Below, in pieces: positions 1 through 44,860 of a stretch of 44,860 nucleotides of DNA. Position 1 is the stretch's first letter. Each line of letters starts with the position of its first letter. The notes under the pieces were generated by a model that was not told the DNA's origin, made no database searches, and worked only from the letters and a program-made list of their open reading frames with translations. Origin of the DNA: an uncultured Alphaproteobacteria bacterium. Lineage in GTDB: Bacteria; Pseudomonadota; Alphaproteobacteria; Rhodobacterales; Rhodobacteraceae. The translations under genes were made by a program, and so were the position numbers. The DNA is taken from assembly GCA_902524845.1 (NCBI GenBank), contig CABZEW010000015.1, positions 1 to 44,860 of the forward strand, in the 5' to 3' direction.

Positions 1-974
1 GCCTTTCTGAGGGATATGAGCATGCTAACCTTCAGTTAGGTGTTTTGAAATGTTTTTTATCAAATAATATTGAAAAAGTTAAAAAAGATGTCGCTACTCA
101 AAACAAGTTATTTGGCCAAAATGAAGAATTCATAGACAAGCAGGAGCTTAGAAATTTCGTGTGCTCCGATAAATATACTTGTGGTGTCTTGAGAGAGGGT
201 TCGTTTCAGTTTCATCCCCTAAATTTTATGAAGGCGCTCGCTAAAGATTGTACTACTCTAGGCGCCTCCATTTTTGAAAATTGTAAGTTTATTAAATACG
301 GTAGGAATAATGGAAAGATAGATTCGAGTGTTTCCAACGAAAATAGGATTTCAAAAATTCAATCTGAAAAGATAGTATTTGCTACAGGTGGTTATGGTGG
401 AAAAGAAATAAAAGAGTTAAAAAATTATTGGTTACCTATAAAAACATTTATTGGCGTAACAATGCCTTTGGAAGAGGAGCTACAGGCTGTAATTAAAAAA
501 CCCATGGGATTCACTGATAACCGCAGAGCTGGAAATTATTACCGCGTCTTGCCTGGTAATAGGCTTTCCTGGGGAAGAGGTATTTCAGCTTTGGGTGATT
601 TTACTCCACCAAAACTAAAACAGGCAATTTCAAGAGAAATCAACTATTTTTTTCCAGACTTAAGCAACGTGGAAATTGACTATGCTTGGTCCGGAAATAT
701 GGCCTATGCAAGCCATTATATGCCTTACGTCGGTCCAGCGAAGATTGGAGAAGAAGAAAAGAATGTTTTCACTATTATGGGATTTGGAGGTCATGGAATG
801 AATACTGCACCAGGGTCTGCTATGGCTCTGGCTGATTTTATCCTAGGAAAAGGTGACAAGTATGAGGTTTTCAATAGATTTACAAGAAAATGGAATGGTG
901 GCTTAATTGGTCCCTATATTGCTGAAATGAAGTATAAATATCTTCAATTGCAAGATTTTTTCGACGTTGCGTGA
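1..974 (+). CDS. FAD-dependent amine/amino-acid oxidoreductase (DAO family), 5' end cut off
   Basis: This is the C-terminal part of a DAO-family flavoprotein, closest in style to the OrdL/PuuB (gamma-glutamylputrescine oxidase) branch, which oxidises a C-N bond using FAD. The reading frame is open to the left edge. The codons before the TTG at 45 read LSEGYEHANLQLGVL, which matches the family's GY..A...LG segment after the FAD motif. The TTG is therefore internal and the true start lies outside the window. Family signs include WSGNMAYASHYMPYVG and the C-terminal FAD loop MGFGGHGMNTAPGSAMAL. The N-terminal GxGxxG is not in view. The next gene starts 54 bases on. The substrate cannot be told. 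The family call is firm. Confidence 0.85.
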   Translation, partial: LSEGYEHANLQLGVLKCFLSNNIEKVKKDVATQNKLFGQNEEFIDKQELRNFVCSDKYTCGVLREGSFQFHPLNFMKALAKDCTTLGASIFENCKFIKYGRNNGKIDSSVSNENRISKIQSEKIVFATGGYGGKEIKELKNYWLPIKTFIGVTMPLEEELQAVIKKPMGFTDNRRAGNYYRVLPGNRLSWGRGISALGDFTPPKLKQAISREINYFFPDLSNVEIDYAWSGNMAYASHYMPYVGPAKIGEEEKNVFTIMGFGGHGMNTAPGSAMALADFILGKGDKYEVFNRFTRKWNGGLIGPYIAEMKYKYLQLQDFFDVA

Positions 975-1028
975 TTTGAAAGAAAAGTTTAATCGACAAT
1001 TGACGGGATTTCTATCTAAACTCAGTGA

Positions 1029-2201
1029 ATGAAAAATGCAAAATCACTAGAGTATGGTTTTTCAAATGAGGAATTTGAAAATCGTCTTGAAAGGACCCAA
1101 GATCTTTTATACGAGAAAAAACTCGACGCGTTATTAATTTCAAACCCATCGAACCTCAGGTATTTTACTGGGATCAATACTGACTTTTGGGAGAGTCCTA
1201 CCAGGCCTTGGTTTTTAGTCATACCGCTTTCTGGAAACGCCATAGCTGTAATTCCAGAAATGGGTGAAAATCTTTTTGAAAAAACCTTTGTAAAAGACAT
1301 TTATACCTGGTCCTCACCTAATGTTAACGGAGATGATATTTCGCCGTTGAAGTCTGTATTGGACTCTCTTCCAAGTCGGTTTGGAGCTATTGGTGCAGAA
1401 TTAGGAAAAGAAATGACTATTAGAATGCCTATCTTGGATTTTGGCCTTCTTCAGGATAGCTCTAAGTTTGATATTATTGATGCAGCCTCTTTGATATGGA
1501 AACTTCGAATAGTAAAAACTCCAAATGAGATAAAAAAAATGGAGAGAGTGAGCAAAATTGTCAGTGATGTTTTTGATTTATTGCCCACGTTCATATCTAC
1601 ACATGATTCTGAGCGTGATGTAGCAAGAAAGTTAAAAAATGAAATTTTAAAGAGAGGAGCAGATAATATCCCCTATTTGCCAGTAGTATCAGGGGTAGGC
1701 GGGGTATCGCAAATTATAGGAAATCCGACAAATAAATTGATTTCCTCAGGGAACTTCCTCTTCGTAGATACGGGCGCTACATTCGACGGCTATTTTTGTG
1801 ATTTCGATAGAAATTTTACAATTGGAACAGCATTGGATGATGTCAAAAAAATAAATGAAATTCTTTGGCATGCAACAGAGGAGGGCATAAAAAATTTGGT
1901 ACCGGGGGTAAAGACAAGAGATGTATGGAAAAAAATAAATAAAAAAATCGAAGACTTTGGGTTTCTTGTTCAAGGTGAAGGTAGATATGGTCATGGAGTT
2001 GGCTTGCAGTTGACTGAACCACCATCAATTTCTTCTTTCGATAAGACTATCATTCAGGAAAATATGGTTCTGACTATCGAGCCTTCAATAGAATATGAAC
2101 CTGGAAAAATTATAGTTCATGAAGAAAATATTCTTGTTTCAAAAGAAGGTCCCATTTTACTGAGTAGAAGAGCACCAAAAGAGTTGCCACAAATAAATTA
2201 G
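1029..2201 (+). CDS. M24 family metallopeptidase (Xaa-Pro peptidase-like)
   Basis: This 390-residue protein has the two-part creatinase/prolidase layout: an N-terminal domain (about 10-150) and a pita-bread catalytic domain (about 165-385). The five metal ligands of the family are visible: D247 in FVDTG, D258 in FCDFDRNF, H322 in GHGVG, E351 in IEPS and E366 in HEENIL. Members cleave Xaa-Pro peptides, or act on creatine, ectoine or other small amides. The context, between an amine oxidase and a transporter group, would fit a small nitrogenous substrate, but that is inference. The ATG has no clear Shine-Dalgarno sequence. The last four bases overlap the converging MFS gene. Confidence 0.85.
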   Translation: MKNAKSLEYGFSNEEFENRLERTQDLLYEKKLDALLISNPSNLRYFTGINTDFWESPTRPWFLVIPLSGNAIAVIPEMGENLFEKTFVKDIYTWSSPNVNGDDISPLKSVLDSLPSRFGAIGAELGKEMTIRMPILDFGLLQDSSKFDIIDAASLIWKLRIVKTPNEIKKMERVSKIVSDVFDLLPTFISTHDSERDVARKLKNEILKRGADNIPYLPVVSGVGGVSQIIGNPTNKLISSGNFLFVDTGATFDGYFCDFDRNFTIGTALDDVKKINEILWHATEEGIKNLVPGVKTRDVWKKINKKIEDFGFLVQGEGRYGHGVGLQLTEPPSISSFDKTIIQENMVLTIEPSIEYEPGKIIVHEENILVSKEGPILLSRRAPKELPQIN

Positions 2202-3418
2202 CTTGTAGTAACAATCTTTTGCTGTTTTTTTATTCTTTTGTAGAATTGCCAAAGAATTAAAAGATTAACGATTCCCATAAGCGAAGCAAATTGAAATGAC
2301 CACGTGTAATCTCCTTTAATATCAAAAAATACTCCTCCAAAATATCCTCCTAAGCCCATACCTAGCCACCCAAAAAAAGAAACAAGAGCCATCGCTCTAC
2401 CTGCTAGTTTCGCTGACACCATCATTCTTGCGCATACTAAAATCGCGGACATGACACCGGAATACGTAAAACCAAAGGCTGCTGCCAGGATAAATAAGCC
2501 AACTTTAAAATCAATGTAAGGAAAGCCAATGACTGAAATCGTTTGCCCGATAGACATCAGAATATATGAAGGTAACGCACCTATAATATCTCCAAGTTTA
2601 CCGCAAAAAATGCGTCCAACTATTCCAAATATCATAAGTACAAGAAAAACGCTTGCCGCAAAATCCTCTGAGAAAGATGCGTCAGTTAGCAGTGGTATTA
2701 AATGTACGATGGGTACCGACATGCAGATGCAGCAAAAAATAACGGCAACAGAAATCCAGGTTATAACTTCTTTCTCACTAAGTGGAAAATCTCTCAATTC
2801 GTCGTTAATTGCTCCACGAGCTCTTTCACGCCATGGAGATTCTTTAATAAGAAGAGAGAAGGGAGCCATTATCAAAAGATACATAAGAGACAAATACATA
2901 TACGCATCTTGCCAGCCATAGGCTTTAATTAGATATGTTGATACTAAGGGAACTATCCCTTGCCCGGCTGCACCACCTGCGGCCGTTATTCCAATTGCCA
3001 AACCAGGGTTCTTCTTAAACCAAAATCCGACATTGGCATAAAGTGGAGAGCCGACAACCGCATTTCCAAAAGCACCAAAGCAAAAATATAATGCATAAAA
3101 ATGAAGGATGCTACTCTGCTTGCTCAGTAAAAATAAGCAAGAAACCATAAAAAAAGTTGCAAAGAAGCCAAAAAACCTCGTACCATATTTATCAGCGATG
3201 TAACCCCAAATAATTCCAAAAAAAGCAGATCCTAGAGATGCAATGGTATACCCAAAAGCGGTGTTAGCGCGTGTCCATCCGAATTCATTTGATAGTGGTT
3301 TTAAAAAAACAGAGATTGAGCCCATAGTACCAAAGGAAAGAGCCGTTAATGTAAAAACACTAACAACCATTACCCAGCCATATATGGGATCTCTATCGAC
3401 ACTATTCTCAGTATTCAA
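2198..3418 (-). CDS. MFS transporter (monocarboxylate/oxalate-type)
   Basis: A 406-residue inner-membrane protein with about 12 hydrophobic segments in two halves. The GYIADKYGTR stretch after the second segment is the MFS loop 2-3 signature, and the YGWVMVVSVF opening with SVFLKPLSNEFGWTR is typical of the OFA/MCT-like branch that moves organic anions. The start is TTG at 3418, preceded by AAGGA at good distance. It lies 108 bases downstream of two SDR genes on the same strand and may be cotranscribed with them, so its solute may be related to their substrates. The substrate is unknown. Confidence 0.85.
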   Translation of the reverse strand: MNTENSVDRDPIYGWVMVVSVFTLTALSFGTMGSISVFLKPLSNEFGWTRANTAFGYTIASLGSAFFGIIWGYIADKYGTRFFGFFATFFMVSCLFLLSKQSSILHFYALYFCFGAFGNAVVGSPLYANVGFWFKKNPGLAIGITAAGGAAGQGIVPLVSTYLIKAYGWQDAYMYLSLMYLLIMAPFSLLIKESPWRERARGAINDELRDFPLSEKEVITWISVAVIFCCICMSVPIVHLIPLLTDASFSEDFAASVFLVLMIFGIVGRIFCGKLGDIIGALPSYILMSIGQTISVIGFPYIDFKVGLFILAAAFGFTYSGVMSAILVCARMMVSAKLAGRAMALVSFFGWLGMGLGGYFGGVFFDIKGDYTWSFQFASLMGIVNLLILWQFYKRIKKQQKIVTTS

Positions 3419-3526
3419 CTTGGATCCTTTTTAAAAGTTTTTATAGAAATTAAATTATTGTTTCAGAGAAATTTTAATCAAACGTGATAGCTACATAGGT
3501 GTGATGGTAGACACTAAATGCCTGTA

Positions 3527-4333
3527 TTACAACTTTTGTTTCTTATTTTTCATCCACGTTTGATATTTGGAAGCTACAGCTGCTTCGTTCTCCGATATCA
3601 TCTTTCCAGAAAATTCATTGGCATCACTTGAGACGCACCATAAAGCAAATTCTCCCGGTCGATTTATGTCAAAAAGATCCTCTTTTTTTACTTTTGAAAC
3701 CCGATTTATACCGCTGGCTCTTATTTTACGCTGCATTTCAGTATCCACCATTCCGGGACTTATTCCAATTGAGGAAATACCATGTTCATACCCCTCAAGA
3801 TGGGTTTGCTGGTTTACCATATGAAGGGCCGCTTTTGTAGAGCAATACGCCGTCCACCCTTCTATGGGGTTAATAGATGCCCCAGATAATATATTTATCA
3901 CTTTTCCTTTGTTTTTTATTAGGTTTTCCCAACAATATGATATTAACAAGGTTGGTGCCGTGTAATTTACCGAAACTGCTTTCTCAAATTCGTGGGGGTC
4001 TATTTTTTTTATCGAGCTAATTGGCTCGATGATCGCACCATTATTAATTAATATATCAACTGTTCCCCAAATCGATAAAGCCTCTTCGGTTTGAGCTTTC
4101 AAGGTTGAAAGGTCGGATAAATCTATCGGCGCTTCAGCCACTTCCAAACCATTTTCTACAAGCTGATTTACAGTGTCTTTGCAGTCGTCACATTTTCGTC
4201 CTGAAAAGATAACTTTGTAGCCATTTGTTGCTAGGGTGCAACCTATAGATAGTCCAATCCCAGTACGAGCTCCTGTAATCAAGCATATCTTTTTCTTTAA
4301 ACTCTCCGACACTTTGTTTACTAATATCGTCAA
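3527..4333 (-). CDS. SDR family NAD(P)-dependent oxidoreductase
   Basis: A classical short-chain dehydrogenase/reductase of 268 residues. It carries TGARTGIG for the dinucleotide (20-27), NNGA (97-100) and the catalytic set S150, Y163 and K167 (AYCSTKAAL). It should interconvert an alcohol and a carbonyl, but the substrate is not predictable. The listed start is a TTG placed directly after the stop of the upstream SDR, which suggests translational coupling. An in-frame GTG seven codons later is an alternative. It sits between a divergent SDR and an MFS transporter on the same strand. Confidence 0.85.
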   Translation of the reverse strand: MTILVNKVSESLKKKICLITGARTGIGLSIGCTLATNGYKVIFSGRKCDDCKDTVNQLVENGLEVAEAPIDLSDLSTLKAQTEEALSIWGTVDILINNGAIIEPISSIKKIDPHEFEKAVSVNYTAPTLLISYCWENLIKNKGKVINILSGASINPIEGWTAYCSTKAALHMVNQQTHLEGYEHGISSIGISPGMVDTEMQRKIRASGINRVSKVKKEDLFDINRPGEFALWCVSSDANEFSGKMISENEAAVASKYQTWMKNKKQKL

Positions 4334-5026
4334 CTAAAATTTTTCAAGCCAAGGACGCAGCTCAATTTCCCAAGACCAGGCGCTTTTATGCTGTTGATAA
4401 AAATGCAAATAGCTTTTTGCGATTTCGTCAGGATCTAAAAATTTGTAGGAACCATCCTCCTTTCTCTCATCACGATGGGATGCGCTTATCCCACCATCTA
4501 TAACAAAATGACCTATGTGTATGTTTTTAGGATGCAATTCTCTTGCTAACGATTGTGCCAGCCCTCTCAATCCAAATTTTCCCATCGCAAACACAGAGGA
4601 AAGCGGGAAGCCCTTAACTGCCGCTGACGCACTGGTTAGGAAAATGTTACCTTCTCCTTTTTTTATCATTCTTTTTGCAGCTTGTTGTGCAACTAAAAAG
4701 CCTCCATAGCATGTTATTTCAATAGCTTTTTTGGTTTCAAGAGGGTCCACGTCTTCAATTGATCCTCTTACACGAGCTGAGGGATTGTAAATAACAATTT
4801 CTGGCGTACCTATTACTTTATCAGCTTTTTCGAATAAACTTTCTACCTGAATTGGGTCAGAAGCGTCACAAGTAAAAACATGAGCATTTGTCTCCTCTTT
4901 AAGAGCTACTAATTTTTCTGGGTTTCTAGAAGCTAAACAAATTGTTTTTTTTTCAGAATGAAACAATCGTGCCAAGGAAGCACTTAGGCCCAAACCTACG
5001 CCCACTATTAATACCGAACCTGCCAT
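4334..5026 (-). CDS. Divergent SDR-like protein with Phe at the catalytic Tyr position
   Basis: A 230-residue Rossmann protein of the SDR superfamily. The glycine motif is reduced to GVGLGLS (about 9-15), and the catalytic YxxxK is replaced by F146-x3-K150 in VFAMGKFGLRGLAQSLAREL. The family-typical FVIDGGI stretch follows. A Phe here is familiar from a common group of alphaproteobacterial SDR-like proteins, so it looks family-typical rather than a recent mutation, but a normal Tyr-dependent mechanism is not expected. I chose the ATG at 5026 over a TTG 12 bases upstream because it places the first beta strand at the N-terminus. It abuts the next SDR with no gap. Confidence 0.8.
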   Translation of the reverse strand: MAGSVLIVGVGLGLSASLARLFHSEKKTICLASRNPEKLVALKEETNAHVFTCDASDPIQVESLFEKADKVIGTPEIVIYNPSARVRGSIEDVDPLETKKAIEITCYGGFLVAQQAAKRMIKKGEGNIFLTSASAAVKGFPLSSVFAMGKFGLRGLAQSLARELHPKNIHIGHFVIDGGISASHRDERKEDGSYKFLDPDEIAKSYLHFYQQHKSAWSWEIELRPWLEKF

Positions 5027-5261
5027 TAAAGCCCCCAAAATAATTATAAGATATTTGATGATACTTTTATATTAGCGCTTAGGTAATCTTTATTTTAGCT
5101 TAATTTTATTTTTTCTAGTATCTGAACCTCTGGCCAATTCTTATCAATTTCGACATTCGACTAATATACTGGTTCATCTTTTAATAATCTCATGATTTAA
5201 TGACCTTATATTGAAATTCTTTAACCTCTTTAAAGTTATATCAATTCGAAAGGAATATTAT

Positions 5262-5870
5262 ATGAACAAATACGTAGTAATGGGGCGTCCAAGGGCAGGA
5301 TCTTTGATAGCTGAATTTTTATTAACCGCTGCGAATGTTGAGTACGAGTTTAAAAATATCTCTATAGATGAAGCGCAGCAGGAAGACTTTAAGCGAACAA
5401 GTCCTTTTTCAAAAATACCAGTATTACTATGTCCTAATGGACAAACTATATTTGAAACAATAGCAATAGTCATTCATTTGGTAGAGAAATTCCCGCTACT
5501 GGTTCCTCAAAGCTCCACGTCCGAACGTAACCTTTTATGGCAATATTTAGCCATGATACAAACTTCGATATACGCTGGATATCATCGACAGTTTTACTCC
5601 CATCGATATGCGCCAAAGGATGCAGCGGAAGAGGTTGGAATACTTGCTGCGCAAGACAGGGAGGTTGCCTATACATACATTAATGACAACCTTAAACCAT
5701 ATGTTCTAGGAAAAAATAAGTCAGCAGTGGATTTTTATCTGTACATGGTTACAAGATGGGACCCCAACATTGACCAGTTGCTTAGTAATAAACGTAATTT
5801 AGATTCTTTCGTAGCTTTGATGAAAGAAGATTATGCGGTTAAGAAAGTGCTGCTATCTCACAAATTATGA
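5262..5870 (+). CDS. Glutathione S-transferase family protein
   Basis: A 202-residue cytosolic protein with a thioredoxin-like N-terminal half. A possible activating Ser lies in GRPRAGSLIAEFLL near residue 14. SKIPVL supplies the cis-Pro that contacts glutathione, and ETIAIVIHL corresponds to the ES-I glutathione-binding turn. An all-helical C-terminal half follows. The frame is open back to a TTG at 5211, but the ATG at 5262 has AAAGGA eight bases upstream and places the first beta strand at the start, as expected. It is the first of four same-strand genes (GST, CMD, methyltransferase, GlnT-type synthetase) with gaps of 51, 22 and 33 bases. Confidence 0.85.
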   Translation: MNKYVVMGRPRAGSLIAEFLLTAANVEYEFKNISIDEAQQEDFKRTSPFSKIPVLLCPNGQTIFETIAIVIHLVEKFPLLVPQSSTSERNLLWQYLAMIQTSIYAGYHRQFYSHRYAPKDAAEEVGILAAQDREVAYTYINDNLKPYVLGKNKSAVDFYLYMVTRWDPNIDQLLSNKRNLDSFVALMKEDYAVKKVLLSHKL

Positions 5871-5921
5871 ATTGAGTTAAGTAATAAGCGCCACAAAGAT
5901 TATATAAAAAGGAGATTATTT

Positions 5922-6311
5922 ATGTCTATTTTTACTGAGGACCTTTTCACAAAAGGTATTAAACAGAGAGTGTCAACGGTTGGAGAAGATTATGTAAAGA
6001 AAAACCTAGAAGAAGCAGACGAATTCTCGCGGCCTTTTCAAGAGGCAATGACAGCGTGGTGTTGGGGATTTGGTTGGGGCGACGAAGTAATTGACGCAAA
6101 AACTAGATCAATGATGAATCTTTCGATGATTGGTGCTCTCGGAAAAATGACAGAGTGGGAAACACATTTTAGAGGCGCAATAAAGAATGGGGTTTCAAAA
6201 AACGAATTACGAGCAATTATCCACGTGATTGGTATTTATTGCGGTGTTCCACAAGCTGTAGAATGCTTTAGGGTAGCAAGAAAAGTGCTAGAAGAAGAAA
6301 ATTTAATTTAA
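5922..6311 (+). CDS. Carboxymuconolactone decarboxylase family protein (PcaC-like)
   Basis: A 129-residue all-helical protein of the CMD/AhpD fold in its PcaC-like branch. The pattern WGFGWGDEVIDAKTRSMMNL, then ELRAIIHVIGIYCGVPQAVE, matches 4-carboxymuconolactone decarboxylase and its homologues, including the conserved His in IIHVIGIY. There is no CxxC, so it is not an AhpD-type peroxidase. No other protocatechuate-pathway gene lies nearby, so decarboxylation of carboxymuconolactone is only one option. A strong AAAAGGAG ribosome site precedes the ATG. It lies in a run with GST, methyltransferase and synthetase genes. Confidence 0.85.
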   Translation: MSIFTEDLFTKGIKQRVSTVGEDYVKKNLEEADEFSRPFQEAMTAWCWGFGWGDEVIDAKTRSMMNLSMIGALGKMTEWETHFRGAIKNGVSKNELRAIIHVIGIYCGVPQAVECFRVARKVLEEENLI

Positions 6312-6333
6312 CAAAAAAGTGGTGTTAAATAAC

Positions 6334-7155
6334 ATGAATGACATAAAAGACATGAAACTTTATTCTGATGCCTACAGAATATTTAAAGATTTGAAAGCGA
6401 TTGGTTATTCGGAAGACGATAAACTTAATTTAGAAGACCTTAATCAATTCGACCAATTGCATTATCATGGAACGCTCAGTGTTCAAGAGGCTATAGAAGC
6501 TATTGATATCCGAGAGAATGATAATGTTTTAGAGGTAGGAGCCGGTTGGGGTGGTCCATCGCGATATATTGCATCTAAAACTAGAGCAAATGTTTCTGCA
6601 TTAGAACTGCAAAGAGACTATTCAGAGGTTGGACAGAAATTGACGCGCAAAACAGGTTTAGATAGTTTCGTTACACATATAAATCAAGATTTTTTAAATT
6701 TTTTCCAAAAGGATAATTCTTTCAATAAAATTGTTTCTTGGCTAGCATTATACCATATCCCTGATCGGAGAAAATACACCCACAAACTTTTTAGTTTGCT
6801 TAATAAAAATGGAATGCTTTTTGTTGAAGACCTCACGTTTGGAAAAAACTTTGAAAGCTCCCATAAAGCAATGTTAGAAAAGAAACTCTTCGCCAATTCA
6901 TTAGAAAAATATTCTGATTATTTAGATACTTGTGCTAACGTTGGTTTCAAAATTATTGAGCACAAAGATATGTCATCAGACTGGGGAAATTTCACTAATG
7001 AACGTTTGAAGGTGCTTCAAGCAAATAAAATTAATCACGAGAAAATTCATGGTGCCGAAGGATATAATAAAATTGAAGATTTTTATACCACCGTATCTGA
7101 GTGTTTCGCTGAAAACATTATTGGCGGTATAAGGTTGATTTGTAGGAAAAATTAG
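6334..7155 (+). CDS. SAM-dependent methyltransferase (sarcosine/dimethylglycine methyltransferase-like)
   Basis: A class I methyltransferase of about 273 residues. Motif I is VLEVGAGWGGPSRYIA and motif II the acidic strand ending SALELQ. NQFDQLHYHG before motif I resembles the opening of the glycine/sarcosine/dimethylglycine N-methyltransferase and phosphoethanolamine methyltransferase group. That resemblance hints at an amine or small-molecule acceptor but does not fix it. I placed the start at the ATG at 6334; a GTG at 6319 and an ATG at 6352 are also possible. It sits 33 bases upstream of the GlnT-type synthetase gene, probably in the same operon. Confidence 0.8.
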   Translation: MNDIKDMKLYSDAYRIFKDLKAIGYSEDDKLNLEDLNQFDQLHYHGTLSVQEAIEAIDIRENDNVLEVGAGWGGPSRYIASKTRANVSALELQRDYSEVGQKLTRKTGLDSFVTHINQDFLNFFQKDNSFNKIVSWLALYHIPDRRKYTHKLFSLLNKNGMLFVEDLTFGKNFESSHKAMLEKKLFANSLEKYSDYLDTCANVGFKIIEHKDMSSDWGNFTNERLKVLQANKINHEKIHGAEGYNKIEDFYTTVSECFAENIIGGIRLICRKN

Positions 7156-7188
7156 GTTCTTACCTCATGTAATGAATGGAGACTAGCA

Positions 7189-8490
7189 ATGGATTTGAAG
7201 AATTACGCAAAAAAGGAAAAAATAAAATATTTTATGGTGACATATACTGATCTTTTTGGAGTTCAGAGAGCAAAGCTTGTTCCTGCCTCAGCTATATCGG
7301 GTATGCAAAAAGATGGAGCTGGTTTCGCAGGCTTTGCTAGCTGGTTAGATATGACCCCAGCGCACCCAGATATGCTAGCAGTGCCTGACTCTGAAAGCGT
7401 CATAAAACTTCCATGGAAAAAGGACGTCGCTTGGCTTGCAAGTAACTGCATGATGGAAAATAAATTAGTTGATCAGGCTCCAAGAAATGTTCTTAACAAA
7501 GCTATTGCAAGGGCAAAAAAAGGAAATATGAGAGTGAAAACTGGTGTGGAGGCAGAGTTTTTTCTTTTAACGTCTGATGGATTAGCTATTTCAGACCCAT
7601 ACGATAACGCTGAAAAACCTTGCTATGATCAGCAGGCTCTTATGCGTCGATACGATGTAATAGCTGAAATTTGTGACTATCTTGGGGAATTAGGGTGGGG
7701 GCCTTATCAAAATGATCATGAAGATGCTAATGGACAATTTGAAATGAATTTTGAATTTGACGATGCTTTGCGAACTGCAGATAAACACTCGTTCTTTAAG
7801 TTCATGGTTAAATCTGTTGCAGAGAAGCATGGGCTAAAAGCTACTTTTATGCCAAAACCTATTGAAGGTTTAACGGGAAATGGTTGCCACGCACATATAT
7901 CAGTTTGGGATTTAAAGGCTAAAAAAAATGTTTTTGCTAGTAAGAAGTCAGATATTGGGTTGTCAAAAGAGGGTCTTCACTTTCTTGGCGGTATTATTAA
8001 TCATGCAAAAGCCATGACTGCGATTACAAACCCGACTGTAAATTCTTATAAACGCATTAACGCTCCTAGAACCTTAAGCGGCGCAAGTTGGGCGCCAAAT
8101 ACTATTACCTGGACAGAAAATAATAGAACTCATATGGTTAGAGTACCGGACGCGGGAAGATTCGAACTCAGACTTCCTGATGGAGCTACTAACCCTTATT
8201 TATTGCAGGCAGCTATCATTACTGCAGGCTTAAATGGTGTCGATAAAAAATTGGATCCGGGGGAAAGATCAAATACAAATATGTATGAAGACGCAAAAGC
8301 AATAGCCAAGGCTGAAAAATTGCCATTAAATTTACTTGATGCTCTTCGGGCCTTTGACAAAGATAAAAACTTTAAAGACGGACTGGGAAAAGCTTTTTCT
8401 GATTCATTTGTTAAGCTTAAAATGGAGGAATGGCATTCGTATACCGCTCATTTTTCAGAATGGGAAAAAAGAAACACTCTGGATATTTAG
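7189..8490 (+). CDS. glnT: Type III glutamine synthetase GlnT / gamma-glutamylmethylamide synthetase-like
   Basis: A 433-residue ligase of the GlnT group, which uses ATP to join glutamate to ammonia or to a small amine. The N-terminal beta-grasp region reads YTDLFGVQRAKLVP, followed by GAGFAGFASWLDMTPAHPD. Catalytic landmarks are GVEAEFFL (metal Glu), QFEMNFEFDDAL, GNGCHAHISVW (His loop), NSYKRINAPRTLSGASWAPN and GRFELRLPDGATNPY (Arg/Glu). Sequence alone does not separate true glutamine synthetase III from gamma-glutamylmethylamide synthetase (GmaS). The usual mgs/mgd genes of the methylamine pathway are absent here, but a methyltransferase and a DpkA-like imine reductase are neighbours. The family assignment is very secure and the substrate is open. 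Confidence 0.9.
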   Translation: MDLKNYAKKEKIKYFMVTYTDLFGVQRAKLVPASAISGMQKDGAGFAGFASWLDMTPAHPDMLAVPDSESVIKLPWKKDVAWLASNCMMENKLVDQAPRNVLNKAIARAKKGNMRVKTGVEAEFFLLTSDGLAISDPYDNAEKPCYDQQALMRRYDVIAEICDYLGELGWGPYQNDHEDANGQFEMNFEFDDALRTADKHSFFKFMVKSVAEKHGLKATFMPKPIEGLTGNGCHAHISVWDLKAKKNVFASKKSDIGLSKEGLHFLGGIINHAKAMTAITNPTVNSYKRINAPRTLSGASWAPNTITWTENNRTHMVRVPDAGRFELRLPDGATNPYLLQAAIITAGLNGVDKKLDPGERSNTNMYEDAKAIAKAEKLPLNLLDALRAFDKDKNFKDGLGKAFSDSFVKLKMEEWHSYTAHFSEWEKRNTLDI

Positions 8491-8505
8491 ATAGCTTTAA
8501 TAATT

Positions 8506-9516
8506 TCAACCCTCTAATGAACCTCTAATTTTTTCGAGAAGCTCTTTATTTATTTTTCTAGGGCTATTATCTAGTCTGTTGCGATGGCGTCTTTCCCCAG
8601 GAAGACGTATTCCTTTTAACTGTCGAATTTCTTTAAAAAAACCTTCAGTATGGGTATTCCAGTCTGATCCGGCTATAAGCTCAGGATTGATAGCGAGGAC
8701 TAGTTCGCCTCCCTTTGCAGGTCCTCCGTCATTATTGTCTGTTTTTGCTGCTTCAAAAGAAAAGTTATCTCCTGTCAGTCCTGCAGAAAAAAGTTCTATC
8801 ATCAAAGATATAGCTGATCCTTTATATCCTCCAAAAGGTAATAACACACCTTTTAATATTTCTTTTGGATCATCTGATGGTTTTCCATCAGGCCCAAGAC
8901 CTGTTCCATGAGGAACAGAATGTCCGTCTCTCGCAGCTATCTGAACATCCCCCATAGCAAGTGTCGATGTGGCCATATCAAAAACTAAAGGCGTTGAATT
9001 TTTTCTTGGCCAGGCAAAGGAAATTGGGTTTGTTCCAAAAAATGGTTCTGTTGCACCAGCTGGTGCAACAGATGGCTTGTAAACTGTGCATGCAATACTC
9101 GATAAACCTCTTTCAGCCAAGTACTCAGTCTCTGGCCAAAGAGCTGCAAAATGGAAACTATTTATAAGGCGCATAACAGCTATTCCATGTTTTTCAGCGG
9201 CTTCCGACAGTACTGGTAAGCTTTTTTCAAGTGAATAGGGGGCATAACCTAAATTTCCGTCAACGGTTATAACAGATGGCAGGCTCGAGGTTATTTTTGG
9301 CTCGGCATGTCCATTTACTTTACCTGATTTTAAGGATGCGACGTAGCCGGGAACTCTGAAGAGGCCATGTGACAATGACCCATCTCTTTCTGCTGTTGAT
9401 ACAGTTGTTGCTATAGCATTTGCATTTTCTTTATTGCAGCCAAATTTTCTCAACACATTAAATGCTAAATCATATATCTGCTCAACAGTAAGTATCTCTG
9501 TCTCATTAGAGCTCAT
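8506..9516 (-). CDS. DpkA-like cyclic imine reductase / N-methyl-amino-acid dehydrogenase (Ldh_2 family)
   Basis: A 336-residue NAD(P)H-dependent enzyme of the YlbC/malate-lactate dehydrogenase fold. It strongly resembles Pseudomonas DpkA, which reduces delta1-piperideine-2-carboxylate and delta1-pyrroline-2-carboxylate and makes N-methyl-L-amino acids from 2-oxo acids plus methylamine. Shared marks are ERDGSLSHGLFRVPGY, the catalytic SFHFAALWPE, the nucleotide loop FFGTNPISFAWP, VFDMATSTLAMGDVQIAAR and LLPFGGYKGSAISLM. The ATG is preceded by AGAGGA. It lies 14 bases downstream of the RidA-family gene, so the two are likely cotranscribed. Malate or lactate as substrate is less likely, given the DpkA-type motifs. 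Confidence 0.8.
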   Translation of the reverse strand: MSSNETEILTVEQIYDLAFNVLRKFGCNKENANAIATTVSTAERDGSLSHGLFRVPGYVASLKSGKVNGHAEPKITSSLPSVITVDGNLGYAPYSLEKSLPVLSEAAEKHGIAVMRLINSFHFAALWPETEYLAERGLSSIACTVYKPSVAPAGATEPFFGTNPISFAWPRKNSTPLVFDMATSTLAMGDVQIAARDGHSVPHGTGLGPDGKPSDDPKEILKGVLLPFGGYKGSAISLMIELFSAGLTGDNFSFEAAKTDNNDGGPAKGGELVLAINPELIAGSDWNTHTEGFFKEIRQLKGIRLPGERRHRNRLDNSPRKINKELLEKIRGSLEG

Positions 9517-9530
9517 TGTAATTATCCTCT

Positions 9531-9920
9531 CTAGTCAACGGCAGCCAAAGCTTCAATTTCTACCTTTATTTCCGGTCTAAAAAGTCCTTTTACGTAAATA
9601 AATGACATTGAGGGTCTTGGCGTTGGTAGGAATTCATCGGATGCAGACCTAATCTTAAGCCATTCGGGTTCGTCTATGCTAAAAACAGTAATTTTTGCAA
9701 TATCCTCCTTTGATCCGCCCTGCGACTCAACGATTAATTTGATGTTCTTTAATGCTAATAGATATTGATCCTCTAGACTTTCTGCAACATTACCATCAAT
9801 ATCATTTCCTATCTGGCCAGAAATTGATAATAGTTTTTTTCCTGAGGGTATAACAGCCACATTTGAGTAGTTGCCAGCAGGCTTTGGTGCATTTGAGGGA
9901 TTGAGGAAAGTGATTGGCAT
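9531..9920 (-). CDS. RidA family enamine/imine deaminase
   Basis: A 129-residue YjgF/YER057c/UK114 protein, normally a trimer that hydrolyses reactive enamine or imine intermediates to keto acids and ammonia. The active-site Arg lies in PTPRPSMSFIYV and the Glu in KVEIEALAAVD. I use the ATG at 9920 because it gives the normal family length; an upstream in-frame start would add 12 residues. It is cotranscribed with the DpkA-like reductase. Both enzymes act on imines, one by hydrolysis and one by reduction. The exact Rid subgroup cannot be fixed by eye. Confidence 0.85.
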   Translation of the reverse strand: MPITFLNPSNAPKPAGNYSNVAVIPSGKKLLSISGQIGNDIDGNVAESLEDQYLLALKNIKLIVESQGGSKEDIAKITVFSIDEPEWLKIRSASDEFLPTPRPSMSFIYVKGLFRPEIKVEIEALAAVD

Positions 9921-10017
9921 TAAGTAAACCTTAAAATTTATTATAAACAACTTCATATTATCGCAATAACGAATTACATGAAATTAAATAAATAAGCTTG
10001 ATGACATTTCTCAGATC

Positions 10018-10047
10018 TTGACTTTGAAAAGCCAAAAGAACTAAAAT
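10018..10047 (+). promoter_or_regulatory. Candidate sigma-70 promoter for the Cys-rich protein and cyclase genes
   Basis: TTGACT at 10018-10023 and TAAAAT at 10042-10047, with an 18-base spacer, lie 33 bases upstream of the ATG at 10081. A TTAGGAG ribosome site follows at about 10065. The match is good by eye, but in AT-rich DNA such boxes can occur by chance. Confidence 0.4.
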
Positions 10048-10080
10048 TATACATGGTTCTTTTTTAGGAGTAATTTTATT

Positions 10081-10272
10081 ATGGCGACTTATGAATGTGC
10101 TAAATGTGGGATGGCAGTAAATGCTTTTTGCGCTAAGTGTGAAACTGCATTAGAGAACGACTTCATTACTAGTGATGAAGGGAAAAAAGTACAAGTTTCA
10201 GTTTGCCCAAACGGTCATGGAAAGATAAAGTCACCTACTTGTTGTGGTGCCGACATGAACTGTAAGGGTTAA
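10081..10272 (+). CDS. Small Cys-rich zinc-ribbon-like protein, unknown function
   Basis: A 63-residue protein with eight Cys and one His: C6, C9, C17, C20, C42, H46, C54, C55 and C61. Two CxxC knuckles (CAKC at 6-9 and 17-20) and a later C-x3-H make binding of one or two zinc ions, or another metal, likely. There is no membrane segment or signal. A TTAGGAG site at good spacing supports the ATG. The cyclase gene starts 8 bases after its stop, so the two are almost certainly translated from one message, and a role in the cyclase's signalling is possible but untested. I do not recognise a named family. Confidence 0.75.
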   Translation: MATYECAKCGMAVNAFCAKCETALENDFITSDEGKKVQVSVCPNGHGKIKSPTCCGADMNCKG

Positions 10273-10279
10273 TCTTAAA

Positions 10280-11239
10280 GTGAGTGATTTAACTCCTGAA
10301 GAGGAATTGACGCAATTAAAGCGCGAGCTTTCTAAGTTGAAGTTGGAAGCTAATTTACGAAAATCGTTATCAACTCAGCTTGAAGCTCAAAAGAAAATCG
10401 CTGATCAGGCCAAGGAAGAAGCTTTGAAAAAATCGGAAGAATTAGAGGGTATTTCTGGTAAGTTAGCTAAGTACCTATCCCCTCAGATTCATGAACAGAT
10501 TTTTAGTGGAAAGCAAAGTGCAGAGGTAACAAGCTCTAGAAAAAAACTTACACTTTTTTTCTCTGACATCGTAGGTTTTACTGGAATTTCAGATGAATTG
10601 GAGTCTGAAGAAATAACAAGCTTAATCAACTTTTATTTGAACGAAATGTCAATTATTGCTCTCAAATATGGTGGTACCATTGACAAGTATATAGGTGACT
10701 CAATTATGATTTTCTTTGGGGACCCAACAACAAAGGGAGCAGAAGAAGACGCTAGGCTTTGTGTTGAAATGGCAGTTGAAATGCTCGAAAAAATGGATGA
10801 TTTAAAAGGAACTTGGGGTAAAAATTTCTCATTAAGGAACGATCTCGAGATTCGAATTGGTATTAATACAGGGTATTGCACGGTTGGTAACTTTGGGAGT
10901 AATGAACGGCTTGATTACACAGCTGTCGGTGGAACTGTAAATCTTGCCTCTAGGCTGGAAAGCGTGGCAAACTCAGGGTCAATTTGTATATCAGAAGAGA
11001 CATATCTTTTGGTCAATCCTTTCTTTAAATTTCATAAGTCAAACGAGATCGACGTTAAAGGATATTTAAGAAAAATAAAGTACTATGAGCTAAATAGAGA
11101 TGCAAAAGTAGATAATAATCAAATCATTAATTTAACTGGAAATAATTTTAATATATCCATAGACAAAGAGAAACTCACTCAGGAAGAATATACTGAAATA
11201 AAGACTGCAATTGATACTTTACAAAGTCAAAAAACATAA
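10280..11239 (+). CDS. Class III adenylate cyclase with N-terminal coiled coil
   Basis: A 319-residue soluble cyclase. Residues 5-57 are a charged heptad-like coiled coil, a linker (LAKYLSPQIHEQIFSG) leads into the catalytic domain (about 88-270), and a short C-terminal tail follows. The metal Asp are D96 (FSDIVGFT) and D140 (YIGDS). K136 and D212 (LDYTAV) are at adenine-selecting positions. N221 and R225 (NLASRLE) are the transition-state residues. All are present, so an active cAMP-forming enzyme is expected. There is no sensor domain, so input may come through the coiled coil or a partner. The start is GTG, just after the Cys-rich protein gene. Confidence 0.85.
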   Translation: MSDLTPEEELTQLKRELSKLKLEANLRKSLSTQLEAQKKIADQAKEEALKKSEELEGISGKLAKYLSPQIHEQIFSGKQSAEVTSSRKKLTLFFSDIVGFTGISDELESEEITSLINFYLNEMSIIALKYGGTIDKYIGDSIMIFFGDPTTKGAEEDARLCVEMAVEMLEKMDDLKGTWGKNFSLRNDLEIRIGINTGYCTVGNFGSNERLDYTAVGGTVNLASRLESVANSGSICISEETYLLVNPFFKFHKSNEIDVKGYLRKIKYYELNRDAKVDNNQIINLTGNNFNISIDKEKLTQEEYTEIKTAIDTLQSQKT

Positions 11240-11280
11240 TGAGCTTGGCGATTTCTACTTTATATTTACCGTATAAATAA

Positions 11281-12501
11281 ATGAAATATAATACTTTTGT
11301 TACTCATCTTGAATGCTCCCTTTCTGGTAATAGGTATGAAAAAGATTTTGTTCATGGTTTGTCTAACGAAGGAAAACCCTTATTAGTTCGATACGACTTA
11401 GAGAAGATTAAAGACGTGATATCAAAGGATTATCTGACTAAAACAGAAAAACATGGCTTTTGGCGCTATTCATTTCTGTTGCCGGTTGAAGATACTAATA
11501 TAATTTCGCTAGGAGAAGTAGTAACTCCATTAATTTCACTTGAGAACATTGCCAAAAAATTAAACTATACCGGTGATTTGTTGGTAAAGGACGAAGGCTT
11601 GCTACCTACTTCTTCCTTTAAAGCACGTGGGCTAGGTGTGGCTGTCTCAATGGCAAGACAATTTGGTATACGGCATTTGGCTATTCCAACGAATGGCAAT
11701 GCCGGAGCGGCGATGGCGGCCTATGCCGCAAAAGTAGGAATAAAATGTACCGTATTTTGTCCAGAGGATACTCCAGAGATAAATATTAGAGAGATTAGTC
11801 GACTTGGAGCAGAGGTCTTCAAGGTCAATGGCCTTATTAACGATTGTGGAAAGATAGTGCTTGAAGGGAAAGAAGAAGTTGGGTGGTTCGACATTTCAAC
11901 TTTAAAGGAACCGTATCGTATTGAGGGTAAGAAGACAATGGGTTTAGAGTTAGCGGAGCAACTCAATTGGGAATTACCCGATGTTATTTTTTACCCAACT
12001 GGTGGTGGAACTGGTCTAATTGGCATTTGGAAGGCATTTTCTGAACTTCAGCAGCTAGGATGGATAGGTAAAAAATTACCCCGTATGGTAGCAGTACAAG
12101 CCGAAGGTTGTGCCCCAATTGTTAAAGCGTGGAGGCAAGGTAATGAGACGGCAGAGTTATGGGAAAATGCGAATACCATAGCTGCGGGGATAAGGGTTCC
12201 TATTGCGGTAGGAGACTTTTTGATAATCAGAGCCGTTAATGAGAGTAAAGGGTTCGCAATCTCTGTAACCGATAATGAAATAATTAAAGCGAGGGATCTC
12301 ATCTCAAAAACTGAGGGAACTTTATTATGTCCGGAAGGCGCAGCTACGCTTGCAGCATTTAAAAAATCTTTGAGCGAGGGGCTAATTTCAAATAATGATC
12401 GTGTTATATTATTCAACTGCGCTTCTGGTTTAAAATATTCTCTACCGGACACAAAAAATATATTAAATAAAGACCAGCCCGTAGATTATTCTATATTCTA
12501 A
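11281..12501 (+). CDS. thrC: Threonine synthase-like PLP enzyme
   Basis: A 406-residue fold type II PLP enzyme, which makes threonine from O-phosphohomoserine. The order matches plant-type threonine synthase: an N-terminal Cys-containing stretch (CSLSGNRYE), the LGEVVTPLI loop, SFKARG with PLP Lys114, PTNGNAGAAMAAYAA for the phosphate-binding region, and GGGTGLIGIWK. There is no SAM-binding extension. With no thr operon nearby, a related PLP lyase or a threonine-synthase paralogue remains possible. Its final 11 bases overlap the converging IlvD/Edd gene. Confidence 0.8.
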   Translation: MKYNTFVTHLECSLSGNRYEKDFVHGLSNEGKPLLVRYDLEKIKDVISKDYLTKTEKHGFWRYSFLLPVEDTNIISLGEVVTPLISLENIAKKLNYTGDLLVKDEGLLPTSSFKARGLGVAVSMARQFGIRHLAIPTNGNAGAAMAAYAAKVGIKCTVFCPEDTPEINIREISRLGAEVFKVNGLINDCGKIVLEGKEEVGWFDISTLKEPYRIEGKKTMGLELAEQLNWELPDVIFYPTGGGTGLIGIWKAFSELQQLGWIGKKLPRMVAVQAEGCAPIVKAWRQGNETAELWENANTIAAGIRVPIAVGDFLIIRAVNESKGFAISVTDNEIIKARDLISKTEGTLLCPEGAATLAAFKKSLSEGLISNNDRVILFNCASGLKYSLPDTKNILNKDQPVDYSIF

Positions 12502-14341
12502 ACTTGTTTTGAGGAGTAAATGAGGTTTGACCTCCCTCTCTTGGGTCAGTAACGAAAATCTTTCGTTCAGGGTGCATTCCTGCTCCGAAGACCGCTGACA
12601 CGGCGGAATACCTCATCTTATGCAACAAACGCGTATCTGCATTTCCAACAGCTGGATGAATCCCGTGATTGTCATTCACTTTTTTCTGCCAGTCTTTCTT
12701 TCTTTTTTCATAGGTATCTTTGTTTTCAAGCTCTAGACAATTAATTTCATTCTTATTTAAATCGACAACTATTTGATCGTCTTCTTCAATGAGCGCTATT
12801 GGTCCTCCCACTGCTGCTTCTGGCCCTACATGACCAATTACTAAACCTACTGAACCACCTGAGAAGCGACCATCTGTCATTAATGCGACCACAATATTTT
12901 TTTCTCTGCAAAGCGTTGTTATTCGTGAAGTTGAGTCAAGCATTTCAGGCATTCCAGGACCTCCTACTGGACCTTCGTATCTAACTACTATCATATCAAA
13001 GTTTTCAAAAACCTCTGGTCTTTTGTCCAAAGTATTCAGCAAAGATTGTTCACCATCAAATATTTTAGCTTGTCCTTTGAATATGTTATTTTCAAGACCT
13101 CCTTCTACCCCTGCAAGCTTTAAAATTGAGCTATATTCAGGCGATAAGTTTCCACCTAACACGCGAAGCCCACCTGTGGGTTTATAGGGAGATTCAACAG
13201 GATAAATTACCACATTGTCGGGATCTGGGGGCGACAGTCTTTTTATTTGCTCAGAAAGAGTTTCACTCGTACAGGTCATAGTTTCTCCATTCAATAATCC
13301 TGCCTCTAGAAGATTTTTTACAATAACTTGTACGCCTCCCTTTGTATCGATATCTACCATTGAATATTTACCAAAAGGTCTGGCATCTACAATAACTGGC
13401 ACAATATTTTCTGATAGATGGTTGAATTCTTCTGCACTCATGATGTCTTTCGAAAAATTTTTGTAGCCCGCGGCTCTAGCGATCTCTGGAGCATGTAGCA
13501 TTACGTTTGTTGAACCTCCGACTGCCATTGCAACTATTATGGCGTTTCTGATAGACTCTTTTGTGACGATGTCTCTTGGAGTAATGTTTTTCTCAATCAT
13601 TTTTTCAAGAAATTCTACTAGCTGCTGTGGAAATTCATCTAGTCTTCTTTTATCTTGTGATGCTGGAGAAACCATATGTAAGGGCTGCATGCCCACAACT
13701 CCAATAAATGTTTGCATTGTATTATAGGTAAACATGCCTCCACAGCTTCCAAAACCAGGGCACGCCTCTAGTGCGATACGTTTTTTAAACTCTTCGTCTG
13801 GGTTGCCGGCAATCTGGTAACTCGAAATAATATCTATCGGCGCACCAGTTTCTGAATCTTTACCTGGTCGAATAGACCCATCAGACATAATAATGGCTGG
13901 TCTGTTATGTTCTAAAACAGCAGCTAAAGTTCCTACCGGTGGTTTATCACAGGCTACTACAGCAATAACCCCTTCCAATCCCGAGGCGCTCAAGTGTTCA
14001 CACATTGAGTCATTGGTCACCTCCCGTCCAATTAAGGAATATCGCATTTCTTTTGTTCCATTCCGTATTCCGTCTGAAGTGGCTATCGTGAACTCAGGCT
14101 GCACTAATCTCATTGATAATTGATTAGGGCCTTTTCCTATCCTATCCTTCAAAATGTGGTGGATTTTTTCAACTTTTCTTGAAACACCAATGTAGCACTG
14201 TGAGTCTCCTTTATTACCAACGACGCCAACCGAAGGTTCATGTATTAAATCGACATCTGTTCCGAGCTCTCTTGCAATTCCGAAGGTTTGGGAATTTCTT
14301 CCTGGGTTTTTATCAATTAATACAGTTCTTGAATTTCTCAT
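12491..14341 (-). CDS. IlvD/Edd family dehydratase
   Basis: A 616-residue iron-sulfur dehydratase of the dihydroxy-acid/sugar-acid dehydratase family. Candidate cluster Cys are in GDSQCYIG (about 54), VVACDKPPVGT and GFGSCGGMFTYNTMQ. The Ser base is in MTDGRFSGG and the C-terminal swivel domain reads IGHVGPEAAVGGPIAL. The motifs CDKPPVGT and CGGMFTYNT differ from the usual IlvD forms, so a sugar-acid substrate is at least as likely as dihydroxyisovalerate. The ATG is at 14341, after 151 bases without a gene. No other branched-chain gene is in view. Confidence 0.85.
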   Translation of the reverse strand: MRNSRTVLIDKNPGRNSQTFGIARELGTDVDLIHEPSVGVVGNKGDSQCYIGVSRKVEKIHHILKDRIGKGPNQLSMRLVQPEFTIATSDGIRNGTKEMRYSLIGREVTNDSMCEHLSASGLEGVIAVVACDKPPVGTLAAVLEHNRPAIIMSDGSIRPGKDSETGAPIDIISSYQIAGNPDEEFKKRIALEACPGFGSCGGMFTYNTMQTFIGVVGMQPLHMVSPASQDKRRLDEFPQQLVEFLEKMIEKNITPRDIVTKESIRNAIIVAMAVGGSTNVMLHAPEIARAAGYKNFSKDIMSAEEFNHLSENIVPVIVDARPFGKYSMVDIDTKGGVQVIVKNLLEAGLLNGETMTCTSETLSEQIKRLSPPDPDNVVIYPVESPYKPTGGLRVLGGNLSPEYSSILKLAGVEGGLENNIFKGQAKIFDGEQSLLNTLDKRPEVFENFDMIVVRYEGPVGGPGMPEMLDSTSRITTLCREKNIVVALMTDGRFSGGSVGLVIGHVGPEAAVGGPIALIEEDDQIVVDLNKNEINCLELENKDTYEKRKKDWQKKVNDNHGIHPAVGNADTRLLHKMRYSAVSAVFGAGMHPERKIFVTDPREGGQTSFTPQNKFRI

Positions 14342-14453
14342 ATGTTAATGCCTACTTAGTTTTAATAGTGTCTTGAGTTTTAATATAATTTTTTGTCTAA
14401 AACAAGAAAACAAACTTAGAGCCTAAAGTATATTACTTTTAAATAGAACGAGG

Positions 14454-14477
14454 ATACATGACTAATCGACCATGTAT
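14454..14477. repeat. Inverted repeat upstream of the IlvD/Edd gene
   Basis: ATACATG at 14454-14460 and CATGTAT at 14471-14477 are perfect 7-base inverted arms around a 10-base spacer. The repeat lies between the end of a methyltransferase gene (14493) and the start of the dehydratase (14341), both read leftward. It has no T-tract, so it is a poor intrinsic terminator. It could be an operator or a message-stabilising hairpin. The rest of the gap shows nothing clear. Confidence 0.45.
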
Positions 14478-14492
14478 TTCTTAATCTATAAA

Positions 14493-15149
14493 TTAAATTT
14501 TAGAAAACAAACAAACACACGCTTTACTATTTTTTATGTTCAGATCTTTGTTATCTTTACTATAAACCTTAACCTCACTCAATTCAAAGGACCCAATAAT
14601 GTTTGATTCAATAAGTTGCTTAAACTTTTCTTCAAATCCTTTTGAGTAGTAGTGATCAAAATTAATTCCAATCACAAAATTGGTGCTTGAATTAAAATGA
14701 GAAACTAAGTGACTCAAAGCTTTTGGACCTAGGTGCCCGTGTGTAAACGTGCCGGCGCTTACAACAGCCAAATAATTTTTCAATAAAGGATCAAGAGAAT
14801 CTTCGAGGTTAAGTTCTATTAAATTGCGATAAATATCTTTTTCTCTTGATATTTTAATCATATCTCTTGAGATATCAACGCCATCTATGACAGCGTTTGG
14901 TGATTTCTCTTTAATCTTACTTGCTACCAATCCAGTTCCACATCCGATATCACAGATAGGCCCATCTATTTTAATCTTCTCAACTAAAAGGTTTGCCACA
15001 ACAGATGGGTAAGTATAACCAAGATCTTTTACAAAAACGCTATCATAAAATGGTGCAAAGCCTTCATAATACTTCCTATTATCATCAGGAGTTGATAGGT
15101 TGTAAGCTCCCTTTAAGAGACTTAACGCATTTTTTTCTTCCTTACTCAT
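14493..15149 (-). CDS. SAM-dependent methyltransferase
   Basis: A 218-residue class I methyltransferase. Motif I is ICDIGCGTGLVASKI and the acidic second strand is IDGVDISRDMI. An opening NRKYYEGFAPFYDSVFV is typical of small-molecule methyltransferases that bind the acceptor near a conserved YD. The acceptor is unknown. It is single-standing, divergent from the endonuclease III gene 87 bases away. An N-terminal region with a KGAY-LSTPDDNRKYY pattern is common in this group. Confidence 0.8.
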   Translation of the reverse strand: MSKEEKNALSLLKGAYNLSTPDDNRKYYEGFAPFYDSVFVKDLGYTYPSVVANLLVEKIKIDGPICDIGCGTGLVASKIKEKSPNAVIDGVDISRDMIKISREKDIYRNLIELNLEDSLDPLLKNYLAVVSAGTFTHGHLGPKALSHLVSHFNSSTNFVIGINFDHYYSKGFEEKFKQLIESNIIGSFELSEVKVYSKDNKDLNIKNSKACVCLFSKI

Positions 15150-15236
15150 GACCCTATGAATATTCCATAGTTCTTTGTTGCAAAAAAGAAAAAAATGTGA
15201 ACATTAAACTTTTTTGTGCTTTAAAAGGTATGTGAC

Positions 15237-15890
15237 TTGAAAAAAATTGATAGAGCAGCCTACGTGGTATCAAGGTTGGATGAGATTTATCCTGAGACGC
15301 CAGTACCACTAAATCATAAAAATAAATTTGAGCTCCTTATTGCCGTTTTGCTAAGCGCACAATGTACTGACGAAAGAGTTAATCAAGTTACTCCACGTCT
15401 TTTCTTGCTTGCAGATAATCCATTAGAAATGAGCAAACTAAAAACAGAAAAAATATATGAAATTATAAGACCATGTGGTCTTGCTCCACAAAAATCTTCA
15501 AATATTTCCAAATTGTCTATCATTATTTGTGAAAAGCATGAAGGCCAAGTTCCTTCAAATTTTGAGGATCTCGAGCAACTGCCTGGCGTTGGGCATAAAA
15601 CTGCAAGCGTTGTTATGTCACAGGGTTTTGGCTTCCCAGCGTTTCCAGTTGATACCCATATTCACAGACTTGCGCAGCGATGGGGTTTAACCAATGGAAA
15701 AAACGTAACGCAAACTGAGAAAGATTTAAAAAGACTATTTCCTGAAGAAAAATGGAATAAATTGCATCTTCAGATAATTTTTTACGGAAGATCTCATTGT
15801 TCTGCGAGGGGTTGTGATGGAACGAAATGTGAGATTTGCACAACATGCTTTCCCAACAGGAAAAAACCTTTTAAAGCTAAAAAACCATAG
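15237..15890 (+). CDS. nth: Endonuclease III
   Basis: A 217-residue DNA glycosylase/AP lyase for oxidised pyrimidines. The helix-hairpin-helix reads LPGVGHKTASVV with catalytic K121, followed by D139 in VDTHIHR. These correspond to K120 and D138 of the E. coli enzyme. The C-terminal Cys cluster is unusual: Cys occur at relative positions 0, 5, 10, 13 and 16 (CSARGCDGTKCEICTTC), not the usual C-x6-C-x2-C-x5-C. The start is TTG, supported by AAAAGG nine bases upstream. A Pnk-phosphatase-like gene follows after 16 bases. Confidence 0.92.
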   Translation: MKKIDRAAYVVSRLDEIYPETPVPLNHKNKFELLIAVLLSAQCTDERVNQVTPRLFLLADNPLEMSKLKTEKIYEIIRPCGLAPQKSSNISKLSIIICEKHEGQVPSNFEDLEQLPGVGHKTASVVMSQGFGFPAFPVDTHIHRLAQRWGLTNGKNVTQTEKDLKRLFPEEKWNKLHLQIIFYGRSHCSARGCDGTKCEICTTCFPNRKKPFKAKKP

Positions 15891-15906
15891 TGCTGGAATA
15901 AGATTC

Positions 15907-16356
15907 ATGGACATAATATTTGACATAGATGGAACCATTTTAGATATCTCGCATAGAGTAAAATTTGTGTTGCAGAACCCTAAAGACTGGAAAAGTTTTT
16001 ATACTAATATGGATGCAGATCAACCAATCGAGGAAATTTGTTCTTTGCTTAAATCTTTACTTAAAGATGACACCAATCAAATCCTTTTTTGCACGGGTAG
16101 GGTTGAAGATTACCGGAAAAAGACCATCGAACAGATAAATAAAATATTAAAAGGTCGTAAAAATTTTGATATAGACAGTTTCTTATACATGCGACCGAAA
16201 GGTGATCTGAGAAAAGACTTTATGGTAAAGAGAGATCTCTTTAATAGAATGATTATTGATGGGTTTAATCCAGTCTTAGTATTTGAAGATAAAGCTACAG
16301 TAGTTGAAATGTGGCAGGAGTTAGGTTTAAAATGCCTTAAAGTTACGGGAGCTTAA
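15907..16356 (+). CDS. HAD phosphatase resembling the polynucleotide kinase 3'-phosphatase domain
   Basis: A 149-residue HAD-fold protein. Motif I is FDIDGT (nucleophile D6, acid D8), motif II CTGR, and motif III includes MVKRDL, followed by FEDKATVVEMW. The arrangement DIDGTILDISHRVKF, LYMRPKGDLRKDFMVK and FEDKATVVEMWQELGL closely follows the phosphatase half of T4 polynucleotide kinase, with no kinase half. Removal of 3' phosphates from nucleic acid is the expected activity, but nucleotides or sugar phosphates are possible. I chose the ATG at 15907 because an upstream in-frame start would lie inside nth and before the catalytic motif. Confidence 0.8.
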   Translation: MDIIFDIDGTILDISHRVKFVLQNPKDWKSFYTNMDADQPIEEICSLLKSLLKDDTNQILFCTGRVEDYRKKTIEQINKILKGRKNFDIDSFLYMRPKGDLRKDFMVKRDLFNRMIIDGFNPVLVFEDKATVVEMWQELGLKCLKVTGA

Positions 16357-16364
16357 TAATTAAA

Positions 16365-17537
16365 ATGAAAATGAAGCGTACTATTATAAGGCCAAACGGG
16401 GTGCCAAGTTCTGTATCAGAGCAGGTTGTAACTCCTATTATGCCATCGGTAGTTTATGCATCTCAATCACCCGATGCACTCGATGAACAATATGAAGGCA
16501 AGCAAAAAGGTTATACATACGCAAGAGAAGGTCATCCTAATGCTGAGATTTTATCAAGTTTAATTGATAAACTTGAAGGGGGCACCAGCGGTCTAGTTGT
16601 AAGCTCAGGAATGGCCGCCATTTCATCGCTTATTATGGGTACCTTGTCTTTGGGAGACCACGTTTTAGGAGGGAGTCAATTATACGGTCGTACGTTGAGA
16701 CTGATGCGTGAGGATTTGCCTAGATTTGGAATACAAACGTCGTTCGCTGATCCAACAAGTATTGATTCAGTTAAATCAGAGATAAGAAAAAACACAAAAA
16801 TGATCTTAATTGAGTGTGTATCTAATCCAACGCTTAGGGTTGCAGATATAGAAGGCATTGCAAATTTATGCAAAGAAAATAATATTTTATTGGCTGTTGA
16901 TAATACTTTTACAACTCCTGCATGCATAAAGCCTTTTAAGCATGGCGCAGATTTTGTTATTCATTCAATTACTAAGCTGTTATCCGGTCACTCTGATACC
17001 ACACTGGGGTATGTCTCATCAAAAGATCAAAACAAAATGGAGGCGATTTACAATTTTTCTGTTTCGATTGGCGCAACTCCAAGTCCTTTTGATTGTTGGT
17101 TGGCTGAAAGAGGTCTTGCTACATTTGAATTGAGATTTGAAAAAGCTCAAAAAAATGCAAAAGTTCTCGCAGAAGCCCTTAAGAAAAATAGCAAGATTAA
17201 AAAAGTACTTTACCCTAGTCTGCCAGAGCATCCTGATATATCTCTTGCAAAGCGGCTCTTTAGAGGAAATGGCTGCAATATGGTAAGTTTTGAAATCGGT
17301 GATCAAAGGTCAGATGCTAATAAATTTATTGAAAATATCGATGGCATAGCGTTCGCTCCTACTCTAGGAGATATTGGAACGACCATCTCGCATCCAGGGA
17401 GCAGTTCGCATAGATATCTTAATTCTGATGCGCGTATAGCGCTTGGCATTACTGAAGGTTTCTTTAGAGTGTCTGTTGGTCTTGAAGACCCAGATGAATT
17501 AGTATGGTCTTTTGAAAGAGCATTAGAGACGATATAA
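16365..17537 (+). CDS. Cys/Met metabolism PLP enzyme (methionine gamma-lyase / cystathionine enzyme family)
   Basis: A 390-residue fold type I PLP enzyme. The PLP Lys is K204 in SITKLLSGHSDTT, SSGMAAIS supplies the phosphate-binding turn, and AVDNTFTTP carries the PLP-pairing Asp. GYTYAREGHPNAEIL near residue 50 contributes the subunit-crossing Tyr/Arg of the family. The group includes methionine gamma-lyase, cystathionine gamma-synthase/lyase and O-acetylhomoserine sulfhydrylase, and these cannot be told apart safely by eye. It starts eight bases after the Pnk-like phosphatase gene, probably an accident of dense packing. It ends 20 bases from a converging aminotransferase. Confidence 0.85.
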   Translation: MKMKRTIIRPNGVPSSVSEQVVTPIMPSVVYASQSPDALDEQYEGKQKGYTYAREGHPNAEILSSLIDKLEGGTSGLVVSSGMAAISSLIMGTLSLGDHVLGGSQLYGRTLRLMREDLPRFGIQTSFADPTSIDSVKSEIRKNTKMILIECVSNPTLRVADIEGIANLCKENNILLAVDNTFTTPACIKPFKHGADFVIHSITKLLSGHSDTTLGYVSSKDQNKMEAIYNFSVSIGATPSPFDCWLAERGLATFELRFEKAQKNAKVLAEALKKNSKIKKVLYPSLPEHPDISLAKRLFRGNGCNMVSFEIGDQRSDANKFIENIDGIAFAPTLGDIGTTISHPGSSSHRYLNSDARIALGITEGFFRVSVGLEDPDELVWSFERALETI

Positions 17538-17557
17538 CTTTTAATACAAAAAAATAG

Positions 17558-18742
17558 CTATATTATTCCTTCAATAAAACGATTTAGTCTTTTACAAGAC
17601 AGTTCTATCTTTTCATCAGGAACCGTTAGACTGATGCGTACTAAATCACGGGCATTTTTCCCAAATGAACTGCCCGGCATGAGGGCCAACTTCTCTTTCT
17701 CAAGTAGTTTTTTAACAAAAATATCGGAACTTAATCCTGTTTTTGATATGTCCGCAAGAAGGAACATGCCTGACTGCGGCATTATTGGTTCCACTTTATT
17801 ATTTTTTTTTAGCACGTCATAAATCTTCACTGCTCTTTTGTAGTAAGAATCTCTCATTTTTTTTGCCGTGTGAAAATCATTTTCAAGTGCATATGCTGTC
17901 ATGTCTGCAATAAAGGGTTGGTTGCCGAATAGCATTGTTTCGGATAATGGTAAAACTGCATCACAAAAGTTTTTTGGACCCACCATCCATCCACTTCTAA
18001 ACCCTGGTGCAGCGTGTGATTTTGATATGCTTGAAACGACAACAGTACGGTCCAATGCGTCCCGCACATTTAATGGTGAGTAAAACTTTGCTGGACTATC
18101 CAAATCATAAATTAGGGAGGCATAAACTTCGTCCGATAGTATCCACAAATCCCTTTGAAGACAAACATCTACAATTCCTTCAATATCTCTTTTAGTCAAT
18201 ATTGCTCCAGATGGATTATGTGGATTATTCAAAAGAAGAACCTTACTTTTACTTGTTACTGAGCTGGCTAGATCACTAGGGCTCATTCTAAAATTGTTAT
18301 CTTTTTTTAGCTCTATACGTTTGATTGTTCCGCCTGCTGCGGCTATTACTCCTTCATACGTAGCATATAGCGGATCTCCTAAAAGGACTTCATCTCCCTC
18401 ATTTATTAGGCCCATAATTGAAGCAAAAAGAGAGGTTTGAGTTCCAGGAAAGCATAATACATTATCCTCGGTAATACGGATCTCACACTCATTATTATAC
18501 TTATTTACCAAGCTACCTACCAGTTTTTGTTCTCCTCTGCCGTTGGAGTAACCTGTTCTCCCTTTGTTTATAGACTCGATTGCAATATTCGTGAGTTCAC
18601 TTGAAACGGCTATATCAGGTTGGCCTATGGTTAACAAAATTACATTAGGATCAATTTCAGCCATTTTTTTTGCTCTCAAATGGGGCAACCATTTTTCAGA
18701 GCCTAAATTTGCCACTCTCTTTGTTATTGAAGCGAATTGCAC
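17558..18742 (-). CDS. Class I/II aminotransferase (aspartate aminotransferase-like)
   Basis: A 394-residue fold type I PLP transaminase. Landmarks are IGQPDI, the NNPHNPSGA loop, the PLP-pairing D204 in LSDEVYASL, the PLP Lys K241 in SSISKSHAAPG, and the carboxylate-binding Arg in FRSGW and DLVRISLTV. I prefer a GTG at 18742 over the GTG at 18775, because homologues begin close to FASITKRVANLG and AAAAGGA lies upstream of it. The amino-acid specificity is unknown. It is transcribed away from the glutaminyl cyclase gene, with only about 48 bases between the two starts. Confidence 0.85.
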   Translation of the reverse strand: MQFASITKRVANLGSEKWLPHLRAKKMAEIDPNVILLTIGQPDIAVSSELTNIAIESINKGRTGYSNGRGEQKLVGSLVNKYNNECEIRITEDNVLCFPGTQTSLFASIMGLINEGDEVLLGDPLYATYEGVIAAAGGTIKRIELKKDNNFRMSPSDLASSVTSKSKVLLLNNPHNPSGAILTKRDIEGIVDVCLQRDLWILSDEVYASLIYDLDSPAKFYSPLNVRDALDRTVVVSSISKSHAAPGFRSGWMVGPKNFCDAVLPLSETMLFGNQPFIADMTAYALENDFHTAKKMRDSYYKRAVKIYDVLKKNNKVEPIMPQSGMFLLADISKTGLSSDIFVKKLLEKEKLALMPGSSFGKNARDLVRISLTVPDEKIELSCKRLNRFIEGII

Positions 18743-18790
18743 GACATTTACATTCCTTTTGACAAAAAAATACACTACTTTCTAAAAGAC

Positions 18791-19603
18791 ATGATCTTAA
18801 TATGCAAGTTTTTGTCATTTATTTTATCTCTCAGAGGATTTTTATCGCGTTCTAAAAATTGTGTCTACGCGCTCTTGTTTTTAGTATTTTTCTTTAATTG
18901 TTTTAATTCTTTTGCTCAAGAAACAGTTACACCTCGGATAGTAAAAAAAATTCCTCATGATAGTAACGCTTTCACTCAGGGTTTTATTGTCGATAAGGGA
19001 GTATTTTATGAAAGTACAGGTTTATATGGGAATTCAAGTCTGCGGAAATATAATGCGTATTCTGGGAAATTGATAAGAAAAATATCATTGGATGATAAGT
19101 TTTTTGCCGAGGGCTTAACTTTATTAAATGATAAGCTCTATCAGTTAACCTGGAAATCAGGGATAATATTCGTTTACGATAAAATGACTTTTGAAATAGA
19201 AAAAATTTTACGATATAGTGGAGAAGGGTGGGGGCTGACTAATAATGATAAATACTTAGTAATGAGCGATGGAACTAACACTTTAAAATTTCGTGATCCA
19301 AAAACTCTTCGCATTATCAGATCAATAGCCGTAACACATAACGGATTACCGGTTAAAAATCTTAACGAGTTAGAATTTGTTGGAAATGAGATTTGGGCAA
19401 ATATATGGAAATCTGACTTAGTAGCATGCATTAATAGTGATACCGGAAGATTAGTCAGATGGATTGATTTCACATCAATCAGTGAAAAGAATGGTAATGA
19501 AGATGTATTAAATGGGATAGCCTATGATAAAGAAAAAGATAAAATTTTCGTAACTGGAAAGTTTTGGAATTCTATATATGAAGTGTCATTAAACGGACTG
19601 TGA
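18791..19603 (+). CDS. Glutaminyl-peptide cyclotransferase (bacterial propeller type), secreted
   Basis: A 270-residue exported protein that converts N-terminal Gln of peptides to pyroglutamate. A hydrophobic run at about 24-39, ending NSFAQE, is a likely signal peptide cut near residue 42. The rest is a five-bladed propeller with the conserved segments AFTQGFI, YESTGLYGNSSLRKY, FAEGLTLL, EGWGLT, LNELEFV and VLNGIAYD, all typical of plant/bacterial-type glutaminyl cyclase. I use the ATG at 18791. The N-terminus is longer than usual, with a second short hydrophobic patch at 6-13, so the true start is not certain. Confidence 0.85.
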   Translation: MILICKFLSFILSLRGFLSRSKNCVYALLFLVFFFNCFNSFAQETVTPRIVKKIPHDSNAFTQGFIVDKGVFYESTGLYGNSSLRKYNAYSGKLIRKISLDDKFFAEGLTLLNDKLYQLTWKSGIIFVYDKMTFEIEKILRYSGEGWGLTNNDKYLVMSDGTNTLKFRDPKTLRIIRSIAVTHNGLPVKNLNELEFVGNEIWANIWKSDLVACINSDTGRLVRWIDFTSISEKNGNEDVLNGIAYDKEKDKIFVTGKFWNSIYEVSLNGL

Positions 19604-19616
19604 CACCGTAATGATA

Positions 19617-20708
19617 TTATTTAAATCGATCTGGAGAGACCCTCTTTTGCAATTGTCCAAAACTTGATTTTTTTCCTAAAATAAGCTCACTAGCCATTTT
19701 ACTAGCCGCTGCCGATGTTTGAAAGCCATATCCTCCTTGACCTGCGAGCCAAAAGAAACTAGGGATATTCGTATCAAATCCAATTACGAGGGTGCGATCA
19801 GGTGCAAAAGTTCGTAGGCCCGCCCAACTTGATGTAATTCTTTTAACTGAAAAGTTCACAACTTCCTCAAAATTAAAAATGCCTTTTGCTAAGTCCTCTT
19901 CATTGGCATATGCGTCATGGGGAAAAGACTTAGTTTCTTCTGATGGGGAGACAATCATTTCTCCTGCATCAGGTTTTGCGTAAAAAGACTCATTTAAGCC
20001 AAAAGCCATCGGCCAATTTTTATGGTTACCGCAATCCTCAGGCGCGGGCACTCTGGCCATAGACCTTTTAAGCGGTAAAAAACCTAGAGGTTTGATGCCA
20101 CATTTTAATGCTAATTCATCTACCCAGGCTCCTGCTGCATTCACAATAACGTCACAAATAAAAGTTTTACTATCCGTTTTAATTTGCCACTTCCCTTCTT
20201 TAAACTCAGCAGCAATTACTCTGGAATTGGTATAAATCTCCGAGCCGTGGGCTTTTATATCTTTGGTAAAATGTTGCAATAATTTATCCGTATCAATATC
20301 GTAGATGTCTTCTTTGTATCCAGCATATTTTACTGATTTATTATTAATTATTTCAATTAGGCTGCAAGCATCGCTGACAGATATTTCATGGTGAGCAAAA
20401 CTTGAACATTGCTCTTTGAATAAATATTTTTCATTTTTTTTTCCTAATATTACGCTGCCCCTGGGAGACAAAACATCTACACCATCCTTGGAAAGAAAGC
20501 TTTTACTTGCACTATTGAATTCTCGAATAACATCGTTTCCGTAGTCTTCGATAAATGCGGCCGCTGATCTACTTGATGAGTGCTGCCCAAGATTTTCTTC
20601 TGCCTCTAGCAAAGTTACGTTTGCTGATTTACTTAGCCTGCTTGCTACTGAGAGACCAGCAATTCCACCACCAACTACTAATATATCTACCATCTTAAGC
20701 TCAATCAC
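19617..20708 (-). CDS. D-amino-acid (D-arginine) dehydrogenase-like FAD enzyme
   Basis: A 363-residue DAO-family flavoprotein. VVGGGIAGLS binds FAD, and the rest closely follows Pseudomonas D-arginine dehydrogenase DauA, which oxidises D-amino acids to imino acids. H43 (GQHSSSRSAA), R215 (LKRSMARV), Y243 (SFYAKPDAG) and R299 (WAGLRTF) match its active-site set. AGQGGYGFQTSAA is the C-terminal FAD loop. The GTG at 20708 overlaps the stop of the upstream mini-gene as GTGA, a typical coupling arrangement. An ATG five codons in (20693) is the alternative. Other D-amino acids or secondary amines are possible substrates. Confidence 0.85.
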   Translation of the reverse strand: MIELKMVDILVVGGGIAGLSVASRLSKSANVTLLEAEENLGQHSSSRSAAAFIEDYGNDVIREFNSASKSFLSKDGVDVLSPRGSVILGKKNEKYLFKEQCSSFAHHEISVSDACSLIEIINNKSVKYAGYKEDIYDIDTDKLLQHFTKDIKAHGSEIYTNSRVIAAEFKEGKWQIKTDSKTFICDVIVNAAGAWVDELALKCGIKPLGFLPLKRSMARVPAPEDCGNHKNWPMAFGLNESFYAKPDAGEMIVSPSEETKSFPHDAYANEEDLAKGIFNFEEVVNFSVKRITSSWAGLRTFAPDRTLVIGFDTNIPSFFWLAGQGGYGFQTSAAASKMASELILGKKSSFGQLQKRVSPDRFK

Positions 20709-20863
20709 TTACCTATAAATATCATTATACCAAAAGCAATACTACCTATTATAACTAACCAAATTAAGCTAGATCCTAACATGAACAGCTTGAGTATTTT
20801 TAACATGGGTTTTAATCCAAATAGAAGTAAGAAGCCAATTACTCCAAGAAAAAAAAGTTCCAA
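20705..20863 (-). CDS. Small two-helix membrane protein (52 residues), coupled to the DauA-like gene
   Basis: An open frame of 52 codons runs from TTG at 20863 to TGA at 20705. A GAGG ribosome site lies seven bases before the TTG, and an in-frame stop directly precedes it. The protein has two hydrophobic helices (about 3-17, LFFLGVIGFLLLFGL, and about 26-50), joined by a basic loop around KPMLKILK, with the end at FIGK. Its stop overlaps the GTG of the oxidase gene by four bases. Ribosome site, coupling and membrane character together make it likely real. I recognise no family. It may anchor or modulate the oxidase at the membrane, which is inference. Confidence 0.65.
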   Translation of the reverse strand: MELFFLGVIGFLLLFGLKPMLKILKLFMLGSSLIWLVIIGSIAFGIMIFIGK

Positions 20864-20930
20864 TTATTGACCTCGATCAAAAACATTTTTATTTTAAGTA
20901 TTCAAGATAAGTTAACAAAGTTACCAAATA

Positions 20931-21656
20931 ATGCGACTCAAAAACAAAAAAGCTTTCGTAACTGCCGCCGGTCAAGGAATTGGTAAAGCTATTGCAGAGA
21001 AATTCGTTAATTTCCGCTCCGATGTCCTTGCTGTTGACATAAACGAAGATTTGTTAACAAAATTAAATGTTCCCAAGTCTCTTTGTTTAGATGTCAGAGA
21101 TGCTGAAGCTATCCTTAAAGCGATAAAAGATTTTGAGCCAGATATATTGATAAATTGTGCAGGTATAGTTCACTCAGGTACAATACTTACATCTAAAGAA
21201 GATGAGTTTGATGACGCAATTGATTTAAATATCAAGTCCATGTATACCACTATAAAAGCTGCTATCCCTTTTATGCAGAATAAAGGTGGCGGCAGTATAG
21301 TTAATATTGGTTCCGTAGTTTCATCTGTAATTGGTGCGCCCAACCGTTGTATTTATGGTTTGTCAAAGGCTGCAGTAATCGGTTTAACCAAGTCCGTAGC
21401 TGTAGATTTTGTGAAAGAAGGAATTAGATGCAATTGCATATGTCCAGGAACTGTTGATACCCCATCATTACATGAAAGACTTGAGGCAACTGGTGATTAT
21501 GAAAAGGCTATGAATGATTTTGTAAATAGGCAGCCAATGGGAAGGCTTGGATTTGCAGATGAAATTGCTGATCTAGCAGCTTATTTGGCATCCGATGAAA
21601 GTAAATTTGTTACAGGACAAGAGCATATTATTGATGGAGGCTGGTCTGCTAGGTAA
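20931..21656 (+). CDS. SDR dehydrogenase, DHRS6/BDH2-like (hydroxybutyrate or keto-deoxy-fuconate type)
   Basis: A 241-residue classical SDR. The cofactor motif is TAAGQGIG (11-18), NCAG lies at 75-78, and the catalytic residues are S128, Y142 and K146 (IYGLSKAAVIGLTKS). The stretches PNRCIYGL, IRCNCICPGTVDTPSL and VTGQEHIIDGGWS strongly resemble human DHRS6 and bacterial 2-keto-3-deoxy-L-fuconate dehydrogenases. A short hydroxy acid is therefore the likely substrate type. It heads a plus-strand trio with FadH-like and FAD oxidase genes (gaps 46 and 39 bases). The start has no obvious ribosome site. Confidence 0.85.
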   Translation: MRLKNKKAFVTAAGQGIGKAIAEKFVNFRSDVLAVDINEDLLTKLNVPKSLCLDVRDAEAILKAIKDFEPDILINCAGIVHSGTILTSKEDEFDDAIDLNIKSMYTTIKAAIPFMQNKGGGSIVNIGSVVSSVIGAPNRCIYGLSKAAVIGLTKSVAVDFVKEGIRCNCICPGTVDTPSLHERLEATGDYEKAMNDFVNRQPMGRLGFADEIADLAAYLASDESKFVTGQEHIIDGGWSAR

Positions 21657-21702
21657 TTTAGTATTACGCTGGTAAATAGCTTTCAGGAAAGAAGAGGATA
21701 GA

Positions 21703-23736
21703 ATGAAAGATAAATACAGGCATATTTTCGAGCCACTGGTAGTAGGTAACCACGTTATAAAAAATAGAATTATAATGGGATCTATGCACACAGGCTTAGA
21801 AGAAGGGGGACATGAGGACTTCTCTAGAATGGGAACATATTTTGCTGAGAGAGCCTCCACAGGCGTTGGCCTTATAATAACAGGAGGTATTTCCCCCAAT
21901 GAAGAAGGCGCTCTAGATGGAGCTATTTTCAATAAAGAAAGCCAAGTTCCAAGGCATAAGATTGTTACAGATGCGGTTCACAATGCGAGTGCTGACACGA
22001 AAATTTGTATGCAGATTTTACATTCAGGTCCATTGGCAATAAGTGAAGAATTAGTTGCCGCCAGTCCAGTCCGGTCTAGAATTGGACGTCTTGTTCCAAA
22101 TGAAATGTCACTAGAAGTGCTAAGAAAACAAGTTGATGACTTTATCAAATGTGCTGAGCTATGTAAAAAAGCTAATTATGATGGAGTAGAAATTATTGGT
22201 TCAGCTGGATATTTTATTTCTACTTTTTTCGTAAATAAAACAAATCTGAGAACAGATGAGTATGGAGGTAGTTTCTCCAATAAAATTCGAATTGCAACAG
22301 AAATTGTGAAGGGAATTCGTAAAGCTGTTGGCGAAGATTTTCTGATTATATTCAGGATACCGGCAATGGATATGCTTGAGGGAGGAATGTCATGGGAAGA
22401 GATCTGTGCCTTAGGGCAGGCCTTAGAAAATTCGGGTGTTTCGATAGTGTCTACCCATTTTTCATGGCATGAAAGCCCTGTTCCAACTATTGCAACAATG
22501 GTTCCTAGAGCAGCTTTTACATCAGTAACCAAGCGCCTAAAAAGTTTTATTAATGTTCCTGTAATTACATCAAACAGAATAAATATGCCGGATGTCGCTG
22601 AGACAGTCTTGGCGAATGGTGATGCAGACTTAGTTTCGATGGCAAGACCCTTTCTTGCAGATGGTAGAATTTTTGAAAAAATTAAAGAAGGTAGGGAAGA
22701 CGAAATAAATACATGCATAGCTTGTAACCAAGCTTGCCTAGACCATGCCTTTGATAAAAAAGAAATATCGTGCCTAGTGAATCCGAGAGCATGTAATGAA
22801 ACCAATCTGAACTATTTACCGACTATGAATAAAAAAAACATAGCCGTTATTGGTGCTGGCCCGGCAGGGCTTGCTTTTTCTGAAATTGCAGCTTTAAGAG
22901 GGCATGATGTTGAATTATTTGAGGCAAGTGATCAGATAGGCGGTCAGTTTAATCTGGCCAAACAAATACCCGGTAAAGAGGAGTTTCATGAAACAATCCG
23001 CTATTTTTCTACTATGCTTAGGAAAAATGGCGTAAAGGTAAACTTAAATAAAAAGGTTCAACCAATTGATTTAATTGAAAAAAAATATGATGATGTCATT
23101 GTATCTACTGGTGTATATCCAAGGTCTCTTGATATTCCTGGTATCGATGAAGAAATCGTTGTTTCATATATAGATGCAATAAGAGACATAGATAAAATTG
23201 GAAAAAAGGTAGTTCTTATTGGAGCTGGGGGTATAGGTTTTGATATGGCTGAACTTTTGTCTCATGGTAAAAAGAAGCCCTCTACTAATATAGATGACTT
23301 TGCTGAGCAATGGGGTATAGATTTTACCAATCATCCGAGAGGTGGTGTAACTGGTGTTACGGCTAAAGCAAGCAAATCTGAGCGTGAAATCTATTTATTG
23401 CAAAGAAAACTAACGCCATTAGGGATAGCGTTAGGTAAAACTACAGGATGGACCCACAGGTTAAGTTTGAGAAAAAAAGAAATAAAGATGCTGAAGGGAG
23501 TTACCTATAAAAAGATTGCAAAAAATGGTATTCACATCTCTATTAATGATCAGGATCAGTTTATTGAATGCGATAACATTATTGTTTGTGCTGGACAGGA
23601 GCCAGATCGTTCATTTTTTGACTCGGCAAGTAATGCTGAATTTCGCATGCACCTAATCGGGGGTGCTTATGAGGCTAGAGAATTAGATGCAAAGGTCGCA
23701 ATTAAGCAAGCTTCGGAATTAGCAGCAGTTATTTAG
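21703..23736 (+). CDS. fadH: 2,4-dienoyl-CoA reductase-like flavoprotein (FadH family) with altered active site
   Basis: A 677-residue three-part enzyme: an FMN TIM barrel (1-370), a 4Fe-4S site (C338, C341, C345, C357) and FAD/NADPH domains (GAGPAG near 384, GAGGIG near 506). It follows E. coli FadH along its length, including CIACNQACLD, CLVNPRAC, KQIPGKEEF and GKTTGWTHR. Y170 and H256 match the catalytic Tyr166 and His252. The Glu164 equivalent is Ala168 (GSAGY instead of GSEGY). FadH reduces dienoyl-CoAs in unsaturated fatty acid breakdown. The lost Glu and the oxidase neighbours leave room for another substrate. AGAGGA precedes the ATG. Confidence 0.85.
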   Translation: MKDKYRHIFEPLVVGNHVIKNRIIMGSMHTGLEEGGHEDFSRMGTYFAERASTGVGLIITGGISPNEEGALDGAIFNKESQVPRHKIVTDAVHNASADTKICMQILHSGPLAISEELVAASPVRSRIGRLVPNEMSLEVLRKQVDDFIKCAELCKKANYDGVEIIGSAGYFISTFFVNKTNLRTDEYGGSFSNKIRIATEIVKGIRKAVGEDFLIIFRIPAMDMLEGGMSWEEICALGQALENSGVSIVSTHFSWHESPVPTIATMVPRAAFTSVTKRLKSFINVPVITSNRINMPDVAETVLANGDADLVSMARPFLADGRIFEKIKEGREDEINTCIACNQACLDHAFDKKEISCLVNPRACNETNLNYLPTMNKKNIAVIGAGPAGLAFSEIAALRGHDVELFEASDQIGGQFNLAKQIPGKEEFHETIRYFSTMLRKNGVKVNLNKKVQPIDLIEKKYDDVIVSTGVYPRSLDIPGIDEEIVVSYIDAIRDIDKIGKKVVLIGAGGIGFDMAELLSHGKKKPSTNIDDFAEQWGIDFTNHPRGGVTGVTAKASKSEREIYLLQRKLTPLGIALGKTTGWTHRLSLRKKEIKMLKGVTYKKIAKNGIHISINDQDQFIECDNIIVCAGQEPDRSFFDSASNAEFRMHLIGGAYEARELDAKVAIKQASELAAVI

Positions 23737-23775
23737 TTTTTAAACTATAATTTTTATAATTATGAAAGGAAGCAG

Positions 23776-25086
23776 ATGAGTAACGAACAAAATTTTGATG
23801 CTATCATTATTGGGGCTGGTGTTATTGGCAACGCCGTTGCCTTTGAATTATCTAAACAAGGTTTGAAGACTTTAAACATAGATAGAAATCACGTATCAGG
23901 TTATGGCTCTACTTCGGCTTCCTGTGCAATTATTAGAGTACATTACTCGACGTTTGATGGCTGTGCTCTTGCTTATGAGAGTTATCACTTTTGGAAAGAT
24001 TGGATGGCATATTTAGAGGTATCAGAACAAGATAATCTGGCTAAGTTTATTGAGTGTGGGTGTATGATTTACCAAACTGAGCAAAATAACTATCTAGATA
24101 AAGTAATCAAAAGAGCTGAGGAACTGAATATACCTCATGAGCTATGGGATCCAAAAAAAATTAAAGAAAAACTGAGAATTGTTGATACGAATAAATATGG
24201 GCCTGTAAAGTCAACAAGCGATAAAAGCTTTGGGTCAATAACGGGAGATGATTTAAGGGGGTCTGTTTTCTTTCCTACAGCCGGTTATATAAATGATCCT
24301 CAGCTTTCTGCGCAAAATCTACAAATGGCAGCTTCAAAGAAAGGAGCGAAATTTCTATTTAAATCAAGCGTTAAAGGGATAATTCAGGAAAAGGGGAGAG
24401 TTGGCGGTGTTGTCTTAGAAAATGGTGAGAAAATTAACGCAAAAATTGTTGTGAATGTTGCTGGGCCACACTCTATGAAGGTCAACCAAATGGCAGACGT
24501 AGAAAATGATATGAATATAAAAACGAAAGCTTTAAAGGTTGAGGTTTGTCATGTGCCTTCACCATCTGGATTTAATTATGAGAAAGAAGGTTTTGTAATT
24601 TCTGATAGCGATATAGGATGTTATAGCCGACCTGAAATTGGAAACAATGTGCTTATCGGCAGTGAAGACCCGGAATGTGATGAAAGGTTGTTCGTAGATC
24701 CTGATATTTGGGACGAAAGCTTTTCTGAGCAATGGAGAACCCAAGTTATAAGACAGGCACAGAGGTACCCAGATTTGCCAATACCATCAAATTCAAAGGG
24801 TGTTGTGGCTTTATATGACGTCTCTGATGATTGGATCCCCATTTACGATAAATCCTCTTTGCCAGGATTTTATATGGCGGTTGGCTCAAGTGGAAATCAA
24901 TATAAGAACGCTCCAATGGCTGGAAAGATTATGGCTGAATTGATAGTGGAGTGCGAAAATGGGCATGATCATGACAAGAATCCTATCAAACTTCATTTAA
25001 ATTATATTGATAGAGAAATTGATCTAGGCTTTTATTCACGCAACCGCTTAATTAATGAGGAAAGCAGCATGTCCGTTTTAGGTTAA
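23776..25086 (+). CDS. FAD-dependent amine/amino-acid oxidoreductase (DAO family)
   Basis: A 436-residue flavoprotein with an N-terminal IIGAGVIG FAD motif (11-18) and the family's GSTSASCAIIRVHYS loop, where ordinary members have a (G/S)xxS..G segment. VVNVAGPHS is the mid-chain signature, and AVGSSGNQYKNAPMAGKIMAEL the C-terminal FAD loop. It resembles the sarcosine/dimethylglycine oxidase side of the family, so an N-methylated amino acid is a reasonable but unproved substrate. A GAAAGGAAG ribosome site lies just before the ATG. It is the last gene of the SDR/FadH-like trio. Its stop overlaps the stop of the converging M29-like gene. Confidence 0.8.
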   Translation: MSNEQNFDAIIIGAGVIGNAVAFELSKQGLKTLNIDRNHVSGYGSTSASCAIIRVHYSTFDGCALAYESYHFWKDWMAYLEVSEQDNLAKFIECGCMIYQTEQNNYLDKVIKRAEELNIPHELWDPKKIKEKLRIVDTNKYGPVKSTSDKSFGSITGDDLRGSVFFPTAGYINDPQLSAQNLQMAASKKGAKFLFKSSVKGIIQEKGRVGGVVLENGEKINAKIVVNVAGPHSMKVNQMADVENDMNIKTKALKVEVCHVPSPSGFNYEKEGFVISDSDIGCYSRPEIGNNVLIGSEDPECDERLFVDPDIWDESFSEQWRTQVIRQAQRYPDLPIPSNSKGVVALYDVSDDWIPIYDKSSLPGFYMAVGSSGNQYKNAPMAGKIMAELIVECENGHDHDKNPIKLHLNYIDREIDLGFYSRNRLINEESSMSVLG

Positions 25087-26135
25087 ATTCCGCTAAAAAC
25101 GTTTTTTAAGGTTCCATGTTTTTCCATAAGAACTTTTGTATTCTCAAAGCCGTCGAGCATTAATTCTCCATCTTTCCACAATGGCTTGTCATCGATTAGC
25201 ACAGTGTGATTAGGTATCATCCAGCATATCTCACCAGGCGCATAATTCCCGCAGGTATGGAAATGAAGATATTTGGGTTGTCCGAACACTGTATTTGACC
25301 ATTTATCAGGGTCATATTCATAAAATTTATTATCCTCTGCTCCTGGATGTATCCCCGGGTGCCACGAGTGTACCGCATGCATATCTATGTCAAACTTTTG
25401 GGAAACATACATGTAGTGGTTCTGAATGTTGTTGACATCGTCAGATGTTCCCTGAAGGTCAGCAATTCTACCATTCTCAATATGAATAGTTACCTCACTG
25501 TTTATTTTTAAAAAACTCGGTTTATAAAATCTTGATCCTGTAGATGTAAGATAGTTGTTCAAAACAACTTTGCCCGAGAACGGCTTTGCATCTATGGGTT
25601 TAGGAACAAGTATTGGAAATCTTAGTACTGATACTTCTTTGGTTTCAGAGTTATCTTGAGTTATCTCTCCAATCAAATTTGTTCCTAGTGGGCAATTAAT
25701 TTTTATTACATTGGAGTTTTCTATCAACCTATCAATTGCGTTCTTTACAAGGACATTTAAGTTATAATCCAGTGTCCCAAAGATAGACGCTAGGCTTTCG
25801 CAGTCTCTTACATAGCTCATAACTCGCTTTGTAGAAAAGCCTTTTTTCTCAAAACGATTTTGATCACCCAATCGCGCAAAAAAAATGACACAGCTATATT
25901 TATTAATTTTTTCATAAAAATTTTGATCTTTATTTATCTCGGGTGAACCAACTTCATCTAAAGAAGCGTGAATACCCCTTTCTTGGGCATACTTAAAAAT
26001 AAAGTCAGAAATATCATTCTTATACCAGCCTAAACTTTCTTTTTCCCTCACAATTAATAAAGTGTCAGATTGCTTTAGCCTTGCACATTCTATCAGAAGA
26101 TTGTGCGCTGCTTTTGAAAGTTTTTTGTCATTCAT
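25083..26135 (-). CDS. M29/NicX-like metalloenzyme, substrate unknown
   Basis: A 350-residue protein with the overall layout of M29 aminopeptidases and 2,5-dihydroxypyridine dioxygenase NicX. The C-terminal half is rich in possible metal ligands: H253, H256, H259 and H263 (MHAVHSWHPGIHPGA), and H291 and H293 (LHFHTCGNYAPGEICW). The HxD pair that binds iron in NicX is not seen; the matching place reads CWM. It is therefore neither a standard NicX nor clearly a peptidase. I start it at the ATG at 26135, five bases after the stop of the oxygenase gene; upstream in-frame starts would overlap that gene. It ends a five-gene minus-strand operon. Confidence 0.65.
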   Translation of the reverse strand: MNDKKLSKAAHNLLIECARLKQSDTLLIVREKESLGWYKNDISDFIFKYAQERGIHASLDEVGSPEINKDQNFYEKINKYSCVIFFARLGDQNRFEKKGFSTKRVMSYVRDCESLASIFGTLDYNLNVLVKNAIDRLIENSNVIKINCPLGTNLIGEITQDNSETKEVSVLRFPILVPKPIDAKPFSGKVVLNNYLTSTGSRFYKPSFLKINSEVTIHIENGRIADLQGTSDDVNNIQNHYMYVSQKFDIDMHAVHSWHPGIHPGAEDNKFYEYDPDKWSNTVFGQPKYLHFHTCGNYAPGEICWMIPNHTVLIDDKPLWKDGELMLDGFENTKVLMEKHGTLKNVFSGI

Positions 26136-26140
26136 ATAGT

Positions 26141-27100
26141 CTATTTTCTGTATGAAAATGCTTTGCCAAATCTCCATATAAGATAGTCGCCACATGTTAT
26201 TGGGTCGCTAAGGCTTTTTTCGTTTTCACCAAATATATCAGCTGGATTAATATATGTCTCTGGATTTGGGTCGAAAGCTAGAACTATCGATAGACGTTCC
26301 TTTCCTGATTGATTGACAACTCGGTGGGGTGTGGATTTATATAAACCATTTGTCCATCTGCTCAGAAGGTCTGCTACATTTACTACTAATGTACCTTCTA
26401 CAGGCGGCGCATGAAACCAATCACCTGATGAATCTTGTATTTGAAGTCCTCCAACAGAGTCTTGGCAAAGCACGGTTAAAACGCCAAAATCTGTATGAGC
26501 GCTTACGCCAAATTGATCATCACCCATTTTTTTTGGTTGATCAGGGTAATAAACGAGAGATGCGCGGCTTAAGGGTTGAGAAGCATTTCGGATAAAAAAA
26601 TCTCTTTTTAAATCTAGGCCCAAAGCAAAGCCTTCTAAAAGAGTTTTAGCCAAGTTGTCTGCTAAATCAAAATAATTAAGGGCATTTTCCTTGAAGCTTG
26701 GGATAAAGCTCGGCCATTTATTAGGACCCCTAATAGGGTGGTCGTCAATTTCCCCAACTTGGTATTCATAGCCCCAAATAAAGCTTTCTTTTAAGTCAGG
26801 TTTTGCGTCATCTTCCATTTTTGCACCGCCAAATCCGAGCCAACCTCTATGTCTTTCTGAAATCGTCACTAATTCTTTATTTTCCTCGCTGGATCTAAAG
26901 AATTTGAGACCATCATCTCTCAGCGCATCAATTTTTTTTTGTGGAATACCATGGTTTTTTATATAAATAAAACCCAATCCCGTACTTGCATCATAAAGCT
27001 CTGTTGCGACCGAAGTGGGGTCCGAATTATCTCTAAGAGATCCAATGTCAATAATGGGAACTTTGTCTATGTCTAGCTCTTTTACTAATGAGGTGCTCAT
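26141..27100 (-). CDS. 2-oxoglutarate/Fe(II) dioxygenase (isopenicillin N synthase-like)
   Basis: A 319-residue cytosolic oxygenase of the IPNS/DIOX group. The N-terminal DIOX_N region begins VPIIDIGSL. The iron facial triad is H202, D204 (SAHTDFGVLT) and H259 (STPHRVV), and R269 with S271 (RLSIVLAF) binds the 2-oxoglutarate carboxylate. All catalytic residues are intact. Such enzymes hydroxylate or demethylate small molecules. Placement after an amino-acid-type ABC transporter and before an M29/NicX-like enzyme suggests it attacks the imported compound. AGGA at good spacing supports the ATG. Eight bases separate it from the AhpD-like gene. Confidence 0.85.
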   Translation of the reverse strand: MSTSLVKELDIDKVPIIDIGSLRDNSDPTSVATELYDASTGLGFIYIKNHGIPQKKIDALRDDGLKFFRSSEENKELVTISERHRGWLGFGGAKMEDDAKPDLKESFIWGYEYQVGEIDDHPIRGPNKWPSFIPSFKENALNYFDLADNLAKTLLEGFALGLDLKRDFFIRNASQPLSRASLVYYPDQPKKMGDDQFGVSAHTDFGVLTVLCQDSVGGLQIQDSSGDWFHAPPVEGTLVVNVADLLSRWTNGLYKSTPHRVVNQSGKERLSIVLAFDPNPETYINPADIFGENEKSLSDPITCGDYLIWRFGKAFSYRK

Positions 27101-27108
27101 TATATTTC

Positions 27109-27444
27109 CTAATTTGATAGTTGATCAAAGGCCTCCAATGCCTTTGCACTGTATGTTATTGAGGGACCACCACCCATATATGAGCTCATGCTTAGAGCTT
27201 CAACTAATTCCTCTCTTGTTGCCCCTAAACGAACTAAATGTTCAACATGTAGTCCTATGCAACTCTCACACCTGACAGCAACTGAGATACCAAGAGCAAT
27301 AAATTCCTTGGTTTTTTCACTTAAGTATCCATTCTTCTTTGCATCTTTACCCATAACTCCAAAACCTTCAAACGTAGCTGGGGTTTCCTTTTGAAATTTT
27401 GAAAACAGTTGTTTGGTATCAGCGGTTAATTTTTTCCAGTCCAT
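27109..27444 (-). CDS. AhpD-like carboxymuconolactone decarboxylase family protein
   Basis: A 111-residue helical protein with the AhpD-type redox motif C59-E-S-C62-x3-H66 inside SVAVRCESCIGLHVEHLV. The family includes alkylhydroperoxidases that protect against peroxides. The later GGGPSITYSAKALEAF stretch is family-typical. In this operon it may clear peroxide or another by-product made by the neighbouring oxygenase, which is inference from position. It lies 82 bases downstream of the permease gene and 8 bases upstream of the oxygenase gene. Confidence 0.85.
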   Translation of the reverse strand: MDWKKLTADTKQLFSKFQKETPATFEGFGVMGKDAKKNGYLSEKTKEFIALGISVAVRCESCIGLHVEHLVRLGATREELVEALSMSSYMGGGPSITYSAKALEAFDQLSN

Positions 27445-27526
27445 ATCTTATCTTTCTTTTCTAACTTTATTTAAAGTCTAAATTTTCTGACATTTTATTC
27501 AATAGTTCATTATTTCCAAAATGGTC

Positions 27527-28297
27527 TTAGCTGTTGGCACTTTCATTGGATCCAAGCTTTTTCTCCAAATATCTTACCCCAAAGCTAATAAGCAACACTA
27601 GAATTAGATACTCAAAAATCAAAAGTGTGTAGATCTCTAAAGGACGGTATTCTGTTACAACTATCTCGTTTGCTCTCCTTGTTAACTCTTGCATCCCAAT
27701 AACTGAAGCGAATGCAGACATTTTTACAATATAGATGAATTGGTTTGCCAGAGGCGGTAGAATCCTTCTCAATGCTTGGGGCATGATCACATATCTCATG
27801 GTTTGGTAGTAGTTTAGGCCAATAGTCTTTGCGGCTTCAGTTTGTCCTTTAGAAATGGATTGTATGCCAGCCCTATAAATTTCTGCAGTGAATGCACTAT
27901 CCGAAATTGCTAATGTGATAATTGCTCCCCAGAAAGCATCGATATTGGCATTTATGCCCATTGACTTTAAAATGACAGGAAGTCCATAAAACACCCAGAA
28001 CAACATTGGCAACAAAGGAATAGACCTAATAAATTCTACATAGACTCTATTGAATAGTTGTAGCAGTTTATTGTCGGACATTGCTGGCAATGCTACAACA
28101 AGGCCTATAAAAATTGATAAAAAGGCAGCAATTATTGATAAAAGTATTGTTGAGTAAAAGCCTCCAACCAAAAATTTTATATTTGTCCACCCAGCCTTAG
28201 TAGAAGGGTCAATTACATACCATCCCCAAGTGCCTTCCGGCGACGAACAACTACTTAAAGTAAAAAAGATTAGAAATAATATTAAAATACGAAACAT
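27527..28297 (-). CDS. Polar amino acid ABC transporter permease (HisM/GlnP type)
   Basis: A 256-residue inner-membrane permease. After an N-terminal hydrophobic segment it carries the HisM-type TM region GGFYSTILLSIIAAFLS, the SIPLLPMLFWVFYGLP helix, and the EAA loop EAAKTIGLNYYQTMRYV, which docks on the ATPase. I start it at the ATG at 28297, seven bases after the ATPase stop; an upstream in-frame start would lie inside the ATPase gene. The N-terminus MFRILILFLIFFTLSSCSS looks like a lipoprotein signal, which is odd for a permease. Only one permease gene is present, so it probably forms a homodimer. Confidence 0.88.
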   Translation of the reverse strand: MFRILILFLIFFTLSSCSSPEGTWGWYVIDPSTKAGWTNIKFLVGGFYSTILLSIIAAFLSIFIGLVVALPAMSDNKLLQLFNRVYVEFIRSIPLLPMLFWVFYGLPVILKSMGINANIDAFWGAIITLAISDSAFTAEIYRAGIQSISKGQTEAAKTIGLNYYQTMRYVIMPQALRRILPPLANQFIYIVKMSAFASVIGMQELTRRANEIVVTEYRPLEIYTLLIFEYLILVLLISFGVRYLEKKLGSNESANS

Positions 28298-28304
28298 TGT
28301 TAAA

Positions 28305-29045
28305 TCAGTGGTGTAGTATTTGGTTAAGAAATTTTTTGCATCTTGCAGTTTGGGGGTTTTTAAAAAACATCCCAGGGCTGTTTTGCTCCACAATAGATCC
28401 ACCATCCATGAATATTATTCGATCGGCTACTTTTTTTGCAAAGCCCATTTCATGGGTAACAACAACCATAGTCATTCCTTCTCGTGCTAAATCGACTATC
28501 ACTTCTAGGACCTCTGAAATCATCTCTGGGTCCAGAGCAGATGTTGGTTCATCGAAAAGCATAAGTTTTGGCTCCATGCAAAGCGCACGAGCAATCGCAA
28601 CTCTCTGTTGCTGGCCTCCCGAGAGCTGATTTGGCTTTTTTAAAGCTTGTTCCGGTATCTTTACTCTTTCTAAAAGTCCTCTTGCACGGGTTTCCGCATC
28701 CTTTTCCGATAATCCTAGTGACTTCATTGGCCCTAGTTTTAAGTTTTCAATGACTGAGAGGTGGGGGAACAAATTAAATTGTTGAAAAACCATTCCAATA
28801 TGAAAATCAGAAACATAACTTTCCTTTTTGGGATTTTGAGTGTTGCCTGATATTGATATTTTCCCCTCATCAAAGTCTTCAAGGCCATTAATGCATCTTA
28901 TAAGCGTAGATTTACCTGATCCTGAGGGGCCACAAATTACAACTTTTTCACCATGCTTGATATTAAGGTCTATGGTGTCCAGGGCTTTAAAGTCTTTAAA
29001 TGATTTTGTTAGTCCTTCTATTTCGACTGCAAATGTATTTTCCAA
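28305..29045 (-). CDS. Polar amino acid ABC transporter ATPase (GlnQ/HisP type)
   Basis: A 246-residue cytosolic ATPase. Walker A is GPSGSGKST (about 39-47), followed by the Q-loop [11 protein letters not shown], the signature [15 protein letters not shown], the Walker [13 protein letters not shown] and the switch His in VVTHEMGF. These are typical of amino-acid uptake systems. The start is TTG at 29045 with a weak ribosome site. It is the first gene of the minus-strand operon (ATPase, permease, AhpD-like, oxygenase, M29-like) and is divergent from the matching binding-protein gene at 29226. Confidence 0.92.
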
Positions 29046-29125
29046 TTTATGCCCGCTTCCGTGTAAATCTTGCGTTTTGCTTATTTAGCTTAACCGCATG
29101 ACAATACTTAAAGCAACTCCTTGTT

Positions 29126-29158
29126 CTTAGTTGCATATTTCTTGGTTGCACTTATAGT
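29126..29158 (+). promoter_or_regulatory. Candidate promoter and direct repeats upstream of the binding-protein gene
   Basis: TTGCAT at 29131-29136 and TATAGT at 29153-29158, with a 16-base spacer, form a fair sigma-70 promoter. The near-identical decamers CTTAGTTGCA (29126-29135) and CTTGGTTGCA (29141-29150) sit one and a half helical turns apart over the -35 region and could be a regulator site. They lie in the 180-base gap between the divergent ATPase and binding-protein genes, where I see no other gene. Confidence 0.4.
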
Positions 29159-29225
29159 GTTAATGGCAAAAAAAGTTGTTTTTATAAACTAAAAATATTG
29201 GTTTTAATACCTAAGGGAGATTTTT

Positions 29226-29999
29226 ATGAAATTTTTAAGAATTATTTTTATTACACTGATGAGCATTGTTCTTTTCGTTAGTGGCGTAAGCGCAGAGTCA
29301 GCGCTTAACCAAATATTAAGTAGCGGTAAACTAAAAGCAGGGACCACAGGCGATTTTAACCCCTTCACGGTTAGGGATCCAGCGACTAATAAATACAAAG
29401 GTTATGACATTGACATAATGACCGAGTTAGCAAATGACCTAGGAGTAGAAATCGAATTTGTCCCAACAGACTGGAAGACAATAGTAAATGGCGTAGTCGC
29501 AGGGAAATACCATATAACAGGATCAGCGTCTATTAAACCTTCAAGAATGAAAGCCGCAGGTTTTTCTGAAAGTTACATGGCTGTTAACTTCAAACCTTTT
29601 ACTACATCTGATAAAGTAGGGCAGTTTAATGGTTGGGGCTCCATCAATAAAGATGGAGTAAAGGTTGCCACCACTCTTGGAACCGCTATGGAGCCCTTAG
29701 TTAAGGGTTGGTTTCCAAATGCCAGCATCAAAAGCGTTGAGGCACCTGCTAGAGGGTATCAGGAAGTATTAGCAGGGAGAGCAGATGTGTTTGTTACATC
29801 TAACTTGGAAGGCTCTACTCTTAAGGCAAAGTATTCAAATGTAAAAGAAATTAGTATAGACGCGCCGCGTTCACCAACTCCACTTGCTATGTTGCTTCCT
29901 CAAAATGACCAAGTGTGGATTAATTTTGTTAACCACTGGATAGAAATAAAGAAGGCAAAAGGCTTTTTTAAGAAAACTGCTGAAAAGTGGGGCCTGTAG
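29226..29999 (+). CDS. Periplasmic amino-acid-type solute-binding protein (SBP family 3)
   Basis: A 257-residue exported protein. A signal peptide (1-23, with KFLRIIFITLMSIVLFVSG and cleavage after SAE or VSA) precedes a family 3 binding domain. LKAGTTGDFNPFTVR, YKGYDIDIMTELANDLGV and EVLAGRADVFVTSNLE are the usual ligand-cleft and hinge stretches. The TTGDFNPF opening is also seen in cyclohexadienyl-dehydratase-like members, so enzymatic activity is a remote option. Divergent placement next to the ATPase/permease pair marks it as the receptor of that transporter. AAGGGAGA precedes the ATG, and a strong GC hairpin follows the stop. Confidence 0.88.
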   Translation: MKFLRIIFITLMSIVLFVSGVSAESALNQILSSGKLKAGTTGDFNPFTVRDPATNKYKGYDIDIMTELANDLGVEIEFVPTDWKTIVNGVVAGKYHITGSASIKPSRMKAAGFSESYMAVNFKPFTTSDKVGQFNGWGSINKDGVKVATTLGTAMEPLVKGWFPNASIKSVEAPARGYQEVLAGRADVFVTSNLEGSTLKAKYSNVKEISIDAPRSPTPLAMLLPQNDQVWINFVNHWIEIKKAKGFFKKTAEKWGL

Positions 30000-30014
30000 T
30001 CTGATTTTTGTGAT

Positions 30015-30040
30015 GGGCGGTACTGCCGCCCTTCTATACT
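30015..30040 (+). terminator. GC-rich hairpin after the binding-protein gene
   Basis: GGGCGG at 30015-30020 and CCGCCC at 30026-30031 form a perfect 6-bp stem with a 5-base loop, followed by a weak pyrimidine run (TTCTATACTT). It begins 15 bases after the binding-protein stop and stands out in AT-rich DNA. It may terminate most transcripts or protect the abundant binding-protein message while letting some read-through reach the next genes. Confidence 0.65.
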
Positions 30041-30054
30041 TGGAGCTTTTTAAA

Positions 30055-30633
30055 ATGTCCTCTTGGATTAAGATGCTTTCTGATGAAATGGCTGACACTG
30101 AACTTAAACAGGCATTGGATGAAGCAAGAACCCCTCATGGAACAGTTGATAATGTTCTAAGGGTCCATTCATTAAGACCTAATACTATGAAAGGCCATAT
30201 GGCTCTTTATAAAAGCTGTTTGCACGATGATACAAATACATTGCCGGAATGGTTACAAGAAACTATCAGCTCATATGTATCTATTTTAAATTCATGTGAA
30301 TATTCGCTTCTAAATCATTGGAAAAACACTGAATTTTTGATTCGTGATAAAGAAAAGAGCAATAAGATCTATTCTTCATTGAAAAAAAGAAAACCACAAG
30401 ATTGTTTCACAGGAGTTGAACTTGCTTTGATGCAGTACGCAGAAAAACTGACTTTAAGACCGAGTGATATAAAGAGAGCTGATGTGGATAATTTAAGAAA
30501 TGCGGGTTTAGATGATGGGCAGATATTAGAAGCTAATCAGATCATTTGTTATTTTAACTATGTGAATAGAAGTATAAATGGGTTAGGGGTTACCAATGAA
30601 GGTGACATTATAGGATATTACAAAGATGATTAA
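30055..30633 (+). CDS. Peroxidase-related CMD-family protein with a CxxS site
   Basis: A 192-residue protein of the long CMD/AhpD branch often labelled peroxidase-related enzyme. HGTVDNVLRVHSLRPNTM opens the family pattern, and ANQIICYFNYVNRSINGLGV closes it. The expected CxYCxxHH active site reads C81-E-Y-S84-x3-H88, so the second Cys is Ser (codon TCG). Thiol peroxidase activity of the usual kind is therefore doubtful. I start it at the ATG at 30055, because an upstream GTG would lie in the hairpin. It overlaps the EthD gene by eight bases. Confidence 0.8.
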   Translation: MSSWIKMLSDEMADTELKQALDEARTPHGTVDNVLRVHSLRPNTMKGHMALYKSCLHDDTNTLPEWLQETISSYVSILNSCEYSLLNHWKNTEFLIRDKEKSNKIYSSLKKRKPQDCFTGVELALMQYAEKLTLRPSDIKRADVDNLRNAGLDDGQILEANQIICYFNYVNRSINGLGVTNEGDIIGYYKDD

Positions 30634-31264
30634 CGCAGTTACAATTATTAAGAAAAAACAAGGCCTAACATATGAAAAGTTCCAGAATTACTGGAAAAAT
30701 GAACATGCTGAAATTGTTACTAGATCTCCACTAGTGGGAACCTATGTTCAATCTCATCCAATCTATAATGACAAATTGACTTTTGAAGATACTATCGATG
30801 GTATTGCAGAAATTTGGTTTGATGACACCAATGCAATGCGTTCTTTAGCTGCCACTAAAGAATATAAAGATATCCAAGATGATGAAAAAGTCTTTATAGA
30901 TGGCAGTGCCGTAAGGTTAATCATTGCCGAGGATATAATAACTTTTGATGGTCCCGTTTCAGACCATAAGCTTTTAATATTTATGAATAAATCTAGTAAT
31001 GTTGAATTAACAGACTTTAGAAGAGATTTAGTTGAAACGGCATCTAACTACTCCAAAAAAAATCTAAATAGGATGAAAGTAAGTTTGCCAAAAATAGCAG
31101 GCTACAAGGGAGATAAAAGTCCTGCATGGGATGCTATTTTAACTTTTTGGTTAGACTTCGAAGTCGATCAACAGTACATAGACGATATAGTGAGTGATTT
31201 TTCGTCTTTTTGCTATAATACCATTGCAAAATTATGTAATTCGGTAGTGGTACAGGAAAAATAA
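30626..31264 (+). CDS. EthD domain protein
   Basis: A 212-residue protein. Residues 1-105 are an EthD-type dimeric alpha/beta barrel with the typical VTIIKKKQGLTYEKFQNYWK, NEHAEIV and GIAEIWFDD stretches. Residues 110-205 look like a second, weaker copy of the same fold (KLLIFMNKS, then ILTFWLDFE). EthD proteins accompany oxidative breakdown genes and some act as enzymes, but the role is rarely known. It overlaps the CMD gene, so the two are translationally coupled. It ends nine bases before a converging cyclase gene. Confidence 0.75.
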   Translation: MINAVTIIKKKQGLTYEKFQNYWKNEHAEIVTRSPLVGTYVQSHPIYNDKLTFEDTIDGIAEIWFDDTNAMRSLAATKEYKDIQDDEKVFIDGSAVRLIIAEDIITFDGPVSDHKLLIFMNKSSNVELTDFRRDLVETASNYSKKNLNRMKVSLPKIAGYKGDKSPAWDAILTFWLDFEVDQQYIDDIVSDFSSFCYNTIAKLCNSVVVQEK

Positions 31265-31273
31265 TCGAATAAG

Positions 31274-33106
31274 CTATTCGGGCATACCCGCAAGGCGGAT
31301 TCCCTCAATCATTAATTCTTGTATCTCTTTGTTAAGGTCGGGAGCAACGCTCTTATAGTCGTCAATTGTTTTTATTTCGGGGCGCTCTTCTTGATATTTC
31401 AAGAGCCATTCTTTACTTTCAGTCAATTCACCCTTATGAGCTAAAACGGCTGCTTTAAAGCCATAATAACGACTATGGTTGTTTTCTCTCATTTCGCGTT
31501 CTAAAGACTGAAGCGCATTTTCCCAATCACGGTTACCAAAATGGCATAAAAATATAACGGTTTCCCCATAACCTTCTCCCAACGGGTCTATTTCAGCTGC
31601 TCTAGTAAGCGCGTCAATAGCACCAGTAAACTGCCCTTCTTCCAATAGATTCATTCCTTTAGCCATTAATGATCTTGAGTGGTGGGGGTTAACTTCGAGA
31701 GCCTTATTTACATGATCACTGAATCTATTTTTATCACCGTCAATAAATGAAATGAAACCCATATTCATCAGAGAATCAGGGTTTTTGGGATCCAATTGAA
31801 ACGCTTTTTCTGTATATTTCCGAAAGTTTTTATCATTTTCCTCTCTTTTATCCTGTACTGACGATTCAAAAATCAAAAAATTATGCATTTGAGCTAACAG
31901 ATTAAAAGCAGAACTATGATTAGGGTCTAATGCAGTCGCTTTTTCCCCATGTTCCATTGATTTATAAATGTGCATGAGTTTTTCTTCAATCGTCTTTGAA
32001 GAATTCATCAGTGCAAATGAGTTTAGAGCTTGCAAATACTCATCCCAACTGCTGAGTGCATTCAGCTCTCGATCAGATAATTTTTTTCTTTCATTATTGA
32101 TGATTGCTGGACTGATCAATGCTGCGGATTTTTGTGAAACTTCATCCTGAACTTCAAAGACATCATCTAATGACCGATCCCAGGTTTGTGACCAGATTTG
32201 GGTATCTTCAACAGCATCGGTTAGTTTTGCCATTATTCTAACTTTATTGCCGCCTTTTCTTATGCTTCCTTGCACCAAATAGCTAGCACCTAGCTCAGAG
32301 GCAATTTTTTGTGTAGGTTCTTTCGTATCTTTGTAAGGGATTACAGAATTTATAGATATAATCGGGAATGTCTTCAGTTTAGATAGATAGGAAATTATAT
32401 CCTCAGTGATCCCATCAACAAAGAAATCTTGCTCGGAGTCATTGCTTAAATTCAAGAAAGGAAGTACCGCTACTGAGGGCGCTTTACTTGTTTTTGTAAT
32501 TTTTTCAGCTGCAGCCTCTGCAAGTTTTTTGTCATTTTTCTCTCGAACTTGTAGATCGGGATCCGCAATATCGTAGGCATGGACCTCAGTGTTTTTTACC
32601 TTTTGTTCCCCAAGATCATTGAATAGCAGTTCTGTCTTTTTATTTACAAAATCAACTATGCTCTTTGATACACATATCCCATTGGCTTGTGAGAGAGCCT
32701 CAAGTCTCGCGGCTACATTTACACCTTCACCGTAAAGATTATCTCCTTCAATTATTACATCACCCATATTCAAACCTATCCGGAAGCTCATTTGGGATTC
32801 TTCAGAAACTGACTTATTTCTCTCCTTAATTAATTTTTGAAATTCATTTGCACAAACCACTGCAGAGACAGCACTCTGAAATTCAGCTAATACAGAATCT
32901 CCTGCTGTATTAAAAATTCTGCCACCATGCTCTTCAAAGAGTTTATCTAGGATTTCCTGGCAAGCTCTAAAGCTTAGTAAGGTTTCTTCTTCATTTACTT
33001 CCATAGATTTGCTGAAACCAACAACGTCAGTCACAAAAATAACTGCGATTTTTCTGTCTATGTCTCGCTGAGGAGATTTATTTAATTGAACAACGTTCTC
33101 TGCCAT
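31274..33106 (-). CDS. Class III adenylate cyclase with TolB-like and TPR regions
   Basis: A 610-residue soluble protein. The cyclase domain (18-185) has metal Asp D27 (VTDVVGFS) and D70 (TAGDSVLAEF) and the N130/R134 pair (VNVAARLE). A TolB/FlgO-like domain follows (195-330, VAVLPFLNLSNDSEQDFF, ASYLVQGSIRK). The C-terminal 270 residues contain TPR-like helices around AFNLLAQMHNFL, DSLMNMGFISF, RSLMAKGMNLLEEG and AIDALTRAAEIDP. This architecture is frequent in Alphaproteobacteria and probably makes cAMP, with partner proteins bound by the TPRs. I use the ATG at 33106, with AGGTG six bases upstream, over a GTG at 33115. Confidence 0.88.
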   Translation of the reverse strand: MAENVVQLNKSPQRDIDRKIAVIFVTDVVGFSKSMEVNEEETLLSFRACQEILDKLFEEHGGRIFNTAGDSVLAEFQSAVSAVVCANEFQKLIKERNKSVSEESQMSFRIGLNMGDVIIEGDNLYGEGVNVAARLEALSQANGICVSKSIVDFVNKKTELLFNDLGEQKVKNTEVHAYDIADPDLQVREKNDKKLAEAAAEKITKTSKAPSVAVLPFLNLSNDSEQDFFVDGITEDIISYLSKLKTFPIISINSVIPYKDTKEPTQKIASELGASYLVQGSIRKGGNKVRIMAKLTDAVEDTQIWSQTWDRSLDDVFEVQDEVSQKSAALISPAIINNERKKLSDRELNALSSWDEYLQALNSFALMNSSKTIEEKLMHIYKSMEHGEKATALDPNHSSAFNLLAQMHNFLIFESSVQDKREENDKNFRKYTEKAFQLDPKNPDSLMNMGFISFIDGDKNRFSDHVNKALEVNPHHSRSLMAKGMNLLEEGQFTGAIDALTRAAEIDPLGEGYGETVIFLCHFGNRDWENALQSLEREMRENNHSRYYGFKAAVLAHKGELTESKEWLLKYQEERPEIKTIDDYKSVAPDLNKEIQELMIEGIRLAGMPE

Positions 33107-33191
33107 AATGTACACCTGAGTAGTACTGTAATATTTTTTTTCTTAAAGTCACGAACTTAGAATACATTTTTAATATTAAGTTAGAGAAGTA

Positions 33192-34550
33192 TCAAATCTT
33201 TAGGGGTTCCAAAGTAGATTTTTTTTCACTCTTAATTTTAATAAATCTAAAAAAAAGAAGGATGGAACAAACTAATAAACCCAGTCCAATGCCGTAATAA
33301 ACTCCTGAGCCAGCCAATGAAGTTTTTTGAGAAAGTAAATATGCAGCAGGGATACCTATAGTCCAATAAGAAAAAAAAGAAATTATGAAGGGTTTCTTTG
33401 TATCTGAGAAGCCTCTCAAGAGTGCAGCGAAAAGTATTTGTCCACTGTCGGCTAAATGGAAAAAACAGCCAACGAAGAGAAAAATTCCTGCATAAAACGC
33501 AACTATATCCACATTTAAATCATTACTATTCAAAAATAAAATGATTATAAAATCACCAAAAAATATTATTAGAAAGGTATTTAGAAGTGCCCACCCAAGG
33601 CCAAGAAAATAGACAGAAGAAGCTGCTTGGTCCAACCTGCTTAACTCATTGGCTCCTATTGTTTTGGCAATAATTACCGTACCGGCTTGAGAGATTCCTA
33701 GGGGTATCATGAAAAAAAGTGCAAATACTGTTATGGAAATACCGTGGGCTGCTAATTCTACGTCACCAATCCAACCCATTAAAATAGAGGCAAATGAAAA
33801 CATTCCACTTTCGGCCATAATTGTCAAACATATCGGCCAACCGAGCTTAAAAAGATTTTTAAAAATTTCGGCATCGAAAACAAAAAAATCTTTAAAGATT
33901 CGCTTTTTTTTCAAATCAGAAAGATGAATGTAAAAAAACCCAGAGAGCATCATGCAAATACTGGTTAAAAGTGAAGAGCACGCGACGCCAGTAATCCCTA
34001 ATTCCGGGAATCCAAAGTTGCCAAAGATAAATAGATAATTAAATATGAAGTTCGCAATTAAGCCCAAGATAGAAATGAAAAGAACAACTTGCTGCTTTTT
34101 TACGGATATCAAAAATGCCTTTATTACATATGTGAGTAGTAAAAATGGCATCATCCACTGAACTATTTGAATATATTCAGATACTATTTCAACAATGTAT
34201 TCATCCTGTTCTAAAAATGTAAGAAATGCTGAAGTGTTGCTCACTAAAGCCAAACCAAACAGGGAAAAGCCAAAAACTAACCATAGACCCATTCTGAAAT
34301 TAATTCTAAGTGCTTCTGTATCTTCCTTGCCAAAAGCTCTTGATACATTTGTAATAACAGCTAGTGAAAAGCCAGTGAGAGTTATATAAATAAAGAAAAG
34401 GCATGTGTGCCCTAGTGTTAAGGCAGCTAATTCACTCGTCCCATACCAACCAATCATCGCAACGTCGGTTAGTCCCAAGCCTAACTGAGCTATTTGTGCG
34501 ATTATTAATGGTAAAGAAAGCTTAAAAGTTGATAGTAGATGTTCTCTCAA
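33192..34550 (-). CDS. MATE family efflux transporter (NorM-like)
   Basis: A 452-residue inner-membrane protein with about 12 helices in two homologous halves. The opening LSLPLIIAQIAQLGLGLTDVAMIG and the second-half LGWPICLTIMAESGMFSFASILMG are the MATE repeats, which swap a cation for drugs or metabolites. The last 15 residues are a charged tail. It is a single-standing gene, 85 bases upstream of the cyclase start. The exported compound is unknown. Confidence 0.9.
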   Translation of the reverse strand: MREHLLSTFKLSLPLIIAQIAQLGLGLTDVAMIGWYGTSELAALTLGHTCLFFIYITLTGFSLAVITNVSRAFGKEDTEALRINFRMGLWLVFGFSLFGLALVSNTSAFLTFLEQDEYIVEIVSEYIQIVQWMMPFLLLTYVIKAFLISVKKQQVVLFISILGLIANFIFNYLFIFGNFGFPELGITGVACSSLLTSICMMLSGFFYIHLSDLKKKRIFKDFFVFDAEIFKNLFKLGWPICLTIMAESGMFSFASILMGWIGDVELAAHGISITVFALFFMIPLGISQAGTVIIAKTIGANELSRLDQAASSVYFLGLGWALLNTFLIIFFGDFIIILFLNSNDLNVDIVAFYAGIFLFVGCFFHLADSGQILFAALLRGFSDTKKPFIISFFSYWTIGIPAAYLLSQKTSLAGSGVYYGIGLGLLVCSILLFFRFIKIKSEKKSTLEPLKI

Positions 34551-34592
34551 TTGCGTATCACAATTGTATTATAAAATTGATTAAAAAATGAC

Positions 34593-34889
34593 CTACTCTG
34601 CCGCCTCGACATACCTGAATTCACGAATAGCTGCCCCATCCAAAACTCTCAATGCTTCTTGGTAACCATCGCTATTATAGCCATTTTCTGCATGTACTAA
34701 GCTTTCCCACTCAATGACAACTGTTCGCGTTTTTTGCCCACTTTCTTTTGTCATAACAGGAATTCCTCTGGCAAGAAACTTGCCCCCAGCTCCTTTAATT
34801 GCTGGGCCAGCCAGAGCCGCATACTTCGCCAACTTTTCATTGTCAGAGATTGATTTATAGATACCTACTTGATAGATTTTTTTTGACAT
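34593..34889 (-). CDS. DUF1330 family protein
   Basis: A 98-residue cytosolic protein with the ferredoxin-like alpha/beta-barrel pattern of DUF1330: a YQVGIYKSI strand, then GGKFLARG, RTVVIEWES and YQEALRV before AAIREFRYVEA. The function of the family is unknown; related dimeric barrels bind small hydrophobic molecules. It is divergent from the GAF gene 126 bases away, and 42 bases upstream of the MATE gene on the same strand. Confidence 0.85.
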   Translation of the reverse strand: MSKKIYQVGIYKSISDNEKLAKYAALAGPAIKGAGGKFLARGIPVMTKESGQKTRTVVIEWESLVHAENGYNSDGYQEALRVLDGAAIREFRYVEAAE

Positions 34890-34962
34890 TTTACCCTCTA
34901 AAAATTTTTTGTTAAATTTAAGAACAATATCGGATTTTGTATACTAAAACTTTAAGATAAAG

Positions 34963-35000
34963 TTGAATAAACAGTTTTTTAGTTTACAATATAAACTGTT
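34963..35000 (+). promoter_or_regulatory. Promoter overlapped by nested inverted repeats, upstream of the GAF gene
   Basis: TTGAAT (34963-34968) and TACAAT (34985-34990), with a 16-base spacer, form a good sigma-70 promoter. AGTTTA (34981-34986) and TAAACT (34992-34997) are inverted arms with a 5-base loop sitting right on the -10 box. A second pair, AACAGTTT (34970-34977) and AAACTGTT (34993-35000), shares the right arm. AAAGGAG at about 35003 and the ATG at 35016 follow. This looks like an operator, or a short hairpin in the leader. Confidence 0.5.
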
Positions 35001-35015
35001 ATAAAGGAGAGAATA

Positions 35016-35837
35016 ATGCCAGTAGGATTAGCACCAAGACCCTTAAATGAAGAACAGAGAGCGAAAGCAGTTGTAAAGACTGGTTTGATTGAAAGCCCTA
35101 ATCCAGATTTATTTCAAGTATATTGTGATTTGGCAAAAGATATCACGGGATTCACGGACGCGACTTTCAGCCTTTATGACGGAGAAATGCAGTGCGCTAT
35201 AGCGATGACTGGAAGAGAAACTGAAGAGTGGAAACCTGGTAGTAAAAACTTACGTACAGAGCACAATATTTGCTCGTTCGTTTTGCTGGACACTGAACCA
35301 TTATTAATGCATGATATATCTAAAGACCCTGTTTGGAAGTCGCATCCAAAGGCCGAATCTTGGGGGTACGCTGGATTTCCTGTAGTCAACAAAGACAATT
35401 ATGCGCTAGGAACACTCTGTATGTTCGATAGAAGTGGGCCAAGATCGTTAAACGAGGGTCAAGTCCAGCTTGTGAAAAAAATTAGTAGTAGTATTGCTCA
35501 CCTGTTAGATGTAAAAACTGAACAGAAGCAAATGACATCGCAAAACATGCTAGAAGCGATTACAAAGTTCAAGAAGTACAACGAATCTTTAAGCATTGAC
35601 GATTTTGAATGTTTTGTGTCGTTATCAGCTGGACTGAAACAAGCTGATTCTAAAATAGCAGTTCTTGCAGAGGCTGGCCTTTGTGAACTAAATGCTTCAG
35701 GAGATATTAAAATTACAGCTGAAGGTATTGAGTTACAGAGGAAAATGCGGCTTGAGGCAAGACTGATGAAAAAAGTGAAAATAACTGGTGATGATGCGAG
35801 CGTAATGATAGACGAAATGATGAAGGAGTTACACTAG
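35016..35837 (+). CDS. GAF domain protein
   Basis: A 273-residue soluble protein. A GAF domain spans about 25-170 (FQVYCDLAKDITGF, SLYDGEMQCAIA, HNICSFVLLDTEPLLMHD, GYAGFPVVNKDNYALGTLCM), similar to those that precede cyclase or kinase domains in photoreceptor-like and redox sensors. No output domain follows, only about 95 helical, charged residues. C87 lies in NICSFVL. It probably binds a small ligand and signals through a partner. A strong AAGGAGAG ribosome site supports the ATG. It is followed after four bases by an unknown small gene. Confidence 0.8.
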   Translation: MPVGLAPRPLNEEQRAKAVVKTGLIESPNPDLFQVYCDLAKDITGFTDATFSLYDGEMQCAIAMTGRETEEWKPGSKNLRTEHNICSFVLLDTEPLLMHDISKDPVWKSHPKAESWGYAGFPVVNKDNYALGTLCMFDRSGPRSLNEGQVQLVKKISSSIAHLLDVKTEQKQMTSQNMLEAITKFKKYNESLSIDDFECFVSLSAGLKQADSKIAVLAEAGLCELNASGDIKITAEGIELQRKMRLEARLMKKVKITGDDASVMIDEMMKELH

Positions 35838-35841
35838 AACA

Positions 35842-36162
35842 ATGTATGCAAAAGTATACAATTTAAAGTTTCCTGGCCTCAGCGAAGCAAAGGTTGCTGC
35901 TACTTTTTGCTCTGAAAACCTCGGAAAAAAAATAGTAGCGTTCAATATTAGATCATTGAATATTTCGATCGGTCAATGTGGAAGTGTTTCTATATCACTA
36001 AAGTTTGAAACTGGAGGCGATTTAAAAAAATTTGAAGAGCATTCGACAGGTTTTTTTAGTGAGCTTAAGGATACCTTTGTTTACAAGGAGACCAATTTTT
36101 CTGGAATTTTCGTTTATAATTATGACTCGGAAATTACATCTACCGAGCTTTCAGTTAACTAA
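35842..36162 (+). CDS. Unknown 106-residue protein after the GAF gene
   Basis: I do not recognise a family. The sequence alternates short strands and helices (YAKVYNLKFPG, CSENLGKKIVAFNIRSLNI, GSVSISLKFETGG, KFEEHSTGFFSELKD), compatible with a small ferredoxin-like alpha/beta barrel. There is no signal peptide or membrane segment. It starts four bases after the GAF gene stop, with GGAG about 13 bases upstream, so coupling is likely and a role with the GAF protein is plausible. Confidence 0.6.
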   Translation: MYAKVYNLKFPGLSEAKVAATFCSENLGKKIVAFNIRSLNISIGQCGSVSISLKFETGGDLKKFEEHSTGFFSELKDTFVYKETNFSGIFVYNYDSEITSTELSVN

Positions 36163-36191
36163 ATGCGCTCATTATAATCTTTGGGTTAACT

Positions 36192-37733
36192 ATGGAAGAG
36201 ATAAAAAAGCTTGCTCAAGTCCATAAAATTTTAGATTTTCACGTAAAAAAAAATCCAGACAATGTGTCTCTATCGATAGATAGGATAAGGTATTCAAACT
36301 CTGACATATTATCAAAAGTATTATCCTTAGTTGGATTATTAAAAAAAAATAAAGTTACATCTGGCGACCGAATAGCTTTTTTGGCAAAAAATTCTTCTGA
36401 ATTTATAGAGCTAATGTACGCTTCATCCATTCTTGAACTTGTTATGGTTCCAATAAATTTCAGGCTTACGTATGAAGAAGTAAAGTTCATAATACAAGAC
36501 TCTGGCTCAAAAATTATTATTTTTGGTGAGGAATTTAAAGAACTGGTAGAAAAACTTAATGCAGACAAAATTGACTTACAGCTATCATTGGGAATAAGTG
36601 AACTAAGGAATTTATTAAAGTCGAAAAGTCCAGGTGCATTTGATGTATCATTATCTGTAAATAAGGCTACTAAAACCCCACTTTTTCAAATGTATACTTC
36701 TGGAACAACGGGTAATCCCAAAGGCGCTTTGATTTCTCAAAAAGGAATTATGTCTTTAATTGCTAATGGAATGAATAACTTAGGGCCATTCGATCCTAAC
36801 GCTGTTAATCTTGTTTGCATGCCACTGTTTCATATAGCGGGAAGTGCGTGGCTTTTCTTTGGGCTTGCATCAGGATGTGAAAATATTTTACTGGTAGATA
36901 TAAATCCTGAGAAGATTTTGGATATTATTGAGAACTATAATGTAGCAACCACTCTGATGGTTCCAGCTGTAATTCAAATGGTACTTATAGCTGCTGAAAA
37001 AAATAATAAAGTATTTGAAAATGTTAAAAACATTGTTTTTGGTGCGTCACCAATGGCAGTTGATACGTTAAAGCGTGCGCAAAAAATATTTCCGAACTCA
37101 AATTTTACGCATGTCTATGGAATGACTGAAACAACTGGCATGTTTATGTCTTTAGACCCGAGCGAATTAAAAGCAAACAGAAGGCTAGAATCATGTGGAA
37201 AATGTTTCAGCAACTCAGAGATAAAAATAGTTGATGCTCATAATAATGAAGTTCCTGCCAAAACTATCGGGGAGATTATATGCCGTACCGATCAAATTAT
37301 GGATGGCTATTTTAACAGAGAAAAGGCGAATAACGAGGCAATAAAAGATGGCTGGTTTTACACAGGTGATGCTGGGTATCTCGATGAAGAGGGGTATCTG
37401 TTTATCAGAGATCGGATAAAAGATCTAATTATAACAGGTGGAGAAAATGTTTATCCTGCAGAAGTTGAAAATGCATTGATGTTGCAACCTTCCATTATCG
37501 ATTGTGCTGTAATTGGCGTTTCAGATCCCAAGTGGGGAGAAGCCGTTATAGCTCTAGTCATCGTTAATAGCGATAATTTTTCAGAGATAGAGGTTAGGTC
37601 ATCTTTGAGGTCGCAGTTAGCTGGTTTTAAAATACCAAAAACATTTCATGTCGTAGATAGTTTGCCACGAAATGCTGGAGGTAAGATTACAAAACATCTC
37701 TTGCGAGACAAATATGCATATCTTGGGAAATAA
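36192..37733 (+). CDS. Acyl-CoA synthetase / AMP-binding ligase
   Basis: A 513-residue ANL-superfamily enzyme, which activates a carboxylate as an acyl-AMP and then a CoA thioester. Landmarks are the P-loop MYTSGTTGNPKG (about 169-180), the A5 motif YGMTETTG, the A7 motif WFYTGDAGYLDEEGYL, the hinge RDRIKDLIITGGENVYPAEVE, and the catalytic K498 in NAGGKITK. The medium- or long-chain FadD-like group is the best match, but the acid is unknown. The start has no clear ribosome site. The next gene's ATG follows the stop directly (TAAATG). Confidence 0.88.
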   Translation: MEEIKKLAQVHKILDFHVKKNPDNVSLSIDRIRYSNSDILSKVLSLVGLLKKNKVTSGDRIAFLAKNSSEFIELMYASSILELVMVPINFRLTYEEVKFIIQDSGSKIIIFGEEFKELVEKLNADKIDLQLSLGISELRNLLKSKSPGAFDVSLSVNKATKTPLFQMYTSGTTGNPKGALISQKGIMSLIANGMNNLGPFDPNAVNLVCMPLFHIAGSAWLFFGLASGCENILLVDINPEKILDIIENYNVATTLMVPAVIQMVLIAAEKNNKVFENVKNIVFGASPMAVDTLKRAQKIFPNSNFTHVYGMTETTGMFMSLDPSELKANRRLESCGKCFSNSEIKIVDAHNNEVPAKTIGEIICRTDQIMDGYFNREKANNEAIKDGWFYTGDAGYLDEEGYLFIRDRIKDLIITGGENVYPAEVENALMLQPSIIDCAVIGVSDPKWGEAVIALVIVNSDNFSEIEVRSSLRSQLAGFKIPKTFHVVDSLPRNAGGKITKHLLRDKYAYLGK

Positions 37734-39065
37734 ATGCACATAAATTTAGACTCAAATGAAAAAATAAAAGGGTACTATGATAGCCCTTGGCCCGCTGAAT
37801 GTGGCGGTCCTAGAAGACAAAAAATACCTAGATCAACTGGGTTAAATATTAGCAACGGCGAACATTTATCTCAAAAAACAAGGGCGAATGGTGAATGGAA
37901 TGTAATGATGGTTCTAAGAGATCCTGGAGAAGTTTTTTTGATGGGAAACAACCATATTACTTCTACTGAAAAATACGGCTTTTTAGAAAAGATAGATCCT
38001 TATTCTCTAGAATGTATCTCGCGTTCACCTTTTTTACCATCTGGAGGCCATACTTGGTGTGGGGGTGTTGTTGTGCACGAAAATGGCTATCTCTATCTCA
38101 ATAACGGAAATTATTGTTATAAGCTGGATCCAGATTGTAAAGTAGCGGCCTCAAAAAAATTACCACAAAATTCTGCATATAACAGTTTCTTGATCATGAA
38201 AGATGGAAACCTTGTCATGAAAAATATCGAGCATGCAAGGGATGCAAGATCAAAATTCGTTATTTTAGAGCCGGAGTTCCTTAACCAAGTTACAGATGAA
38301 GTTGCCATTGATGAAAATTCGATGGGTAGAATAGCTATGGATATTGATGCACAGGGAACACAGTGGGTATATGTTCCAGGGCGGGATACTTTCTTTAGGT
38401 ACAAATATGAAGACGCAAGCTTGACTCTCGACAAGAGTTGGATGCCAAAATACCGAACGCAGGATTATGAGGAGCAGAGTTTTAGTTGGGACAGCTGCAT
38501 AAGTGATGGTGGGTGTTGGTTTTTAGATAATGGTGACAATAGAGCTAATGTGACAATATTTTCCACAAGACCATTTGGTCAAAACCTTCCGGCTAGAGGG
38601 TCTGTTTTTCAAGGGTTATCATCATCGCCACAAAAATTATTTCGAGTTGATATAAACAATGATAAAAAATTGGAGGTTGTACAGCCTTTTGATAAACAAA
38701 GAGGAAGCATTTTTAGCCCTCCAGCATTTGATCCCATCCATAAAGTTGCAATAGCGTTTGATACAGGAAATGGCTTGTTGGCAGGTTTGAATTACTCAAA
38801 TGATTTGGGGTTTAAAAAACTATGGGAAAAGCCTACCAGAATTTCTATGCAGATGGTAATGTTCAGCGATACTAAAGAGATAGCTGTGAATGACTTTCGA
38901 ACGGGCTATGATAATGTTGTTATTATCGACACTATAACAGGTGAAGAAAAAGGGAGGGTGCCTACAGAGAGTACCACCGCGAATGGTATGTTTCTTTCTC
39001 CTGGTTGGGAAAGAGACATTTTTTACTGTTCAATTGGCGCTATTGCTAGAGCTTTCATAGAATGA
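37734..39065 (+). CDS. Unknown propeller-like protein, coupled to the acyl-CoA synthetase gene
   Basis: A 443-residue protein without signal peptide or membrane helix, so cytosolic. Repeated blade-like strands with GY-YLNNG, MKDGNLVMKN, GTQWVYVPGRDTFFRYK, VAIAFDTGNGLLAGL and NVVIIDTITGEEKGR suggest a six- to eight-bladed propeller. The N-terminal SPWPAECGGPRRQK stretch looks family-specific. I recall similar unnamed proteins in other bacteria but know no function. Its ATG abuts the ligase stop, so the two are made together. It may act on, or bind, the ligase's acyl product. That is inference. Confidence 0.7.
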   Translation: MHINLDSNEKIKGYYDSPWPAECGGPRRQKIPRSTGLNISNGEHLSQKTRANGEWNVMMVLRDPGEVFLMGNNHITSTEKYGFLEKIDPYSLECISRSPFLPSGGHTWCGGVVVHENGYLYLNNGNYCYKLDPDCKVAASKKLPQNSAYNSFLIMKDGNLVMKNIEHARDARSKFVILEPEFLNQVTDEVAIDENSMGRIAMDIDAQGTQWVYVPGRDTFFRYKYEDASLTLDKSWMPKYRTQDYEEQSFSWDSCISDGGCWFLDNGDNRANVTIFSTRPFGQNLPARGSVFQGLSSSPQKLFRVDINNDKKLEVVQPFDKQRGSIFSPPAFDPIHKVAIAFDTGNGLLAGLNYSNDLGFKKLWEKPTRISMQMVMFSDTKEIAVNDFRTGYDNVVIIDTITGEEKGRVPTESTTANGMFLSPGWERDIFYCSIGAIARAFIE

Positions 39066-39097
39066 TATATTGAAAGTAGTAAAAAGAGGAGGTAGTT

Positions 39098-39511
39098 ATG
39101 GAACTTAGTGGAAGGTGCTATTGTGGCGATATCCAATATGAAATCAATGGTGAAGTGCAAGCTAGTTTCCAATGTCACTGTCGGGAGTGCCAGTATATAA
39201 CTGGTGGAAATGCTAATACGGTGATGGTTTTTTCAGAGGATGATTTCCAGTTTACTAAGGGAAAGCCCTCGGTGTTTGCTAGAGGAGATCTAGAAACACC
39301 AGTTAAGAGGTTCTTTTGCGATAAGTGTGGAACTGGTTTTGGAAGCATCAGTCCGTCAAGACCGGGCTCATTTATAGTTAAAGTGGGCACCTTAGATACC
39401 CCTGAGGTATTTTCTCCTGATTTCGCTATATTTACATGCGATATAAAAGACTATCATCACATTCCTGAACATTTAAGTTCCTTTGATAAAAGACCCCCTA
39501 AGAAAAACTAA
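39098..39511 (+). CDS. GFA family protein (glutathione-dependent formaldehyde-activating type)
   Basis: A 137-residue zinc protein of the GFA/DUF636 fold. Zinc ligands are visible as C7 and C9 (GRCYCG), C26, C28 and C31 (QCHCRECQ), and C74 and C77 (FFCDKCGTG). The founding member speeds addition of formaldehyde to glutathione, but many members have unknown roles. Formaldehyde could come from demethylating oxidases or the dioxygenase of this window. The ribosome site AGAGGAGGT is unusually complete for this genome. Confidence 0.85.
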   Translation: MELSGRCYCGDIQYEINGEVQASFQCHCRECQYITGGNANTVMVFSEDDFQFTKGKPSVFARGDLETPVKRFFCDKCGTGFGSISPSRPGSFIVKVGTLDTPEVFSPDFAIFTCDIKDYHHIPEHLSSFDKRPPKKN

Positions 39512-39526
39512 CTTAGAAAATATCAC

Positions 39527-40708
39527 TTGAATGAAAATAACACAGGAAGCTTTGTTCCAGTTCATAGTCTGGGCATAAGTCAAATCGTTGCCTACGGTGC
39601 GATGTTTTATTCCTTTGCACAAATAAAAGTAGAGTTAGCCGAAAAACTAGGTATGTCCCTCGAGACAACTACTATGATAGTCAGTCTGTCTTTGTTTATA
39701 AATGTACTTATTTCAAGTTATGTTGGATATTTAATTGATAAATCTGGAGGTTTAAAAGTTCTCTCCACCGGGCTCTTTATCGGATCAGTAGGGTTTATCT
39801 CTCTGTATTTCGCTGAAGATTTGTTGGGATTTCTATTTTCAATGCTGCTGATAGGAATAAGTTTTAGTTCAGCGTCTTACAACGTAGCTTTCAGCGCGGC
39901 AATTCAATTAGATCACCAAAACTCGCGAAAGAATATTACCATAATCACATTTTATGGTGCTATCGCAAGTTCGATATGTTGGTTGACTATCGGTTTTTTA
40001 CGCAACTATTTCGGTCTGAATTCAATATTTTTGATGCTGTCGTTATCTCTTTTTTTAATTGGTTTATATTTTTTTATAAATTTAAACCTTAAAAAGGAGG
40101 AAAAGAAAAATGAACTTAAAAAACCAATTGAAGATTTTGTTCCTTTAGCATTTTCTAGAAATGAAAAAGTCATAGTTACTATTTTGATGATTTTTGGGTT
40201 TACAGAATATTTAATTTTTTCTACCACTGCGTTATCTTTAATTCAGTTTTTTAACTCAAATTTTAATGATCCCTCAATTGCAATAGTATTAGCAAGTTTA
40301 TATGGACCGTTTCAGCTAGTAGGCCGCTTTTTAGAAATGAAGTTTGCAACGTTTCTAGATGCCCGACTTACAGGCCTAGTAGCTAGCACAATTGTACCTT
40401 TATCGTTAATCATAATACTTATACCTAACCTCTATGTATGTATTATCGCTATGGCTCTTTTCGGCATGGGTCATGGCTTGCTGACTGTAACAGGTGGATA
40501 TGTCCCAAATTTATTCTTTGAGCCGCAAGTCATTGGGAGAGTTAAAGGATACATATGGGCGCCAACTGCGCTGGGGATGGCATGTGCGCCTTTTTTATCA
40601 GGAATATTTCACGAAAATATGAATAATTTGATTATTTTCTTACTAGCTTTGTCTGTATGCCCATTTTTTTCATTGTTCTCTATCTTTAAAATGAAAACAA
40701 GATTTTAA
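39527..40708 (+). CDS. MFS transporter
   Basis: A 393-residue inner-membrane transporter with about 12 helices. YLIDKSGGLKVLS after the second helix is the MFS loop motif. The opening HSLGISQIVAYGAMFYSFAQ is typical of MFS_1 members related to organic-anion carriers. The start is a TTG after 15 bases of gap with no clear ribosome site, and the next in-frame Met (about residue 27) falls inside the first helix. The solute is unknown. A MutT-like gene follows two bases after the stop. Confidence 0.82.
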   Translation: MNENNTGSFVPVHSLGISQIVAYGAMFYSFAQIKVELAEKLGMSLETTTMIVSLSLFINVLISSYVGYLIDKSGGLKVLSTGLFIGSVGFISLYFAEDLLGFLFSMLLIGISFSSASYNVAFSAAIQLDHQNSRKNITIITFYGAIASSICWLTIGFLRNYFGLNSIFLMLSLSLFLIGLYFFINLNLKKEEKKNELKKPIEDFVPLAFSRNEKVIVTILMIFGFTEYLIFSTTALSLIQFFNSNFNDPSIAIVLASLYGPFQLVGRFLEMKFATFLDARLTGLVASTIVPLSLIIILIPNLYVCIIAMALFGMGHGLLTVTGGYVPNLFFEPQVIGRVKGYIWAPTALGMACAPFLSGIFHENMNNLIIFLLALSVCPFFSLFSIFKMKTRF

Positions 40709-40710
40709 AG

Positions 40711-41100
40711 ATGTCTATACATAAAGCGAGCATTGAAGTAGTTGCGGCAGTGATTAAGAAAAATGATTCATTTCTTATTGCAAATAGAAGTTTTGAAGCA
40801 AATTCTTCGGGATTATGGGAATTTCCGGGAGGAAAAGTTGAAGAAAAAGAGAGTTTTGTATCTGCTTTGAAAAGGGAAATTGAAGAAGAACTTTCTCTAA
40901 AAATTCAAGTTGGTGATAAAATTACTTCCATCGACTTAAAAGCCTCAGATAAACATATATCTGTGCATTATTTTTATGCATTGATATTGTCAGGTGAAAT
41001 TACATTAAATGTTCATTCCGAGTTTAAGTGGGTAGAACGTAATCAACTCGGTCGCTTTAAGTACATAGATGGTGATAGATATGTTTTGAAGCATCTTTAG
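40711..41100 (+). CDS. MutT-like Nudix hydrolase
   Basis: A 129-residue Nudix hydrolase, probably cleaning 8-oxo-dGTP or related nucleotides. The Nudix box runs from G41 through E47, R55, E56, E59 and E60 (GGKVEEKESFV, KREIEEELSL), with Ser in place of the last Gly. The WEFPGGK and WVERNQLGRFKYIDGDRYVL stretches are typical of MutT. It begins two bases after the MFS stop, so it may be cotranscribed with it. The true substrate is not certain. Confidence 0.85.
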   Translation: MSIHKASIEVVAAVIKKNDSFLIANRSFEANSSGLWEFPGGKVEEKESFVSALKREIEEELSLKIQVGDKITSIDLKASDKHISVHYFYALILSGEITLNVHSEFKWVERNQLGRFKYIDGDRYVLKHL

Positions 41101-41170
41101 TTATAAATATCAAAAGGGGAAGTGTCCTTATTCATATTCCTAGCATATAATTAAACTGCACTTGAATATT

Positions 41171-42811
41171 CTAGTTGTAAGGAATTAAATTCTCTTTAGG
41201 TAATAGAGGCTTATTTAAAATATGATCTACTGCTTTTTCGCCCACCATAATGCTTGGTGCATTTAGGTTTCCATTAGTAATCGAAGGGAAGATTGAGGAG
41301 TCTGCACAAAACAGGTTGTCTAAGCCATTTATTTTACAATCAGGGGTTACAACCGTTTCTTTGTCATCAGGGTGGCCCATTTTGCAAGTACCACAAGGAT
41401 GGAATGCAGACTCAACACTCGACTTTATAAATTGATCTAATTCTGTATTTGTTTTCAATGATGACCTAGGTTTAATTTCGTCGCCAGCATAATCTTTAAA
41501 GGCGGTTTGATCAAGAATATTTCTGGTTATTTTGATTGCATTTCTAAAATCCTTAAGATCATCTGGGTGACTAAGATAATTGAATTTTATCGACGGTTGG
41601 CTTGTTGGATCAGCATGCTTGATAGCAACAGTTCCCCTGGATTTTGAGCGCATTGTACCCACGTGGAATTGGAAGCCATGACCTTTATGTGGCGATGATC
41701 CATCATAATTTATAGCTAAAGGTAAAAAATGGTATTGCAGGTTAGGATACTGCTGATTTCTATCTGTTTTTATGAAGCCAAGAGTTTCAAATTGATTTGA
41801 TGTACCAAGACCTTTTCGAAAAAAATACCACTCCAAGAATATTCTTGCCTTTGAGAGTAAATTATTGTTCTTAAAAAGACTTATTGATCGCTTACATTTC
41901 ACTTGAAAATATAGTTCAAGATGGTCCTGTAGATTATTTCCAACACCTTCCAAGTTTTTAAAAGGTTTTATTCCAAGGCCTGCAATGTGTTTCGGGGTAC
42001 CTATTCCTGATCTTTGTAAAATACAAGGATTGCCAATAGATCCTGCAGCTAATATGACACCGTTCCTGCATTTTGCTGAAAAAAATTCAGACTTTCTTTT
42101 GAAAATTAGTCCATTGCATTTATTGTTTGAAAACAATAGTCTATCAACCAAACATGAAGTAATAGTACAGATATTTTCTTGTTTAGCTATATTCTTCAAA
42201 TAACCTTTCGCAGTAGACCATCTAGTTCCTTCATGTACCGTCATGTCGGCTGCTCCAATGCCTTCTTGCTTGTACCCATTGTAATCTTCAGTCAACGAGT
42301 AACCGGATTGTACAGCTGCCTCTGAAAAAACGTTGTGCAATACGTTTTTTTGTTCTGCAGTTTTAATTCGAATAGGCCCATTTTCCCCTCGCCAAGGTGA
42401 GCTCTTATTTTCACAAGCCTCCATTTTTTTAAAGTAAGGAAGAACATCTGAGAATGACCAACTTGAAGCTCCTTGAGCGCTCCAATTATCAAAGTCTTGA
42501 GGATGGCCGCGTACATAAACCATGCCATTTATTGAAGATGATCCGCCTAAACCTTTTCCTCGAGGGCAAATTAATGATCTTCCCAATAAATTTGGTTCCG
42601 GCTCTGTATTAAACCCCCAGTTATATTTTTTCATATTCATAGGATATGATAGAGCTGCGGGCATATCGATGAATATCGATCTATTCTGACCTCCGTACTC
42701 AATTAGTAGGACTTTCATATTATTTTCTTGTGCTAATCTATAGGCTATTGCTGAGCCAGAGGATCCTGCACCTACTATAATGTAATCAAAGTCGCCGTCA
42801 AAAGGCTTGAT
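41171..42811 (-). CDS. GMC family FAD oxidoreductase with no standard start codon
   Basis: A GMC alcohol/choline-dehydrogenase-type flavoprotein. From an ATG at 42718 it would lack its FAD site, but the frame is open upstream and reads KPFDGDFDYIIVGAGSSG, then AIAYRLAQENNMKVLLIE, which is the complete GxGxxG Rossmann start. Between the in-frame stop upstream and this motif there is no ATG, GTG or TTG; ATC at 42811 or ATT at 42829 are the only start-like codons. The rest has RGKGLGGSSSINGMVYVRG, and the catalytic His (SAFHPCGTCKMG) and Asn (TNGNLNAPSIM). Length from 42811 is about 546, normal for the family. It is the third gene after ald and bciA. Confidence 0.8.
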   Translation of the reverse strand: MKPFDGDFDYIIVGAGSSGSAIAYRLAQENNMKVLLIEYGGQNRSIFIDMPAALSYPMNMKKYNWGFNTEPEPNLLGRSLICPRGKGLGGSSSINGMVYVRGHPQDFDNWSAQGASSWSFSDVLPYFKKMEACENKSSPWRGENGPIRIKTAEQKNVLHNVFSEAAVQSGYSLTEDYNGYKQEGIGAADMTVHEGTRWSTAKGYLKNIAKQENICTITSCLVDRLLFSNNKCNGLIFKRKSEFFSAKCRNGVILAAGSIGNPCILQRSGIGTPKHIAGLGIKPFKNLEGVGNNLQDHLELYFQVKCKRSISLFKNNNLLSKARIFLEWYFFRKGLGTSNQFETLGFIKTDRNQQYPNLQYHFLPLAINYDGSSPHKGHGFQFHVGTMRSKSRGTVAIKHADPTSQPSIKFNYLSHPDDLKDFRNAIKITRNILDQTAFKDYAGDEIKPRSSLKTNTELDQFIKSSVESAFHPCGTCKMGHPDDKETVVTPDCKINGLDNLFCADSSIFPSITNGNLNAPSIMVGEKAVDHILNKPLLPKENLIPYN

Positions 42812-42822
42812 GTCTTTTGTAA

Positions 42823-43788
42823 CTAAAATAGCTTTTGATCCTTTAATTCTTTATAAACAATATCTTTATCTAGTATTTTTTTGTAATAGTCTTCTAAAGT
42901 ATCTTTTCCAAACTCTGGTGTTTTTTTAGAACTATATGCATGATTTTTCTCGTCCCAAAATAACATAGATTCCGTTGCGTAGTAATAAGCAATCTTTAGG
43001 AATTCCCTGAAATCTTGTATCTTTTTTGAGATTTTAGATAAGGGCATCAGGACATAGATGATTACCAGGAAAAGCTTTGGAGAGATGTGGGTAATTTTTT
43101 TTTCATTTTTGGATAGCTTAAATAATAACTCCGCTTGGTTTTTAGGAGAAATAGGTGGCCCCGGACCACCAACTAAATGGATTTTGTTTTCAGCCCTTTT
43201 TCTAAGAACAAACCCAATGATGAATTCACTCAAATCTTTTGCGGATATTGGCTTACAGGTAGTTAATTCTCCATTACCAAAAACTAAAAAGCTTTTGCCT
43301 TTTTTAACTCTATCAATTTGCCCAGAAAGACTTTTAAAAAAAGCTGTGGGCCTTATTATTTCATATTCAAGAGTTGAATTCTTTAATAGGGTTTCAAAGG
43401 CTAATTTCGCTTTTTGAAATTCTAGAGTAGGCTTTTGAACACATATTGCGGATAGAAGTATAAATCTATTTATACCTGCTCTTTTGCATAGATTTAAAAA
43501 GAATTTATTAAGAGTGTATTCAACATCCCATGAATCTGTGACCCCTCCTTTTCTTGATGCAATACATGAAATAACGGTGGTGGGCTTCACTTCTAATCTT
43601 TCGAGAAAAGTCTCAATTTGAGATATTGCTACAAAAACAATATTTTCATTTTTTTTAGGAGGCTTTTTGTTTCTTACGGGGCAAACAATTTGAATATTTT
43701 TTTCCAATAGTACTTTAGCAAGTGTTGCTCCAATGTAGCCAGTGTATCCTAGCAATAGAACCTTAGTGTTAGCCAAGTTAGTTCCCAT
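42823..43788 (-). CDS. bciA: Divinyl (proto)chlorophyllide 8-vinyl-reductase-like protein (BciA/DVR)
   Basis: A 321-residue atypical SDR/NmrA-fold protein. GYTGYIG (14-20) binds NADPH. The long chain of family-specific stretches is unmistakable: LLSAICVQKPTLEFQKAKL, EIIRPTAFFKSLSGQI, CKPISAKDLSEFI, HLVGGPGPPISPKNQAELL, YYATESML and TPEFGKDTLEDYY, and even the C-terminal KELKDQKLF recalls plant DVR. BciA reduces the 8-vinyl group in (bacterio)chlorophyll synthesis. No other pigment gene lies in the window, so a different substrate is possible. A GAGG site seven bases upstream supports the ATG. It lies 20 bases after ald. Confidence 0.85.
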   Translation of the reverse strand: MGTNLANTKVLLLGYTGYIGATLAKVLLEKNIQIVCPVRNKKPPKKNENIVFVAISQIETFLERLEVKPTTVISCIASRKGGVTDSWDVEYTLNKFFLNLCKRAGINRFILLSAICVQKPTLEFQKAKLAFETLLKNSTLEYEIIRPTAFFKSLSGQIDRVKKGKSFLVFGNGELTTCKPISAKDLSEFIIGFVLRKRAENKIHLVGGPGPPISPKNQAELLFKLSKNEKKITHISPKLFLVIIYVLMPLSKISKKIQDFREFLKIAYYYATESMLFWDEKNHAYSSKKTPEFGKDTLEDYYKKILDKDIVYKELKDQKLF

Positions 43789-43808
43789 CTCGAAACCTCG
43801 ACTAGTGT

Positions 43809-44860
43809 TTAATTATAGCTCACGGATTCCTGTAATGCCTCTTTGACAGCAGAGTGAGTAATTTGACCCTTTGATACATTTAACCCCATCGCTAAATCCT
43901 GATCTTGCTCTAACGCATCGAGCCCATAAGCTGCTATTTTTGAAATGTAATTAGCCGTTACATTATTTAAAGCGTATGATGCAGTCTTGGGTACAGAACC
44001 CGGCATATTTGCTACACAATAGTGTAATACATCTTCTTCATAATAGATTGGGTTTTGGTGCGTTGTTGGCCTTGACGTTTCAAAGCAGCCACCTTGATCG
44101 ATTGCTACATCAACTAACACAGAATTTTTTTTCATTTTTGAGAGAAACGACTTTTCTATTAATTTTGGTGCGCTAGCTCCTGGTATTAATACGGCACCTA
44201 CGACCAAGTCCGCATCGACCAATTGGTTCTTAAGTTCTAAAGGTTCTGAGTACAAAACTTTCGCAGAATTACCAAAAATATCATTTAAATACCTTAATCT
44301 TTCTATAGACTTATCAAAAATTGTAACGTCTGCGCCCACCCCAATTGCCATCTGCGCTGCGCTTGTTCCGACCATGCCGCCACCCAGAATTATTACCTTA
44401 GCTGGTTTTACACCTGGCACACCCGATATCAACGAACCTGGTCCTCCACAGGTCTTTTTTAAATGATAAGCACCCTCAAAAACTGCAAGCCTTCCTGCAA
44501 TTTCGCTCATTGGTGCCAAAAGAGGTAATGTACCTTTGCTATCTGTAATGGTTTCATAAGCAATTGCATGGCATTTGGCATCAATCAACCCTTTTGCTTG
44601 CTTTGGATCTGCGGCTAAATGAAGGTAAGTAAATATGATTTGATCCTCTCTAAGCATCTTCCACTCCTTTTCCTGGGGCTCTTTTACTTTTACGATCATC
44701 TCGCTATTTCTAAAAATTTCTTCTGGTTCATCAACAATTTTGGCTCCTACCTTTGTGTATTCATCATCTGCGGCCCCAATCCCTTCACCACTGTTCTTTT
44801 GTACTAACACAGTATGATTTTCATTAATTAGTCTTGAAGCTGTAGAAGGTGTAATCCCAA
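43809..44860 (-). CDS. ald: Alanine dehydrogenase, 5' end cut off
   Basis: An NAD-dependent L-alanine dehydrogenase interconverting alanine and pyruvate plus ammonia. The frame runs to the right edge; before the GTG at 44810 it reads GITPSTASRLINENHTVLVQ, the family's N-terminal segment, so that GTG is internal and about 15 residues lie outside the window. Landmarks are the catalytic His in YLHLAAD, APMSEIAGRLA, the NAD site ILGGGMVGTSAAQMA with FDKS, and VDVAIDQGGCFETSRPTTH. It is the first visible gene of a minus-strand run with bciA and the GMC enzyme. The assignment is secure. Confidence 0.92.
   Translation of the reverse strand, partial: GITPSTASRLINENHTVLVQKNSGEGIGAADDEYTKVGAKIVDEPEEIFRNSEMIVKVKEPQEKEWKMLREDQIIFTYLHLAADPKQAKGLIDAKCHAIAYETITDSKGTLPLLAPMSEIAGRLAVFEGAYHLKKTCGGPGSLISGVPGVKPAKVIILGGGMVGTSAAQMAIGVGADVTIFDKSIERLRYLNDIFGNSAKVLYSEPLELKNQLVDADLVVGAVLIPGASAPKLIEKSFLSKMKKNSVLVDVAIDQGGCFETSRPTTHQNPIYYEEDVLHYCVANMPGSVPKTASYALNNVTANYISKIAAYGLDALEQDQDLAMGLNVSKGQITHSAVKEALQESVSYN

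Follow-up and report, generated by a model that had tools for sequence, protein, structure and literature searches.

A candidate import and ring-opening gene module with a NicX-fold protein and a 2-oxoglutarate oxygenase in an uncultured Rhodobacteraceae bacterium

The 44,860-nucleotide stretch of DNA analysed here (the window), from a small marine bacterium, contains a gene module whose most likely function is to take up an acidic nitrogen-ring compound and cleave the ring. We consider it highly probable that six genes, encoding the binding protein, permease and ATPase of an ABC transporter, a 2-oxoglutarate (2OG)/Fe(II) oxygenase, a NicX-fold protein (the M29-like protein) and a peroxidase-related protein, constitute one module in the genus; the estimate is held at this level because outside the genus the binding protein is frequently found apart from the other five. 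Our preferred reading, at a probability of about 0.5, is that the module imports, hydroxylates and ring-opens a carboxylated, homarine-like N-heteroaromatic compound by a four-step route. The earlier prediction for this locus, that a single small nitrogenous compound is imported, hydroxylated and then opened at a ring or an amide, is supported as regards import, hydroxylation and ring opening by the finding that 2OG oxygenase homologues go with the M29-like gene.

Gene order, module membership and gene loss

All eight predicted reading frames were recovered in place and on the expected strand (Table 1), and the reported minus-strand gaps of 5-82 bases were reproduced as 5, 8, 82 and 7 bases when 28297 is used as the start of the permease gene. 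The earlier assignments of an ABC ATPase, permease (here of the amino-acid-transporter type), AhpD-like protein, 2OG oxygenase, binding protein, CMD peroxidase-like protein and EthD protein agree with the Pfam and NCBIfam matches; for the ATPase, the best NCBIfam model is GlnQ, with a score below its cut-off. Judging from related sequences, the M29-like gene most likely starts at 26135; the first-listed start at 26195 was rejected because the extension upstream of 26135 contains a stop codon in the relatives L015/L023 (one genome) and L028. The divergent intergenic stretch is presumed to hold both promoters. Compared with the same-genus loci L022, L026 and L029, dN/dS is 0.03 to 0.28 for all eight genes and 0.03 to 0.17 for the six module genes.

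Table 1. Features of the locus and its neighbours (window positions)
Feature	Position	Strand	Remarks
Convergent SDR, OYE-type reductase and DAO-type oxidase genes	20931..25086	+	Neighbours judged a separate unit
NicX-fold, M29-like protein	25083..26135	-	350 aa from corrected start; proposed ring-cleaving dioxygenase
2-oxoglutarate/Fe(II) oxygenase	26141..27100	-	DIOX_N + 2OG-FeII_Oxy; H202/D204/H259/R269
AhpD-like CMD protein with CxxC	27109..27444	-	Pfam CMD
ABC permease	27527..28297	-	BPD_transp_1; start is an internal Met, by choice
ABC ATPase, amino-acid-transporter type	28305..29045	-	ABC_tran; TTG start
Divergent intergenic stretch, 180 bases	29046..29225	.	Between ATPase and binding-protein genes
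Family-3 solute-binding protein	29226..29999	+	SBP_bac_3; carboxylate Arg kept, ammonium Asp replaced by Ser
Peroxidase-related CMD-superfamily protein	30010..30633	+	TIGR01926; start may be 30055
EthD protein	30626..31264	+	Pfam EthD; neighbour judged outside the module

Within the genus, 9 of 22 genomes carry the M29-like gene; the corresponding counts are 48 of 394 for the family and 10 of 385 for the class. The remaining genomes of the genus, most of the 22 being incomplete, retain the DAO neighbour only (5) or neither gene (8). Gene neighbourhoods were compared at 53 loci (13 + 40) drawn from part of the M29-like matches; they extend no further than about 9.5 kb in either direction, and contig ends truncate many of them, which makes an absence weigh less than a presence; neighbours were counted as tblastn matches at E 1e-10, at any identity unless stated. 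Five of these rows (L039, L040, L041, L088 and L089) were treated separately, as a distant sister group.

The neighbourhood of all eight genes recurs intact in L022, L023, L024, L026 and L029, which are same-genus loci spanning the whole stretch with the module, and also in L028; however, EthD occurs in none of the 53 other neighbourhoods (L042 ends before the place of EthD) and is kept in five reduced loci from which the module has been lost, which speaks against its predicted role as a pathway helper. The AhpD-like gene at 27109, with CxxC in 17 of 17 rows, is tied only loosely to the module, being found in 10 of 53 neighbourhoods and remaining intact in the same five reduced loci. The peroxidase-related gene at 30010 was lost together with the module and has a decayed end in five genomes. 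The thiol peroxidase motif of AhpD is a CxxC pair; gene 30010 has CxxS instead, the second cysteine being absent from all 31 rows read, and its naming as a CMD peroxidase is thus doubtful. The peroxidase-related tree leaves the placement of this locus unresolved. The convergent OYE, DAO and SDR genes were rejected as pathway members because five genomes keep them without the module; OYE and DAO were found together in one of the 53 neighbourhoods, that of same-genus L042.

Outside the genus, the coupling of transporter and enzymes is loose. A binding-protein homologue (E 1e-50) occurs in 26 class genomes, of which only 7 also carry the M29-like gene, linked in 6. Of the M29-like neighbourhoods, 38 gave a binding-protein match of any kind; in 15 of these it falls below 40% identity, often within a different transporter layout.

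The NicX-fold protein and the exchange of oxygenases

The M29-like protein matches no Pfam family even at E=10 and no NCBIfam family at E=0.001, and a homologue likewise lacks a Pfam match; the NicX-fold clade to which it belongs is unnamed in the copies of Pfam and NCBIfam that were searched. Phmmer and profile searches against PDB sequences returned chance-level matches only, and NicX is absent from the profile-search matches to PDB chains at E up to 10. Nevertheless, the predicted fold is closer to NicX (2,5-dihydroxypyridine 5,6-dioxygenase of Pseudomonas putida, which converts 2,5-dihydroxypyridine to N-formylmaleamate) than to M29 peptidases and agrees with the NicX type overall, at 13% identity. 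The protein does not match PF02073 (peptidase family M29) at E=10. Its profile could not be aligned significantly with that of true M29 peptidases either, in one run that included wrong-strand frames and another with 7 of 11 rows; a true M29 peptidase is encoded elsewhere in the same genome (E 5.4e-162). Three histidines of the M29-like protein, H279, H311 and H313, are invariant in 14 rows. The Fe(II) ligands of NicX are His265, Ser302, His318 and Asp320, and the HxH of the M29-like protein seems to stand where NicX has His318-x-Asp320, in which case His would replace Asp. We propose from the predicted fold that the protein is a ring-cleaving dioxygenase, and since this fold resembles NicX more than it does M29 peptidases, we prefer ring opening to amide opening.

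The 2OG oxygenase matches PF03171 and PF14226 (E 2.2e-24 and 5.2e-25, respectively). Its predicted triad H202/D204/H259 is correct and is followed by R269; all four residues are kept in the 11 relatives read, L180 covering only the first two. Five 2OG homologues of at least 60% identity occur in the class sample of 385 genomes, and every one goes with an M29-like gene, so that the refuting condition stated beforehand, homologues of the two never occurring together or with the transporter, does not hold; one of the five genes is cut by contig ends, and one piece of it lies with the M29-like gene.

In most relatives, however, the M29-like gene is accompanied by a VanA-type Rieske oxygenase carrying a VanA_C domain (36 of 53 neighbourhoods, Rieske matches below 35% identity not being counted). 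The 2OG and Rieske genes never occur together in these neighbourhoods, 8 of which contain none of the three oxygenases sought and 2 a desaturase only. Rieske and 2OG oxygenases have unrelated folds and different cofactors. The permease of this locus falls in a clade of Rieske-type loci (SH-aLRT 98). We tentatively suggest that in streamlined open-ocean bacteria a one-component 2OG oxygenase may repeatedly have replaced the Rieske enzyme as the first ring-attacking enzyme, feeding an undescribed ring-cleaving clade of the NicX superfamily that would convert pyridine-2-carboxylates such as homarine to N-formyl(-N-methyl)glutamate-type products, a possible second route for an abundant marine pyridine betaine. 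Whatever the substrate, a gene set in which one oxygenase is exchanged for an unrelated one lends itself well to the study of non-orthologous displacement. A search by the Rieske gene alone would miss lineages using the 2OG enzyme. In L191 and L192, which were anchored on the binding protein and lie outside the 53, a distant Rieske match (25-28%) lies with a 2OG gene.

Ligand clues, proposed route and alternatives

The binding protein belongs to family 3 (PF00497, E 9.7e-24), in which we take one Asp position to be the alpha-ammonium site of the amino-acid binders HisJ/LAO and an Arg to bind the carboxylate. Of this Asp-Arg signature only the Arg is present: in 42 of 44 rows, this locus among them, Arg is kept and Ser takes the place of Asp, in an alignment that left out binding proteins below 36% identity or 200 residues. 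Thus, the amino-acid-like solute envisaged earlier is doubtful, since the ammonium-binding Asp is Ser. The nearest solved chain, 5kkw/5wjp (E 3.4e-74), is labelled cyclohexadienyl dehydratase, presumably comes from Pelagibacter and has the same Ser, whereas AncCDT-1 has Asp. Unlike this locus, the SAR11-like relatives L186 and L187 have the binding-protein gene next to Sox genes, with no oxygenase or M29-like gene.

In the route that we infer, the ABC transporter would import an N-heteroaromatic compound that bears a carboxylate but no free alpha-ammonium group; the likeliest candidate is the betaine homarine (N-methylpicolinate) or something closely related. The 2OG oxygenase would then add a ring hydroxyl, probably at C5, a task that would fall to the VanA-type Rieske oxygenase in most relatives. 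The NicX-fold dioxygenase would cut the C5-C6 bond, as NicX does, giving an N-formyl product with a glutamate skeleton; removal of formate and reduction would yield (N-methyl)glutamate, and demethylation glutamate. The nicotinate pathway, by contrast, presumably has a partner oxygenase and transporter that differ from those at this locus.

Two observations would suit a different order: the Rieske partner has the VanA_C demethylase domain, and thymine dioxygenase (5c3p, E 2.5e-32), an enzyme that hydroxylates a methyl group, is one of the closer solved homologues of the 2OG enzyme. In this order, either oxygenase would act as an N- or O-demethylase on a betaine or a small carboxylated ring, and the demethylated compound would then be opened by the NicX-fold protein. 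One-carbon enzymes of the Sox/Mgd-like type (our working name for Sox/Mgd subunits) also adjoin the M29-like gene at some loci; however, prior removal of the methyl group would leave less need for such N-demethylase neighbours, and domain names do not fix the reaction, so that we regard this order as unlikely. Still less probable is a hydrolytic role, in which the NicX-fold protein would be an M29-type amidase or peptidase and an amide, not a ring, would be opened.

A substrate that resembles histidine or contains imidazole, such as an N-methylhistidine derivative, and feeds the hut pathway is very unlikely: hut genes occur at 10 of the 84 loci examined, these loci being spread over several families, but none in the window or at the other 74 (L096 has a HutC-like match only), and known hut chemistry needs neither a NicX-like fold nor Rieske or 2OG oxygenases. 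Finally, the intact adjacency described above would fit a single eight-gene pathway with AhpD and EthD as helpers, which we hold to be highly improbable, as EthD is missing from the other neighbourhoods and both genes remain where the other six are lost.

Homarine and one-carbon enzymes

If the substrate of the preferred ring-opening route is homarine or similar, the module would serve as a breakdown marker for uncultured open-ocean cells and make part of a carbon and nitrogen loop readable from genomes. The homarine operon of Ferrer-Gonzalez et al. 2026 is reportedly named homABCDER. No title describing the present gene set was found among the literature matches listed, and neither homarine nor trigonelline occurs in PMC10130141. 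In trigonelline degradation, TgnA/TgnB also open the ring of an N-methylpyridine carboxylate; no such genes were recognised among the family assignments made here. One study reports that homarine made up as much as 3% of the particulate carbon in samples from the surface ocean, describes it as being without a characterised degradation pathway in 2021, and states that TgnA/TgnB are unlikely to act on it (PMC8269262); according to a later correction, the concentrations had been overstated (PMC10134881). Mgd is reported to take part in homarine catabolism (Ferrer-Gonzalez et al., 2026, as cited in a passage of PMC13390433), and Sox/Mgd-like genes adjoin some M29-like genes here. MgdABCD could not be told from sarcosine oxidase by library name, as the cut-offs do not separate them: subunits of L037 and L039 score below the sarcosine-oxidase cut-offs, and those of SAR11-like L186 above. 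In L189, L190 and L191, a 2OG homologue (41-46%) lies with binding-protein, creatininase, Sox/Mgd-like and peroxidase-related genes and no M29-like match; a creatininase-family gene was found in 0 of the 22 genomes of the genus. The Sox-type set of the genome studied here lies elsewhere, and its beta subunit, also above the cut-off, scores as an ordinary sarcosine oxidase.

Gene content and limits of the module

The eight genes of the original prediction, which had described an uptake-and-oxidation locus, occupy the positions assigned to them and match the families described; the M29-like gene is correctly placed, but its start most likely lies at 26135, because the upstream extension is interrupted by a stop codon in relatives. 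The 2-oxoglutarate (2OG) oxygenase site H202/D204/H259 had been read correctly; R269 joins these residues, and the site is kept in the 11 relatives read, one of which spans the first two residues only. In a codon comparison with the same-genus loci L022, L026, and L029, the six module genes (binding protein, permease, ATPase, 2OG oxygenase, M29-like, and peroxidase-related protein) show dN/dS of 0.03 to 0.17, and EthD up to 0.28.

Positions of the locus and adjoining features in the window
Feature	Position	Strand
Small CMD-like and methyltransferase-like proteins	5922-7155	
Glutamine-synthetase-family gene	7189-8490	
SDR, OYE, and DAO neighbours	20931-25086	
Eight-gene locus	25083-31264	
M29-like gene	25083-26135	-
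AhpD gene	27109-27444	-
EthD gene	30626-31264	+
Adenylate-cyclase-like protein	31274-33115	

Among the 22 genomes of the genus, most of them incomplete, the DAO-type neighbour is encoded in 14, five of which are without the M29-like gene; eight have neither. At the same site in all five of these genomes (L224 to L228), the SDR, OYE, DAO, AhpD, and EthD genes and then the following genes are present, but each of the six module genes has been lost. Short decayed end fragments of the M29-like gene (104 to 111 bases, 74-76% identity) and of the peroxidase-related gene (246 bases, 76-77% identity) persist there. The latter remnant has dN/dS of 0.94 and 0.80 (computed for L224 and L227; rough, as the distances are saturated) versus 0.03-0.07 in intact copies; AhpD is intact in the same two loci (0.12 and 0.11). 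Because the junctions are similar across L224 to L228, we count one inherited loss, not five, and loss is the simpler direction since more distant loci have AhpD within the same gene set. The gene content and decay at this site thus point to a six-gene unit, independent of AhpD, EthD, OYE, DAO, and SDR, that is likely kept or lost as a whole in the genus. The proposed role of AhpD and EthD as pathway helpers is disfavoured by their persistence in five genomes without the six genes and by how seldom they occur near M29-like genes (EthD in 0 and AhpD in 10 of 53 neighbourhoods). Next to the locus, with or without the module, the adenylate-cyclase-like protein is conserved; by eye, its C-terminal part is of a repeat type.

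Probably exchangeable oxygenases and looser linkage

The 53 neighbourhoods of M29-like genes, examined in two sets (13 + 40), contain a Rieske oxygenase (PF00355 and VanA_C domains) in 36 cases and a 2OG oxygenase in seven, never both (0 of 53; Fisher p 1.3e-4, a guide only, as the rows are related). A desaturase-family protein without either occurs in two, and none of the three was found in eight. The predicted association of the 2OG oxygenase with the M29-like gene holds in all five class-sample genomes with a 2OG homologue of at least 60% identity (one across a contig break); the next homologue in that sample (52%) occurs without the M29-like gene. We consider the Rieske and 2OG oxygenases equivalent in the module, with a probability of roughly 0.75.

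Mapping the 2OG label onto the M29-like protein tree (58 rows) takes four changes, and well-supported branches force three of these; the 2OG rows L107 and L120 fall among Rieske rows, and the window belongs to a clade of eight (six with 2OG, two without oxygenase; support 100/98). In quick trees the window permease groups with Rieske-type loci (SH-aLRT 98), as does the binding protein with weaker support (88 and 93). Judged from these trees together with that of the M29-like protein, the window resembles a mosaic: an older transporter would have stayed in place while the cleavage and oxygenase genes next to it were exchanged. A distant Rieske gene lies elsewhere in genomes of the genus (full-length at 30-32% identity in 9 of 22, any match in 11), including genomes without the module.

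At a match threshold of E 1e-10, the 53 neighbourhoods contain a family-3 binding protein in 38 cases (23 at 40% identity or more), LysR in 30, the peroxidase-related gene in 27, a creatininase-family gene (amidohydrolase) in 22, XRE-cupin in 21, and Sox/Mgd-like genes in nine. Binding-protein homologues (E 1e-50) occur in 26 class genomes, seven of them with the M29-like gene, linked in six (one across a contig break). At L189, L190, and L191, a 2OG homologue (41-46%) accompanies binding-protein, creatininase, Sox/Mgd-like, and peroxidase-related genes, and an M29-like match was not found at these loci. With links this loose, the transporter, the oxygenase, and the cleavage enzyme are better seen as separate parts that can be combined than as a single fixed operon.

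In 14 of the 53 neighbourhoods (L037, L081, L091, L092, L096, L097, L100, L101, L102, L104, L110, L112, L113, and L116) the M29-like gene is adjoined by a protein of the fatty-acid-desaturase family, which in most cases is accompanied by a small Rieske ferredoxin. Two of the 14 showed neither of the other oxygenases looked for; the desaturase-family protein is perhaps a third enzyme that can take this place.

Proposed solute and chemistry

The solved chain nearest to the window binding protein is 5kkw (E 3.4e-74). In amino-acid binders an Asp holds the alpha-ammonium group; the window protein keeps their carboxylate-holding Arg, and the Asp position is Ser in 42 of 44 binding-protein rows (Asp in the outgroup rows L193 and L194, and in AncCDT-1). 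Judged from these residues, a carboxylate without a free alpha-ammonium group, such as a betaine, would fit best. In L186 and L187, which we take to be SAR11-like partly from the presumed source of 5kkw, a binding-protein homologue immediately follows a Sox-type set.

In the scheme that we propose, a pyridine-2-carboxylate would be hydroxylated at C5 and then cut at C5-C6 in the manner of NicX, yielding an N-formyl acid with a glutamate skeleton; an N-methylated substrate would give N-methylglutamate as end product. The binding site, the NicX fold, the demethylases, and the neighbourhood linked to formylglutamate are all explained by this one scheme. The NicX-fold (M29-like) protein probably cleaves a ring, and homarine is a tentative candidate for the natural compound; a 2026 paper, citing a pathway paper, has Mgd taking part in homarine catabolism (PMC13390433). 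The scheme is incomplete for the window itself, because a creatininase-step candidate was not found in the genus (0 of 22 genomes) and the beta subunit of a Sox-type set elsewhere in the window's genome scores as ordinary sarcosine oxidase.

That genome's contigs C65 and C41 (loci L197 and L196) carry a Sox-type set apparently broken by contig ends, followed on C41 by apparent formate-THF ligase and FolD genes (by eye). Of 84 M29-like or binding-protein loci, which partly overlap the 53 neighbourhoods, 10 in several families (L033, L036, L040, L083, L084, L087, L097, L099, L111, and L176) are adjoined by histidine-utilisation (hut) genes; these are unexplained unless a formylglutamate-type intermediate is common to the pathways. 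Around L034, L087, L190, and L191, a pair resembling a split thiamine enzyme recurs, as does a HisC-like aminotransferase (both judged by eye). The window's glutamine-synthetase-family gene, adjoined by the CMD-like and methyltransferase-like proteins, is possibly gamma-glutamylmethylamide-synthetase-like (by eye).

Distribution and novelty

The genome to which the window belongs, as contig C15, measures 1.95 Mb (74% complete). Searches for the M29-like gene detected it in 9 of the genus's 22 genomes, in 48 of 394 from the family (E 1e-30), and in 10 of 385 from the class. A same-family homologue, L031, matches Leisingera, Ruegeria, and Paracoccus plasmids, whose rows intermingle with those of the family on the M29-like tree, which suggests that the window comes from a Rhodobacteraceae-type family; in the 12 plasmid records so matched, the gene is named solely 'hypothetical protein'.

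Modules of uptake, oxygenase, and ring cleavage are of an already known kind; as far as the literature and family models searched extend, the oxygenase exchange and the unnamed NicX-fold clade are new. Should the 2026 homarine pathway prove to consist of these genes, novelty would be confined to the 2OG version; should it cover that version too, the window locus would be a further member of that pathway.

A contig labelled Burkholderiaceae MED-G174 (L028, SGYQ01000025.1) carries the entire locus in the gene order of the window's genus, with proteins 86-98% identical to those of the window (75% for the M29-like protein); the contig is probably alphaproteobacterial and was either binned or named wrongly.
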